Shown here in pieces: positions 1 to 64,000 of a DNA stretch of 64,000 bases; the stretch's first letter is position 1; each line of letters opens with the position of its first letter. Position numbers and translations under genes: made by a program. The notes under the pieces are model-generated. The model ran no database searches, was not told the DNA's origin, and worked only from the letters and a program-made list of their open reading frames with translations. Origin of the DNA: Henricia sp. BOLD:AAB3569 (lineage: Eukaryota; Echinodermata; Asteroidea; Spinulosida; Echinasteridae). The stretch covers positions 186,001-250,000 of the forward strand of contig JBBELK010000564.1 in assembly GCA_037783545.1 (NCBI GenBank), given 5' to 3'.

Positions 1-262
1 CATGCAAGTGTTGAAAAGTGACGGGGCCAGTACGCATCCCTGCCTAACTCCAGTATTAACTGGAAAAAAGTTAGAGACGCCACTGCCGCACTTTACAGCA
101 CTCTCTCTTCCAGAGTACAGGGAGGCGCTGAGATGCACCAACCGAGGGGGGATCCCGCGGGGCCCAAGGATCTTCCAAAGGGCATCCCAACTGACCGAGT
201 CGAACGTCTTTTTGTCGATGTAGGCTGCCATCAGCCTGGCATTCCTGTAAAAAGTCTACAAC
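1..262 (-). mobile_element. LINE reverse transcriptase fragment
   Basis: Read on the minus strand, this is the palm region of a non-LTR retrotransposon reverse transcriptase. It starts near AAYIDKKTFDSVSWDALW, continues with a GIPPRLV segment and ends at the left edge with GVRQGCVLAPSLFN, the conserved block 4 of LINE reverse transcriptases. The remainder lies outside the window. The reading frame is open throughout. It begins about 18 bases after the splice donor of the lectin exon at 280-495, so it is an insertion in the next intron of that gene. The clade (CR1, I or RTE-like) cannot be settled from 85 residues. Confidence 0.8.
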
Positions 263-279
263 ACTTTTGGTAAACTCAC

Positions 280-495
280 CTTGTGTGCAGAGGAATCCTG
301 ATTTGTCTGTACAGGACCGGAGCTCTATTTGCCACGGCGACACACCTGCCACCGTCTTGCCGTATAGCCTAACAGCAACACAGAGTTTGGTCTCATCCAC
401 CCAATCACCTTCGCCTGGTGGCTCCAGGCCCAGCCAGTTGAGGTCTTCACCATCACTGGACAGGTCCACTAGCTCCCAGATGCTGGAGTTGGTAC
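280..495 (-). CDS. C-type lectin exon, C-terminal half of domain
   Basis: 216 bases, flanked by acceptor CAATCTCTAG and donor GTGAGT. It encodes 71 whole codons from TNSSIWELVDL to SGFLCTQ and carries three of the domain cysteines. Entry and exit are both phase 1. Confidence 0.85.
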
Positions 496-1202
496 CTAGA
501 GATTGCACAAGAGGTTGGGGTTTTTTTAAAAGGCTAAAGTCACACATTCCTGGTTTTTTGTGCCGGTGGCGCTACGTTTGGACTTCGTAGTTAATTGTAG
601 TCAATCCTAGTTAGACAGTACTCAAACCTAGTGACCCGTCTTCAATCGTCCCGGTGAAGTTTTGCATGCAGTACTTTGACAGGATGAACTGGGAAAAATT
701 GAGATCATAGTAAAATGTACCAAGACCCTACTAGAGCCCTATTGGATCTTGGGGCTGCCGGTATAGCCGCAGTGGCCCATAGGGGGCCCCTAGTGCTGCC
801 TTGAGGAATCCTGTTAAAGCAGGACACTGCTGTTGCTTCTTAGGGGCATTCAACTTGCCCTTAGACTTCCTGGCACTCCTTGGTAGAATCGTGAGATCAG
901 AAATTCATCCCGGTTTGGAGCCAAAATCCTAGTCGACCGTAGCAGAGGGAGACCAGGACTCAACACCGGACCCTTATCGTGGACAAATATGAAGGAGCGA
1001 TCGAGTTGACCATACCCATTGACCCCATTTACATGAGAGAAATCGGTTCGTTCGATGAAGATTCCCAAAAACATGACATGCATGCGTATTGATAAAATAG
1101 ATGATGGAACTACAGTAAATTGCTAAAAATATAACATTACTAATTATGGAATTGCCCAGAGAATACTTGGGCCTTGAAGACCTTAATCATTTTTTGTCAT
1201 CC

Positions 1203-1234
<32 letters not shown>

Positions 1235-2443
1235 ATTGTCTCATAAGACACGAAACTACAAACCTAAAAGACAAAAAGAGAAAGAGTAAAAATATAAAGC
1301 CACACCTGTGCGTCGCATTTCGTACCCCATCCACCACCTCTGGGGCACGGTCTCCCCCACCAAAGCCAGCCCCGTCATGTACTGCAGCTCTTGCTGTGAC
1401 ACGGCTGCCAGACTACTGCCCACGGTGGTGCAGAAGTCTAATGCGCTCTGTTGGACAAACGCCGAGGGGAAACTGCGGAAACAGGTCTGTGTGGGTTTGT
1501 ACAATGTCCAACCAAACTCACAAACCATACCTGGTCAAATAGGGTGAAGAGAGTTAATATGCATCAGTTAATTGGGCAGTAATATAAGATTATAACAAAA
1601 ATTTTAGAGCTATGTATGCAAGTCAAACCTTGTTTACGAATAGGACATTTATTTTAAAAAGAAATCAGATATTCATACGAAAGAGATAATGACCCAGGGA
1701 CCGCCGGGGTGAATTAAATCGATAGAAATGTTGGATGCAATAAAAAATAACTTGTCTTCACCACGATTCAAACCATGGATTTTCTGCAGGGGTCGAAATT
1801 CACCTGAATTTCATGCTAGTCAGAAGGACCAGTAGATTAGCGAACTCTACTGGTGGTCCACTGGTGCTTTTTAAAATGGCACCGAGATACTGCAACACTT
1901 TCTGGTTTAAGGTCATTGAGTGCAGGATGGATGAGATTGCTTTTTGATCCAACACTGGGGCATGTCTGGAGAGATCGGAGAAAGAAATATAGTTATCTGA
2001 AAATGTCTAAAGCGATCATGAATTGTTTGTGGTAACCAGGAATTCTTCGCATTGAGTAAGAATTATGTTTAATGTGGATTAGGTATCGGAGAATGTTTCC
2101 ATGAGTCAGTATATGTTTTCACTTGTCCATTGGACCAGCGTCTTTGACAGATCTAATGGTCCTTCTGATTTTTTACTGGTCTCGGACCACAGGACCAGTG
2201 TTAATTTCGAGCCCTGAAAGGAAGTACGTCAGTACACCAGATGCTGTTCATGTGAAACACGTACCCAGCTAATTCATACTTTTGTATATGTAGTTTGTAC
2301 ACGTGTGAGAATAGCTAGTGAGATGTGGCACAACTTAAGAGTACCTGAATGAGGCACATCCCAGCTGTTAAGATCAAGGTTTGGTGCCATGGTCGAGTTG
2401 GTCGTGCCACCTGGAACAGCATCCGTTTCAAAGAGCAAGATTA
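280..2443 (-). CDS. C-type lectin-like domain protein (partial gene, three exons)
   Basis: Three minus-strand exons (2345-2443, 1306-1530, 280-495) join in phase 1 at every boundary with GT-AG sites and together encode a linker and one complete C-type lectin-like fold. The N-terminal half has GWTLYKPTQTCFRSF, then AL-x-FC and LAAVSQQE, the usual first loop and helix. The C-terminal half has NWLGLEPPGEGDW, then CVAV and finally SCTDKSGFLC, which supplies the conserved cysteines. Such domains bind sugars or proteins on secreted or membrane proteins. The EPN and WND calcium-sugar signatures are not present (EPP, WQI), so calcium-dependent sugar binding is doubtful. The gene continues past the left edge after GFLCTQ; upstream exons were not found, so the full protein type is unknown. 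Confidence 0.85.
496..1305. other. Intron between the two lectin-domain exons
   Basis: An 810-base intron. It holds no recognised coding exon, only a TACA microsatellite near 1203-1233 and unassigned sequence (600-1100) that may be an old repeat. Confidence 0.6.
1203..1233. repeat. (TACA)n microsatellite
   Basis: About seven uninterrupted copies of a four-base unit. Confidence 0.9.
1306..1530 (-). CDS. C-type lectin exon, N-terminal half of domain
   Basis: 225 bases, flanked by acceptor TTGACCAG and donor GTGTGG. It encodes MVCEFGWTLYKPTQTCF through WWMGYEMRRT. The first cysteine before GWTLY suggests a long-form domain with an extra N-terminal disulphide hairpin. Confidence 0.82.
1787..2216. 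mobile_element. hAT-like MITE in lectin gene intron
   Basis: The ends are inverted repeats: CAGGGGTCGAAATT on the left and the complement of CAGGGCTCGAAATT on the right. CAGGG termini are typical of hAT elements. The interior also carries inverted ACCAG/CTGGT words (GGACCAGT on both sides). It has no transposase, so it is non-autonomous. No clear 8-base target duplication could be seen. Confidence 0.65.
2345..2443 (-). CDS. Upstream linker exon of the lectin gene
   Basis: 99 bases with a strong pyrimidine tract and acceptor (TTTGGGCAG) and a donor GTACTC. It encodes ILLFETDAVPGGTTNST and then MAPNLDLNSWDVPHS, with a potential N-glycosylation site (NST). Phase 1 at both ends fits the next exon, giving the junction HSG-MVCEFGW. 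Further upstream exons were not recognised. Confidence 0.6.
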
Positions 2444-2804
2444 CTGCCCAAAGGAAAAACACAAATAAGACACAGAATGAGATAACAGTGGAACAGTGTA
2501 CAAATATTGACTGCTCATCAAGAGGGTAAGGAAAGATTACCATGCACGGACACCATCTAAGACCCCATGCGCAAAACCTATGAGACGACTCTCAAAACGT
2601 CGTTTTTTCCCTTGACATTGGTAAATTCCTGACACTTTTCCCTCCTATTTTTGCATTTTTAAAACCAAACTAACATTTTTACGTGGTTTATATGTCACAA
2701 CAAGAAAAATCCTGGTCGGACAACGGGTGAGCTGACTTCTCCAGCTGAACCCACAACGGTCGAGTTGGTATGACGGTCAAGTTGACTTGACACAAACATG
2801 TCAT
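2444..2804. other. Gene-free stretch
   Basis: Nothing recognisable beyond a possible unmapped upstream part of the lectin gene. Confidence 0.4.
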
Positions 2805-3910
2805 CAGTTGGGAACTTTCGCTAGATCGAACGTAATCGCTCGATTGGGCTGCGCAGTTCAATCAAGCTACCGTTTGGGCGCCGCTTTGAGCTGCAATCAA
2901 GCTGCGGAATGGAGTACGAGCTTCGTACAAATGAGTTTGCGCATTAAACTACGCATTTGCGCATGCGATAAATTCGATAATTCGTAAACAGCGGAAGCCG
3001 AGAAAAAGGTACGGTTTACGTACAATTTTGCCGATTATCCATTAGTAGGTCTATATTCGTAGGGCTGCGTTCCACTTACGCAAACCATTGCCAACTTCGC
3101 CACTGGTTAGTGTTTTTGTGCACTCGTCTATGGACAGCCGGAGACCACTTGCTGGCGAAAGATAGGGGTGTTTCCCTTAACGTGGCGCACTTTGATTTTT
3201 GTTTTCTTGGCGCAATAAACAATTTGTTGCACTTGGCATGAAAAGGAAATAAAGTTATCAAGTTGGCCTACCTTCATAAATTTCAAAACTAAAATATGGA
3301 AAAGAATCATTAATTTACGAGAAATTTATCGGAATGTGAAGGCATCGCCGTTTGCTTTAGGTTGACGTGACATCATGCACGAGAGCCTGTAATACATGTA
3401 GGCATTTCACGTGAATAAAATCATACCTATCTGCGTTGTATCCTGTATCACGGTGCGTGCGTACAAATGGTCATCACAGGCCACCGTGGCATGGTTCTCA
3501 ACATTTCAGCCAATCAGTGTTAAGTGCGCCACGTAAGAGACACTCAGAGGATTTTTGTGGCATCGGTTGAAGTTTTCAATTATTTGTGTCATTTGTACTT
3601 GGATAAAATAAGTTAATGGCTGTTTTTCTGGAAGACATATTTCTACATTAAGCTGTAAAATCCTGAACCTCATATGCTGATGGATTTTGCTGTGAATGAA
3701 TATTTTATAACCTTATAGCTCCATCTTATAACTATCGCCGTGCTCAATCGTCCAAATGAGCTGCTCCCACCAACGCCCAAATGGGCTATCGCCTCCGTTC
3801 CGCAGCCCGATCGAGCGATTGAACCTGGCAGCTTGAACAACCGCGCCGTTCCATTGAGCATAATCGCTCAATGGAGCGATTATGCTCAATCTAGCGAAAG
3901 TTCCCAACTG
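2805..3910. mobile_element. 1.1-kb terminal-inverted-repeat element
   Basis: The left end CAGTTGGGAACTTTCGCTAG is matched in reverse complement at the right end (3891-3910), and similarity continues inwards through the TAATCGCTC word. The interior near 3720-3870 carries further short inverted words such as GAGCGATT. No transposase reading frame is visible. Another repeat word (AGGGCTGCGTTCCACTTACG, from 3062) inside also occurs inverted near 48480. Confidence 0.6.
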
Positions 3911-4101
3911 GGGCCAATTTCATGGCACTGCTACATGTGTAAGCACAAAAATTTGCTTAGCACAGGATTTATTTGCTTTATAAAATGGATTACAAGCTCA
4001 AATTATACGCCAACTCGTGTTCTTCGCACAGTATTTTTTTCATATACATTGAACACGGATTTGGGTAAATTTATATATTGGAATCGATAGCTTATTCAAT
4101 T

Positions 4102-4341
4102 CTAAGATATACTTCCCACTGACACTTCCGTTGCAAATGTTGCATTTCTGAGATAAATAAATGATAAAATTACTGCATAAAGTAATGCACAAAATGACGC
4201 GGCGAGCAGTCTGTGCGTAAGCGCGACAACAGAGGGCGCTGTGCGCGCGCGTGAATTGTTATCTTGTGCACTTACTGAAGGCAATTTTTTAAGAAGAAAA
4301 GCAACATTTGCGACAAAAGTGCAAGTGGGAAGTATATCTTA
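4102..4341. mobile_element. MITE with AAGATATACTTCCCACT ends
   Basis: Terminal inverted repeats CTAAGATATACTTCCCACT and its complement at the right end. The interior has GCGCGCGCG and AACAGAGGGCGCTGTG. A second copy lies inverted inside 60628-61028. Confidence 0.75.
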
Positions 4342-4411
4342 ACCCTCCATTGTGCCACTGTACTATTTTTCATGTATTCCTAGTTCAAAGCAAGCCAAAC
4401 AACATGGTAGG

Positions 4412-4750
4412 TGCCGCTTGAACCCTGGTTGAACCAGTGACCCAGCTTTTTGGAAAGCAAAGTGCTGCCCCAAGAGTCTCCCATTACTTTGTGTACAAAA
4501 TGGGCCTTTAAGGTCTGGGTTTTACCACCAGACTGAGACGTACCCAAAAAATAAATGATACTATGTTGCCTTGCCCCATTCAACAACACCAGCTGGGATG
4601 CTTGAACCCTGGTTGAACCGGTGACCCAGATTTTTACAAAGGAAAGTGCTGCCCCAAGAGTCTCCCATTACTTTGTGTACATAAAGGGGCCTTTGAGGTT
4701 TGGGTTTTACCACCAGACCTAACCAAGCAATCAATAATACCAGCTGGGAT
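4412..4750. repeat. Direct tandem duplication, period about 184 bp
   Basis: Two copies begin at GCTTGAACCCTGGTTGAACC (4416 and 4600) and share TGCTGCCCCAAGAGTCTCCC. They differ by scattered substitutions and small gaps, so the duplication is not recent. Confidence 0.8.
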
Positions 4751-5128
4751 CGGAATACATTCAGACACTATGGGAAAGCACTGTGTTGACATATGAAGCC
4801 ATAAAACCGAACAGCATTGGGGTTATTACACGAAATGCTACTATGAAAAATAGTACGGACGCGCGTTCGTGTAAAAACAAAATGGACGCGCGTCGCAAGA
4901 TTAAAATTATGTGTTGATTCCAGGAGGTAATTTCCTTAAAATATTTGTTCAATGTATACGAACAAAATACCATAAATTTACCCAAATCCGTGTTCAATGT
5001 ATATGAAAACAAAATCCGAAAACACCTTTCAATACACATCACTTACGATTTTGGCTTGCAATCAAGCAAACAAATCCTGTGCTAAGCTTAGGCAAGCAAA
5101 TTAAGTAACGTGGAAACAGTCTAGTTCA

Positions 5129-5752
5129 TAGCCCCGCGAGCAGTGCTTCGGGAAAACCCTCAGCCCTGTCGTCTAATGTACTCAAAATCTGTGGCAAACT
5201 CACGCAAATGAAATTTGTCCCATGGCTCTGATATTTGCTCAATAGGTGCACTCACCCCAGTTTGCAAATATTCCGAAGAGTACGCATCGATCCTATGTCT
5301 AGTTTCGGTGAAATCGTGGGGAAAGTTTGAGACCCTGTGCGATGAAATACCGACTTTCACCAAAAATCAAATGCGAGAGAGCGGAGAGGTCAACACTAGA
5401 CTGGTTCCACATCCTCAATTTACTTCCCTTCGTGGTAAGAGGAAGGGAAGTAAATATGAGGACAGCGAACCAGTCTAGATTGTGTTGACCTCTCCGCTCT
5501 CTCGCATGGTGAAAGTCGTTATTTCATCGCACGGGATCGGGAGGGTCTCAAACTTTCCCCACGACATGCACGATTTAACCGAAACTAGACATCGGATCGG
5601 TGCGTACTCTTCGGAATATTTGCAAACTGGGGTGAGTACACCTATTGAGCAAATATCAGAGCCATGGGACAAATTTCATTTGCGTGAGTTTGCCACAGAT
5701 TTTGAGTACATTAGACGACAGGGCTGAGGGTTTTCCCGAAGCATAGACCCGT
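5129..5752. repeat. Near-perfect 620-bp palindrome (foldback)
   Basis: The left arm (5129-5434) is followed after about a dozen bases by its reverse complement. The centre is AAGGGAAGTAAAT against ATTTACTTCCCTT around 5440. Arms differ at few positions. Each arm contains the word GTGCACTCACCCCAGTTTGC or a close variant. The arms are related to those of the palindrome at 7040-7893. Confidence 0.85.
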
Positions 5753-7039
5753 GAACGTGGCGTTGTATACAACGCCACGTTCTTGTGTCATTTTGAACCT
5801 AGCGAAAATCGATCCGCCATCCATAATTCCGTATGGGTGTTGAGTACTCACCTAGAAATCTAAATTTTCCCGTCCGATTGTTCAGGCTGTGTAATTTCGA
5901 CGAAATTTGCCCATCGTAAAGACCCATACGAACGTGTAGAATTAGATTTTAACCTGACAAGGGAGCCTGACATCTGACCCGGGACGAGTAACCGGGTAAT
6001 TTGCGTGCAACAGATCGACGGCTGTTTCATGTCGCAACCCCGAAAAAAAAAACCCGCAGACGATTGGCTGCTCGGGTCACGTGTGCGCGTGCACTATAGG
6101 TGCGTTCTTGTTGTCCATAAGAAGACCTGTAGATTGTTTTTGTGGTGAACTCAATTGATAACCGAGTTCACCAACAAGATCAGAAAGGATCTTTTCCATC
6201 CTGGCCGTTTTACTAATTTTTCAAGGACCAGGTATTTCTGATTTAAGAAGCAGGCGTACACTAGAGCATGAATAGCAACTCGCTATCAATGTCATAGCAC
6301 AAGAGGTGAAAAGTGTATTGACTGCATCTTTTAACTCAGTTATTAATACAATTTGGATATTAAAGTGAAAAACAATTAGAATATTCTTTTATGATGAATT
6401 ATATTTACAGGAAGCCAGATCCACCTATTTCTTGTGTTATATATATATTTTTTATTGAAAACCAAATTAAGCACAAGAACTAATGTTGCAACGTAAGGTG
6501 TAAATTTGCTTTGCATGTTTTGCTTGGGAATTCCTTGTTTTTGTAAAGTAGGTCCTTGTTATTTGTTCAGGAAATTAACAATAAGATTTTCTCTCGATTT
6601 CAGTCTCGCCAAATAATTTTCGCGTCGCGGCGAGTAGTGCGCCCGTGCGCGGTGCGGTGAGAGAAGAAAGGACTTGAAACTTGTCTAAAACGATGTCTCT
6701 TTTAGCTGCGACAGTAAACAGCCGTCGGATCATACGAAACGGGCAGCACAATATAACGCAATGCGCATGCGTCAGTTTGGAGAAAATGGCAGCTCGCAGT
6801 AGCAACAGGACTTCATGAACTGGTGCCAGAATTTTCCTCAAATTTCGTCAAATGCAAGTTTTGACGTACAAACAGATTTCAAGACAGCTTCATATGTGAG
6901 TACTTATTACATGGGCAAAATAACATCCAGTGTGTGTAACGGAGGGAGTCAGATGCAGAGGGACAACTTCGCCAGGTTCAAAATGACACAAGAACGTGGC
7001 GTAGTTTACAAGCCACGTTCACGGGTCTACCCGAAGCAT
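5753..7039. other. Gene-free stretch between two palindromes
   Basis: A short palindrome at about 5754-5788 (GAACGTGGCGTTGTATACAA) abuts the first foldback, and half of it recurs at 6990-7020 beside the second. At 6755-6770 there is a GCGCATGCGT word. No supported gene was found. Confidence 0.5.
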
Positions 7040-7893
7040 AGCCCCGCGAGCAGTGCTTCGGTTTCCGGAACCTTAGCCCTGTGTTCTGCTATACACCAAA
7101 TCTGTGGCAAACTCACGCAAATGAAATTTGGCCCACGGCTCTGATATTTGCTCAATAGGTGCACTCACCCCAGTTTATAAATATTCCGAAGAGTACGCAT
7201 CGATCCGATGTCTAGTTTCGGTGAAATCGTGGGGACAGTTTGAGACCTTACTTACGATGAAATTCACATTCTTTGACCAAAAATCAAATATGCGCATGCG
7301 CGAGGGCGGAGAGGTCAACATAATAGCGCCATCTCGCGACGGCGTCGTCACGTACCAGCTGCACAGCGGCTGTTTCATGAGAGAGCACATCGACTCTATC
7401 GCGCGGTACGTTCTATAGATCTACACGTACAGCGCGCGCTGCAGGCGATGCCATGCCGCCAAGCCAGACGTTTGATCATTTTTGACGAGTAAAAGAGGTA
7501 CTGTAGTCCGTAGGTAGGTAAATGTACGCCACCATAGAGTCGATGTGCTCTCTCATGAAACAGCCGCTGTGCAGCTGGTACGTGACGACGCCGTCGCGAG
7601 ATGGCGCTATTATGTTGACCTCTCCGCCCTCGCGCATGCGCATATTTGATTTTTGGTCAAAGAATGTGAATTTCATCGTAAGTAAGGTCTCAAACTGTCC
7701 CCACGATTTCACCGAAACTATACATCGGATCGATGCGTACTCTTCGGAATATTTATAAACTGGGGTGAGTGCACCTATTGAGCAAATATCAGAGCCGTGG
7801 GCCAAATTTCATTTGCGTGAGTTTGCCACAGATTTGGTGTATAGCAGAACACAGGGCTAAGGTTCCGGAAACCGAAGCACTGCTCGCGGGGCT
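7040..7893. repeat. Foldback with 360-bp arms
   Basis: Arms of about 360 bases (7040-7399 and 7535-7893) are almost identical in inverted orientation around a spacer of about 135 bases. The outer word AGCCCCGCGAGCAGTGCTTC is shared with the foldback at 5129-5752, so both belong to one family. Confidence 0.85.
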
Positions 7894-8547
7894 ACCCGAA
7901 GCACTGCTCGCGGGGCTATCTTAGTTCAGTAAACTTGCTTTTACCTTCGAAAATCAAACAGATGTAGAACGATGTTACTGACGAAATCATAATGAATGCA
8001 TTCCCTCTTTAAACACAAAGGGAAATCTCGCATTCGGGTGACAATACCCTGCAAATTACTGGCGTTAGAACTTGCTTCCTCAAATTCCTGACTCCATCAT
8101 GATCATGTTCGTGATATTTCATCCATCATGGCCGCCATAGTGGTACTGTTCGATTAGCTGTCATCGATTGATACGTTGTTAACCTGGTTCACATGATATT
8201 TCTGTAGTATCCCAGGTCAAGGTTGACTCAAAGAAGCTAATCGAACGCACATTAGGACAGACATGACGGGTACACACATTTATTGAATAGGTATTTTTAA
8301 TGACGATTGAACTATTTATAATTTTACATTTCTTTAGATTAATTTTTTTGCTCCCGTAAGTTACACTGCAAAGGTAAAAGAAAGTAGCTTTTACTTTTTG
8401 TATTGTAGATTTGTGCAATTTATCAGGAAACACTTCAATTTTCGGGATTCTTTTGTAAACGGACCCCCATCTTTAAAATGAAACGGTCACCGAGCAGACA
8501 CATTAAAACTTGCTGTTCGCTTGCTTGCACCGGCAGTATGTATAAGT
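7894..8547. other. Gene-free stretch
   Basis: An extra copy of the foldback terminal word lies at 7894-7919. Near 8158-8260 are inverted TCGATTAGCT and AGCTAATCGA words from a small unassigned inverted-repeat element. Nothing else was recognised. Confidence 0.4.
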
Positions 8548-9030
8548 CGGACCTTCCGGATCCTTCCGGATCTTCCGGATCTTTTTCAAAAATTGCTATT
8601 TAACGAACAGAAAGTGCCTTGTTTGACTTCTAATTACGCTTACATACCTTTTACCACCATGTACGGCCCCGTTTTTTAATCGTACAGAACATCGCCATTC
8701 CACAAAGTGAAATTTCCGAAGAGATACTGATGACCCGTCTTTCCTTCCAATGCATTGTGAAGTGCAGGCCACTAATAAAAAAGAAATTGTTTCTCCTGAT
8801 TGTTTCCCATGCACGCCGGATCTTTCTTTTGAAATGACCCTTAATCTGTGTAAATTGCCGCTTTTGTTAGTGGGCATGTGTAAACGTTGCCCTTGTCGTC
8901 TTTATTGTTCTTGGTTTTACATTTTTCGTGATTTAACTCTGTAGATCATGGTATAGTCCAAGAAACCCAACCATGGAGCCGACTATAACATGCTCACACA
9001 TACATGTGTACGTTAATGATCATGTAGCCA
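8548..9030 (+). repeat. Left inverted terminal block of the giant element
   Basis: Begins with three to four closely spaced CCGGATC words and continues about 480 bases before the first array unit. It matches 23396-23875 in inverted orientation with a few percent differences and a few small indels. Confidence 0.85.
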
Positions 9031-11760
9031 GCCGGATCCTACCTGTAAAATTTTTAATTTTGAAGAAAACTAGTCGGATAAACTGTGGTAGGTGAATGAA
9101 GAGTCATAGTTAACCGCTGTTACATTACATTTAACATAGCGTTTACCACTGTCCGACAATGTGTTTCCAAAGTTACACGTAGTTTATAAGCTCTGCCCAT
9201 GCACCCGCAGCGGAAGTACAGGAGTACACGCACGCACGATCATTATAGCGAGCCGGATCCTACCTCTAAAAATTTTAATTTTGAAGGAAACTAGTCGGAT
9301 AAACTGTGGTAGGTGAATGGAGAGTCATAGTTAACCGCTGTTACATTACATTTAACATAGCGTTTACCACTGTCCGACAATGTGTTTCCAAAGTTACACG
9401 TAGTTTATAAGCTCTGCCCACACGCAACGGAAGTAGAGGAGTACACGCACGCACCTTAGTGATCATATGTCGAGCCGGATCCTACCTCTAAAATTTTTGA
9501 TTTTGAAGGAAATGAGTCGGCTAAACTGTGGTAGGTGAGTGAAGAGTCATAGTTAACCGCTGTTACATTACATTTAACATAGCGTTATCCACTGCCCGAA
9601 AATATGCTTCCAAAGTTACACGTAGTTTATAAGCTCTGCCCACCCGCAGCGGAAGTAATATATAGTACACGCACGTTAGTGATCATATGGCGAGCCGGAT
9701 CCTACCTCTAAAATTTTTAATTTTGAAGGAAATTAGTCGGCTAAACTGTGGTAGGTGACTGAAGAGTCATAGTTAACCACTGTTACATTGCATTTAACAT
9801 AGCGTTTTCCACTGCCCGAAAAGCTGCTTCCAAAGTTACACGTAGTTTATAAGCTCTGCCCACACGCAGCGGAAGTAGAGGAGTACACGCATGCACGTTA
9901 GTGATCATATGTCGAGCCGTATCCTACCTCTAAAATTTTTAATTTTGAAGGAAATGAGTCGGCTAAACTGTGGTAGGTGAGTGAAGAGTCATAGTTAATC
10001 ACTGTTACATTATATTTAACATAGCGTTTTCCACTGTCCGAAAATTTGTTTCCAAAGTTACACGTAGTTTATAAGCTCTGCCCACCCGCAGCGGAAGTAT
10101 ATAGGAGTACACGCACGCACGTTAGTGATCATATGTCGAGCCGGATCCTAGCTCTAAAATTTTTAATTTTGAAGGAAACTAGTCGGATAAACTGTGGTAG
10201 GTGAATGAAGAGTCATAGTTAATCACTGTTACATTACATTTAACATAGCGCTTTCTACTGTCCGAAAATTTACTTCCAAAGTTGCACGTTTATGAAAGGC
10301 TCGTGCCCTTCGTCGCGTAATGGAAGTTCAGCAGCCCGGCGCACGTATATTGAAAACCGGATCCTACCTCTAAAATGTTTAATTTTGAAGGAAACTAGTC
10401 GGCTAAACTGTGGTAGGTGAGTGAAGAGTCATAGTTAATCACTGTTACATTACATTTAACATAGCGTTATCCACTGTCCGAAAATTTGTTTCCAAAGTTA
10501 CACGTAGTTTATAATCGCTGCCCACACGCAGCGGAAGTAAAGGAGTACACGCACGCACGTTAGTGATCATATGTCGAGCCGGATCCTAGCTTTAAAATTA
10601 TTAATTTTGAAGGAAACTAGTCGGATAAACTGTGGTAGGTGAGTGAAGAGTCATAGTTAATCACTGTTACATTATATTTAACATAGCGTTTTCCACTGTC
10701 CGAAGATTTGTTTCCAAAGTTACACGTAGTTTATAAGCTCTGCCCACCCGCAGCGGAAGTATATAGGAGTACACGCACGCACGTTAGTGATCATATGTCG
10801 AGCCGGATCCTACCTCTAAAATTTTTAATTTTGAAGGAAATGAGTCGGCTAAACTGTGGTAGGTGAGTGAAGAGTCATAGTTAATCACTGTTACATTACA
10901 TTTAACATAGCGTTTTCCACTGTCCGAAAATTTGCTTCCAAAGTTACACGTAGTTTATAAGCTCTGCCCACCCAAAGCGGAAGTATAGGAGTACACGCAT
11001 ACACGCACGTTAGTAATCATATAGCGAGCCGGATCCTACCTCTAAAATTTTTACTTTTGAAGGAAATTAGTCGGCTAAACTGTGGCAGGTGAGTGAAGAG
11101 TCATAGTTAACCACTGTTACATTACATTTAACATAGCGCTTTTCACTGTCCGAAAATTTGCTTCCGAAGTTGCACGTTTATGAAAGGCTCGTGCCGTCCG
11201 TCGCGTAATGGAAGTATAGCAGCCCGGCGCACGTATATTGAAAGCCGGATCCTACCTCTAAAATGTTCAATTTGGAAGGAAATTAGTCAGCTAAACTGTG
11301 GTAGGTGACTGAAGGGTCATAGGTAACCCTTGTTACATTACATTTAACATAGCGTTATCCTCTGTCCAAAAATTTGCTTCCAAAGTTACACGTATAGTTT
11401 ATAAACTCTGCCCACACGCAGCGGAATAGGAGTAGGCCTATACACCCAAGTTAGTGATCATATGGCGAGCCGGATCCTACCTTTAAAATTCTAAACTTTC
11501 ACAGAAATTAGCCGGCTGAACTGTGGAAGGTGTATCAAGAGTTATAGTTAACTCCTGTTAAATTACACTAACATCGTTTTTCATTGTCCGAAAATTTGCT
11601 TCCAAAGTTACACGTAGGCCTAGTTTATAAGCTCTATGCCAACACGCAACGGAAGAAATATTGGACCAAGTTAGTGGTCATATGGCGATCCGGATCCCAC
11701 CTCTAAAATTTTAAATTTTGAAGGAAATTACTCGGCTAAACTGTGTAGGTGAGTGAAGAG
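9031..11760 (+). repeat. Left array of the 221-bp unit, about 13 copies
   Basis: Unit starts (GGATCC or a variant) at 9034, 9255, 9477, 9697, 9919, 10143, 10358, 10577, 10805, 11031, 11247, 11473 and 11690. Units share AGCCGGATCCTACCTCTAAA, AACTGTGGTAGGTGA, AGAGTCATAGTTAA and AAGTTACACGTAGTTTATAA. Two units (ending at 10358 and 11247) carry a divergent segment with CAGCCCGGCGCACGTATATT. The innermost units are most diverged. Confidence 0.95.
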
Positions 11761-12530
11761 TCACCCTAAAATCGTGCGATAATTGTACGCATGTCGTAGG
11801 ACAGTCGTACGACATGGCCACGAGCGAAAAAAATACCCAAGACAACATTTTGACTTTGATCCAGACCAAAACCTCACGACAGTCCTCTACGACGCTATTT
11901 TTCGTCGCAGGACACCAAAATATCGTAGCAGCCCCACCCTCATTATTCATTTTTGTCGGCAAAATCATGCTACTGTCGGGAAATTCATGGCGTTGTCGAC
12001 AAAATAATTTAATAAATGGAAGAATTAAAGTGACAGCACTGCTCATCAAAACGCTATACGGATATCGGCACAATGCTATTACGGCGCTGTTAATGCGTAC
12101 ATTATTATTATTATGTGTTTTCCCGCGAGAAAATTTAAAAATCAATGCATGGTTTTTGTGAATGGTAAAAAAAATCATCTTCTACAAAAATCTTCTCCGA
12201 CAAAAGTACCATATGATTGTAAACGGGAGAATCGTGTGGTGCATTGCTACCAACACTTTTAGTCGAGCTTTTCTTGTCAACTCGTGAAGTAAAATTTGGG
12301 GAAACTGCAAATTATTTAAACCATAGTAATCTGACAGCTTTGGGACAATGAAAAATGGGACATATTATGCCATTCCACCTGGTAGTTGTTTGAACTAGAT
12401 ATCCGTTTGAGTATGACGTTACAAAGATTTCAGTCTTCCTGATTAGAAAATCTACTCAAACTACTGCACCTAGCTGACCCTTTATTGTCTAGACTAGTTA
12501 TTTTTGACTAAGTTTCTTTTAGAGTGTAAA

Positions 12531-13185
12531 GCGGGCCTCCCACTGTGCGATTTTGGCCACGAATTTCCTACGATTAAGTACGATTGTGTGTAGAGTCTAT
12601 AGATAGTCTCTGGTAATCGTACCAATTCGTAGGAAATTCGTGAAAAAAATCGCACAGTGGGAGGCCCGCTTAAAGGGGGCCTCCCACTGTGCGATATTTG
12701 CCACGAATTTCCTACGAATTGGTACGATTTGTTACGATTACCAGAGACTGTCTATATAGACTCTACACACAATCGTACCAAATCGTACCCAATCTAATTT
12801 CCTACGAATTGGTACGATTATCGGAGACTGCCTATAGACTCTACACACAATCGTACCCATTCGTAGCTAATTCGTGGCAAAAATCGCACAGTGGGAGGCC
12901 TACCACTGTGCGATTTTTGCCACGAATTTCCTACGAATTGGTACGATTATCGGAGACTGCCTATACACTCTACACACAATCGTACCAAATCGTAGCTAAT
13001 CGTACCTAATTCGTGGCCGAAATCGCACAGTGGGAGGCCCGCTTAAAGCGGGCCTCCCACTGTGCGATTTTGGCCACGAATTTCCTACGATTGGGTACGA
13101 CTTGGTACGATTGTGTGTAGAGTCTATAGACAGTCTCTGGTAATCGTATACCAATTCGTAGGAAATTCGTGGCAAAAATCGCACA
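12531..13185. mobile_element. Cluster of about four small palindromic MITEs
   Basis: Each unit of about 140-200 bases starts with GGCCTCCCACTGTGCGAT and ends with its complement, enclosing CACGAATTTCCTACGAATTG and its complement. One copy runs 12531-12672; others are butted together to 13185, the last lacking the final bases of its end. The internal AGAGTCTATAGA and AGACTCTACACAC words are also inverted. Confidence 0.85.
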
Positions 13186-13604
13186 GAAAAGTAGGCCTAT
13201 AAGGAATTATTGCGTCAGTCCAAATGATGTTAAGTATACATTTTCCACATTCACGACGTGGTATGCACCATATAAGTGCGTTTCCCGAAGACACACTAAA
13301 TCTCTTAGCGTGCTCGGGGAACCGACGACCTGGCCTCCTGCATGCCAGGCAGCACTCGACCATCGAGCATGCCGATGGCAAATGGCGGGTTCGATGGTCC
13401 TACAGCGGGTGACTGCATGTAATTTACGTGAGGTTTTGCTGTTCGTAATTTTGGTCACAAAGTAACTATAATACACGGTTTTAACGGCTCCCCGGACGTG
13501 CTATAGGGCCTACGGATGTTAATCATGTTGCCGAAAGTCTGGTCATATACCGTTAAAATGACAACGTCGATATTCAATTTGGACACGTTCTATGTAAAAG
13601 AGCA

Positions 13605-13750
13605 TAAACGACAGCTCGTTTTCAAGTGATAATTTCACTCTTTTTAGTGGATATTTTACTCATTTAGAGTGTGTTTTAACTCTCTTATAGAGTGAAAAAG
13701 CACTCTAAAAGAGCGAAATATTCACTCCAAAACGAGCTGTCTCTTATATG
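13605..13750. repeat. Hairpin with CAGCTCGTTTT arms
   Basis: ACAGCTCGTTTT at the left is inverted as AAAACGAGCTGT at the right. Between them TTTCACTCTTTT and AGAGTGAAA words pair as well. Confidence 0.7.
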
Positions 13751-14049
13751 GCTCTTAAAAGAATGGTTTTCACCCTTTGACATTTAGAGAGCTACCTGCT
13801 TTTTGCTGAAGCGAAACGTTAGACAAGGTTGGCATATTTTATGAACGTTGCTGAACGTGTTACGTTAATGGAACAAATACCGGCTGTGAACAGAGAAAGG
13901 AACATTTCCAGACCACAGCCAGGAAAGTGACGTCAAACGTGCCTCGTCGTCCCTGTTCGATAACAAGAACAATGTTATATACGTGTAGAAAGGAAATTAT
14001 TTAAAATTGTTGAATTCTGCCTTAAGTACCACCCTGAAAAGGTGAATGA

Positions 14050-14270
14050 AGGACCCAAACATTGCAAGAGAGTTCCAAGCTGAACTTGGTGGAAGGTTCG
14101 CATCCCTGTTGTTGCTGGATGGTAGCAGACAGAAGGATTCAAGAAGTGCATGAATGAATCGGCAATGAAAGTTTTGGGGAAGAAGAAGACCGGCAAGAAA
14201 TCATGGATCACAGAAGAAGTTTGGAAAAAGTGTAATAAGCGCAAAGAATTCTGACAAGCGATAGGAAGCG
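14050..14270 (+). mobile_element. Decayed LINE fragment
   Basis: Broken plus-strand frames read AREFQAELGGRFASL and then AMKVLGKKKTGKKSWITEEV WKK, which is the linker between endonuclease and reverse transcriptase in many LINEs (VLG-x-KK then W-I-x-x-x-x-W). Frames shift in between, so it is dead. Ends are indistinct. Confidence 0.55.
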
Positions 14271-14329
14271 CGGAAACTCTGCTGTAATTGAAGATAATAA
14301 TGGAAAGATTCTCAGGATGAAAGAAAAGA

Positions 14330-15290
14330 AGTAGATACAGTTGTTGTCAGAAGTTTACATATACAACTGTGTTACAACTGGTGTTCTTAAACTTGCGTTG
14401 TCACCATTTTTGTAACATTCTTTACTAAAGTAGTGATTTTTTGGAATTTCTCACGCGCTTGCAGTACTTAAAACATAGCTTGCACACCTTGCAATGGTTC
14501 GGGTAGCCCTGTTTACTATGAGTGATGATAGTAGTGGTGTACATGTATGTAGACTTCAACTGTATATGGTATGTACATTCTGAGTGTGGCACCTTGAAAA
14601 AAAAAATTTTTGATAATTTTCTGGAAACATAAAAATTATTTTTAAAATTAGACATCAACGAAAAAAATTGACCAACGTTTAGTTATCGAAAAATTGCTGT
14701 CAATATTTATAATTATTTGCCAATAATTCAAGGCGTAGACCTGCTCAAGTCTGACCTCCCGTGCTTGGTCTGCAACGCGCAGCGCACAATGCGACCTCCA
14801 TACCGATGGCCATGCCAAATATTCTGAGACAGAAGAAAAGAGATCTGACAGACCACCAGTCCAGAGGGCGCGCCGCATACCAAAAAAACCCGGCGTTTTT
14901 CGCAGGGTTGCCGAAGCCTAAAATACAAAGTATGATGTTTTGTCGTTAAAATAAATAAAATGCTTTAAAAATTCGTTCGGAGGAAAACGTCAACCAAATT
15001 TGCTGAGAAGCACGGACAATATACTAAATAGATGGCGAAAGTACTGCGATGAACTCTACAACTATGCATCCGATAAAAATATATTTATTAAACTATAATT
15101 ATTGTTTGTTACGTCGACAAAAACCACGATGTTTGGTTTTGATATATTTGTTTTAGTGTGAGCCATGTCAGAGATGTCAACTTATATGTCTGTTTTGGCC
15201 GAATCCGTTATATTATGAGATAAACACATGCAGGGCTTTTCCGCATTATTACAATTAAAATAAAATTTTAGGGTCATTGGTCATTATCCT
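14330..15290. other. AT-rich gene-free stretch
   Basis: No recognised gene. A GC-richer patch at 14740-14900 has an open minus-strand frame, but with no domain I recognise. Confidence 0.4.
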
Positions 15291-15354
15291 TTTTTGTGTT
15301 AATCCAAGCCAATTGCACGTCCAAGATAAAACGCATTAATCCCGTCATAGTATA

Positions 15355-17000
15355 TCTCACCACTTTCAAAACGCAGGCGAACATCCGATTGACCAATAGG
15401 AAACGAAGTCAAATATCATCAACTTTATTGTTATGCCTGACCACATAATGCCAATGACCTCATCGTGGTATCTCTTGCCACTTTTAAATTATAGGCCAAC
15501 ATCTGTTTGACCAATAGGAAACGAGGTCGGAGGACATATAGTCTTCAATCTTTGTACAGCCTGACCATACCCAACCATACATGTAATGCCACTGTCCCAT
15601 TCTGGTATGTTTTACCATGTATTGTGGGCCAACATCTGTTTGAAAAATAAGGAGCGAGGTCAAAGATCATCGTCTTAATTTGTGTGCAGCTTTACCATAT
15701 CCAACCATAATTTCATACTGGTGTCTCTTAAGCCCCCGTCACACTTATTGGAATTAGCAGGAATCAAGCAGAACCAGCCGAAATGAAAACTTTTCAAATT
15801 TCGTGCCACATTCGGGCGGGAATTTCAAACTGACCAACATTCTTACAGCTTTGTAAGAATGCCGTTCGAATACTTAGAATGCGCTTCGAACCCGCCTCAA
15901 TGATTCTTGCACATTCCGGGTGTATTAGCTTTCGAACGCAGTTCAAATGTAGTTGGAAAACAGTAGGAATACCTAGAATGCTGTTAGAATTAAGAATATT
16001 AAGAATGCACTTCGAATGCCGTACGAGTGCGGTTCGATTGCTGCCCGAATACCACCCGAAGTCTGGTTAGAAGGTGCCTCGAATGCTGTACGAATTCACC
16101 TCAAATGCAGTCAGAACGCTCCCGGAATAGCCGCCGAATATGTTTCGAACGTCTAAGAATTCAAAGAGAATGCAGCTCGAATACTTAGAATGTACTTTGA
16201 ATGTGCTTAGAATGTAACACGAATGTCCCGAGTGTACAAGAATGCCACCGGAATGGTCCCCGATAGGGTATCAAACGCTGCCGAATCTAGCATTTTCATC
16301 AGTCTCAGCCATGGACCCCCTGGACCATGTTGCTTTGCGGCAGATAGCCGCGTTTTTATCCGATTCGGTGGTGTTCTGAATTACGTCCGGACTCATTCAA
16401 GGGCCAATCGTTCCGACTGCATTCGAGATGTATTCGAGCGGCAATCGAAATATTCAGAGGCATTCGAAGTGCATTCCAGCTGAACTATTTTAATATCGAA
16501 ATAGATTCCGGCAGCAATCGAGATGCACTCGAGGTGCATTCCGGCTCATTCGAGGCACATTCGGGACATTCTGGCAGGATTGCCATGGCTTGCCGGCCAT
16601 TTCGATTTTTCCCTCTAACGCGATCAGAATGTTTCGAATTCTGTTGGAATGCCGTAAGAATATTTATAATGCAGTTAGAATACACTTCGAATGCCGTTCG
16701 ATATTTCTCCTCTTCGAATGCACCTCGAATGTTTTGAGCATGAGCAAAACATTCGGGCCGGCCACAAGAATGGGCCCAAATGTTTGGAATGCACTCAGAA
16801 TGCAGTCATAATTTTCAAAATGCACTTCGAATATCCCGGAATATACGAATAATTGTTATTCCGACGGCATTCCGGCTCATTCCCCCTCTAGTGTGACTGT
16901 TGGGTATTGCCACTTTCAAATTATAGGCTAACACTTGTTTGACCAAAAGGAAACGAGGTCAAAAAATGATCGTTTTAATTGTTGGACAGTTTGACCATAG
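15355..17000. repeat. Diverged tandem repeat, about 115-130 bp, interrupted
   Basis: Three diverged units share CCACTTTCAAATTATAGGC, GACCAATAGGAAACGAGGTC and CCTGACCATA words (from about 15358, 15478 and 15605). A fourth lies at 16908-17000, after an inserted element (15732-16893). Confidence 0.7.
15732..16893. mobile_element. 1.16-kb inverted-repeat element rich in GAATGC words
   Basis: The left end CCCCCGTCACACTTATTGGA pairs with the right end (AGTGTGAC, GAATGCC complement). The interior is a dense run of diverged short motifs, mostly GAATGC, CGAATG or TAGAATG every 10-25 bases on the left half and their complements (GCATTCG) on the right half. It has no coding capacity. It interrupts a tandem repeat, so it is younger than that repeat. 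Confidence 0.65.
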
Positions 17001-17010
17001 GTCTATATAC

Positions 17011-20000
17011 GCGTGTGGGCAGAGCTTATAAAGTACGTGTAACTTTGGAAGCAAATCTTAGTGGATAACGCTATGTTAAATGTAATGTTACAAGGGTTAA
17101 CTATAACTCTTGACACACCTTCCACGATTTAGCCAACTAAATTCCTTCAAAATTAAAAATTTTAGAGGTAGGATCCGGCTCGCTAAGATCACTAACGTGC
17201 GTGTACTCATATATTACTTCCGATGCGTGTGGGCATATAAGCTATACGTGTAACTTTGGAAGCACATTTTCGGACAGTGGATAACGATATGTTAAATGTA
17301 TTGTAACAAGGGTTAACTATGACTCTTCAGTCACCTACCACAGTTTAGCCGACTAATTTCCTTCAAAATTGAAAATGTTAGAGGTAGGATCCGGCTCGCC
17401 ATATGATCACTAACGTGCGTGTACTATATATTACTTCCGCTGCGGGTGGGCAGAGCTTATAAACTACGTGTAACTTTGGAAGCATATTTTCGGGCAGTGG
17501 AAAACGCTATGTTAAATGTAATGTAACAGCGGTTAACTATGACTCTTCACTCACCTACCACAGTTTAGCCGACTCATTTCCTTCAAAATTGAAAATTTTA
17601 CAGGTAGGATCCGGCTCGCCATAAATCACCAACGTGCGTGCGTGTATACTCCTATACTTCCGCTGCGGGTGGGCAGAGCTTATAAATTACGTGTAAATTT
17701 GCAAGCAGATTTCCGGGCAGTGGAAAGCGCTATGTTAAATGCAATGTAACAGTGGTTAACTATGACTCTTCAGTCACCTACCACAGTTTAGCCGACTAAT
17801 TTCCTTCAAAATTTAAAATGTTAGAGGTAGGATCCGGCTTTCAATATACGTGCGCCGGGCTGCTAGCTGAACTTCCATTACGCGACAGAGGGCACGAGCC
17901 TTTCATAAACGAGCAACTTTGGAAACAAATTTTTGGACAGTGGAAAACGCTATGTTATATGTAATGTAACAGCGGTTAACTATGACTCTTCATTCACCTA
18001 CCACAGTTTATCCGACTAGTTTCCTTCAAAATTAAACATTTTGGAGGTAGGATCCGGCTCGCCATAATGATCACTAACGTGCGTGCGTGTACTCCTATAC
18101 TTCCGCTGCGGGTGCATGGGCAGAGCTTATAAACTACGTGTAACTTTGGAAGCAAATTTTCGGACATCGGAAAACGCTATGTTAAATGTAATGTAACAGC
18201 GGTTAACTATGACTCTTCACTCACCTACCACAGTTTAGCCGACTCATTTCCTTCAAAATTAAAAATTTTAGAGGTAGGATCCGGCTCGACATATGATCAC
18301 TAACGTGCGTGCGTGTACTCCTATATACTTCCGCTGCGGGTGGGCAGAGCTTATAAACTACGTGTAACTTTGGAAGCAGCTTTTCGGACAGTGGAAAACG
18401 CTATGTTAAATGTAATGTAACAGTGATTAACTATGACTCTTCACTCACCTACCACAGTTTAGCCGACTAGTTTCCTTCAAAATTAAACATTTTAGAGGTA
18501 GGATCCGGTTTTCAATATACGTGCGCCGGGCTGCTGAACTTCCATTACGCGACGAAGGGCACGAGCCTTTCATAAACGTGCAACTTTGGAAGCAAATTTT
18601 CGGACAGTAGAAAGCGCTATGTTAAATGTAATGTAACAGTGATTAACTATGACTCTTCATTCACCTACCACAGTTTATCCGACTAGTTTCCTTCAAAATT
18701 AAAAATTTTAGAGCTAGGATCCGGCTCGACATATGATCACTAACGTGCGTGCGTGTACTCCTATATACTTCCGCTGCGGGTGGGCAGAGCTTATAAACTA
18801 CGTGTAACTTTGGAAGCAGCTTTTCGGACAGTGGAAAACGCTATGTTAAATGTAATGTAACAGTGATTAACTATGACTCTTCACTCACCTACCACAGTTT
18901 AGCCGACTCATTTCCTTCAAAATTAAAAATTTTAGAGGTAGGATCCGGCTCGCCATATGATCAATAACGTGCGTGTAGGCCTACTATATATTACTTCCGC
19001 TGCGGGTGGGCAGAGCTTATAAACTACGTGTAACTTTGGAAGCATATTTTCGGACAGTGGAAAACGCTATGTTAAATATAATGTAACAGTGATTAACTAT
19101 GACTCTTCACTCAGCTACCACAGTTTAGCCGACTAATTTCCTTCAAAATTAACAATGTTAGATGTAGGATCCGGCTCGCTATATGATCACCAACGTGCGT
19201 GCGTGTACTCCTACTTCCGCTGCGGGTGGGCAGAGCTTATAAACTAGGTGCAACTTTGGAAGCAAATTTTCGGACAGTGGATAACGCTATGTTAAATGTA
19301 ATGTAACAAGGGTTACCTATGACCCTTCAGTCACCTACCACAGTTTAGCTGACTAATTTCCTTCCAAATTGAACATTTTAGAGGTAGGATCCGGCTTTCA
19401 ATATACGTGCGCCGGGCTGCTATACTTCCATTACGCGACGGACGGCACGAGCCTTTCATAAACGTGCAACTTCGGAAGCAAATTTTCAGACAGTGAAAAG
19501 CGCTATGTTAAATGTAATGTAACAGTGGTTAACTATGACTCTTCACTCACCTGCCACAGTTTAGCCGACTAATTTCCTTCAAAATTAAAAATTTTAGAGC
19601 TAGGATCCGGCTCGACATATGATCACTAACGTGCGTGCGTGTACTCCTTTACTTCCGCTGCGTGTGGGCAGCGATTATAAACTACGTGTAACTTTGGAAA
19701 CAAATTTTCGGACAGTGGATAACGCTATGTTAAATGTAATGTAACAGTGATTAACTATGACTCTTCACTCACCTACCACAGTTTAGCCGACTCATTTCCT
19801 TCAAAATTAAAAATTTTAGAGGTAGGATCCGGCTCGACATATGATCACTAACGTGCGTGCGTGTACTCCTATATACTTCCGCTGCGTGTGGGCAGCGATT
19901 ATAAACTACGTGTAACTTTGGAAACAAATTTTTCGGACAGTGGAAAACGCTATGTTAAATGTAATGTAACAGTGATTAACTATGACTCTTCACTCACCTA

Positions 20001-23000
20001 CCACAGTTTAGCCGACTCATTTCCTTCAAAATTAAAAATTTTAGAGGTAGGATCCGGCTCGACATATGATCACTAACGTGCGTGCGTGTACTCCTATATA
20101 CTTCCGCTGCGTGTGGGCAGCGATTATAAACTACGTGTAACTTTGGAAACAAATTTTCGGACAGTGGAAAACGCTATGTTAAATGTAATGTAACAGTGAT
20201 TAACTATGACTCTTCACTCACCTACCACAGTTTAGCCGACTAGTTTCCTTCAAAATTAAACATTTTAGAGGTAGGATCCGGTTTTCAATATACGTGCGCC
20301 GGGCTGCTGAACTTCCATTACGCGACGAAGGGCACGAGCCTTTCATAAACGTGCAACTTTGGAAGCAAATTTTCGGACAGTAGAAAGCGCTATGTTAAAT
20401 GTAATGTAACAGTGATTAACTATGACTCTTCATTCACCTACCACAGTTTATCCGACTAGTTTCCTTCAAAATTAAAAATTTTAGAGCTAGGATCCGGCTC
20501 GACATATGATCACTAACGTGCGTGCGTGTACTCCTATATACTTCCGCTGCGGGTGGGCAGAGCTTATAAACTACGTGTAACTTTGGAAGCAGCTTTTCGG
20601 ACAGTGGAAAACGCTATGTTAAATGTAATGTAACAGTGATTAACTATGACTCTTCACTCACCTACCACAGTTTAGCCGACTCATTTCCTTCAAAATTAAA
20701 AATTTTAGAGGTAGGATCCGGCTCGCCATATGATCACTAACGTGCGTGTAGGCCTACTATATATTACTTCCGCTGCGGGTGGGCAGAGCTTATAAACTAC
20801 GTGTAACTTTGGAAGCATATTTTCGGACAGTGGAAAACGCTATGTTAAATATAATGTAACAGTGATTAACTATGACTCTTCACTCAGCTACCATAGTTTA
20901 GCCGACTAATTTCCTTCAAAATTAACAATGTTAGATGTAGGATCCGGCTCGCTATATGATCACCAACGTGCGTGCGTGTACTCCTACTTCCGCTGCGGGT
21001 GGGCAGAGCTTATAAACTAGGTGCAACTTTGGAAGCAAATTTTCGGACAGTGGATAACGCTATGTTAAATGTAATGTAACAAGGGTTACCTATGACCCTT
21101 CAGTCACCTACCACAGTTTAGCTGACTAATTTCCTTCCAAATTGAACATTTTAGAGGTAGGATCCGGCTTTCAATATACGTGCGCCGGGCTGCTATACTT
21201 CCATTACGCGACGGACGGCACGAGCCTTTCATAAACGTGCAACTTCGGAAGCAAATTTTCGGACAGTGAAAAGCGCTATGTTAAATGTAATGTAACAGTG
21301 GTTAACTATGACTCTTCACTCACCTGCCACAGTTTAGCCGACTAATTTCCTTCAAAAGTAAAAATTTTAGAGGTAGGATCCGGCTCGCTATATGATTACT
21401 AACGTGCGTGTATGCGTGTACTCCTATACTTCCGCTTTGGGTGGGCAGAGCTTATAAACTACGTGTAACTTTGGAAGCAAATTTTCGGACAGTGGAAAAC
21501 GCTATGTTAAATGTAATGTAACAGTGATTAACTATGACTCTTCACTCACCTACCACAGTTTAGCCGACTCATTTCCTTCAAAATTAAAAATTTTAGAGGT
21601 AGGATCCGGCTCGACATATGATCACTAACGTGCGTGCGTGTACTCCTATATACTTCCGCTGCGGGTGGGCAGAGCTTATAAACTACGTGTAACTTTGGAA
21701 ACAAATTTTCGGACAGTGGAAAACGCTATGTTAAATATAATGTAACAGTGATTAACTATGACTCTTCACTCACCTACCACAGTTTATCCGACTAGTTTCC
21801 TTCAAAATTAAAAATTTTAGAGCTAGGATCCGGCTCGACATATGATCACTAACGTGCGTGCGTGTACTCCTTTACTTCCGCTGCGTGTGGGCAGCGATTA
21901 TAAACTACGTGTAACTTTGGAAACAAATTTTCGGACAGTGGATAACGCTATGTTAAATGTAATGTAACAGTGATTAACTATGACTCTTCACTCACCTACC
22001 ACAGTTTAGCCGACTCATTTCCTTCAAAATTAAAAATTTTTGAGGTAGGATCCGGCTCGACATATGATCACTAACGTGCGTGCGTGTACTCCTATATACT
22101 TCCGCTGCGTGTGGGCAGCGATTATAAACTACGTGTAACTTTGGAAACAAATTTTCGGACAGTGGAAAACGCTATGTTAAATGTAATGTAACAGTGATTA
22201 ACTATGACTCTTCACTCACCTACCACAGTTTAGCCGACTCATTTCCTTCAAAATTAAAAATTTTAGAGGTAGGATCCGGCTCGACATATGATCACTAACG
22301 TGCGTGCGTGTACTCCTATATACTTCCGCTGCGTGTGGGCAGCGATTATAAACTACGTGTAACTTTGGAAACAAATTTTCGGACAGTGGAAAACGCTATG
22401 TTAAATGTAATGTAACAGTGATTAACTATGACTCTTCACTCACCTACCACAGTTTAGCCGACTAGTTTCCTTCAAAATTAAACATTTTAGAGGTAGGATC
22501 CGGTTTTCAATATACGTGCGCCGGGCTGCTGAACTTCCATTACGCGACGAAGGGCACGAGCCTTTCATAAACGTGCAACTTTGGAAGCAAATTTTCGGAC
22601 AGTAGAAAGCGCTATGTTAAATGTAATGTAACAGTGATTAACTATGACTCTTCATTCACCTACCACAGTTTATCCGACTAGTTTCCTTCAAAAAAATTAA
22701 AAATTTTAGAGCTAGGATCCGGCTCGACATATGATCACTAACGTGCGTGCGTGTACTCCTATATACTTCCGCTGCGGGTGGGCAGAGCTTATAAACTACG
22801 TGTAACTTTGGAAGCAGCTTTTCGGACAGTGGAAAACGCTATGTTAAATGTAATGTAACAGTGATTAACTATGACTCTTCACTCACCTACCACAGTTTAG
22901 CCGACTCATTTCCTTCAAAATTAAAAATGTTAGAGGTAGGATCCGGCTCGCCATATGATCACTAACGTGCGTGTAGGCCTACTATATATTACTTCCGCTG

Positions 23001-23395
23001 CGGGTGGGCAGAGCTTATAAACTACGTGTAACTTTGGAAGCATATTTTCGGGCAGTGGATAACGCTATGTTAAATGTAATGTAACAGCAGTTAACTATGA
23101 CTCTTCACTCACCTACCACAGTTTAGCCGACTCATTTCCTTCAAAATCAAAAATTTTAGAGGTAGGATCCGGCTCGACATATGATCACTAAGGTGCGTGC
23201 GTGTACTCCTCTACTTCCGTTGCGTGTGGACAGAGCTTATAAACTACGTGTAACTTTGGAAACACATTGTCGGACAGTGGTAAACGCTATGTTAAATGTA
23301 ATGTAACAGCGGTTAACTATGACTCTTCATTCACCTACCACAGTTTATCCGACTAGTTTTCTTCAAAATTAAAAATTTTACAGGTAGGATCCGGC
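17011..23395 (-). repeat. Right array of the 221-bp unit, about 29 copies
   Basis: The same unit as at 9031-11760 but inverted; GGATCC sites run from 17172 to 23388 about every 221 bases. A divergent unit type recurs at 17831, 18501, 19388, 20275, 21160 and 22498. The blocks beginning at 18501 and 20275 are almost identical over about 1.77 kb (eight units), and part recurs at 22498, so the array grew by recent higher-order duplication. Confidence 0.95.
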
Positions 23396-23875
23396 TGGCT
23401 ACATGATCATTAACGTATACATGTATGTGTGAGCATGTTATAGTCGGCTCCATGGTTGGGTTTCTTGGACTATACCATGATCTACAGAGTTAAATCACGA
23501 AAAATGTAAAACCAAGAACAATAAAGACGACAAGGGCAACGTTTACACATGCCCACTAACAAAAGCGGCAATTTACACAGATTAAGGGTCATTTCAAAAG
23601 AAAGATCCGGCGTGCATGGGAAACAATCAGGAGAAACAATTTCTTTTTTATTAGTGGCCTGCACTTCACAATGCATTGGGAGCATTGACGGGTCAGTATC
23701 TCTTCGGAAATTTCACTTTGTGGAATGGCGATGTGCTGTATGATTAAAAAACGGGGCCGTACATGGTGGTAAAAGGTATCTAAGCGTAATTAGAAGTAAA
23801 ACTAAGCACTTTATGTTCGTTAAATAGCCATTTTTGAATAAGATCCGGAAGATCCGGAAGGATCCGGAGGGTCCG
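23396..23875 (-). repeat. Right inverted terminal block of the giant element
   Basis: Inverted copy of 8548-9030, ending in spaced GATCCGGAAG words. Its end lies 171 bases before the PXMP2 start codon. Confidence 0.85.
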
Positions 23876-24046
23876 TTTTCCACCCAGACCCCTTGCACCT
23901 GTACCTGCTATTTGCTGCTTTGCGTTGTTTACATAGCTACTAAGCGCCTACACAATGTACTTTTTGATTTGTTTTGTTTAGTTTCGTCATCCTCCATGGT
24001 TTCGTCAGTATTTCACTGGAGCGCCCATGTCCACACATACCCCAGA

Positions 24047-24150
24047 ATGTCAGTTCATATTTCCAAAGAAGATGCATTCCACAAACGACTTTTGGCAGAA
24101 TATTTGCGGTTATTAAAAACCTATCCGATTTTAACAAAATCAGTTACAAG
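24047..24150 (+). CDS. PXMP2: PXMP2 exon 1
   Basis: Starts MSVHISKEDAFHKRL and ends within the serine codon of KSVTS, at donor GTGAGT. Human PXMP2 has YPVLTKAATSG here. Confidence 0.85.
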
Positions 24151-27100
24151 GTGAGTGCGGAGTGCGATTGTTCAGTGGCCACGCCCCTCTCAACGATATT
24201 GTTTTGAATTTAAAGTTCAGTTTTAACGACATTGATGACGAACCCATTTTACCCAGAGGTGTGGAGATTTTGATACCATATCATGTGTCATATTTTTCTT
24301 ATTACCATGTCCATTCTGAAATTTCGCACTGAGACGGAGAGGTCTATTGTCAAAAATCTACCAAAGTTTAGTATAAAAGTAAAACTATTCCGGTACTACT
24401 GAGGAATACAGGTCAACTTGTACGCGAGCCAACTCGTACGCGTGCCAACTCGTACGCAAGTTGGTCAAGTCGTACACGTGCCAACTCGTACACACGCCAA
24501 CTCGTACACACACCAACTCGTACGCGTGCCAACTCGTACGCGTGCCAACTCGTACGCGTGCCAACTCGTACTCATCGTTATTTTAACGGAATCATTTTAA
24601 CGGGATATATGAATTTGTTTTTCCCTGCAGACTGCAATCATGAACCAATTGAAGAACATACTTCTTCCCTGGCCTTCTCTGACCAGCTCCACCCTTTTAC
24701 AAGTTTTAGAGGCAGGAGACTTAGTTTATGGAATTCGCACGGAGGAAGGAAACCCATTCCCGGTGGGCACGCGATGCCATATGGCTTCCGCGGTCGTCGA
24801 GAAATAACTGTATCATCACATCCTCTTCTGATCGCCCCAAACTTTTTCCGATTGTTGGAAACATCTTCCGATTGTTGGAAACATCTTCCGATTGTTGGAA
24901 ACATCTTCCGATTGTTGGAAACATCTTCCGATTGTTGGAAACATCTTCCGATTGTTGGAAACTTTAATAATAGTGGCATTTTGAAATTAGAATTTTGAAC
25001 TTTGACACCAGATAGAAATTTAAACTAAATTTCATAACTTGTTTTTCCATTGTATATAACAAAAAAAATAAGAAAGATAAGGAATCATATTATGAAAGCA
25101 ATTGTATAACTTCTCTAGAATTACATGTAGATCTAATTGCATTAAACAATATTTACATGTAGGCCTACATGTAGGCTCAGTTGTACTGTGCTGTATAACT
25201 TTTCCTGCTGTTTGATATTAATTATACCTGTCCAAAATAATGTACTGTTTACTGTAAGAAATTGCAGAATCATCGTAATATTTTTAAGAGTATAAATTTG
25301 TTATGAATTGATTTGTTATGACTTCCTCGCCCCCTCAACAATAAAATAAAAATATAATAATAATAATGAAAACGAACATTGTAATTATATTGCCGGACCG
25401 GTGTACGAGTTGGCCGGCGTACGAGTTGGCACGCGTACGAGTTGGTCGGCGTACGAGTTGGTCGGCGTACGAGTTGGCACGCGTACGAGTTGGTTGCGTA
25501 CGAGTTGGCACGCGTACGAGTTGACCAGCTTCGCTACTGAGTACTACTGCCTACAATACATTACACATAAAAACTGTGTACTGCATAGCCCGAATGCCTC
25601 TGGCCGCACACTTAAAGGTACATGTATGTGTGACGGCTAGCGGTAGACCTTCCCCAGCAGCCGGACTTTTTTGGGCGCGTAGAAATTCGCATTGGGCGGG
25701 CTACGTACGCGCCTGAAGCAATAACAATATGCCTAAAAGGCCGCCGCCATTTTTGAAACGGAAATGGAGGAACGATATTTCTGGAACTTGCAGAATGACC
25801 GTATCCACGGGCTGTTAATAATCGTCCTTTCAGTGAATGCTACACTTGAGTCCTGTCGTCTTTAGAACATGGTGTCAGAAATTAGCTGAATCCAGTGCCA
25901 TTACCGCAAAGAACTGGCAAAATCTTCGGCAATCTAGGTGAACAGATCACAAGGCATCCGTCGGCAGCACAGACTGATCCTGTCATACACGGTAGGCTGT
26001 GCAAGCGATCGATAAACTGTACAATTTTCACGCGGAGTTTCCGCCATTAAACATGTACGTATACATTGCACGTTGAGTTCACGCCATTGTCGTCAACGTG
26101 CGTTTCGCTGTAAACTACGGAGGCCTGTAACGGACACATCGCAGTGTACATTACGCACTGCACTGCATGGCGCACTCGGTCATTCCCCCACCGGCGAAAA
26201 TGGACATGAAAGGAGACCAGGTTTCCGACTGGCATTTTTTCAAGGCAAGTTGGCAGAACTATCTAGTGGCCACAGAACCGGATAAGAAAGATACTTCCAT
26301 CCATGTGGCTACATTACTCACAGTTATGGGGATTGAGTGCTATGAAGTGTACGAAAACCTGCCACTAACAGTGGAACAGAGAAAGTCACCACAGCAAATC
26401 CTAACCAGCCTTGGAGCTCATTTTGACCCTAAACGCAATGTGGTGTACGAACGATTCATGTACAACTCCTGTAACTGTAAGCAGGAGCCCAAGGAAAACA
26501 TTGACACTTTCTTGAACAGGCTGAGAAAGTTGGAAACCACATGCAATTATGGAGCGCTTCTCGATGAAATGCTCCGAGACAGGCTGGTCATAGGAGTAGT
26601 AGGCAACAGCATCCGTGCTCGTCTGCTGCGTGAGTCAACACTGACATTGCAGAAAGCCATAGACATATGCCGCAGCAGTGAACAGGCAGCAATCCACCTT
26701 CAGCAGATGGATCCGGTAGAGGCAGAAACAGCTCACTTTGTGAAAAACAAGCAGCGGACACTGAAATCTGGAAAAGACAGCAAGCCTCCGAACAACAATT
26801 GCAAGTACTGTGGCAAATCACACAGCAAAGGCAAGTGCCCAGCCTACGGGACAACTTGCTCTAAGTGCCAAAAACGCAACCACTATGCGCAGGTTTGCCA
26901 GTCATCGGGCACAAACCGCACCAAACGTCAGCCACAGAAATTCACACAGAAGCTCCACCAATTGGATTGAGACGAAAGCGGCAGTGACGAAACCTCCGGT
27001 GCCATCAAAGACTAAACTGAAACTGTACAATGGCACAATCATTCATCCCGTTGGAGCTGCCAGCTTGAGATGCCAGATCAAAGGGGTCACCAGGAAAATC

Positions 27101-30100
27101 CACTTCGAGATCGTGGAGGATGCCCCCTCATCTCTGCTGTCAGGTAAAGCAGCAGAAGCTCTGGGACTTATGCAGTTCGCACAGGAGTGCTTATAGTGCA
27201 TGCAGTGACAGAATCACCGACTCAAACCAAGGAACAGGTCCTCAGTGAGTACAAAGACGTATTCACTGGTCTTGGTCGGCTACCAGGTTACTACCACAAG
27301 GACATTGATCACAGTGTCACTCCAACGCAGAACACCAGGCGCAGAGTACCCATCCTGGTGCGGGCAGAGCTGAAACGAAAGCCCAAGGCACCATTGCCCG
27401 GGTGACTGAGCCTACCAAGTGGATCCACAACATGGTAGTCGTCAGAAAGCCAAACAAAATCAGGGTATGCTTGGATCCACACGGCCTGAACAAGGCCATC
27501 AAGCGCAACCATTACCCCATTCCCACCGTAGACGAAGTAGCCCTGAGACTGAAGAACGCCAAGCTCTTCTCGGTGGTAGATCATGATGCCAAGGACGGTT
27601 TTCTTCAAGTCATCCTTGATGAGCCCTCCAGTTATCTGACAACATTTTGGACGCCTTACAGGCATTACCGCTGGTTGAGGATGCCCTTTGGTATCAGCAC
27701 CGGAAGAATTCCAGCGCAGGCTCCATGAAGGCCTGGAAAATATCGCAGTGATTGCAGATGACATCCTAGTCTACGGCTCAGGAGAAACGCAGGCTGAAGC
27801 AGAAGCCTCACACGATGCCGCATTCACCGCTCTTCTCTCGAGATGCAGAGAGCGGAATCTGAAGCTGAACGCAGCCAAGCTACGGTACAAGCTACCCAGC
27901 GTCACATACATGGGACACGTCTTCAGCTCAGACGGACTATCTCCAGACCCGGAGAAAATCAAGGTCATACTCGACATGCCTCGCCCTACAGTCGTCCAGG
28001 GAGTGCTGAGACTCATCGGAGTGGTGACCTATCTGGCTAAATTCTTGCCAGAACTGAGCACAGTATGCGAGCCACTCAGATGTCTCACCGACAAAGACGT
28101 CATATTTGACTGGTTGACACATCATGACGAGGCCCTTGACAAGATCAAGAAGCTCATCACTAAAGCACCAGTACTGAGCTACTATGATGTCAACCAAGAC
28201 GTCGCGATCGAGTGTGATAGCTCCGAGTTTGGGCTAGGAGCCGTCATCACACAAAATGGCCGCCCAGTCGCGTACGCCTCACGAGCACTAACGGCCACAG
28301 AACGCAACTATGCTCAAATAGAAAAAGAGTGTTTGGCAATCGTATTTGCCACACAGCGCTTTGAGCAATACATCCTAGGCCGCGACAAAGTGCTCGTGCT
28401 CACCGACCACAAACCTCTGATGAACGTCTTCAGAAAGCCAATCTTGGTGAGCCCCAAGCGTCTACAACGTATGCGACTCTGCCTACAGAAGTACTCACTA
28501 CACGTAGAGTACAAGCAGGGTTTGCGAATGTACTTGAGCGATACACTGTCGCGAGCATCGTTGCCAACACGACAAGTCACAGATCAGACACCAGACTATC
28601 TGATCTTCTCCGTCACTCAGGAGCAGAAGCTCAATATGGAGTTGGAGAACATCGAACCAACCATCTTCGCCACAGACGAGCGTCTGCAGAGTCAAAAAGG
28701 CAACGCTCGCTGACCAAACCCTACAAACAGCTCTCCGTGCAGACATGACAGCAAGGGCACATGCATCTCACATGGGCGTGCAGTACACCACCCACACTGC
28801 ACGAGACATAATGTACTGGCCACGTATGCACACAGAACTGGTGGAGGCAGTCCAACGCTGCGCAATCTGCCAGGAGTCACAACCAGCTCTCCCCAAGGAA
28901 CCCCTCATGACACACCAAGTACCCAAGACACCGTGGCAGTTAGTCGCGAGTGACTGTTTTGAGGTCAATGGACAAAACTACTGCGTACTAGAAGACCTCT
29001 ACTCGGACTACATCGACGTGCGCACTCTGGAAGATATGACTTTCAAATCGCTAATCAAGGAACTGAAGCCAGTGTTTGCCACCCACGGCATTCCTCATAC
29101 ATGTACCTTGATCACAGACAACGGACCAAACTACGTGTCGCGCGAGTTCACACAGTTCGCGAATGAGTGACTTTGAACACACTACCTCAAGCCCCTACAA
29201 CTCCAAATCCAACGGAAAAGCAGAGTCCGCAGTCAAAATCGCCAAGGGACTTGTGACCAAAGCCGCCAAAGACAACAGTGACGTGTGGAAGGCTATCCGT
29301 GAATGGAGGAACACCACTACTCCTGGAATGTCCAGCTCTCCGGCACAGCGCTTAATGTCTCGACGAACGCGCTCATTCCTCCCTTGCAAGAGCCCCAGGT
29401 TGTAGAGGCCGTCACCGAGCAAGTCGTGACCAAAAGACAGACAGCTAAACTGTATCACGACAGCACTGCCAAAAGCCTCCCTGATCTGGTTGTTGGACAG
29501 CCAGTTCGCGCCAAAACTCGACCCAAGGTTGAAGGCTCCCTATGGACCCCGGGAGTGATAAAAGCCAAAGTTGCGCCACGCAGCTACATCGTAGAAGTCG
29601 GTAGCAAATGCTACAGACGCAACCGCATACACCTCAGAGACAGTCGGGAAAATGCGAAACCACTTACAACACCAGTCACATGTGTGAGTGAACCTCAGCT
29701 CATGCAACAACCAGCTAAAACTGAGCCACCCAACTCAAGCGCCCCCAGTCCAGTCGCTAAGGCACAAGATGTGCCTTCCGCTCCCACAGACAAACCTCCA
29801 GGACTGAACACCAACGCTACCATCACCAGATCCGGTCGTATTTTCAGACCACCAAAGAGACTTAATTATCGAGTCATAAATCTGACTTTGGGACACTCGC
29901 CCACAAAGCCTTAGGGCCATAGGCCAACACTTAGTTTAGACAGACTACGCTTGCATGCAGTTTATTGGTTAAAGTTGCTTTTACTAAAGTTGTTCTTAAA
30001 TTTACCTTATTACTAAGTAGTGTTAAAGGTTAAAAGCTGTTCCAAAAGCGTTCATAGTGTTTGCGGGGTTATTCACAAAAGTTTAGCGTTCTTGATCATT

Positions 30101-33100
30101 ACTGTAACAGACCACAGTTTACACTCAGTCTCAAGTGAAAGTTCAGCAACAACAAAAGACTGTTCCTTATCTTAAGGAAAGGGGATGTTATGGAGTGGCA
30201 TCACGCGGCCACCGTATCCATATTGTATGATGTTATTACGGGCTGTTAGGAAAAACGTCCTTTCAGTGAATGCTACACTTGAGTCCCGTCATCTTTAGAA
30301 CAGTCGCCTCTTGGCGAGATGGATGAAGATTTTTGGATTAGGGAACGTGTTTTGGAAAACGTATAATTCCTCTATCTGTAGGTACCCTAACTTTAGTTTA
30401 GGATTTATCTCTGTCCTGGGTGAGAAGAAAATCTCGCTCAAAGTATGTAGCAAATTCGCTACAAAAAAGTCCCGCCGCTGGGGAAGGTCTACCACTCTGG
30501 CTGTCACACATGATAAGACATGTGTACGTCGCCAGAGGCATTCGGGCTATGCACTGCAGTGATTACACCAACCTTTTTGCTTCCTTTAAAGGGGCTATTG
30601 TCCAGATTTTTTCAGAAAATGGATTTTGTTCTAATCTAACAAATAGGCTACCTCACCAATTACTATCCATGGGAAGTGAACGAAAAATTTCCAATTTCCA
30701 ATTTGGATGTGTGATCACTGCACTGCTTTAATATCATGTTTATGGAATGGATAAATCAGTTTATAAAACATCAGAGTTTTTTTATGATATCCTTGAAGGC
30801 TTGAAAATGTACGGATTAAGAGTGCTCACAAAATTTCAGAATTGTAATGAGAAAAAAATTATGAGAAATTATATTGGTACGAAAATCTTAACACCAATGG
30901 GAAAAACGGGGGCTCAAAAACGTGATCTGGACACGCTCCTTTAAATGACCCCCGATTTGAAGTACAGATTTGATTGGAAAAACCCAAATACATGTATAGA
31001 AAACACCTTTTTGTACTTGAGCCAAGGTGACGGTCTGAAGCAATGGTCAACTCCTCATTGAACAACATGGGTTTGTTTGTGTTTCAGTGGAACTATATCC
31101 TCATTGAGCAACGTTATAGCACAGAAGCTATCTGGAGGATGGCAGGCACCAGTGGTGTGGAGAAACGTTGGGGCATTTGCTGCTACAGGGTAGGGCATGA
31201 GTGAATTATTATAACAAATGTTCATATACATGTACCATAGACATTTACGCATACCAATTGGCTAAAAGCACGTCACTAGCTTGGGACGATAAAGTGCCCA
31301 ACTGGTTTTTAACATTTTCTAGTTGGGTCCAGCCTGTGGCGTCCTAGTCAGTTTTTAGCGTGTTTGGAACCCGCACATGCAAACAAGAACCACACTTGCC
31401 CAAAAGCAAATTTGACGCACTGTGACAAACAATTACCTGGCTGTGTGCATGCATGTAGTAGCAGGCATCCATCAGTCTCGAGAGGCTATGGAGTTGCGCT
31501 CTGGCCGATAGTTCTTGGGCAGTGTCAGGTGTGGCTGTATACACGTAGTCCAATCCGGGAATGGCAGTCCCTCTCGCGGTTGGTGCAGATGAAGGCTGAC
31601 GCTGGTCTGTCTGTGTGGGTCTTGGCCTTTCTCCTTTGTCTCTTCACCTCGGACATGCTGGGCAAGTGACTCTTCAAAGTTGCTGAGGCCCTCCTGCACC
31701 CTCACTCTCCAGGCTGGTCGTTCAGAGGCTGTGGCTTCCTAGGTGTGTGTGTCGATGCCAAGGGCCTTCATGTCTCTTTTACAGACGTCCTTGTAGTGCT
31801 GGTGAGGTCTGCCAGTGGGGCGTTTTCCCTGCGCCAGTTCTCTGTAAAGAAGGTCCTTGGGGATCCGGCCACTGTCGATTCGCACGACGTGTCTAAGCAA
31901 GTGCACATGTCTTTGTTTTAGCAGGGGGTACCCTGTACATGCCATGCATGCTGGGGATTCCAGGACGGAGTTGTTGGAGACTTGGTCCTGCCAGGTGATA
32001 CCTACATGTAGGATGCGACGGAGACAGCGCATGTGGAAAGCTTTTAAGCTTGCGTTCCTGTCGCATGCGCAGGATCCAGGACTCACTGCCATACAGAAGG
32101 GTGCTCATTATGCAAGCCCTGTACACCTGCATCTTAGTGTGCTCCGTCATCAGCATGCTGTTGTACCACACTATTTGTCAGTCTGGACATGGTGGTATGT
32201 AGCTGCCTCGACATGCCTCGCTGAATTGGCTCACGAGTCGCTGTAAGCCTTCAGCTGAGTGGGTGGTGACTGCTGCGTCGTCAGCAAAGTCCTGCAGGCA
32301 CTTCAGCTGGACTTTGCTCTTATTAGTCTGGAGAGGTTGAAGAGCTTCCCATCAGATCTGGTTCGGAGGTAGATGCCCTCTGTGGCAGATCGGGGAATCG
32401 GGTTGGCGTAGCAGTTCTTTCCTCGCCTTCCACCAATCCGAATCCCGTCCGGGTCAGTATGTGGATTGGGTTGTCTCAGTCCCTGCTTGATTCCGTGGGT
32501 TTTCCCTACACGTTGGTGTGTGGGGTTTTCCCTCCCACCTCTAAAACTGAGAATTTCTTCCTGTTCTCTCGCACTTCGTGGCTGAGCTGAAGAACCTCCT
32601 AGGTAGCTACAGGGCAACGTCTTAAAGTCGACAAATCCTTCAGCAACTAGATCCCTTTAGGGGATCATACGAAAGAAGAAGAAGAAGGACGGCAAAGAAT
32701 ATCCCGAAAAGAGTCGGTGCATGCACGTATACAACACGCGTACGTAATGCACGCGTTCAAACAAAAATAATTTGACGCACAGAACTTTAAACGAACATGA
32801 GGTAATACCATACAGTCCTTCAAATTTGTGTTTATTTTGTTCTTGTACATGCAGCTTTTTGTACACAGGCCCAGTCACACATTACTTTTATCGCTGGCTG
32901 GAACGTCTCGTCCCAGGCAAGAAGAATACTTCTAAAATCCTCAAGGTGATTGTGGATAGATTCGTTGTCACACCGCCATTCCTTCTGGGATATTTCTACT
33001 GCATCAAAAGGTTTGAGGTAAACGCAGTTAAAACTAAAGTTGAATTATATCAGTAACACCAGTACATGTATATGATTATTTTTAAATTAAAAAACAAAAC

Positions 33101-34330
33101 CCACAAAAATTTTACTTTAAAAAAAAGATGTGATCTGGACACGCTCCTTTAAATCCAAAGACGGCAAGTTAACAGATTTCGTTGTCCGTCAGGGCAAGAG
33201 CCACAAGGCTTCTGTGGAGTTCATCAAGCTAGCTTACTGGACAGTGCTTAAGATGAATTGGAAAGTGTGGACTATCATACAGTATATCAACATCAACTAC
33301 GTTCCTCTTCAGGTTGGTAACAGTGTACATGAACAAATAGTAGACAGCTTGTACAGTTCAGTCTCACATGCAGGGCTGTAGTCAAGCCCATCGCAAGTCT
33401 GGCAATGATAAAGTTACAAATTCTTCACAAGTCCTTCACAAATTAACACAGGAAGACGTTGAACAGACAAAAGAATGCCTTTATTGTAGTTCATTCGAAC
33501 TACATGGACCATCCACTTCACCATTATTATGTTTGGAACAGATCAGGATTTATATCTTGACCGATATAGGAAGTCTTTCCTCCCAAACTCCATACATAAG
33601 TTCAATGCGGCAGCAAAGCTGTAGTTGTGTGGTCTGGCTCTTTTTATTGTGCAATCTCATATATAGTGTGTTTTTTTTATTGTATATGTATTTTGTGTTT
33701 TAATAGTTTTCTGTGCATTGCGTGTTTTTGTATTTGAAAAGGTATTATCTGCTTTTTAACGCAGACGTAATAAAATTGAATTGAATTGAATTACTTGTGA
33801 GGATCTCTGATGGACTCAAGCACAGAAAAGCAGCTAAAGTAATTGCATGAAAAAGTGCGTAGCTTACGCAACCTTTGAAAATGTCATAGTCTGCATAAAA
33901 ACATTGTTGTGCAGCAGACGCAATAAAATGTTGTGCAAAAGCTGTGGTGCATGGACTAAGCATCTTATTAGACTTGAACAGAAGATGTTGGCGAGCATCA
34001 AGCCAGGAGAAAGAAGGAGAGCCTGTTACAACCGGTTTTTTTGGACCACATTTTTAATTTACATGACATGACTCGTGACCTGTTCACCAAAAAATTGTTG
34101 TGACAGGGCAGTCTGCACATTGAAGATAGTCTGCCCTTAATCAGGGGCCAATTTAATCAAGCTGTTTAGCAGGGGAAAAATCTTTTAAAAAATTGGTTAG
34201 CAGTCAAAATTATATACTGTACAACTTGTGTACATGTCTCTTTTTGTTTCATACTGTGCAGTATCGAGTGCTCTTTGCAAGTACCATTGCTTTTTTCTGG
34301 AACTTGTACATTGCGGTCATCAGCAAGTAG
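24047..34330 (+). CDS. PXMP2: PXMP2-like peroxisomal membrane channel, five exons
   Basis: Exons 24047-24150, 31088-31189, 32855-33017, 33193-33312 and 34262-34330 join in frame with GT-AG sites to a 185-residue protein, close to the 195 residues of human PXMP2. The family (Mpv17/PMP22) consists of four-helix membrane proteins; PXMP2 forms a pore for small solutes in the peroxisomal membrane. Visible family blocks: LLKTYPILTKSVTSGTISSL, GFLYTGPVTHYFYRWLE, LLGYFYCIKRFEGK, NWKVWTIIQYININYVPLQ and the C-terminal YRVLFASTIAFFW to VISK, all matching PXMP2 better than Mpv17. Where relatives have VWTP-x-Q this copy has VWTIIQ. The start at 24047 gives the usual short N-terminus; the frame is open further upstream into a transposon end, which I consider untranslated. 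Intron 1 (6.9 kb) is filled with mobile elements. Confidence 0.9.
24404..25533. mobile_element. TU-like foldback element with 8-bp target duplication
   Basis: The ends are inverted arrays of a 15-18-base unit: CCAACTCGTACGCGTG at 24428-24575 and CGTACGAGTTGGCACG at 25400-25520. The outermost words GGTCAACT and AGTTGACC pair. The direct repeat CTACTGAG lies exactly outside both ends (24396-24403 and 25534-25541). Short tandem repeats in inverted ends plus 8-base duplications are the hallmarks of sea urchin TU elements and other foldback transposons. The interior (24600-25380) has no transposase. It lies in PXMP2 intron 1. Confidence 0.85.
24845..24962. repeat. Six copies of a 20-bp tandem repeat
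   Basis: Unit CTTCCGATTGTTGGAAACAT, practically identical between copies, inside the foldback element. Each unit contains TTCC and GGAA as a short inverted pair. Confidence 0.95.
25577..30562. mobile_element. Inverted-repeat element split by an LTR fossil
   Basis: The left flank (25577-25680: TGCATAGCCCGAATGCCTCT, then GGTAGACCTTCCCCAGC and GGACTTTTTTG) is inverted in the right flank (30466-30562). The two sides form the ends of one DNA element of a few hundred bases into which the LTR element inserted. Confidence 0.65.
25765..30301 (+). mobile_element. Ty3/gypsy LTR retrotransposon fossil (mag/SURL-like)
   Basis: An old LTR retroelement copy on the plus strand. Parts in order: a short 5' LTR of about 100 bases with an unclear outer edge, ending near 25869; a primer-binding site beginning TGGTGTCAGAA; gag (about 26.17-26.97 kb) with a zinc knuckle region; protease, reverse transcriptase and RNase H (about 27.0-28.7 kb); integrase (about 28.7-29.6 kb) and a tail to 29.9 kb; a polypurine tract at 30174-30185; and a 3' LTR at 30186-30301. 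The order places it in Ty3/gypsy, and the RT and RNase H wording suggests the mag/SURL group known from sea urchins. The pol region is broken in roughly five places and the LTRs have diverged, so it is a dead copy of moderate age. Confidence 0.85.
30588..30943. mobile_element. MITE with TTTAAA ends, family A
   Basis: Ends AAAGGGGCTATTGTCCAGAT and the complement of AAAGGAGCGTGTCCAGAT; TTTAAA lies at both borders, suggesting a TTAA target. No coding capacity. Relatives: a terminal piece at 33131-33154 and a copy at about 56240-56590 sharing CTATCCATGGGAAG and TTTGATCTGGGCACGCTCC-like words. Confidence 0.75.
31088..31189 (+). CDS. PXMP2: PXMP2 exon 2
   Basis: Acceptor GTGTTTCAG, donor GTAGGG. 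Encodes GTISSLSNVIAQKLSGG and VVWRNVGAFAAT, the first membrane helix and matrix loop. Confidence 0.88.
31480..32400 (-). mobile_element. LINE 3' fragment (RT thumb and C-terminus)
   Basis: Minus-strand frames read FADDAAVTTHSAEGLQRLV (the RT catalytic block), then VYRACIMSTLLYGSESW, then FHMRCLRRILHVGITWQD, and finally KRPTGRPHQHYKDVCKRDMK and ALGID. This order is the reverse transcriptase and C-terminal segment of a widespread animal LINE. It is 5'-truncated, and the frame shifts between blocks. It lies in PXMP2 intron 2. Confidence 0.8.
32401..32690. other. Unassigned repeat-like segment with (GAA)n
   Basis: Sequence between the LINE and a GAA tract at 32670-32688. It has the look of a retroposon tail, but no family was recognised. 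Confidence 0.35.
32855..33017 (+). CDS. PXMP2: PXMP2 exon 3
   Basis: Acceptor TACATGCAG, donor GTAAAC. Encodes FLYTGPVTHYFYRWLERL to GYFYCIKRFE. A closer AG at 32868 would break the frame, so the upstream acceptor is chosen. Confidence 0.88.
33131..33154. mobile_element. Terminal fragment of MITE family A
   Basis: The word GATCTGGACACGCTCCTTTA matches the right end of the MITE at 30588-30943. It lies in the 175-base third intron of PXMP2. Confidence 0.7.
33193..33312 (+). CDS. PXMP2: PXMP2 exon 4
   Basis: Acceptor TTGTCCGTCAG, donor GTTGGT. Encodes GKSHKASVEFIKLAYWTVLK and then MNWKVWTIIQYININYVPLQ. The distance from FEG to NW equals that in human PXMP2, which fixes the acceptor although the frame is open further upstream into a MITE end. 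Confidence 0.85.
33371..33530. repeat. Partial copy of the GTAGTCAAG repeat family
   Basis: GGGCTGTAGTCAAGCCCATC, CACAAGTCCTTCACAAATTA and ACAAAAGAATGCCTTTAT are shared with the repeats at 47044-47275 and 48238-48472. It lies in PXMP2 intron 4. Confidence 0.6.
34262..34330 (+). CDS. PXMP2: PXMP2 exon 5 with stop
   Basis: Acceptor TACTGTGCAG. Encodes YRVLFASTIAFFWNLYIAV and ISK, then TAG, matching the PXMP2 C-terminus FRVLFANL...FWY. A possible AATAAA lies about 1 kb downstream near 35373. Confidence 0.9.
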   Translation, partial: YRVLFASTIAFFWNLYIAVISK

Positions 34331-34744
34331 TATCCTGGAACAAGTAGAAGGCCGTCAACTGACTTGAAGAGCGTTGTAATCAAAGCTTTTACAGGGCTGG
34401 CTGTAAGAGGGTGGAAAAGAATGTCATTTTGTGTGGTTTTACCTACCACCATGATTTCTTCGAAAAACAAGTTGTCATTCCTTTGAATAGTTTGCGGGTA
34501 ATTTGTAGCTCTGTGACAAAACATATGCTACGATGACCCATTGCCTCATCGTAGCTTATGGTGTGTTGCTATGGCAGATGCGCATCGTTGAACTTGAAAT
34601 TGTAATATACATATCGTAAGCTACGAAGGTTTACCCATCGCAACTCGTGTTATGAAGGATTGTAGCGTTTCGTGAAATCGGCCCCTGGTTACACACGTTT
34701 GAGCTGCCAGGCCACCATGACACGTACTGCACAGCTTATTTCAA

Positions 34745-35335
34745 CCTTTGTTAAGGCCTTTTCCCACTACATGTAGTCCAGATCTTGGGGGTGGCCCCGG
34801 GGCGACGCGGCGGTAAAAATTTGCCTCGTTTCCCACTTGAAATTCTCACCCCCGGGCCACCCCCGAGATTGCTCTTTCCCCGGGGCGAGTTCAATCCTGC
34901 TCGGGACAAGGGTTACAAATTTTGGCCCCGGGGCAAGAACGGTAGTAGTGTGAAACGGCACAGGGCGAGTTCGAAAGCAATGGCGAAGGTCAGTTGAAAG
35001 CGCGCTCAGTTCGATTTGCGTGAAGACCATAACAGAAGCGCAACATGAACGCGCATTTAAAACAATTATATCCATGCTATAGAGTACATACGCTGGCATA
35101 ACGTTTTCAACACGTGCGATTCTGATATTTCATGTCTTTGGAGTTCTATTGTCCAGTATAAATATCTGAAAGGCAGATCTGGGGAATGAGGAAATTCGGA
35201 AATTAATTGCCATTTGGGAGCTAGGACGACAAAATACAGAAGCAACTAAAACTGGACAGAATGACGAGAAATTCTACTTGATAGATGCTCGCCCCGGGGA
35301 CTGACTTGCTCAAGTGGGAAACGAGGGTGCTGATC
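34745..35335. repeat. CCCCGGGGC-rich segment, probable MITE
   Basis: TTTCCCACT words at 34760 and 34829 and its inverse near 35315, with several CCCCGGGGC words, suggest an inverted-repeat element. Borders are unclear. Confidence 0.4.
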
Positions 35336-35711
35336 CCTATGACTATGACATTTTCAAAGTACATTGTATTAAAATAAAACAAAGTGACTTCCTTAAAATT
35401 GTAGTTTTGTATGGAAACATTGCGGGTACTATTATAGTATTAACAATTATTATATAAAATGAAGCTTTTGAGCATACAGCACATTTTAATCCAAACCATG
35501 CGCACTTAATTAATGCGCGGCAAGTTAAAAAAAGAAAACGCATGTCTAGGGCTAGGAAAAGAATGAAGGTTTTCGACACTATAAATGAAGAAAAATCCTG
35601 CATTAATCTTAACAAAAAAAACAAGGAAAAATAAGCTTCATTTGATATAATAATGATATTGAATGTCATTTAGGGTGATATACAAATAATGAATGTTTAA
35701 GAGTGCAATGG

Positions 35712-35955
35712 GAGGAATATTTTCTTTTTCTGCAGCTGCACCATGCATCTGGAACTCTCTACCACTTCATCTTAGATCTTGTCTCTGTACAACAAAATTC
35801 AAATCACATCTCAAAACGTATCTCATGTCTCAAATTTAAGGACTAACTTGGTTGTATATTTTGTTTGTTTTTTGTTTGCTGCGCCTTGATTGAATACCCA
35901 ACAAGGTGGATATATGTGCGCATTACAAGACTTATTATTATTATTATGGGGTGAA
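35712..35955 (+). mobile_element. LINE 3' end (L2/CR1-type) with ATT tail
   Basis: An open frame reads FSFSAAAPCIWNSLPLHLRS and then TTKFKSHLKTYLMSQI before a stop, the C-terminal motif of L2/CR1-type LINE proteins (WNSLP...FK..LKT). A short 3' untranslated part follows and ends in ATT microsatellite repeats. It is heavily 5'-truncated. Confidence 0.82.
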
Positions 35956-37427
35956 AGATGAAATGTTCCATTCAACAATGCGAAGCTGAGTTTAATGGAA
36001 CATATTCCATCTTTTACCGAATGAAAATATTCCTTCCATGAATTAAAGTATTCATTATTTGTTTTATATAACCTTGTCATCCTACAATTTGTGTTACAAA
36101 TTATTCAGGCTGCTCTTACCCTTCCAGTTTATTTTGATGTTGGCGGCATCAGAATTGTCCATTAGCCCATTTGCCCAACTATTTCATCGTCCGTCATATT
36201 GTACAAAACCCGCCATGTTGATTGCTATAGTTGTAAACAGTTTTTGTGTGAGGGGTCGTCACATTTAATACCCACATGTACAGTGGGTGCAATGGAAAAA
36301 ATGTATGGAACATACAAAATTGCACGGTTCGTGACGTAGCATTAAATGGATTAAATATTGAACGACACGTGACCTGCTATCGTCCAATCATATTAAATAT
36401 GTTGTAATGACCAAATCTGTGTGGTTGCTTCAAATGATTTTGTTGACAAAACCGAGAACAATACAAATTTATATTTTAGTGAAAATTTATTCAAATCATG
36501 GAGAAATTTACAATAAATTACATTTGATGAAAATCACCACAAAACTAATAAATGTGTTTAACTGTGCTTACAGTAACATCTGTAATCTAGAATATGCATG
36601 CAAACTGGGTAAAAATTATCTCGGTATGAACAGGCTGCTTAAAAGCAAAATTACGCAGGAAATGAAGGAAGGGCAATGTATAACACGAAGCACGGTTACC
36701 AATATGTGAAGGACAGTGCATCTGTAAAGAATCTGAAAGTACTGGAACTATCGTGCAGAATTATGAGCAGCAAATGCGAAATTCCCAAAATTGTTTGTAC
36801 CTTAAATTTATTTCTTGAATCCGTAAGATGGTCGTCCTTAAATTGGTAAGTACATGTCAACTCACTAGTACCGAAGATAGAGACCCGTCAACCAAGATCA
36901 TATCTGTGTACAATAGCTTTTTCTTAATTCTCTCAAAATAAGCAAACATGTAGGTAACTTCACCCCCAAGAACGGCCACAAATAGTGCAACGACATACCC
37001 TTTTAAAAAAACCTTGTGTACATTTTACCAAAGACTCATTTTGAGCGTGTTCCTACAGACCGTTATCACGGTGCGGCCATCTTCCCTTTTCTCCTATTAA
37101 AATGAACGTAACCAAAGCGAGGCTTGCAGAAAAAAATAGTTTGGTCCCGCTTTGAAATTGTTCATTGTGTGCATCACAATGGTACAGGCATTGCACAATC
37201 AAGAGATGAGCGTGCAGGGCGGACTGTGATCTCCACGGGTGATTACACGTGCTATCGCGCGCTAATGCAGACATACTATTCGTGCCCCACACGTACTATG
37301 GGGAACAAGACGAAGATGGACGAACCGTGATAAAGGTCTATTGGGAGCATAGGCATTAGGCAGTTTTTGATGTGGTCGATGGACTTCAACGCAGAATGTA
37401 TATTACCTTTAACATTTATTGAAGTCC
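35956..37427. other. Gene-free stretch
   Basis: A small hairpin lies at 35955-36020 (GGAACATATTCCATC against GATGAAATGTTCC). A word near 36970-37000 (AATAGTGCAACGACATACC) is shared with the hairpin at 59492-59930. No gene recognised. Confidence 0.45.
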
Positions 37428-37806
37428 TTAAAGGTAATATAGTATACTTGTTTGGTAAACTATTAAATACAGCATGATTTCCACTGGTAATTGAAAACTA
37501 CCTTGTCGAGAAAAGTACCTTGTAGAAATTTCAGCCACATACACTATGCAGTAATACTTCAGAAAACCTGAAAAATCCAGGTACGGTTTTTGTGCATGAA
37601 TAAATGGCTCCAAAGATCGCCTACAGGCGATCTTTGGAGATTCAAATAATTGTAATTTTTCTCATGAATAGGGGCAATTTAGACGAAATAATTTCACAGG
37701 TTGATTACTACCATTATCATCTTGATAACAAGTAAGCTTAAAGATAATAAATCAGAAATTGTTTTGGAGGGTAATTACCAAACAAGTAGACTACATGTAC
37801 CTTTAA
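37428..37806. mobile_element. MITE with TTAA ends
   Basis: TTAAAGGTAATATAGTATAC and GTAGACTACATGTACCTTTA form imperfect inverted ends bounded by TTAA, as in piggyBac-like MITEs; TTTGGTAA and TTACCAAA pair just inside. A perfect 28-base palindrome (CCAAAGATCGCCTA core) sits in the middle, near 37611-37638. Confidence 0.7.
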
Positions 37807-37831
37807 ACTATCGTCCAACTCATGCACTATA

Positions 37832-38180
37832 TGGGGCACCATGGCCGAGTGGCGTAGCATATTAAATCCACAGGTTGTGGGTTCAAATCCCATCGCGAGT
37901 CATCCATGGTGCATGCGTTCTTGGGCAAGGCACTTTGCCATTAATTGCCTCTCTCCACCCAGGAGGAAATGGGTACATGTGAAAGTAGTGAAAGTTGATG
38001 TTTGATTAGCCCCTGTGCGTATACATGTAAGCTGCACTGGACCGCATACTCCCCAGGGAGTTGAGAAGGATCAAATAATGATATTACTCAGCCCAATGAC
38101 CAGGGGTAACATGTGAAGTGCATTGAGACTGTGTGAAATGTGCTATATAAGAATTGGACAACATTATTAATATTATGCAA
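37832..38180 (+). mobile_element. tRNA-derived SINE
   Basis: The head has a Pol III A box (TGGCCGAGTGGC) and B box (GGTTCAAATCCC). It is followed by the central words CTTGGGCAAGGCACTTTGCC and CTCTCCACCCAGG and ends in GTGCTATATAAGAATTGG with an ATT-rich tail. This layout is typical of tRNA-SINEs in marine invertebrates. Confidence 0.85.
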
Positions 38181-38811
38181 AACATATATAACAGTATTTG
38201 TATTTTTGCATATGATCATTGCCTTGTGATACACATGGAGCACATTATAAAATTTGACGCATGTCCATTCAAGAAAAGCTAAGAAAATATCGCTGGTAAA
38301 CTAAAGACTATGAAACTACATACGTGTGCTTTATTTACAGATTCGTATTGCTTTAATACACTGTAGCAACCATATCCCATGGTAGTGGCGAACAAGTGCT
38401 CGACTGACAACTCTTAAATTTACCAAAATCAACTTCGTTTTGTGTGATAAAAATAGCACACTAAAACTGCCCCAAAACACTGTACAATATAGTTCACTAT
38501 TTTTCCTCAAAAATTTAAAGTCGTATAAAGCAAGCTTGATTACATTAATTACAGTATACATTTGCGAAAGAAAGGAAAACAAATTATCGCAATTGTACGT
38601 TGTATTATTTGAGATAAATATTCGACTGTACCCTTGAAAGAATGCACCTTCAAGGTTTTCCCAACATATTTCACAGACATTTTAAGAACAAATAAAACCA
38701 ATGAATCGACAATTGTCAAATATAGAAACGTGCTTGCATTTTGTTGACTGTTTTCCATAGTGTTGTCATAAGATAGCCAAATATGGGATGAGAGAAAACC
38801 CACCTGGTCCT

Positions 38812-38886
38812 CATCGGGATTCAAACCCCAGACTTCTGACCCACCGGACAGATACTCTACCAGCTGAACTATGAGACACAGTGGTA
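38812..38886 (-). mobile_element. tRNA-like sequence (pseudo-tRNA or SINE head)
   Basis: On the minus strand: TAGTTCAGCTGGTAGAGTAT (A box) and GGGTTTGAATCCC (B box). The anticodon arm is one base too long and the acceptor stem has mismatches, so it is not a functional tRNA. Confidence 0.55.
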
Positions 38887-38982
38887 TCCCTCATGTTTTC
38901 CTGAGAACCCCGTATGCTTTTCTCTGATGAAGTTGCGGTACCCGCTACTAAATGATTCGAACCGGCTACTCAACACTGGCCA

Positions 38983-39058
38983 GCTCGGTGGTTGAGTGGT
39001 TAAGACGTCTGCCTAGTATGCAGGAGGTTGTGGGTTCGAGTCCCACCCAAGCACGCTA
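38983..39058 (+). mobile_element. tRNA-like sequence (pseudo-tRNA or SINE head)
   Basis: TGGTTGAGTGGTTAAGACGT (A box) and GGGTTCGAGTCCC (B box) with a good T stem. The acceptor stem has about two mismatches. Probably the head of a truncated SINE. Confidence 0.55.
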
Positions 39059-39099
39059 CGTTTATCTCATAGTGTCTCGAGGAAGCACCAAGTATACAG

Positions 39100-39586
39100 T
39101 GCGAAGTACAGGGTATTTAAACAAAAAATTAACCCAAATTAAAAGGGATTTTTCACCCACTTCCTGTAATTCCAGAGAATTTGTTTTTACCCAGTTTTGA
39201 TGAGTAGGTTGTTTGGCACTATTCCTGAAAATATTATTGATTTAGCTTAAATAAGTGAATTTCAAGATATGGCTCATGATTAAGGGCGCCTATACATGAC
39301 ATGACATGTACAAAACTGGCTTGTCCACGTGAGCTTCTTACTACTTTGGAGGTCTTCATTGTGTTCAATCGTGCTTATGACAAATAAGGCTCCCGTGGAC
39401 AAGCCAGTTTTGTACATGTCGCGTATAATGAGCCATATCTTGAATTCCATTATTTTCCAAGCTAAATCAATAGTGCTCAACAACCTATACTCATCAAAAC
39501 TGGGTAAAAACAAATTCAGTCTGAAATTACAGGAAGTGGGTGAAAAATCACTTTTAATTTGGGTTAACTTTGTTTTTTAACCACCA
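39100..39586. repeat. Large hairpin with 200-bp arms
   Basis: Words such as TTTTACCCAGTTTTGATGAG, AAGATATGGCTCAT and ACAAAACTGGCTTGTCCACG on the left are all found inverted on the right. The loop is about 50-60 bases around 39330-39385. Confidence 0.85.
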
Positions 39587-40898
39587 TGTATAAAGTTAAA
39601 TCAGATTGGGCAAAACAAACCCTAATTGATATTCAATCTCTCTGACCAAGCCAAATTTCTTGATCACTAGTAACATTTTTTTTCAAAAAAGCTTTATTCG
39701 TTGTATGAACTCTTTTTAATATTTACAGTTCCTTTACATAAAATTCTCACCTTTTGGTAATCACAACACAAGGAATGTATTGTAAAATTTTTGTCAAACC
39801 CTATACGCACACAGAAAAATAAATGGCAGTTACAATGTTTTATCATTGCTATATCCTGACGTAATATACTTCAGGGTAAATTTTTGCACAGATCCCGGTC
39901 TTTTGAGGAATGTTTCTAAATTCAACATGGCAACTTCCAGTGCATGAACCTTGAGCGTGTTTCTAATACGAGCACCGACATTAGGCCTACATGTTTTTTT
40001 GCCGGAGACAAATGCTGATTATTTGGCAAGTACGCAGCAGTTGGAATGACGTGCCTTATTAGACATGTGTTAGAGTACATTAACACTGAGCCATTTCGCG
40101 AGTAAACCTCGCTTTCAGAAAAAGCAATTAACGTGGACGGAATTCGGAGTAAAACGACGCACTGATAACTGCAGAATCATAAAAACGCTTTCTGCCCGTG
40201 TTGATTTTGTGGTTTTTTCTAGTGGACCATTTTACCCCAAATTCTTTCCACATTGCTTTTTCTGAAAGCGACGCGTGTCGAAATTACGCGCAAAATAACT
40301 CTGTGAATCTACCCTAATCAACTGTTTCTATACTGGGAAAATACTGTTGCGCGCACCCGCAAAAACCTTATCCGAGCAGTTTTTATCATGCAAGGCTGTT
40401 TCTTTTAGAAGGATACCGTTTCCCAAGTGGAAACACGCTCCTTTACTCCTGAAAACATTTGAACTTGCTATTTTGAATTTAGAAAGATTCCTTGCCACTT
40501 TAACTTGTTTTTCAAAGAATACTTCCACTTGGCAGTAAATACAGTAATTAATTTAGGTTCAATAGCTGTGCACTGTACTGCATGTGTACAATGTATGGTA
40601 CACTATAAACAACATGACAGTATTCTTGTAAAAACAATGTGAAAAAGACTACCACACAAGAAGCAGCTTGGTCAATCACACATATAGACCCTTTTCACTG
40701 GCGGCCATGAAAGGGGGCAGGTTTTTTAAAATGTAAATTAAGTGACAATAGTGCCTACTTCTTGTGCATGACGCACGTTGACAATGTGACTGCCCCCATC
40801 ATCCGATCGCGAGATGCCAACTTTCCCGGATTTTAAAGAAGACACGGAAAATAAGCTGATCTCCTTACTTTAGATACATCTATAAATCTCTGGGGTTG
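39587..40898. other. Gene-free stretch
   Basis: No gene or family recognised. A possible polyadenylation signal for the minus-strand splicing-factor gene (AATAAA complement) is near 39690. Confidence 0.4.
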
Positions 40899-41384
40899 TT
40901 AAAGGTAGAATACATTATTGGTATCTCGAGGAATCAGAAATGTACACATAATTTACACAATATAAACACGATGACGGTAGAAAACTTGCCCTGAAATGGT
41001 TTTGTCTGAAGTGCTCTTTGACTAGTATTTGAGAAATGAGCAAAATAATTATTTTTCGTCTTGCGAGACGTAAATTCATTTTGCCCCAAAACCACCTCGC
41101 CCTGGACCACCTCGCCCTAAAGCACTTCGCACAAAGGCCATTTCGCCCCAAAACCACTTTGTCCAAATGCCATCTCGCCCCAAATGCCACTTCGTGCACA
41201 GTAGTTCAGGGCGCAGTGTTTTTGGGGCGAAGTGACTGTAAACCATTTTTTGACTGTTTGCTCAAAAGTTAGATGAAGTACGGAGCTGATTTTTGCTCAG
41301 GTTGGTTTTAATCTTCAATCACACAGGGGGATGAAACTATTTGTAACGGTTTACCAATCATGTACATGTGTAGACTACCTTTAA
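40899..41384 (+). mobile_element. TTAA MITE, family B, copy 1
   Basis: TTAAAGGTAGAATACATTAT and ACTACCTTTAA form the ends, with TTAA at both borders. The interior has diverged tandem words of about 20 bases (CGCCCCAAAACCACTTCG type). It lies 217 bases downstream of the stop of the eMIC terminal exon. Copies 2 and 3 are at 42781 and 52618. Confidence 0.82.
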
Positions 41385-41601
41385 GAGACAATACAGGATG
41401 GTTCTCTAGTGTCAGGATTCACGAGATCAGTCATTTTCCAGGAAAGCTCTAGCAAAATCTGGGAGGGTTGGCAGCTCTGCATCATGCAAATTTGATTGCA
41501 GCGCAAACAACTCTGCTGCGACATTAAATTGACGTTTAAACCAACCTTTAAGCTTCTTCTCGTGTGGTAATCTACAAATACACTTAAGTTGTGGCTGCAT
41601 G

Positions 41602-41800
41602 TCACCGCTCGTAACTACTCCTGCTGTAGTAGCTACGAGACCTAGACCGTGACCGGGACCGTGATGAGCGCGACCCCAGGGGACTGCGCGACGACGGCGA
41701 TCGGCTGTAGGAGTAGCTGTCGTAAGAGAAGTAGGAGCTTTCGCTGGTGGTGGGGCTGGCAGCTGGCGAGCGATGGTAGGGAATGGGGAGTTTACGTGCA
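41602..41800 (-). CDS. Srrm234: Srrm234 terminal exon, second half of eMIC domain
   Basis: Acceptor TGTCTATCCACAG. Encodes SARKLPIPYHRSPAASP, a Tyr/Ser-rich stretch (SYFSYDSYSYSRSP), then RS repeats and SYYSRSSYER with stop TGA. The SARK-x-PIPY-x-R core is the most conserved part of the eMIC domain. It lies 10.5 kb after the first eMIC exon. Confidence 0.92.
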
Positions 41801-44800
41801 CTGTGGATAGACAGAGCAACAATGGCGGAATTAGCATCATATATCAATAAATGCAGCATCGTTTAAAATGCAGTAAAATCACTCCACTGCAAAACATGCT
41901 TTATTTTCTCTTGCCATACCTCATACATATAAGTTCATAAACAATAGTCCCATTCTATGTGCATGCTAGTACATGTATATACTCGCTATCAAATGCACAG
42001 GCATAGTGAAATAATTCCTGGCGTCCCGGCAATTAGTTTACTATGCATGCGCTTTACAAAGTAATCATGGAACTAATTCCCGGGTGTAACGCATATTGCG
42101 TGCAGTACTGGTATGTGACAGCACTGCGTGAAACTGCGAGTAACACTGTGCACCCGAGCTACATGTACATGAAACGATGGCTGCACATACACTACTCATA
42201 ATAAGTTAGGGATATTGGTGTGGTTCAATTTTTTTTCAAATGACTGTTTTCACCAATTTTTGTGACAGGGTGCGACTTTTACTCAGATACAATTATTGTC
42301 CAATCATATACAAAATCATTCAAGCGGAATGCACACCTGAATAAAATATCTGCGCACATCCCACAATATCCCTAACTTACATGTATTGTGAGCAATGTAT
42401 GTACAATTTTACTCATCGTTTTCCTGCGGTCAGTGTTTCTAAACCAGGTTAGAATATGTTTAAGGTATGGCAAAACAAAAATAACATGGTTTATTTTGGG
42501 TGATGGTAATATCAGCTCCCCTCGGTATAAGACGTTGATAAAATAGTTCCTTCAGCTTCTCCTCAGCAACTTATTTGCCAACTACTTCCAATACCCTGGG
42601 GAGCTAATATCAGCTATCCACCCTCAAACAATGTTACATTTGTATACTATTGCCTCCCCAGCAACAAAAACACACCAAAAAATGATGCTGCTTTTTTTTA
42701 GGAGAAAGGTTAGGCTGAAATCTTGGTGTGAGTGAAATCTTGGTCTGTCAAACCACTAGAAAATGGGCTAAAATATGAAGTTAAAGGTAGAATACATGAT
42801 TGGTATCTTGAGGAATCAGAAATGTTCACAGATTTACACATAACTTACAAAATATAAACACGATGACGGTAGAAAACGTCCCCTGAGATGGTTTTGCCTA
42901 AAGTGATAGTCTTTGAGAAATGAGCAAAACAATTATTTTTTGTCTCGCGAGACGTAAATTCATTTCGCCCTAAAACCACCTCGCCCTGGACCACTTCGCC
43001 CTGAATCACTTCACTCAAAGGCCATTTCTCCCCAAAACCACTTCGCCCAAATGCCACTTCGTGCACAGGCCGTGGTTTAGGGCAAAGTGGTTTTAGGGCG
43101 AAGTGACTGTAAACCATTTTTTGACTGTTTTCTGAAAAGTTAGACTACGTGCAAGTACGGAGCTGATTTTTGATCAGGTTGGTTTTAATCATGCATACCT
43201 TCAATCACACAGGGGGATGCAACTATTTGTTTACCAATCATGTATACTACCTTTAAGCTACAAGTTAAGTTAAGCATATGGTGGTGTATTGGTCAATGAT
43301 TTGCTGCATAATTATGATGGGAATGGGTTAGTGTTTGGCTTCCGAGTTAACATTATTTTTTTTGAGTGGATGATTTCTCTACTTTCACTGTCACAACAAA
43401 CCTAACTCCTAAGTCGTGTTAAAGCCACGATACATGTACATACATGTAATTTGCAGTGACCCAAAAATTTTACTTTGTGAGTTGACAAACTTGACTAACA
43501 AGTGTTGACAGCGAAGATAAGAAACACCACACGATTTTCTTCCGGTGGTACCTTTGTGGGAGAAATAGACTGCCGAAGTGAATACGTCATCTTTTGTTAG
43601 TTGCCTAGGCAATGGCTCTACACTAAAAATCACTTTACCGTGTCCCTGTGCTTTTGCAATGGTACTTTTTTCCTGACGGCCATGATGTTTAGAGCCAATT
43701 CGGCAGTCTATTGTCAACTGAAGGTTCTTTTTAAACTTCACAGGGTATCTCTTACTATTGCTGTAAACAGTTTGCATACAATGTTATCTGTTACAACTCG
43801 TTAAGTAAGTAAATGGGCTGTTAAACTGAATAAAAAAATGTTGCTGGAGAGACAATAAAAAGGATAATCTGTGCAAACAAAAAAACAAACAAATTATTTA
43901 AATAATGCAGCATGCCATTACGAATTGTGTTAGGCTGGATCCTAGGTAGCATGATGAAGCCAATTGCAATGAAGTCGTGTTGTTGATGGTTGTCATGATT
44001 TCAGAGATAATTGCTGTTGCACCGCCAAAATGCACACTGGAATCTGACCTTTAGTTGAACTTTTTATGAAATCAAAGGGCCTACTTGGGCTGCATCTGAA
44101 ATCATTAACTGTGGCATGAAATTTCACACTTGTCTAAAGGCCCGTCTACACGAGCCAACATTTGTTGACCATGCAACAAGGACCGACATGAAGTTGGAAC
44201 TTGTTGGGCAGTACATGGATGTGCCCGACCGTGCGAACCAACATGTTCCAGCATATCTCAACTGCAGTTGGTTGCTGCCTTCATGTGACAGGCGTTCTAA
44301 TCTGCTATTGGCCCATTTCTCCAACAAGCTCCAACAAAGTTGGGCGATAGGAACATGTTCATACGCATGTTCCAACTAGTTGGATGTTGTTGGACGCTGA
44401 CTGGAGTGACGTCCACACCATCCAACTTTTGGTCGGCCGACATCGTCAGACACGTGTTGGACCTTGTTGGCCAACAAATGTTGGTTTGTGTAGACAGGCC
44501 TTCATTTGTAATTGCAGGACGCAATCAATGAAATCAAACATTCAAACACTTCTCTCTAGCCTTTTTTTCAAGGCTATACACTCCAATGCACAAAGTGTAA
44601 CTGCTCTTTCAATAAGGGTGCTTAGAAAAGGCTAAGGTCAGAAAAGGTTAATGTAAGGTGGTTGAAGTGATGTTATTGTGCCCATACATGTATTTTATTT
44701 CAAATTCTTCAAGTTCAAAATTTCAGGTATTTTGAAGAAAATGCATATGTCGAAATTTGTAGTTAACGGGCAAATTGAGTTTTGTACATCATCATTTGCA

Positions 44801-47800
44801 GCAAATATAGAAAACTTGCTGTATAATTAGTGGCCTCAAGTTCCGACCTTAAAAGAGTCCGTTAGGGTCGGAACGTGATGAGGCCACTAATTGCTAAGCA
44901 GTACTATGCAACAGTTGTTGTATTATTATCAAAGTTATAAAAACAATGGTTGGCAATGCCCTTTTTTGCCTGTAAATATTTCGAAAACTATATGCCATAC
45001 TGACGGAATTTTGTAAAGAGGGTGCCAGTGCTTTTTAGACAGCGCCTTTAAAATTCCATCATAAATAAAACAAAAATTAGTAATAAACATTTCAGAATTA
45101 GCAGATGAAATTTAGAAAAAAATATTAGCCCTATATTAAAGTACTGTGGCTAATGTGAAGTGTTAAACACGTGTGCAAGTTAGTGCATCATGAATGAAAA
45201 GCTGACGGCGATTTGTTAAATTAGAAAAAGGTTAATGATGCCAACGGATGTGATTGGCTGGATGATATTATTAGCTGTAATTCAAACGTTAGTACAGCAC
45301 ACACTGTTATATTAATAAATTTGCGACTTGTGAACACTTTTAACCTGTAGATGGAGCCAAATAAAGCCGTGAATCTGAAAACATGTCAGTTAATTATACA
45401 ACGTAGTATGTGTCAATCAATCTTTGGCGTTGTGGCGTAGGCCTATGGGAAGCAGATAGATACATGCCGTATTCTACTCTCTCAAAGCATAAAAACATGT
45501 ATATTCCTAATAGGCAGACTCTAGGGGAAACTTTGTATAGTAACAGTTAAAGGAGAAATGCAACTCGTACATTATTTGTATAACAAAAACCAAAGAAATA
45601 TAACCGACAACAAAGTGACTTGAACGTCATGAAGAATGACAACTGCAGCAATTATGGGCGCTGCCATTTTGGGCAAAGAATGACGTCTTTGCATTCAACT
45701 TTTTTGAGTATTGCCTTAAGAGTTGTACGCAGAAACATAATTTCTTTTTGGACAACAGGGCAGCGTCCATACAAAAAGGTATCGCTGCAATGGTCACTCT
45801 TTATTAAGTTCGTATCCACTTTACACTGAATCTTATTTCTTGCTCTTTGTATATATAAGAATAATGCGAGAGATGCACTTGTTCAGAACAATGGGCGAGG
45901 TCACAGTTCTGTGTGTGTTACGTGTTAGTGTTAGTTTAACAGATCATGTTAACAAATCTGTTAACACGGCATTAATCTCGACCTCTAATTGAATGTCTAG
46001 GTTAACACCATGTTAATTTTCTTCACTGTACACAGGGCAAAGTCACAATTCTATGTTACAATGTACGTGTTAGTGTTAGTGTAACAGATCTGTTAACTTA
46101 ATCAGAATTGTGACCTCGGAACAAACAACTTTTGTTTCATGGGTATAATTTGTCTTTCGTGCCACGAAATACATTTTTCGTGGCACAAACTTGGCGCCCG
46201 CACATTGCTGACGAGCCTGTGCCTTTAATATGTTTTTTTTTTCAGATGTAAGGAGCCGTCCAAAGTTGTCAACGTTTTCACGGAGCTACAAAGAAGGGGG
46301 AGGGGGAGGAGGCGGGGGCGGAGGGGTCCAGGGGTCCTTCACATACACTGTAAAATGTTGACATTTCATGGTAGTGACAACAAAAACTGTCAATAAGTAG
46401 TATTTTGGGGGAGGGAGTTGAGTTTTGAAAAATACTACACTCTGTAGAACTGTGAAAATTTTGACAACTTTGGACAGCCCCTAAAGAACACTGCAAACTA
46501 AGATTGGCAGCAATATTTTGAAAAATGTTACTGGTTAAAAGTGGTTAATAATAATTACTAAGTAGTAGTAATGGAGATGACGTGAGCATGATGAGCTGAC
46601 CTGTTAGAAACAAAGGCAGTTTGTTATTAATTAGTAGAAATAATTACATGTACTGTAACACAAATACAAACAGAATGCAATAAGCTAGTGGCTTTTTACG
46701 GTTGCTGTTGTTGAATGTCGTCACTTTGAACAAGTTGTGTATTTTTGTAAGATGGTTTACACTCAGTGCACGGCTTGGTTTAGTGAAACAAATTTATTCA
46801 GCCTCCATGTTTTTCCCCTTTGGGTACACAAGTTTTAAAGTTAGTTTTCATCAAGGCCTAGTAAAAAAAGAAATCACCGGTTTGGATACAGTTCAACAAA
46901 TTGCAAGGCTTGTTAAAAGACCGAAGTTTGATTTTTATGGCCAGTTTGAGTCAGTGTTTAATTTGAAATTAAAGTAATGCAGAAATTGTGCTATTTAGAC
47001 GGTGGAACACATTGACAAATACTAACGCAACAGTGACCACATCAGGGTTGTAGTCGAGTCCATAAAATCACAAGTCCCGCAAAAGTCCGTCACAAGTCCA
47101 GTAACAAGAAGCAAAGGATGAACACGCACAAAAGAATGCCTTTATGGAGTTCACTTTTATAGCTTGTGACTTGAATCAAGACTCGGGGACTTGTGGTGGA
47201 CTTGTTAAGGTTTGTAAGGACTTGTTTATACATGTATGGACTCGACTACAACTCTGGACCACATGTATGGTTTTAAACAGTCGCTTGGCAGAACTTATTG
47301 GCTGCCATTGTTTTCTGATCTAACAAATAGAAAATGTTAGAGAAAAGCATGCAAGCGGACATAAAGGAGACAGATAGCGTGCAGCCACCACAGTCATTTT
47401 CTTTTCATTTTACACAGAGCTACAGATAAAATGTTAACCGTCCTATAGACCGTATCGAATAGCCGCCATCTTGTGGGGCAGTTTCTTTGTTCCTTGAGGA
47501 TAATGCATGCATGGTTGCACATATTGTCGTTACATTGTTGAACCGGTTCAAGTAACAAAAGGTGCCCAACAAGATGGCAGCTATTCGCTACGGTAGATAA
47601 ACAAAAATGCAAGTGTTTTGTTTTAGAGGATTAAATGGCACCAATGTTGAAGCCCTCAACCAGCATTTGGGTAGAGTCCAGGGCTGTGTAGTACCAGCTG
47701 CGCCAACTACATGTATGCCAATGCTTGCAATGTTCTCTAACAGCTGGTGCCCTGGATTTTATAGACGAGTGCACAAAAACAATGTGTCCAGTGGCAAACA

Positions 47801-50800
47801 TTGGCATATGTGTAGAGGGAAATGCAGCCCTGAACTGCATTCCATTTACGAGAACATTTGCAAATGTTGGCAACGTTCGCCAATAATTTCGAGCGAAACA
47901 AGTTTTGCGCAACTAACATTGGCCAACAAACTTTTTTGGTTGTGTGATACATGTGTTCGCAAGTCACTGTTTGAAAATGGTGCACAGCTACAAGATGGAA
48001 AAAAACCTAAGCAGATGATGCTTTCCCAGTTTTGGAAACTGTTCGTTTATCATTGAGAATACGCGCTCAGTGGTAACGTCGCACATTTTCTCTAAAAATT
48101 GGCTTGCAGTGAGCAACATTTACAACTTTGCTATGCTACAGCACTTGGCGCTGCCATTTGGACATCAATTTGATTGCAACAATCCGTTCCAAATTTGGCA
48201 AAACGTTGGCGCCAATATTTGTTAACATTTGCATGCCAAGGTTGTAGTTGAGTCCATCACGTACAAGTCCTCACAAGCCTTCACAAATCCACCACAAGTC
48301 CCTGGGTCTTAATACAAGTCAAAAGCTATTCAAATGAACTCCAACAGAGACATTCTTTTGTGCGTGTTCATCCTTTGCTTCTTGTTACTGGACTTGTGAT
48401 GGACTTGTGCGGGACTTGTCACGGACTTGTGATTTTATTGGCTCTGGACTTGACTAAAACCCTATCGCATACATGTAAGTGGAATGCAGCCCTGATGAAT
48501 TAAGTGGAACGCAGCCCTGGTAAATTACAAAAAAGAAAAGAAATGAGTGTGCTGAATCACAAGAGGACCAGATATTAGCTTTCATGAGATGCACACCGCG
48601 GCCATTCCATTGAGCATCATTAATTAGGTTTCAGAATATCATTAGAATTCATGCACGATTTTGTGTTAAGTGAAAGCCAAAGAAATGAATTTCCTCTGGA
48701 AATAAAAGCAAGACCTTTTATTCCATGCTCCATACGACATAAAATTAAACATGTGACCTGCTAATAATAAACATTTAAACTAACTTCATTTGGCTGTTAA
48801 TAATAATAATAATGGTGGATACTTATATAGCGCACATGCCGCCCCGTGCGGGGGGTGCTCCTGGCGCTGTTGCCATTATTACCGCTGCCATCAGGAAATC
48901 ACCAGAACCATTTCGCTTCAACTAGGTGGCTACCTGGCTAAGGCGCACAACCCTATCAGCAGTTAGATTGTGGCATTCCCCCCTAACAGTTCCCCATATA
49001 TCGCTCGGGTTGACGAGGCAATTGAGATTAAGTGTCTTGCTCACGGACAAAAACACGTTGGCACGAGTGGGGCTCGAACCTATAACCATTTGATCACGAG
49101 CACGGCTGTATACCCACTAGACCACACGTGCTGTTCACAGTACGCATGCAGTTGTAACTTCATTTCACAAAATACTGCACAACTTATTATTACGCAAGCC
49201 GTGCAACAATCTTTCAATAATTCTACTCACGCCATGTCAATTTCAAAGTTGCGCAAGCTACGCAACTTTTCATGAAATTGGCTAATGGATGTAGTTTAAT
49301 TGTCCAGAGCGAAAATTGCGCCACGTTAGAACATTTCGTTTGATAAAATACTTTAAAATTACTGGACGAATTGTTGTGCGGGAATGGCTATAAACTGGAT
49401 CAGTCTACTGCTATTGAAATAAAAATAATGATAAAAAATTTCCAATAATCTTAAAAAGTACAATGCTCTAAAACTCAACATAATTTTAGTGGCACAAAAA
49501 ACAAATGGCTACTTACAAAACCCAATGCGAAATAACTCCAACAGTGAAGCATGCAATATATTATGAGAAAACATAGATGAAGCATGCACTAAATGAATAC
49601 TGTAATACAGGCAAGGTATAAATGCATATGCAACAGCAAAAGACAACATGCATTCATGAGCGTATGCAGTAATGTGAATAATGCTTGCTCATGTGTATGC
49701 ATGAAAAAGCACTCAAATGAACGCCTAACAACATGCAAATTGCACAGTCGAAAAGCAAAGCACATACATGTACATGTATGAATAATGCACAAGCACATAT
49801 ACAGCAGAAACATTCAAAACGGTAAATGAGTCAAATGTCACATATTTCTACAGGGAGCACCAGCATTAAACTGTCATTGCTGATGCGGTGCGCAACACCT
49901 TAACCGTTGTCTGGTGTTTCTATTGGAGACATTACCGATTACTTGATGCGCGTGCACAGAAGTTGGAACAACGCGCTCTATTAAAAAGCGTTATCAACTA
50001 TTTGTGTGACATCCGACTCAATTCACCAAAGCGGGTCACAAATAACTAACTAGTTAAGAAGAATGCAGAAATTAACAAGCCAGAAAACAGAACAATTTCA
50101 TCCTTTTAACCTCAAAGTTTCAAAGCTCTTGGTTAAAATTTGGAGAACTATGTTTCAATGTATGACAATGTTGTTACATGTAGCTTTGGCCTGTGATTTA
50201 TGAATCAATTTTCTATTCACACGCCTAGCATTATGTGTATCTAACTATATGTTATTGTTATTTTAATAATGCATTATTTATGGAGAACTGAAGTGATGCC
50301 TGCTGCCACACAGACGGTTCGAAACATTAACCAGTCAGTTAAAGCAATCACTGCAAAAACATGGCAAAAAGGTTGTCTGATTTTTTTGTTTAGAACAACC
50401 TGAAAACTGACAAAGGATGACACACGGACTTCAGTTCTCTATTTGCAGGCAAAATTTGATGATAATGTTTGTTCGGTCTTTTTTGTTTTTCAAAATCACA
50501 AGAGTCGGGAAAATTTGTATAACCCGAACTTCCAACACAAAACTTTTTTTTTCAGAACTGAAAACTGAAGAACTGTATATTTTCCTGGAGCAAGTGTACA
50601 CAAACATTTTCATCAAAAAAAATATTATTTGCAAATGAGTTGGTTAGTGGCATTGAAAATGTTTAGCTGAAAACTGTCAGCGCTGTCAGTGGATGGCGTC
50701 AGAGCTAAGCACGAGTCTGCAAGATTCTCGCAAGATGCTTGGGTGGAGAAAACAAATGAACGAACAAATCCAAGATGGAGGTTCTCCATCATTATACACA

Positions 50801-53800
50801 CACATGTAAAAAGCTGACAAGTCCAGGTGAGCAATTTTGAGTTTATCTCCGGTAACGATCCCGCCCCCTGGATCGAGAACGGCTGCGACTGTAGCTCCTA
50901 TCTCTTCTGTCGTAGTAATGGCGGTCGTCTCTGCTCCTGTCTGGAGACCTTTGTCGATACAAGATAGGGTTAGAAGAAAACAATGCAACAAAAACACTAC
51001 AGTACTAAATTTGAAATATAGAAGATTTTGTACTGGTTTGGATGGGGAGAGAGTCCGATGACTGGCTCCTTTTATTCCCCCCGCAAGACTGACATCTCAG
51101 TTAGGCCAGGGTCAGGAATTACGACCTCCCAATTTAATGTAGTATTACTATTGCATACAAATACCAGATTTTGTAATCATATTCGGTGAACAACAAGAAT
51201 TCTCATAATTGAGTCAATTATAATTGAATTATGAATGATCACAAACGTTTTGTGCATTTCAAAGCTATGGATTGAAAGAAAAATAGTATCAGAGCCATAT
51301 TGTGTTGGTTGTTTTCCCCCGCAGCGAGAAATAGACTCATTGTAGCTAACCCGCTATAGTTTTTGATTTGTGAAACCACAGTAATGCCACTAACAGTTAC
51401 GGATATAGCTCATCAACATATGCGTGCGTCGGCTTGCGGAACCTCTCTAGACGATGTGCCCTCCGACGTCACAACAAACCAAAACATGCCCGGCATTTTT
51501 GCGCACGCATCATGTTTTACATAAATTTCATCACCGTAACCGGTTTGGGTCGGTTTGGAATGCGTGCGCGTGTAATGCGTTTTGTGTGTAAACATAACAC
51601 GCGCGATCGTCACAATGCTAAGCATGATGCGTGCGCACAACGCCAGGCAAGATTTGCTTTAGATGTAAACAAAGGGCACATCGTCTCTATTGATTGCTTT
51701 CGATGACGTAGAACATCCGGGAATGTTTGGTGGTCAACAGTCACGCGCGTACACGCGCGCACCAATAGACGCACATGAACACGCGTAAAAAAATACTCAC
51801 CAGCGTTATTTTTAATTCGAAGATGCGGCACGCACGCGTTGTAATACGTTCAAATTATTGAGCATGCACTCGGCTTGTAAAAACTAAAGTGCTTTTACTT
51901 GATTGCGGCCTGAAGTAATGCGTTTTTATCTTTCTCGATACAACAGCCATGGCGCAACAACATAAAGCAAGTTCAAGCAACAGAGGTAAGTGCAACCAAT
52001 GCGCTTTTCTTGCTCTTTTTGCCGGTTATTACTTGAGCCACGTGGGTCATGAAAAATGCCCACCAAAATGGTGGATGGAAGGGGTGACGTCACCGGAAAG
52101 CAATCAATTATGGAAGGATGTTTTACATTTAATTGCGCTGGTGTCCATCTAGGATACACCAGTATAGCACACACACCGTACACAACTTGTAGTTTCACAG
52201 TTCATTACAGAAAGATCACAAATTAAAAAAATATTTCCAATGAAACTCCCCTTTACAACACACATCAGCATATCCAATTTAGATATCAAACACATAGCAA
52301 ATCACCAAATCTTTTCATTTTCATATCGCCTGATTTATCACAACAAGCCTACCTGGTTATTCTCCGGCGATCCAGAAAGCTTGGGGAATTTCGTCGTTTG
52401 CGGATCGGGGAGAAATCTTTTCTCTTCTCTGGTTCGGCCTGATTCTTGACTGCCCGATTCGGTGACTCTAGAATTCGTGGGTAGCTGGGAGAGCGAGAAC
52501 GCCTGCGCGATATGGGGGTCCGTGATCGCGTTCTGCAAAGGTTTGGAAGAATTATTTTACCTTAAAATGTAAAAATATGCATTGTTTGTAGATATCAAAA
52601 TGAAGGAATTTTTCTTTTTAAAGATAATATACATGATTGGTAAACTGTTACAAATAGTTTTATCCCCCTGTGTGATTGAAGATGTGCATGATTAAAGCCA
52701 ACCTGAGCAAAAACCAGCTCCGTACTTCGTCTAACCTTTGAGAAAACAGTCAAAAAAGGGTTTGCAGTAATTTCGCCCCAAAACCACTTCGCCCTGAAAC
52801 ATTTCGCCCTCAACCATGGCGTGTGCACGAAGTGGTTTTGGGACGAAGTAGCACTTGGGCGAAATGGTTTTGGGGCGAATTGAATTTTCGTCTCATGAGA
52901 CGAAAACTAATTGTTTTACTCATTTCTCAAAGACTATAGCACTTTAGACAAAACCATTTCAGGGGAAGTTTTCTACGGTCATCATGTTTATATTGTGTAA
53001 GTTAGGCGTAAATCTGTGAACATTTCTGATTTTCGAGATACAACCAACGCCGATGATGTGGCATATTATCGGTAATGTGCATTATAAACCATACAATTTA
53101 CAACTTCCCTAGAGAGCGCCCATATCAAGCGGTGAAAATGTGAGATGCTGCCCTGCTAAATTTTAGACTCAGTCATGGAGAACACTGTGGATCCTTTCAA
53201 ACGTTGTACGGTATGTTGTAGGATATAGTAAACTATTACTTGCTGGACTTTCACTTTACTGCTTTATTCATAAATACCTTAGACAGTTTACGCATCCCTA
53301 TTGGCTGAGACCACGTCACGTGGCCAGTCTTAAATGGACGATAAAGACCGGCCGGCCAGTTTTAAACACTTTCTTGCCTGGCTAGCGTTTGTGCCCGTGC
53401 ACTATCAGCGCATATGGAACATTTTACGCATCCCTATTGGCCGAGACCACGTCACGTGGTCAGTCTTAAATGGACGATAAAGACCGGCCGGCCAGCTTTA
53501 AACACTTTCTTGCCTGGCTAGCATTCGTGCCCGTGCCCTATCAGCGCGTATGGAACATGCACACGCACACAGAAACTGCACGTGCCCAAAGGAAACTGGG
53601 CGAAGTACCCCGTCGTGTGCGTGCGCGTACAACATGTCTGCATTACGCGTAATGCACGCGATCGAAAAAAAAAACTCGACACATAGCTAGCAGTTTGAAC
53701 GAAATACACGATGTGTACAAAAATACAATGCAAAATATGGCAAAACAGCCATATTTCGAACTGTAGCCATGTAATCCAAACATAGCCTAACACTACCAAT

Positions 53801-53894
53801 GAAAGAATGGCCCACTGACCTGCTGCGACTTCTTGTTCGTCTACGTGGGCTTGGGCTGCGAGAGCGCCCTCTTCTAGAGGGTGGGGACCTAGCA

Positions 53895-53926
<32 letters not shown>

Positions 53927-55695
53927 ACAGTGAAATATAGAAGATTTGCAATGCCAAAAATATCAACCAAACATATCGGCCATAAGCGGCCTGAAGCCTA
54001 GCGCCCATTAATGTTTCCCAATCCTAGTCCTTAAGAAATCACACAGAGGCAGCAATTTCCTTTTGCGGTCATAACGCACCTCGTGTCTCTCCTCCTCTGC
54101 GATTTATCTGACTCTCGTTCCCGCGGCGATTTGCGGTCCGATCTCGGAGTTGGCGATCGTGACTTGCGCCTGCTGCTGCCATTGCGGGCGGGGCTTACAG
54201 AGCCATGCCTACCCCTCTTGCGGGAGCTGGAGCGTGATTTCCTAGATCTTCTGGGCGAGGGGCTACGAGAGCTTGTTGAAAAATAAATAAATAAATTTGG
54301 TCAACAACAACAATTTTATTGATGTGCTAATAACAAATATTGTTAATGATTGATTCTTTTATAGCACACCAGGGTTTTTCACTAGCTGGTTTCTCTGGGC
54401 AGTGTGCCCGGACAGAATCATCAGATAGAGGTGCCATTAACGGCCAGACAAAGATTATCAGCCGGGACAAAACGCGGCCACCGGGACAAAAATAATCCAT
54501 TTTCCCCTCGAATACCACAGAGTCATTCCAAAATTAGGTGTAAAGTTGCCAAACATGATTTGCTTGCCGCTGGTGTCATCATCGTTCACTTATCACTCAT
54601 ATTTATCATGTTTGTCGCATTGCTGACCCAATCACGGCCATGACAGCTGCACACATCTGTTTTGAACAGCGCCCTCACATGGCAAACGGGGATTCATTGA
54701 GTTGGTCACCAAACCAAAAGATTCCGACTATTCTGAGATAATCTTTAGGTCCGGCAGCCGTCAGTCCATTGCACTTTCTGTAAGAATGTAAGTAAGTCAC
54801 TGTACATGTACCTCAGCTTAAACCTTGATATCTACTTGTACCCCAGATGGTGTGTCAAGCCTATTTGTGACCATTTTTAGGGTGAAAACTGTTTGTTGGG
54901 CGAGTGTGGGCCGAGTCTTAACTGAAGTGTGGTGCCTTCTTAACCGCTATTAGATCCTACATATCGCGCGTCATGTCTTCATGTTAAAAACAGCGATATT
55001 TAGGGTCCAAGTTATTCGGACTAAAAATAAGCAGCCCCCCACTAGCAGTCCGTGTTGTGACTCACCTCCTGCTGTCAGAACCCGAGTAGTCACCACTATC
55101 CGAGCTGTAGTCTGATGGTGAATCGCTGTCATGCTGGTGTCGATGGCTTTTCTTTTCCTCAGATCTGGTGATGATATTCAGAAAATAATTGGACACCAGA
55201 TCCAGAAAAATCAAACAAGTTTGATTTGCTCGGGTATATGGTACGTGTACGGTCAGACCGGCCCGAATTATTTCAGCACACTCCTTTCCGGTATCTGGTC
55301 TGATGATCCGATTATCTGGTAAATCGCAAAGGTGTGCGGCGGGCTTATAAGGGTGGATTTCCGAGATACATTATATGTATACATATATGGACAAATTCTG
55401 CCAAAATCATGTAGACATGCAAGGCAAGGTTTTCAAGAACTATCGGACGAAGTTTTGGTGAGAATTGGGCAGTAGCCATGTTTTAATGTGTGCCTGTCAA
55501 AGTTGCTGGGTAGCCATATTGGTAAATCATACTTCTGTCTATGGGGGATATCCCCATAGTTCTAAGGGTACATGTAGGGGCATTCATATTTTTGGAATGC
55601 ATAGGTTTTAAGTTAACATTCACCATGTTTACATCACATGTACTTACTTTCTGCTGTGGTGCTTCTTATGTTTGCGTTTGGATCGGCTACCAGAC
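41602..55695 (-). CDS. Srrm234: SRRM2/3/4-type splicing factor with eMIC domain (3' half)
   Basis: Minus-strand exons 55648-55695, 55066-55164, 54080-54271, 53820-53888, 52353-52532 and 41602-41800 join with GT-AG sites, all in the same phase, into 261 codons plus stop. The first four encode a KHKKHHSRK basic tract, an acidic-serine stretch and RS-rich sequence. The last two encode RKRRNSPSFLDRRRIT followed by SARKLPIPYHRSP, then Tyr/Ser-rich and RS repeats. This matches the human SRRM4 segment RKRRRDSPSHLEARRIT-SARKRPIPYYRPSP, the eMIC domain that promotes inclusion of neural microexons. In vertebrates it sits in SRRM3 and SRRM4; invertebrates studied have one SRRM2/3/4 locus. An extra in-phase last exon (50843-50948) offers an eMIC-less end. 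N-terminal exons, including the expected CWF21 region, were not found and probably lie beyond the right edge. Confidence 0.9.
42204..42383. mobile_element. Small MITE with AGTTAGGGATATTG ends
   Basis: AAGTTAGGGATATTGGTG at the left is inverted as CACAATATCCCTAACTTA at the right. Non-coding, about 180 bases, in the last intron of Srrm234. Confidence 0.75.
42781..43256 (+). mobile_element. TTAA MITE, family B, copy 2
   Basis: Same orientation as copy 1 (40899-41384). Ends TTAAAGGTAGAATACATGAT and ATGTATACTACCTTTAA, TTAA at both borders, interior with CGCCCTAAAACCACCTCG-type words. Confidence 0.82.
43257..44134. other. Intronic gene-free stretch
   Basis: Inverted words ACTGCCGAAGTGAATACG and GGCAGTCTATT around 43565-43710 hint at a small hairpin. 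Nothing else recognised. Confidence 0.4.
44135..44502. mobile_element. MITE with GTCTACACGAGCCAAC ends, copy 1
   Basis: TAAAGGCCCGTCTACACGAG and the complement of AAGGCCTGTCTACACAAACC form the ends; CCAACATTTGTTG follows on both sides. A longer copy, split by a SINE, is at 57738-58594. Confidence 0.85.
44826..44893. repeat. Short hairpin
   Basis: ATTAGTGGCCTCA and GTTCCGACC are inverted as GGTCGGAAC and TGAGGCCACTAAT around a loop of about 20 bases. Confidence 0.85.
44894..45879. other. Intronic gene-free stretch
   Basis: AT-rich; no gene or repeat family recognised. Confidence 0.4.
45888..46120. repeat. Inverted repeat around GTTAACA words
   Basis: GAGGTCACAGTTCTG at the left and CAGAATTGTGACCTC at the right pair, with repeated CGTGTTAGTGTTAG and AACAGATCTGTTAAC words between. 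Confidence 0.6.
46135..46230. repeat. Half copy of the GACGAGCCTGTGCC hairpin family
   Basis: TTTCGTGGCACAAACTTGGC and GACGAGCCTGTGCCTTTAAT match one arm of the hairpin at 55811-55951. Confidence 0.65.
46249..46483. mobile_element. MITE with GTCCAAAGTTGTCAAC ends
   Basis: GGAGCCGTCCAAAGTTGTCA and its near complement at the right end, flanked by TA on both sides (Tc1/mariner-like target). A G-rich tract (GGGGGAGGGGGAGGAGGCGG) lies inside at about 46296-46340. Confidence 0.75.
47044..47275. mobile_element. GTAGTCGAGTCC inverted-repeat element, copy 1
   Basis: GGGTTGTAGTCGAGTCCATA is inverted at the right as TGGACTCGACTACAACTC; diverged CACAAGTCC words fill one half and GGACTTGTG the other. 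Confidence 0.8.
47640..48237. repeat. Unassigned repeat with GGAATGCAGCCCTG words
   Basis: CCAGGGCTG near 47680 and AATGCAGCCCTG near 47821, 48484 and 48508 suggest members of another inverted-repeat family shared with 3062. Borders are not clear. Confidence 0.35.
48238..48472. mobile_element. GTAGTCGAGTCC inverted-repeat element, copy 2
   Basis: Same family as 47044-47275 but inverted relative to it (ends AGGTTGTAGTTGAGTCC and GGACTTGACTAAAACCCT). Partial relatives lie at 33371 and 57079. Confidence 0.8.
48795..49138 (-). mobile_element. tRNA-derived SINE, minus strand
   Basis: Read on the minus strand, the head has an A box (TGGTCTAGTGGG) and B box (GGTTCGAGCCC), then the word GTGAGCAAGACACTTAATC, and ends in GCGCTATATAAGTATCC with an ATT tail. 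It lies in the last intron of Srrm234. Confidence 0.85.
49139..50842. other. Intronic gene-free stretch
   Basis: Many ACATG and TGCAT words but no gene, element or clear tandem repeat was recognised. Confidence 0.4.
50843..50948 (-). CDS. Srrm234: Srrm234 alternative last exon without eMIC
   Basis: Acceptor GTATCGACAAAG, in the same phase as all other exons of the gene. It encodes SPDRSRDDRHYYDRRDRSYS and then RSRSRSRGRDRYRR followed by TAA. Lying between the two eMIC exons, it would give a protein with an ordinary RS-type end if used. Joined to 53820-53888 it reads smoothly (TRSRSRSPDRSRDD), which suggests that eMIC exon 1 is skipped with it. I see no AATAAA close downstream, so its 3' end is not defined. 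Confidence 0.82.
51440..51700. repeat. Imperfect hairpin in Srrm234 intron
   Basis: ACGATGTGCCCT and its complement AGGGCACATCGT bound it; inside, GCGCACGCATCATG pairs with CATGATGCGTGCGC. Confidence 0.75.
52353..52532 (-). CDS. Srrm234: Srrm234 exon, first half of eMIC domain
   Basis: 180 bases, acceptor CTTTGCAG, donor GTAGGC. Encodes TRSRTPISRRRSRSPSY, a charged linker and then KRKDFSPIRKRRNSPSFLD and RRRIT, the start of the eMIC core. The codon spanning the donor plus the next intronic triplet read AGG TAG, so intron retention would end the protein at once. Confidence 0.9.
52618..53045 (-). mobile_element. TTAA MITE, family B, copy 3 (inverted, end lost)
   Basis: Starts TTAAAGATAATATACATGAT and runs in the opposite orientation to copies 1 and 2; CGCCCCAAAACCACTTCG words are inside. 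The other end stops at TTTCGAGATAC without the terminal repeat. It begins 86 bases upstream of the eMIC exon 1 acceptor. Confidence 0.78.
53285..53545. repeat. Tandem duplication, period about 129 bp
   Basis: Two nearly identical copies with TTTACGCATCCCTATTGGC, CCACGTCACGTGG and AAAGACCGGCCGGCCAG. It lies in the intron before eMIC exon 1. Confidence 0.9.
53820..53888 (-). CDS. Srrm234: Srrm234 exon, RS domain 2
   Basis: 69 bases, acceptor TTTTTTGCTAG, donor GTCAGT. Encodes SPPSRRGRSRSPSPRRRT and RSRS. It can splice in phase either to 52353-52532 or directly to the alternative last exon. Confidence 0.88.
54080..54271 (-). CDS. Srrm234: Srrm234 exon, RS domain 1
   Basis: 192 bases, acceptor TTTTCAACAAG, donor GTGCGT. 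Encodes SRSPSPRRSRKSRSSSRKRG and then SRRKSRSPTPRSDRKSPRER. Confidence 0.88.
55066..55164 (-). CDS. Srrm234: Srrm234 exon, acidic-serine segment
   Basis: 99 bases, acceptor CATCACCAG, donor GTGAGT. Encodes SEEKKSHRHQHDSDSPSDYS and then SDSGDYSGSDSR. Confidence 0.85.
55648..55695 (-). CDS. Srrm234: Srrm234 exon, basic tract
   Basis: 48 bases, acceptor TTATCCTCAG, donor GTAAGT. Encodes SGSRSKRKHKKHHSR. This is the most 5' exon recognised in the window. Confidence 0.8.
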
Positions 55696-55810
55696 CTGAG
55701 GATAATAAACATGGAGGAAGGATTGTAAATAGAACTTACACTTTACAAGCCTGTAATGTTGCAAATATGTATCAAATTGAATACCGTATAACATGGGAAT
55801 TTAATACCGC

Positions 55811-55951
55811 TTAAAGGCACAAGCTCGTCGTTGCGCGCGTGAGGCCAAATTCGTGCCACAAATTACGCAGCTCCATGCCTTTGCTATGGAGCTGCGCATT
55901 TCGTGGCACGAATTTGGCCTCATGCGCGCAATGACGAGCCTGTGCCTTTAA
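55811..55951. mobile_element. Hairpin MITE with TTAA borders
   Basis: A 141-base almost perfect hairpin: TTAAAGGCACAAGCTCGTC and its complement at the ends, GGCCAAATTCGTGCCAC and GTGGCACGAATTTGGCC inside. It lies just upstream (5') of the first recognised Srrm234 exon. Confidence 0.88.
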
Positions 55952-56239
55952 TATGAGATTGACATGATTATGTACCATCAGCTGGACCTGTGCAATTTTA
56001 GAGAGGTTTCGCACCGTCGCGGATACCGGTACGGACACGGATACTTTATGACTTTACATGTGCTTCTCGTGACACGCAACCACTGTACACTTGTTTTCAT
56101 ACATGTTAATAACGGTTATCGGCCTCCATGTGCGTATACAAACGGATATTGTACATGTTATGCAGATTTTTTGCTTTACCTGCAATGGATTTATAAAGTG
56201 TACACATTTTGTGTCTGTTTTATGTAATCGAGCACAGAT

Positions 56240-56592
56240 CGAATTTAATGAGTCATGCACACGTGAGAGTTTAGAAAATCACCTAAAAATGAAGCCGAGC
56301 ACAGAGCCAAAAATACTATCCATGGGAAGAAAACAGGAAATTTGCAATCTCCAATTTGAATGTAGAAGCAAAACTGTTGTTGTAATAACTGCACCGCTTT
56401 ATGGAACCAGATAAATTAGTTTACAAAACATTGGTATGTTTTTTAACGATATCCTTGAAAATATACGGATTGAAAATTCAAAATTTCGGAATGGTAATGA
56501 GAAAAATATGACAAATGATATGGTATAAAAACCTCACACTCATGGGAAAAACGGAGGGTTACAAAATTTGATCTGGGCACGCTCCTTTTAAT
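56240..56592 (+). mobile_element. MITE family A, copy 2
   Basis: Shares ATACTATCCATGGGAAG-type, CCAATTTGAATGTAGAAG-type and GATCTGGGCACGCTCC words in the same order as 30588-30943. The left end is not clear. Confidence 0.65.
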
Positions 56593-56847
56593 AAAAAAAA
56601 ATTTGTAATATATGTCTACATGGTAAATGCAGCAAGACAAAGACGCAATTTGTGAAAATGTGGTATACATGTAGGTTAGAATGCAGGGGAGGTGCAAAAA
56701 TTGTTGAAGGAAGTTTTCCCACATGCGATAAATTTACATACCCAACACCAACGTTATACAGCATGTCTCACAGTGCTAAACTACTTTTGTCTTACATGAA
56801 GTAAGTTACATGTATCATTACCTGCAAGTAGTTTTAACCCATTCATG

Positions 56848-56952
56848 GCGCGGTATGCACTATATACTGAGTGCGTTTCCCGAGGTCCCTCTGAGTTTTA
56901 GCATGTCCTCGGGAAACGCACTATAGTGTATACCGCGTCGTGAATGGGCAAA
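56848..56952. repeat. Hairpin with GTGCGTTTCCCGAGG arms
   Basis: TTCATGGCGCGGTATGCACT and AGTGCGTTTCCCGAG are inverted on the right. A diverged half copy is at about 13250-13320. Confidence 0.8.
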
Positions 56953-57737
56953 AATTACTTGCATTTACTTTGGTCTTCTTGTAGAGCACAATGCAACTAA
57001 CTACACTATAAAGCACGACACCACCATACATGTATGTACAAACAAGAAATCTACAATGTATATAGGAATATGAGGGCAGTATTAGTAGTCAAGTCTATCA
57101 CAAGTACGGTGATGATAAAATCACAAAGCCCACCAAAAGTCCTTCATAACTAGCCCATGATGAGTCAAGTTTCAAGAAATGAGCAGGCACAAAATAATGT
57201 CTTTGTTGTAGTATATTTAAATAGACTGTCGTAAAAGTATTGATTACTCTTGGTACAGCCTGCAAGCGAAATGACGTAACAATACCTTTCTGCGCAAAGC
57301 ATGATGGGCTTAAATGGAGTACTCGCTGAAACAGTGCTTATTATGTTTGTGTTAAGTACGTCAAATTCACTGTAGTTTTATCGCGCTCTTTGACTGAGTG
57401 GGATGCAGTTAGCCACCAGCACTAAAGTCACCTCTGAATTTGTCTCTCAAGTATTTTTGGTAACAAAAAATTACTTTAGCGAAGCGTCTGCGACAATGAA
57501 TTCACAGACTAACGCTATACCCCATAGGCCATTTCATTGTACTCCAAACAATTTGATCAAACCCGTGCGCATCGTGGTTTTGTTTACATTGTGGACGTCA
57601 TCTCTCATTCGATCTATTGTGATTTTATACTCTAACCGGTAATCAGTAAACACTAGCAAGCAGTGAAGTGATATACCAAACTAGCCATGACTTGATAAGA
57701 TTTTCGTTGCAGAGAAATCAGGCAGCTATGTACTACA

Positions 57738-58594
57738 TTAAAGGCTCGTCTACACGAGCCAACATTTGTTGGCCAACAAGGTCCAACACATGTCTGACGA
57801 TGTCGGCTGACCAAAAGTTAGATGGTGTAGACGTCACTCAGACAACGCCCAACATCATCCAACAAGTTATTATTTTTATTATTATTATTTCTTTCTGGTA
57901 TTCATACCAAGGATTCCTCAATAGTGATCATTGCACTGTCACTCGCAAGCATGAGGAAACCCATGAAGAATTAGAATTAGAAATGGCCAGAGACACCGGG
58001 GAATCCCCTTGCTTTTCACGAATGAATGCTCTGGGATCTTTAAAGTGCGTTAACACTCTGGACCAACGGCTTTACATCCCTTCCGAAGGACGGAACAAGT
58101 GTAATTAAGTGCCTTGCTCAAGAGCACAAGTGCCACAACCCGTCACGGCCCGGAATCGAACCCACATTCTAGTACTGGCTCGTACAGGAACTCGAGTTCG
58201 ACGCACTAGACCACTCGGCCATAACAGTTGGTCCATGTTGGAACATGTTTCTATCGCTCGACTTTGTTAGAGCCAACATTGTCCAACATGTGTTTAACGA
58301 TGTCGGCAGACCAAAAATTGCATGGTGTACAGACGTCACTCCCGACAATGCCCAACATCATCCAACAAGTTGGTCCATGTTGGAACATGTTCCTATCGCC
58401 CGACTTTGTTGGAGCTTGTTGGAAAAATGGGCCAATAGCAGATTAGAATGCCTGTCATGTTATAGGCAGCAAACATCTGCAATCGATATATGCTTGAACA
58501 TGTTAGTTCGCGCAGTTTAGTACCGCCCAACAAGTTCCAACTTCATGTTGATCCTTTTGGCCAACAAATGTTGGCTCGTGTAGATAGACCTTTA
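57738..58594. mobile_element. MITE with GTCTACACGAGCCAAC ends, copy 2, split by a SINE
   Basis: AAAGGCTCGTCTACACGAGC and its near complement (58564-58594) form the ends; CCAACATTTGTTGG follows on both sides. A SINE (57866-58222) is inserted. A second block of internal words (GTCCATGTTGGAACATGTT) occurs twice. Confidence 0.85.
57866..58222 (-). mobile_element. tRNA-derived SINE inserted in a MITE
   Basis: Minus strand: A box TGGCCGAGTGGTCTAGTG and B box GGTTCGATTCC with a long variable region as in Leu- or Ser-type tRNA, then TTGAGCAAGGCACTTAATT, ending in an AAT-rich tail at the left. Confidence 0.82.
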
Positions 58595-59491
58595 GCCGTT
58601 TTGAACTTAGACTTGATGTCAAGTCGGTAACAGGACCGGTTGGTTCGTAAACCGCAGCAGCGTAGTCGCGATTGGACTGGGAACAAGTCTAGTCGACCTC
58701 CCGTTTCCGACTTGAGAAACCCGTCTTTCACTTTGTACACAGGCTATGGGGTTTGCTACCAGAATTGGACATAGAGATATGATTGGTCGAGAAACGGGCG
58801 TTTATTAATATTCATGCCACATTTTCAAAGAAATGTGCTTGTGAAATAGATTTCCTTAAGTAGTGGACCTGTCATCAATATCCATTACTCCTGAATTTCA
58901 AAATGAGACATAATCATAGTAATAATTCTACCTTTCCTTTGGCCCAAGTTATGAATTCAAAAATCATAGCTAACAATCTCTCAATTGTTGTGGGGGAGAT
59001 TTTTTTATGTACGTGTATATTTTATTGTACAATACAAGTATGTACGCAGTATAAATGCCCATGACTCAAAGAAGACCTACTACATTTCGCTAAAAGTTAA
59101 ACGCAGTTCATCTGAATAAAGATGCGTATCTATTGCAAAAATGTTCTTACTGCATATTCATTTAAACACCCCCTGGTAAAAATGGATGCTACCACACCGT
59201 GGATTACCGTGATTGGTTCTTGCTATGGCAACAGCGTCAATGCACCTTGAATCATGAATATTGTCGCGCAATCAGGTTTCTCAAGTCGGTAATACAAGTA
59301 GAAACCAAAATATATTACTGCACATAAAAACAGCTATCAATCGTGTGCGGTAAAATGGCATTAGACGGACAAAACACGACCGTATTACCGAATTGATTTC
59401 AAGTCTATTTTAAACTCTAAAAACCAACAAACCTCATGCATGAAACAACACACACACATACATGTACATATGCATACATACATGTATAACT
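58595..59491. other. Gene-free stretch
   Basis: GTTTCTCAAGTCGGTAATAC near 59275 and the inverted TTGAGAAACCCG near 58715, with ACTTGATGTCAAGTCGG, suggest the remains of an inverted-repeat element. No gene recognised. Confidence 0.4.
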
Positions 59492-59930
59492 TGTCTGTTT
59501 TCAATACTGGAGAGACTTTTTCACCAGGATCATAACTCTGTGCAATGCCAGTTATCTTCTCTCAAAACAAAAAAAATATCATAAGACAGATCTAAGAAGA
59601 TAACTTAAGCAACAAATAGTGCAACAACATACCTTTCTGAAAACAGTACACTGTGTATAAATTTCCTATTTAAGGTATGTAACATAGGACACATACTTTG
59701 TGACATTGTTTGGTGTCCTTGTTACGTACGGTATATTGGATATTTGCACATAGGGCTTTCAGGAAGGTATGTTGTGGCACTATTCGCTGCAGTTCTTTAG
59801 CTGAAGTTATCTCCTTAGATCTATCTTAAGACATTTCTTTTGTTTTGAGAGAAGATGAATGACATTGTACAGAGATATAATCCTGGAGGAAAAGGTCTCT
59901 CCAGTATTGAAAACAGACACATATATGGCA
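59492..59930. repeat. Large imperfect hairpin, arms about 180 bp
   Basis: CTGTTTTCAATACTGGAGAG, CTTCTCTCAAAACAAAA and AAATAGTGCAACAACATACC on the left are inverted on the right around 59640-59740. Confidence 0.8.
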
Positions 59931-60627
59931 ATGAAGCTCAGTGGAAAATGTCTCCAATGTATTGAAACAGAGTCTACACATTAAGGAATACCTGTGTTTT
60001 TTACTCTTTTTTCCTGATCTGAGAGCAGCAAATTAACGACAAAGAAATGGGAGAGAAAGTGTTAATATCAAGTTTGTGTTATCCTGTTAATAAAAACCGC
60101 TTGTTAAAGCGACTCTAGTTTAGCAGTTTTTAGACCCGCATAATGATGTGACAAAGGGTTTTACAAAAGAAATAAAGTAACTATACACCGATTCTGTTAG
60201 CAAAACTCAAGAAAACAAACACTGAGTGACTATTAATAAAGCCATGAAGTGCAAAGGCTAAACACAGCAAAACATTTGACGCACCACCACCACAGTTGAC
60301 AAAAATGCGAGCAATATTTTTACACAGCAACTTTGTGTTACATTCCAAAAGCACTACCAAAACCATTTGACAACAAAAATGTGCAATGGTGAGAGAGGAC
60401 TGGAAATGAACCAAAGCAACTGAGTACATGTACATGTAAATATCAGCACCAAAGAATTATGATTTTGTTTTTAAAAGAAAACCCAAACGTAAAACTACAA
60501 GAACATGCACGGAAAACACAAATACACTGTAAATAAACAAATTATGCATGCATGCTTTAATTAATAAGATAAAAATCCATTATCAATCCACATAAATGTA
60601 CTATGACAATGTGCAAATACCAATCTG

Positions 60628-61028
60628 GTATTTTTTCCGTATACATTGAACAAAGATTTGAAGGAAATTACCTCACAGAATCAACAGATAATATAATTTT
60701 AAGATATATTTCCCACTTGCACTTTTGTCGCAAATGTTGCTTTCTGTAGAAAAAGTCGCATTTTCTCCTTAAAAAATTGCATTCAGTTAGTGCACAAGAT
60801 AACAATTCGCGCGCGCACAGCGCCCTCTGTTGTCGCGCTTACGCACGGACCGCTCGCACCGTAATGATGTGCATTATTTTATGCAGTAATTTTATCATTT
60901 ATTTATCTCAGAAATGCAACATTTCCGACAGAAGTGCAAGTGGGAAGTATATCTTAGAATTGGATGATCTGTTGATTCCTGGAGGACATTTCATTCAAAT
61001 CTTTGTTCAATGCATACGGAAAAAATAC
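60628..61028. mobile_element. Inverted-repeat element enclosing the AAGATATACTTCCCACT MITE
   Basis: GTATTTTTTCCGTATACATT and its complement at the right end, with CAAAGATTTG and CAAATCTTTG inside, then the same MITE core as at 4102-4341 in the opposite orientation. Confidence 0.78.
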
Positions 61029-61528
61029 CCTGTATCTTGTTTTGCCAGAATTACAAGTTGGCTGACAGGTATTACATGTACATCTGCAACCACTTTTCAA
61101 GAAAAATTAAGTTTTATTAATATTCTCAAAGCTTCAGGAATGAATTACAAAATATGTGGATTGATCTGGCAAATCAGAGCAACACTACCAAAAAAAAAGG
61201 GAAAAGTGACAAGCAGTGGGAAAACACGACAATAACTCTGTGGCTGAGAAATTGTAAAAAGTTTGTACATGAAGACAATGTGGATGAAGCTATGGGAAAG
61301 TATTAAACAGAGACTGCGTTCAGACAGCGTTTTAAAATCGTAGAATGAATAAAAAAATATGAATTTGATCTGGTGAAACCTTCAGGCTAAGACATTGTCA
61401 AAAATGTATGCTGTGTGGAGACTAAATTTTGGGGACCATATTTCCATCCCCAAAATTCGAAGTCTCACTTCAATTGTGATAAACAGCGTCAGCATCATAC
61501 TATAGACCCGATTCTTACTAGAGAAATA

Positions 61529-64000
61529 GCTTCATTCGACGAAGAGATCGCTTCATTCGACGAAGAGATCGCTTCATTCGACGAAGAGATCGCTTCATTC
61601 GACGAAGAGATCGCTTCATTCGACGAAGAGATCGCTTCATTCGACGAAGAGATCGCTTCATTCGACGAAGAGATCGCTTCATTCGACGAAGAGATCGCTT
61701 CATTCGACGAAGAGATCGCTTCATTCGACGAAGAGATCGCTTCATTCGACGAAGAGATCGCTTCATTCGACGAAGAGATCGCTTCATTCGACAAAGAGAT
61801 CGCTTCATTCGACAAAGAGATCGCTTCATTCGACAAAGAGATCGCTTCATTCGACAAAGAGATCGCTTCATTCGACAAAGAGATCGCTTCATTCGACAAA
61901 GAGATCGCTTCATTCGACAAAGAGATCGCTTCATTCGACAAAGAGATCGCTTAATTCATTCGACAAAGAGATCGCTTCATTCGACAAAGAGATCGCTTAA
62001 TTCATTCGACAAAGAGATCGCTTAATTCATTCGACAAAGAGATCGCTTAATTCATTCGACAAAGAGATCGCTTAATTCATTCGACGAAGAGATCGCTTCA
62101 TTCATTCGACGAAGAGATCGCTTCATTCGACGAAGAGATCGCTTCATTCGACGAAGAGATCGCTTCATTCGACGAAGAGATCGCTTCATTCGACGAAGAG
62201 ATCGCTTCATTCGACGTAGAGATCGCTTCATTCGACGTAGAGATCGCTTCATTCGACGAAGAGATCGCTTCATTCGACGTAGAGATCGCTTCATTCGACA
62301 AAGAGATCGCTTCATTCGACAAAGAGATCGCTTCATTCGACGAAGAGATCGCTTCATTCGACAAAGAGATCGCTTCATTCGACGAAGAGATCACTTCATT
62401 CTACAAAGAGATCGCTTCATTCGACAAAGAGATCGCTTCATTCGACAAAGAGATCGCTTCATTCGACAAAGAGATCGCTTCATTCGACAAAGAGATCGCT
62501 TCATTCGACAAAGAGATCGCTTAATTCATTCGACAAAGAGATCGCTTAATTCATTCGACAAAGAGATCGCTTAATTCATTCGACAAAGAGATCGCTTAAT
62601 TCATTCGACAAAGAGATCGCTTAATTCATTCGACGAAGAGATCGCTTAATTCATTCGACGAAGAGATCGCTTCATTCATTCGACGAAGAGATCGCTTAAT
62701 TCATTCGACGAAGAGATCGCTTAATTCGACGAAGAGATCGCTTCATTCGACGAAGAGATCGCTTCATTCGACGTAGAGATCGCTTCATTCGACGAAGAGA
62801 TCGCTTAATTCATTCGACGTAGAGATCGCTTCATTCGACGAAGAGATCGCTTCATTCGACAAAGAGATCGCTTCATTCGACAAAGAGATCGCTTCATTCG
62901 ACAAAGAGATCGCTTCATTCGACAAAGAGATCGCTTCATTCGACAAAGAGATCGCTTAATTCATTCGACAAAGAGATCGCTTCATTCGACAAAGAGATCG
63001 CTTAATTCATTCGACAAAGAGATCGCTTAATTCATTCGACAAAGAGATCGCTTAATTCATTCGACAAAGAGATCGCTTCATTCGACAAAGAGATCGCTTA
63101 ATTCATTCGACGAAGAGATCGCTTAATTCATTCGACAAAGAGATCGCTTAATTCATTCGACAAAGAGATCGCTTAATTCATTCGACGAAGAGATCGCTTC
63201 ATTCGACGAAGAGATCGCTTCATTCGACGTAGAGATCGCTTCATTCGACGTAGAGATCGCTTCATTCGACGAAGAGATCGCTTCATTCGACGTAGAGATC
63301 GCTTCATTCGACAAAGAGATCGCTTCATTCGACAAAGAGATCGCTTCATTCGACGAAGAGATCGCTTCATTCGACAAAGAGATCGCTTCATTCGACGAAG
63401 AGATCACTTCATTCTACAAAGAGATCGCTTCATTCGACAAAGAGATCGCTTCATTCGACAAAGAGATCGCTTCATTCGACAAAGAGATCGCTTCATTCGA
63501 CAAAGAGATCGCTTCATTCGACAAAGAGATCGCTTAATTCATTCGACAAAGAGATCGCTTAATTCATTCGACAAAGAGATCGCTTAATTCATTCGACAAA
63601 GAGATCGCTTAATTCATTCGACAAAGAGATCGCTTAATTCATTCGACGAAGAGATCGCTTAATTCATTCGACGAAGAGATCGCTTCATTCATTCGACGAA
63701 GAGATCGCTTAATTCATTCGACGAAGAGATCGCTTCATTCGACGAAGAGATCGCTTCATTCGACGAAGAGATCGCTTCATTCGACGTAGAGATCGCTTCA
63801 TTCGACGAAGAGATCGCTTAATTCATTCGACGTAGAGATCGCTTCATTCGACGAAGAGATCGCTTCATTCGACGAAGAGATCGCTTAATTCATTCGACGT
63901 AGAGATCGCTTCATTCGACGAAGAGATCGCTTCATTCGACGAAGAGATCGCTTCATTCGACGTAGAGATCGCTTCATTCGACAAAGAGATCGCTTAATTC
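61529..64000. repeat. 21/25-bp minisatellite, runs off the right edge
   Basis: Unit GACGAAGAGATCGCTTCATT plus C (21 bases) with GACAAAGAG and GACGTAGAG variants, and a 25-base form in which CTTAATTCATTC replaces CTTCATTC. More than 100 copies lie in the window. A rare TCACTTCATTCTAC variant at 62391 recurs at 63404 in the same neighbourhood, showing a recent higher-order duplication of 1013 bases. Confidence 0.97.

What the first reader, a model, noticed from the sequence alone, without database searches (positions are those of the whole stretch)
41602..55695. SRRM2/3/4 locus with a split eMIC domain and a competing last exon
Seen: two exons (52353-52532, 41602-41800) spell RKRRNSPSFLDRRRIT plus SARKLPIPYHRSP, matching the eMIC core of SRRM3/4. 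A third exon (50843-50948) with its own stop lies between them and enters in the same phase. Known: eMIC drives neural microexon splicing, and non-vertebrates studied have a single SRRM2/3/4 gene whose eMIC form arises by alternative processing. Inference: this locus keeps the ancestral two-product design. Using 50843-50948 gives an RS-only splicing factor; skipping it gives the neural eMIC factor, which needs a 10.5-kb splice over the competing last exon.
Basis: partly seen in the sequence, partly recalled or inferred. Interest (0 to 1): 0.92.

Follow-up and report, generated by a model that had tools for sequence, protein, structure and literature searches.

The report
Invertebrate microexon regulator gene, two endings
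This stretch holds the end of an animal gene that probably makes two versions of a splicing protein, one of them able to splice tiny exons in nerve cells; the layout is real but matches one already described in flies, so it is a good new example rather than a surprise.

Summary
On the minus strand, exons 52353-52532 and 41602-41800 join in phase 2 into an eMIC domain: Pfam PF15230 SRRM_C 6.8e-15, against 3.1e-07 for the first exon alone, no hit for the second alone, and no hit in nine shuffles and the reversed sequence. A third RS-coding exon with its own stop (50843-50948) lies in the 10.55-kb intron between them, in the same phase. CpG o/e is 0.957, unlike a vertebrate.

[quoted passage not shown] Mouse Srrm4 also has its last intron inside the conserved region.

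The acceptor at 41800 has part of the code reported for eMIC-dependent exons, so self-promotion is conceivable but untested. Neural use, poly(A) sites and the Cwf21 end could not be tested.

The parts
59992..60018 (-).
   Evidence: Seen by eye, bounds. Acceptor 98.1th percentile, weak donor gtattc at 91.6th. UGC within 20 nt, AG exclusion zone 63, loose branch point. One of 10 microexon-sized candidates on both strands, whose cut-offs I set just under E0's own scores; second of the 10 in RS-like score after E1. No transcript or relative available.
55648..55695 (-). Exon E1, 48 nt, Lys/Arg-rich
   Evidence: Phase 2 both sides; acceptor 98.8th, donor 98.9th percentile
55066..55164 (-). Exon E2, 99 nt, Ser/Asp-rich
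   Evidence: Phase 2, 3n; donor 99.9th, acceptor only 82.8th percentile
54080..54271 (-). Exon E3, 192 nt, RS-rich
   Evidence: Phase 2, 3n; donor 99.2th, acceptor only 82.4th percentile
53820..53888 (-). Exon E4, 69 nt, RS-rich
   Evidence: Phase 2, 3n; top of 8 candidates in the minus-strand internal-exon scan
52353..52532 (-). Exon E5a, 180 nt, first half of eMIC; expected common donor at 52353
   Evidence: PF15230 31.3 bits alone; second of 8 in the internal-exon scan
50843..50948 (-). Exon E5b, 106 nt, proximal competing last (or poison) exon: 34-aa RS tail and TAA
   Evidence: Composition test; weak acceptor, 80.3rd percentile; only two donors scoring 1.5 or more within 1500 nt of its start
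50842..50847 (-). Candidate variant poly(A) signal GATAAA overlapping the E5b stop, with a TGTGTGTGT tract within 60 nt downstream
   Evidence: variant signal, no chance control done, weak evidence
41602..41800 (-). Exon E6, 199 nt, second half of eMIC, RS tail and TGA
   Evidence: Joined to E5a gives PF15230 55.9 bits; acceptor 98.3rd percentile
41801..41881 (-). E6 acceptor region: UGC near the AG, 79-nt AG exclusion zone, CTAAT branch point, pyrimidine tract
   Evidence: 12 of 7015 AGs (both strands) meet all four criteria, which I set after seeing this site; E6 is the only one of the 8 gene acceptors to do so

Best explanation
This is the 3' end of an invertebrate Srrm234 (SRRM2/3/4 pro-orthologue) gene. 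SHOWN: an eMIC domain split by a phase-2 intron; a stop-bearing RS-coding exon inside that intron, readable in the same phase; listed internal exons all multiples of three. INFERRED: the donor of the first eMIC exon (52353) splices by default to the near, weak acceptor 50948, giving a general RS-type splicing cofactor with only half an eMIC domain. In neurons the near exon is skipped, the donor is joined to the far, stronger acceptor 41800, and the complete eMIC protein recruits early splice-site factors to microexons. Skipping could depend on an ELAV-type protein as in flies, but that step is borrowed from the fly.
For: Pfam SRRM_C on the join, with half-domain, shuffle and reversal controls. 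Exon phases and lengths. Splice-site ranks: E5b weak (80.3rd percentile), E6 strong (98.3rd). E5b is an RS-coding frame far above simulation. Fly Srrm234 has the same order: first eMIC exon with a common donor, proximal stop-bearing exon, distal eMIC exon (PMC8797185 sections 6 and 18 and passages). The mouse Srrm4 exon 13 probe begins at coding nt 1521, the third base of codon 507, inside conserved residues 478-525, consistent with the same phase-2 intron (PMC3464207 passages). A human SRRM4 tail recalled from memory aligns 23 of 32 identical across the junction. CpG o/e 0.957 fits a non-vertebrate.
Against: No transcript, tissue or relative sequence could be examined. The Cwf21 end lies outside the window; 10 of the 13 upstream minus-strand ORFs of at least 60 aa were scanned and none hit it. 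No AATAAA within 2119 nt after the E5b stop or 1902 nt after the E6 stop. UUUNUUU density around E5b is 3.6 per kb (4 sites) against 2.0 in the window without the tandem array, and 0 in 500 nt before and 1 kb after E6, so the fly ELAV code is not clearly present. E4 could also join E5b or E6 directly in frame.
Confidence: 0.78

Rival explanations
1. One reading: the RS form splices E4 (donor 53820) straight to E5b, leaving out E5a, and the eMIC form uses E5a plus E6.
For: The frame allows it: acceptors take phase 2 and E5a is 3n.
Against: E5a has a strong acceptor (98.7th percentile) and donor (99.4th), and in the fly the first eMIC exon holds the common donor for the counted endings.
Confidence: 0.12
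2. E5b is not a last exon but a poison cassette exon that is spliced onward, lowering eMIC protein outside neurons by an early stop. (Compatible with the best explanation's choice of acceptors; differs in what the near choice yields.)
For: Fly isoform G uses the proximal exon this way; no AATAAA or ATTAAA within 574 nt after the E5b stop.
Against: No good donor follows it: within 1500 nt of its start only two reach a score of 1.5 (2.0 and 1.9). E5b carries a 34-residue RS tail that looks selected as protein.
Confidence: 0.2
3. E5b is a decayed or chance RS-like frame and the gene has one ending, E5a-E6.
For: Weak acceptor (80.3rd percentile); RS repeats are simple in composition, and plus-strand tandem-array frames score higher.
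Against: Composition far above 100 simulations, and beaten on the gene's strand only by frames inside E6; phase, place and stop match the fly proximal exon.
Confidence: 0.1

Closest known systems
Drosophila Srrm234 (CG7971) 3' end (PMC8797185)
   Different: The fly's last three exons and two introns span about 1.2 kb (minigene interval) against about 10.9 kb here; the fly proximal exon adds four residues (inferred) against 34 RS-rich residues here
Vertebrate SRRM4 / SRRM3
   Same: eMIC core sequence; mouse Srrm4's last intron inside the conserved region, apparently phase 2
   Different: Vertebrates restrict eMIC by transcription of separate genes; here a stop-bearing exon lies inside the intron
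Vertebrate SRRM2
   Same: RS/Lys-rich body (recalled, not tested)
   Different: SRRM2 lacks eMIC (PMC10551640 passage)

Membership tests
SRRM2/3/4 (Srrm234) with eMIC | eMIC / SRRM_C domain above Pfam's gathering score | tested here: met
   55.9 bits against 27, with controls
SRRM2/3/4 (Srrm234) with eMIC | Cwf21 domain at the N terminus | tested here: inconclusive
   Window ends before the 5' exons; no Cwf21 hit in 10 of the 13 upstream minus-strand ORFs of at least 60 aa; shorter exons were not scanned
SRRM2/3/4 (Srrm234) with eMIC | Arg/Ser-rich body before the eMIC | tested here: met
   E3, E4, E5a translations
Non-vertebrate eMIC alternative last exon | Stop-bearing proximal exon between the first and second eMIC exons, same phase | tested here: met
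   (sequence only)
Non-vertebrate eMIC alternative last exon | Both endings used, eMIC ending neural | not testable with these tools
   No transcript data, and no genome held for this window
Non-vertebrate eMIC alternative last exon | Own poly(A) site for each ending | tested here: inconclusive
   No AATAAA within 1.9 kb of either stop; ATTAAA at 575 and 289 nt; variant GATAAA at E5b
ELAV-controlled choice as in fly | UUUNUUU cluster near the proximal exon | tested here: inconclusive
   4 sites in E5b plus about 500 nt either side, 3.6 per kb against 2.0 background; none in 500 nt before E6

The most novel reading that the evidence does not exclude
The eMIC protein promotes its own eMIC ending. 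The E6 acceptor carries four of the features reported for eMIC-dependent exons (UGC near the AG, long AG exclusion zone, CUAAY branch point, pyrimidine tract), while the competing E5b acceptor lacks the UGC. A 27-nt microexon candidate with a UGC just upstream (E0) sits in the same gene. Once switched on, the neural form would lock itself in and add a microexon to its own protein: a self-sustaining splicing switch, not mentioned in the passages I saw. Against it: the fly's eMIC-dependent exons have extremely weak 3' splice-site regions and short flanking introns, whereas the E6 and E0 acceptors rank high (98.3rd and 98.1th percentile) and the intron before E6 is 10.55 kb. Odds lowered from 0.15 to 0.12 on rechecking this.
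Probability: 0.12. Interest if true: 0.7.

Novelty: new member of a known kind. Interest (0 to 1): 0.38.

Why it matters
It is a sequence-level case of the two-ending Srrm234 design in an unnamed, non-vertebrate-looking animal, with the competing exon at the same place inside the eMIC domain as in flies. If the animal is a deuterostome, that would support this exact exon order, and not only the domain, dating back to early bilaterians. It also offers a simple testable idea, positive self-regulation of the eMIC ending.

Tried and rejected
A search of the whole genome failed because none is held. Internal-exon scan: 8 phase-2 candidates on the minus strand, of which only E4, E5a, a shorter version of E5a, and E1 had a positive RS score. 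That scan missed E2 and E3 (acceptors below its cut-off) and E0 (donor below its cut-off), so it is not exhaustive. Inverted repeats as a looping device: copies of one dispersed repeat at 52618-53041 and 42780-43280 are inverted to each other, but they enclose both E5a and E5b, so they do not explain a clean E5b skip; set aside as mobile-element remains. UGC alone is not special: 4 of 8 gene acceptors have it, against 838 of 3395 minus-strand AGs. A PDB search with the eMIC core gave one chance-level hit, E 0.63. Related eukaryotic loci were not sought, because the collections on hand are prokaryotic, viral, phage or plasmid; the species stays unknown.

The 2019 paper that defined eMIC (Torres-Mendez et al., Nat Ecol Evol) is not held; I know it only as cited, so whether it already shows this exon order in deuterostomes is unknown to me. 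Paper searches. Of PMC8797185 I saw the abstract, sections 4, 6, 10, 11, 18 and 21 whole and passages; of PMC3464207, PMC10551640, PMC12626424, PMC13281805 and PMC8553928 only passages.

Full report
Observation. The gene lies on the minus strand. Corrected exon limits are E1 55648-55695 (48 nt), E2 55066-55164 (99), E3 54080-54271 (192), E4 53820-53888 (69), E5a 52353-52532 (180), E5b 50843-50948 (106, stop TAA) and E6 41602-41800 (199, stop TGA). A candidate E0, 59992-60018 (27 nt), joins E1 in frame. Read this way, every acceptor takes phase 2 and every internal exon is a multiple of three, so any of them can be skipped without breaking the frame. The E5a-E6 join makes RRRIT-S-ARKLPIPYHRSP, the serine codon being split AG|T.

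Is it more than chance? Yes. The join scores 55.9 bits on Pfam SRRM_C (PF15230), E 6.8e-15. E5a alone scores 31.3 bits, E6 alone nothing, the E0-to-E5a-E5b product 26.9 bits (just under the gathering score of 27), and a product joining E4 to E6 nothing. Nine shuffles and the reversed sequence, 10 of 10, give no hit. The SARKLPIPY continuation follows one of 3398 minus-strand AGs read in phase 2. E5b's RS score of 39.2 exceeds the maximum of 14.3 in 100 simulated 64-kb strands and is beaten on its own strand only by four frames inside E6, though tandem-array frames on the plus strand reach 49.3. Splice-site ranks, by a matrix that I wrote from memory, put E5b's acceptor at the 80.3rd percentile of minus-strand AGs and E6's at the 98.3rd.

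What it is. The eMIC domain marks SRRM3/SRRM4 and the Srrm234 gene of non-vertebrates (PMC8797185, introduction). The window's CpG observed/expected ratio of 0.957 does not look vertebrate (general knowledge). I could not name the species. The Cwf21 end is outside the window, so the family call rests on eMIC plus the RS body; 10 of 13 upstream minus-strand ORFs of at least 60 aa gave no Cwf21 hit.

How it works. In Drosophila, the proximal exon either ends the transcript at its own poly(A) site or acts as a poison exon, and the distal exon carries eMIC (section 6). [quoted passage not shown] Deleting both terminal exons removes only the last four residues of isoforms A/G (section 18). The window has the same order: E5a, E5b, E6. 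The RS product then keeps the first eMIC half. In the fly only proteins with the complete domain promoted short neural exons, so the half form is expected to be inactive on microexons. In the mouse, the Srrm4 exon 13 probe starts at coding nt 1521, the third base of codon 507, inside conserved residues 478-525. If the probe starts at the exon edge, that is the same phase-2 intron. Thus the split looks ancient and not peculiar to this locus.

Regulation. The fly uses Elav/Fne, with putative UUUNUUU sites (section 11). Here such motifs are only slightly denser round E5b (4 sites, 3.6 per kb against 2.0) and absent in the 500 nt before E6: inconclusive. No AATAAA follows either stop within 1.9 kb; ATTAAA comes 575 nt after the E5b stop and 289 nt after the E6 stop, the latter inside a dispersed repeat copy. 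A GATAAA overlaps the E5b stop with a GU-rich tract within 60 nt downstream, a weak hint of an own 3' end.

A bolder lead. eMIC-dependent exons in the fly have long AG exclusion zones, UGC near the acceptor, UCUC-type pyrimidine tracts and strong CUAAY branch points, features shared with mammalian targets (section 10). The E6 acceptor has UGC, a 79-nt zone, CTAAT and 75% pyrimidines. Twelve of 7015 AGs in the window meet all four criteria, 8 of the other 11 being copies of one repeat by eye, and E6 is the only one of the 8 gene acceptors. The criteria were set after seeing E6, so this is a description and not a test. E0 has UGC, a 63-nt zone and a looser branch point. Against the lead: true acceptors are enriched for these features anyway; UGC alone is in 4 of 8 against 838 of 3395; and the fly's eMIC targets have extremely weak 3' splice-site regions and short introns, unlike E6 and E0. 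The main text of PMC8797185 does not hold 'autoregul' or 'feedback'. Two searches showed no listed title or abstract start on self-regulation of eMIC genes (20 of 30 papers listed, 12 of 3,792 listed), which is far from proof of absence.

Verdict. It is a clean new member of a known design, of moderate interest, with one testable new idea.

Noticed in passing
61522-64000: Tandem array of a 21-bp unit, about 112 copies, reaching the window's end; it lies on the 5' side of E0, so within the gene if the gene's first exons lie beyond 64000.
   Followed up: no
26131-29914 (+): LTR-type retroelement: ORFs with RNase H-like and integrase zinc-binding domains above cut-off and reverse transcriptase and integrase core just below it, over 27309-29170; the flanking ORFs at 26131-26970 and 29303-29914 gave no match above cut-off.
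   Followed up: partly
1-255 (-): Reverse transcriptase fragment, RVT_1 2.9e-09.
   Followed up: no
40898-41391, 42780-43280, 52618-53041: Three copies of one 400-500 bp dispersed repeat around E5a, E5b and E6; the first two are direct to each other, the third inverted.
   Followed up: partly
55811-55951 and 59516-59894: Inverted repeats near E1 and E0: 66-nt arms with a 9-nt gap, and 95-nt arms with a 189-nt gap.
   Followed up: no
38982-39054 (+): tRNA-Thr (AGT) gene beyond the 3' end of the SRRM gene, found by two programs.
   Followed up: no
53283-53558: 136-bp unit duplicated in tandem, 94% matches, in the intron between E4 and E5a.
   Followed up: no
1256-1534 and 71-571 (-): ORFs that resemble C-type lectin domains by eye (recalled pattern); Pfam gave no hit at 0.01.
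   Followed up: partly
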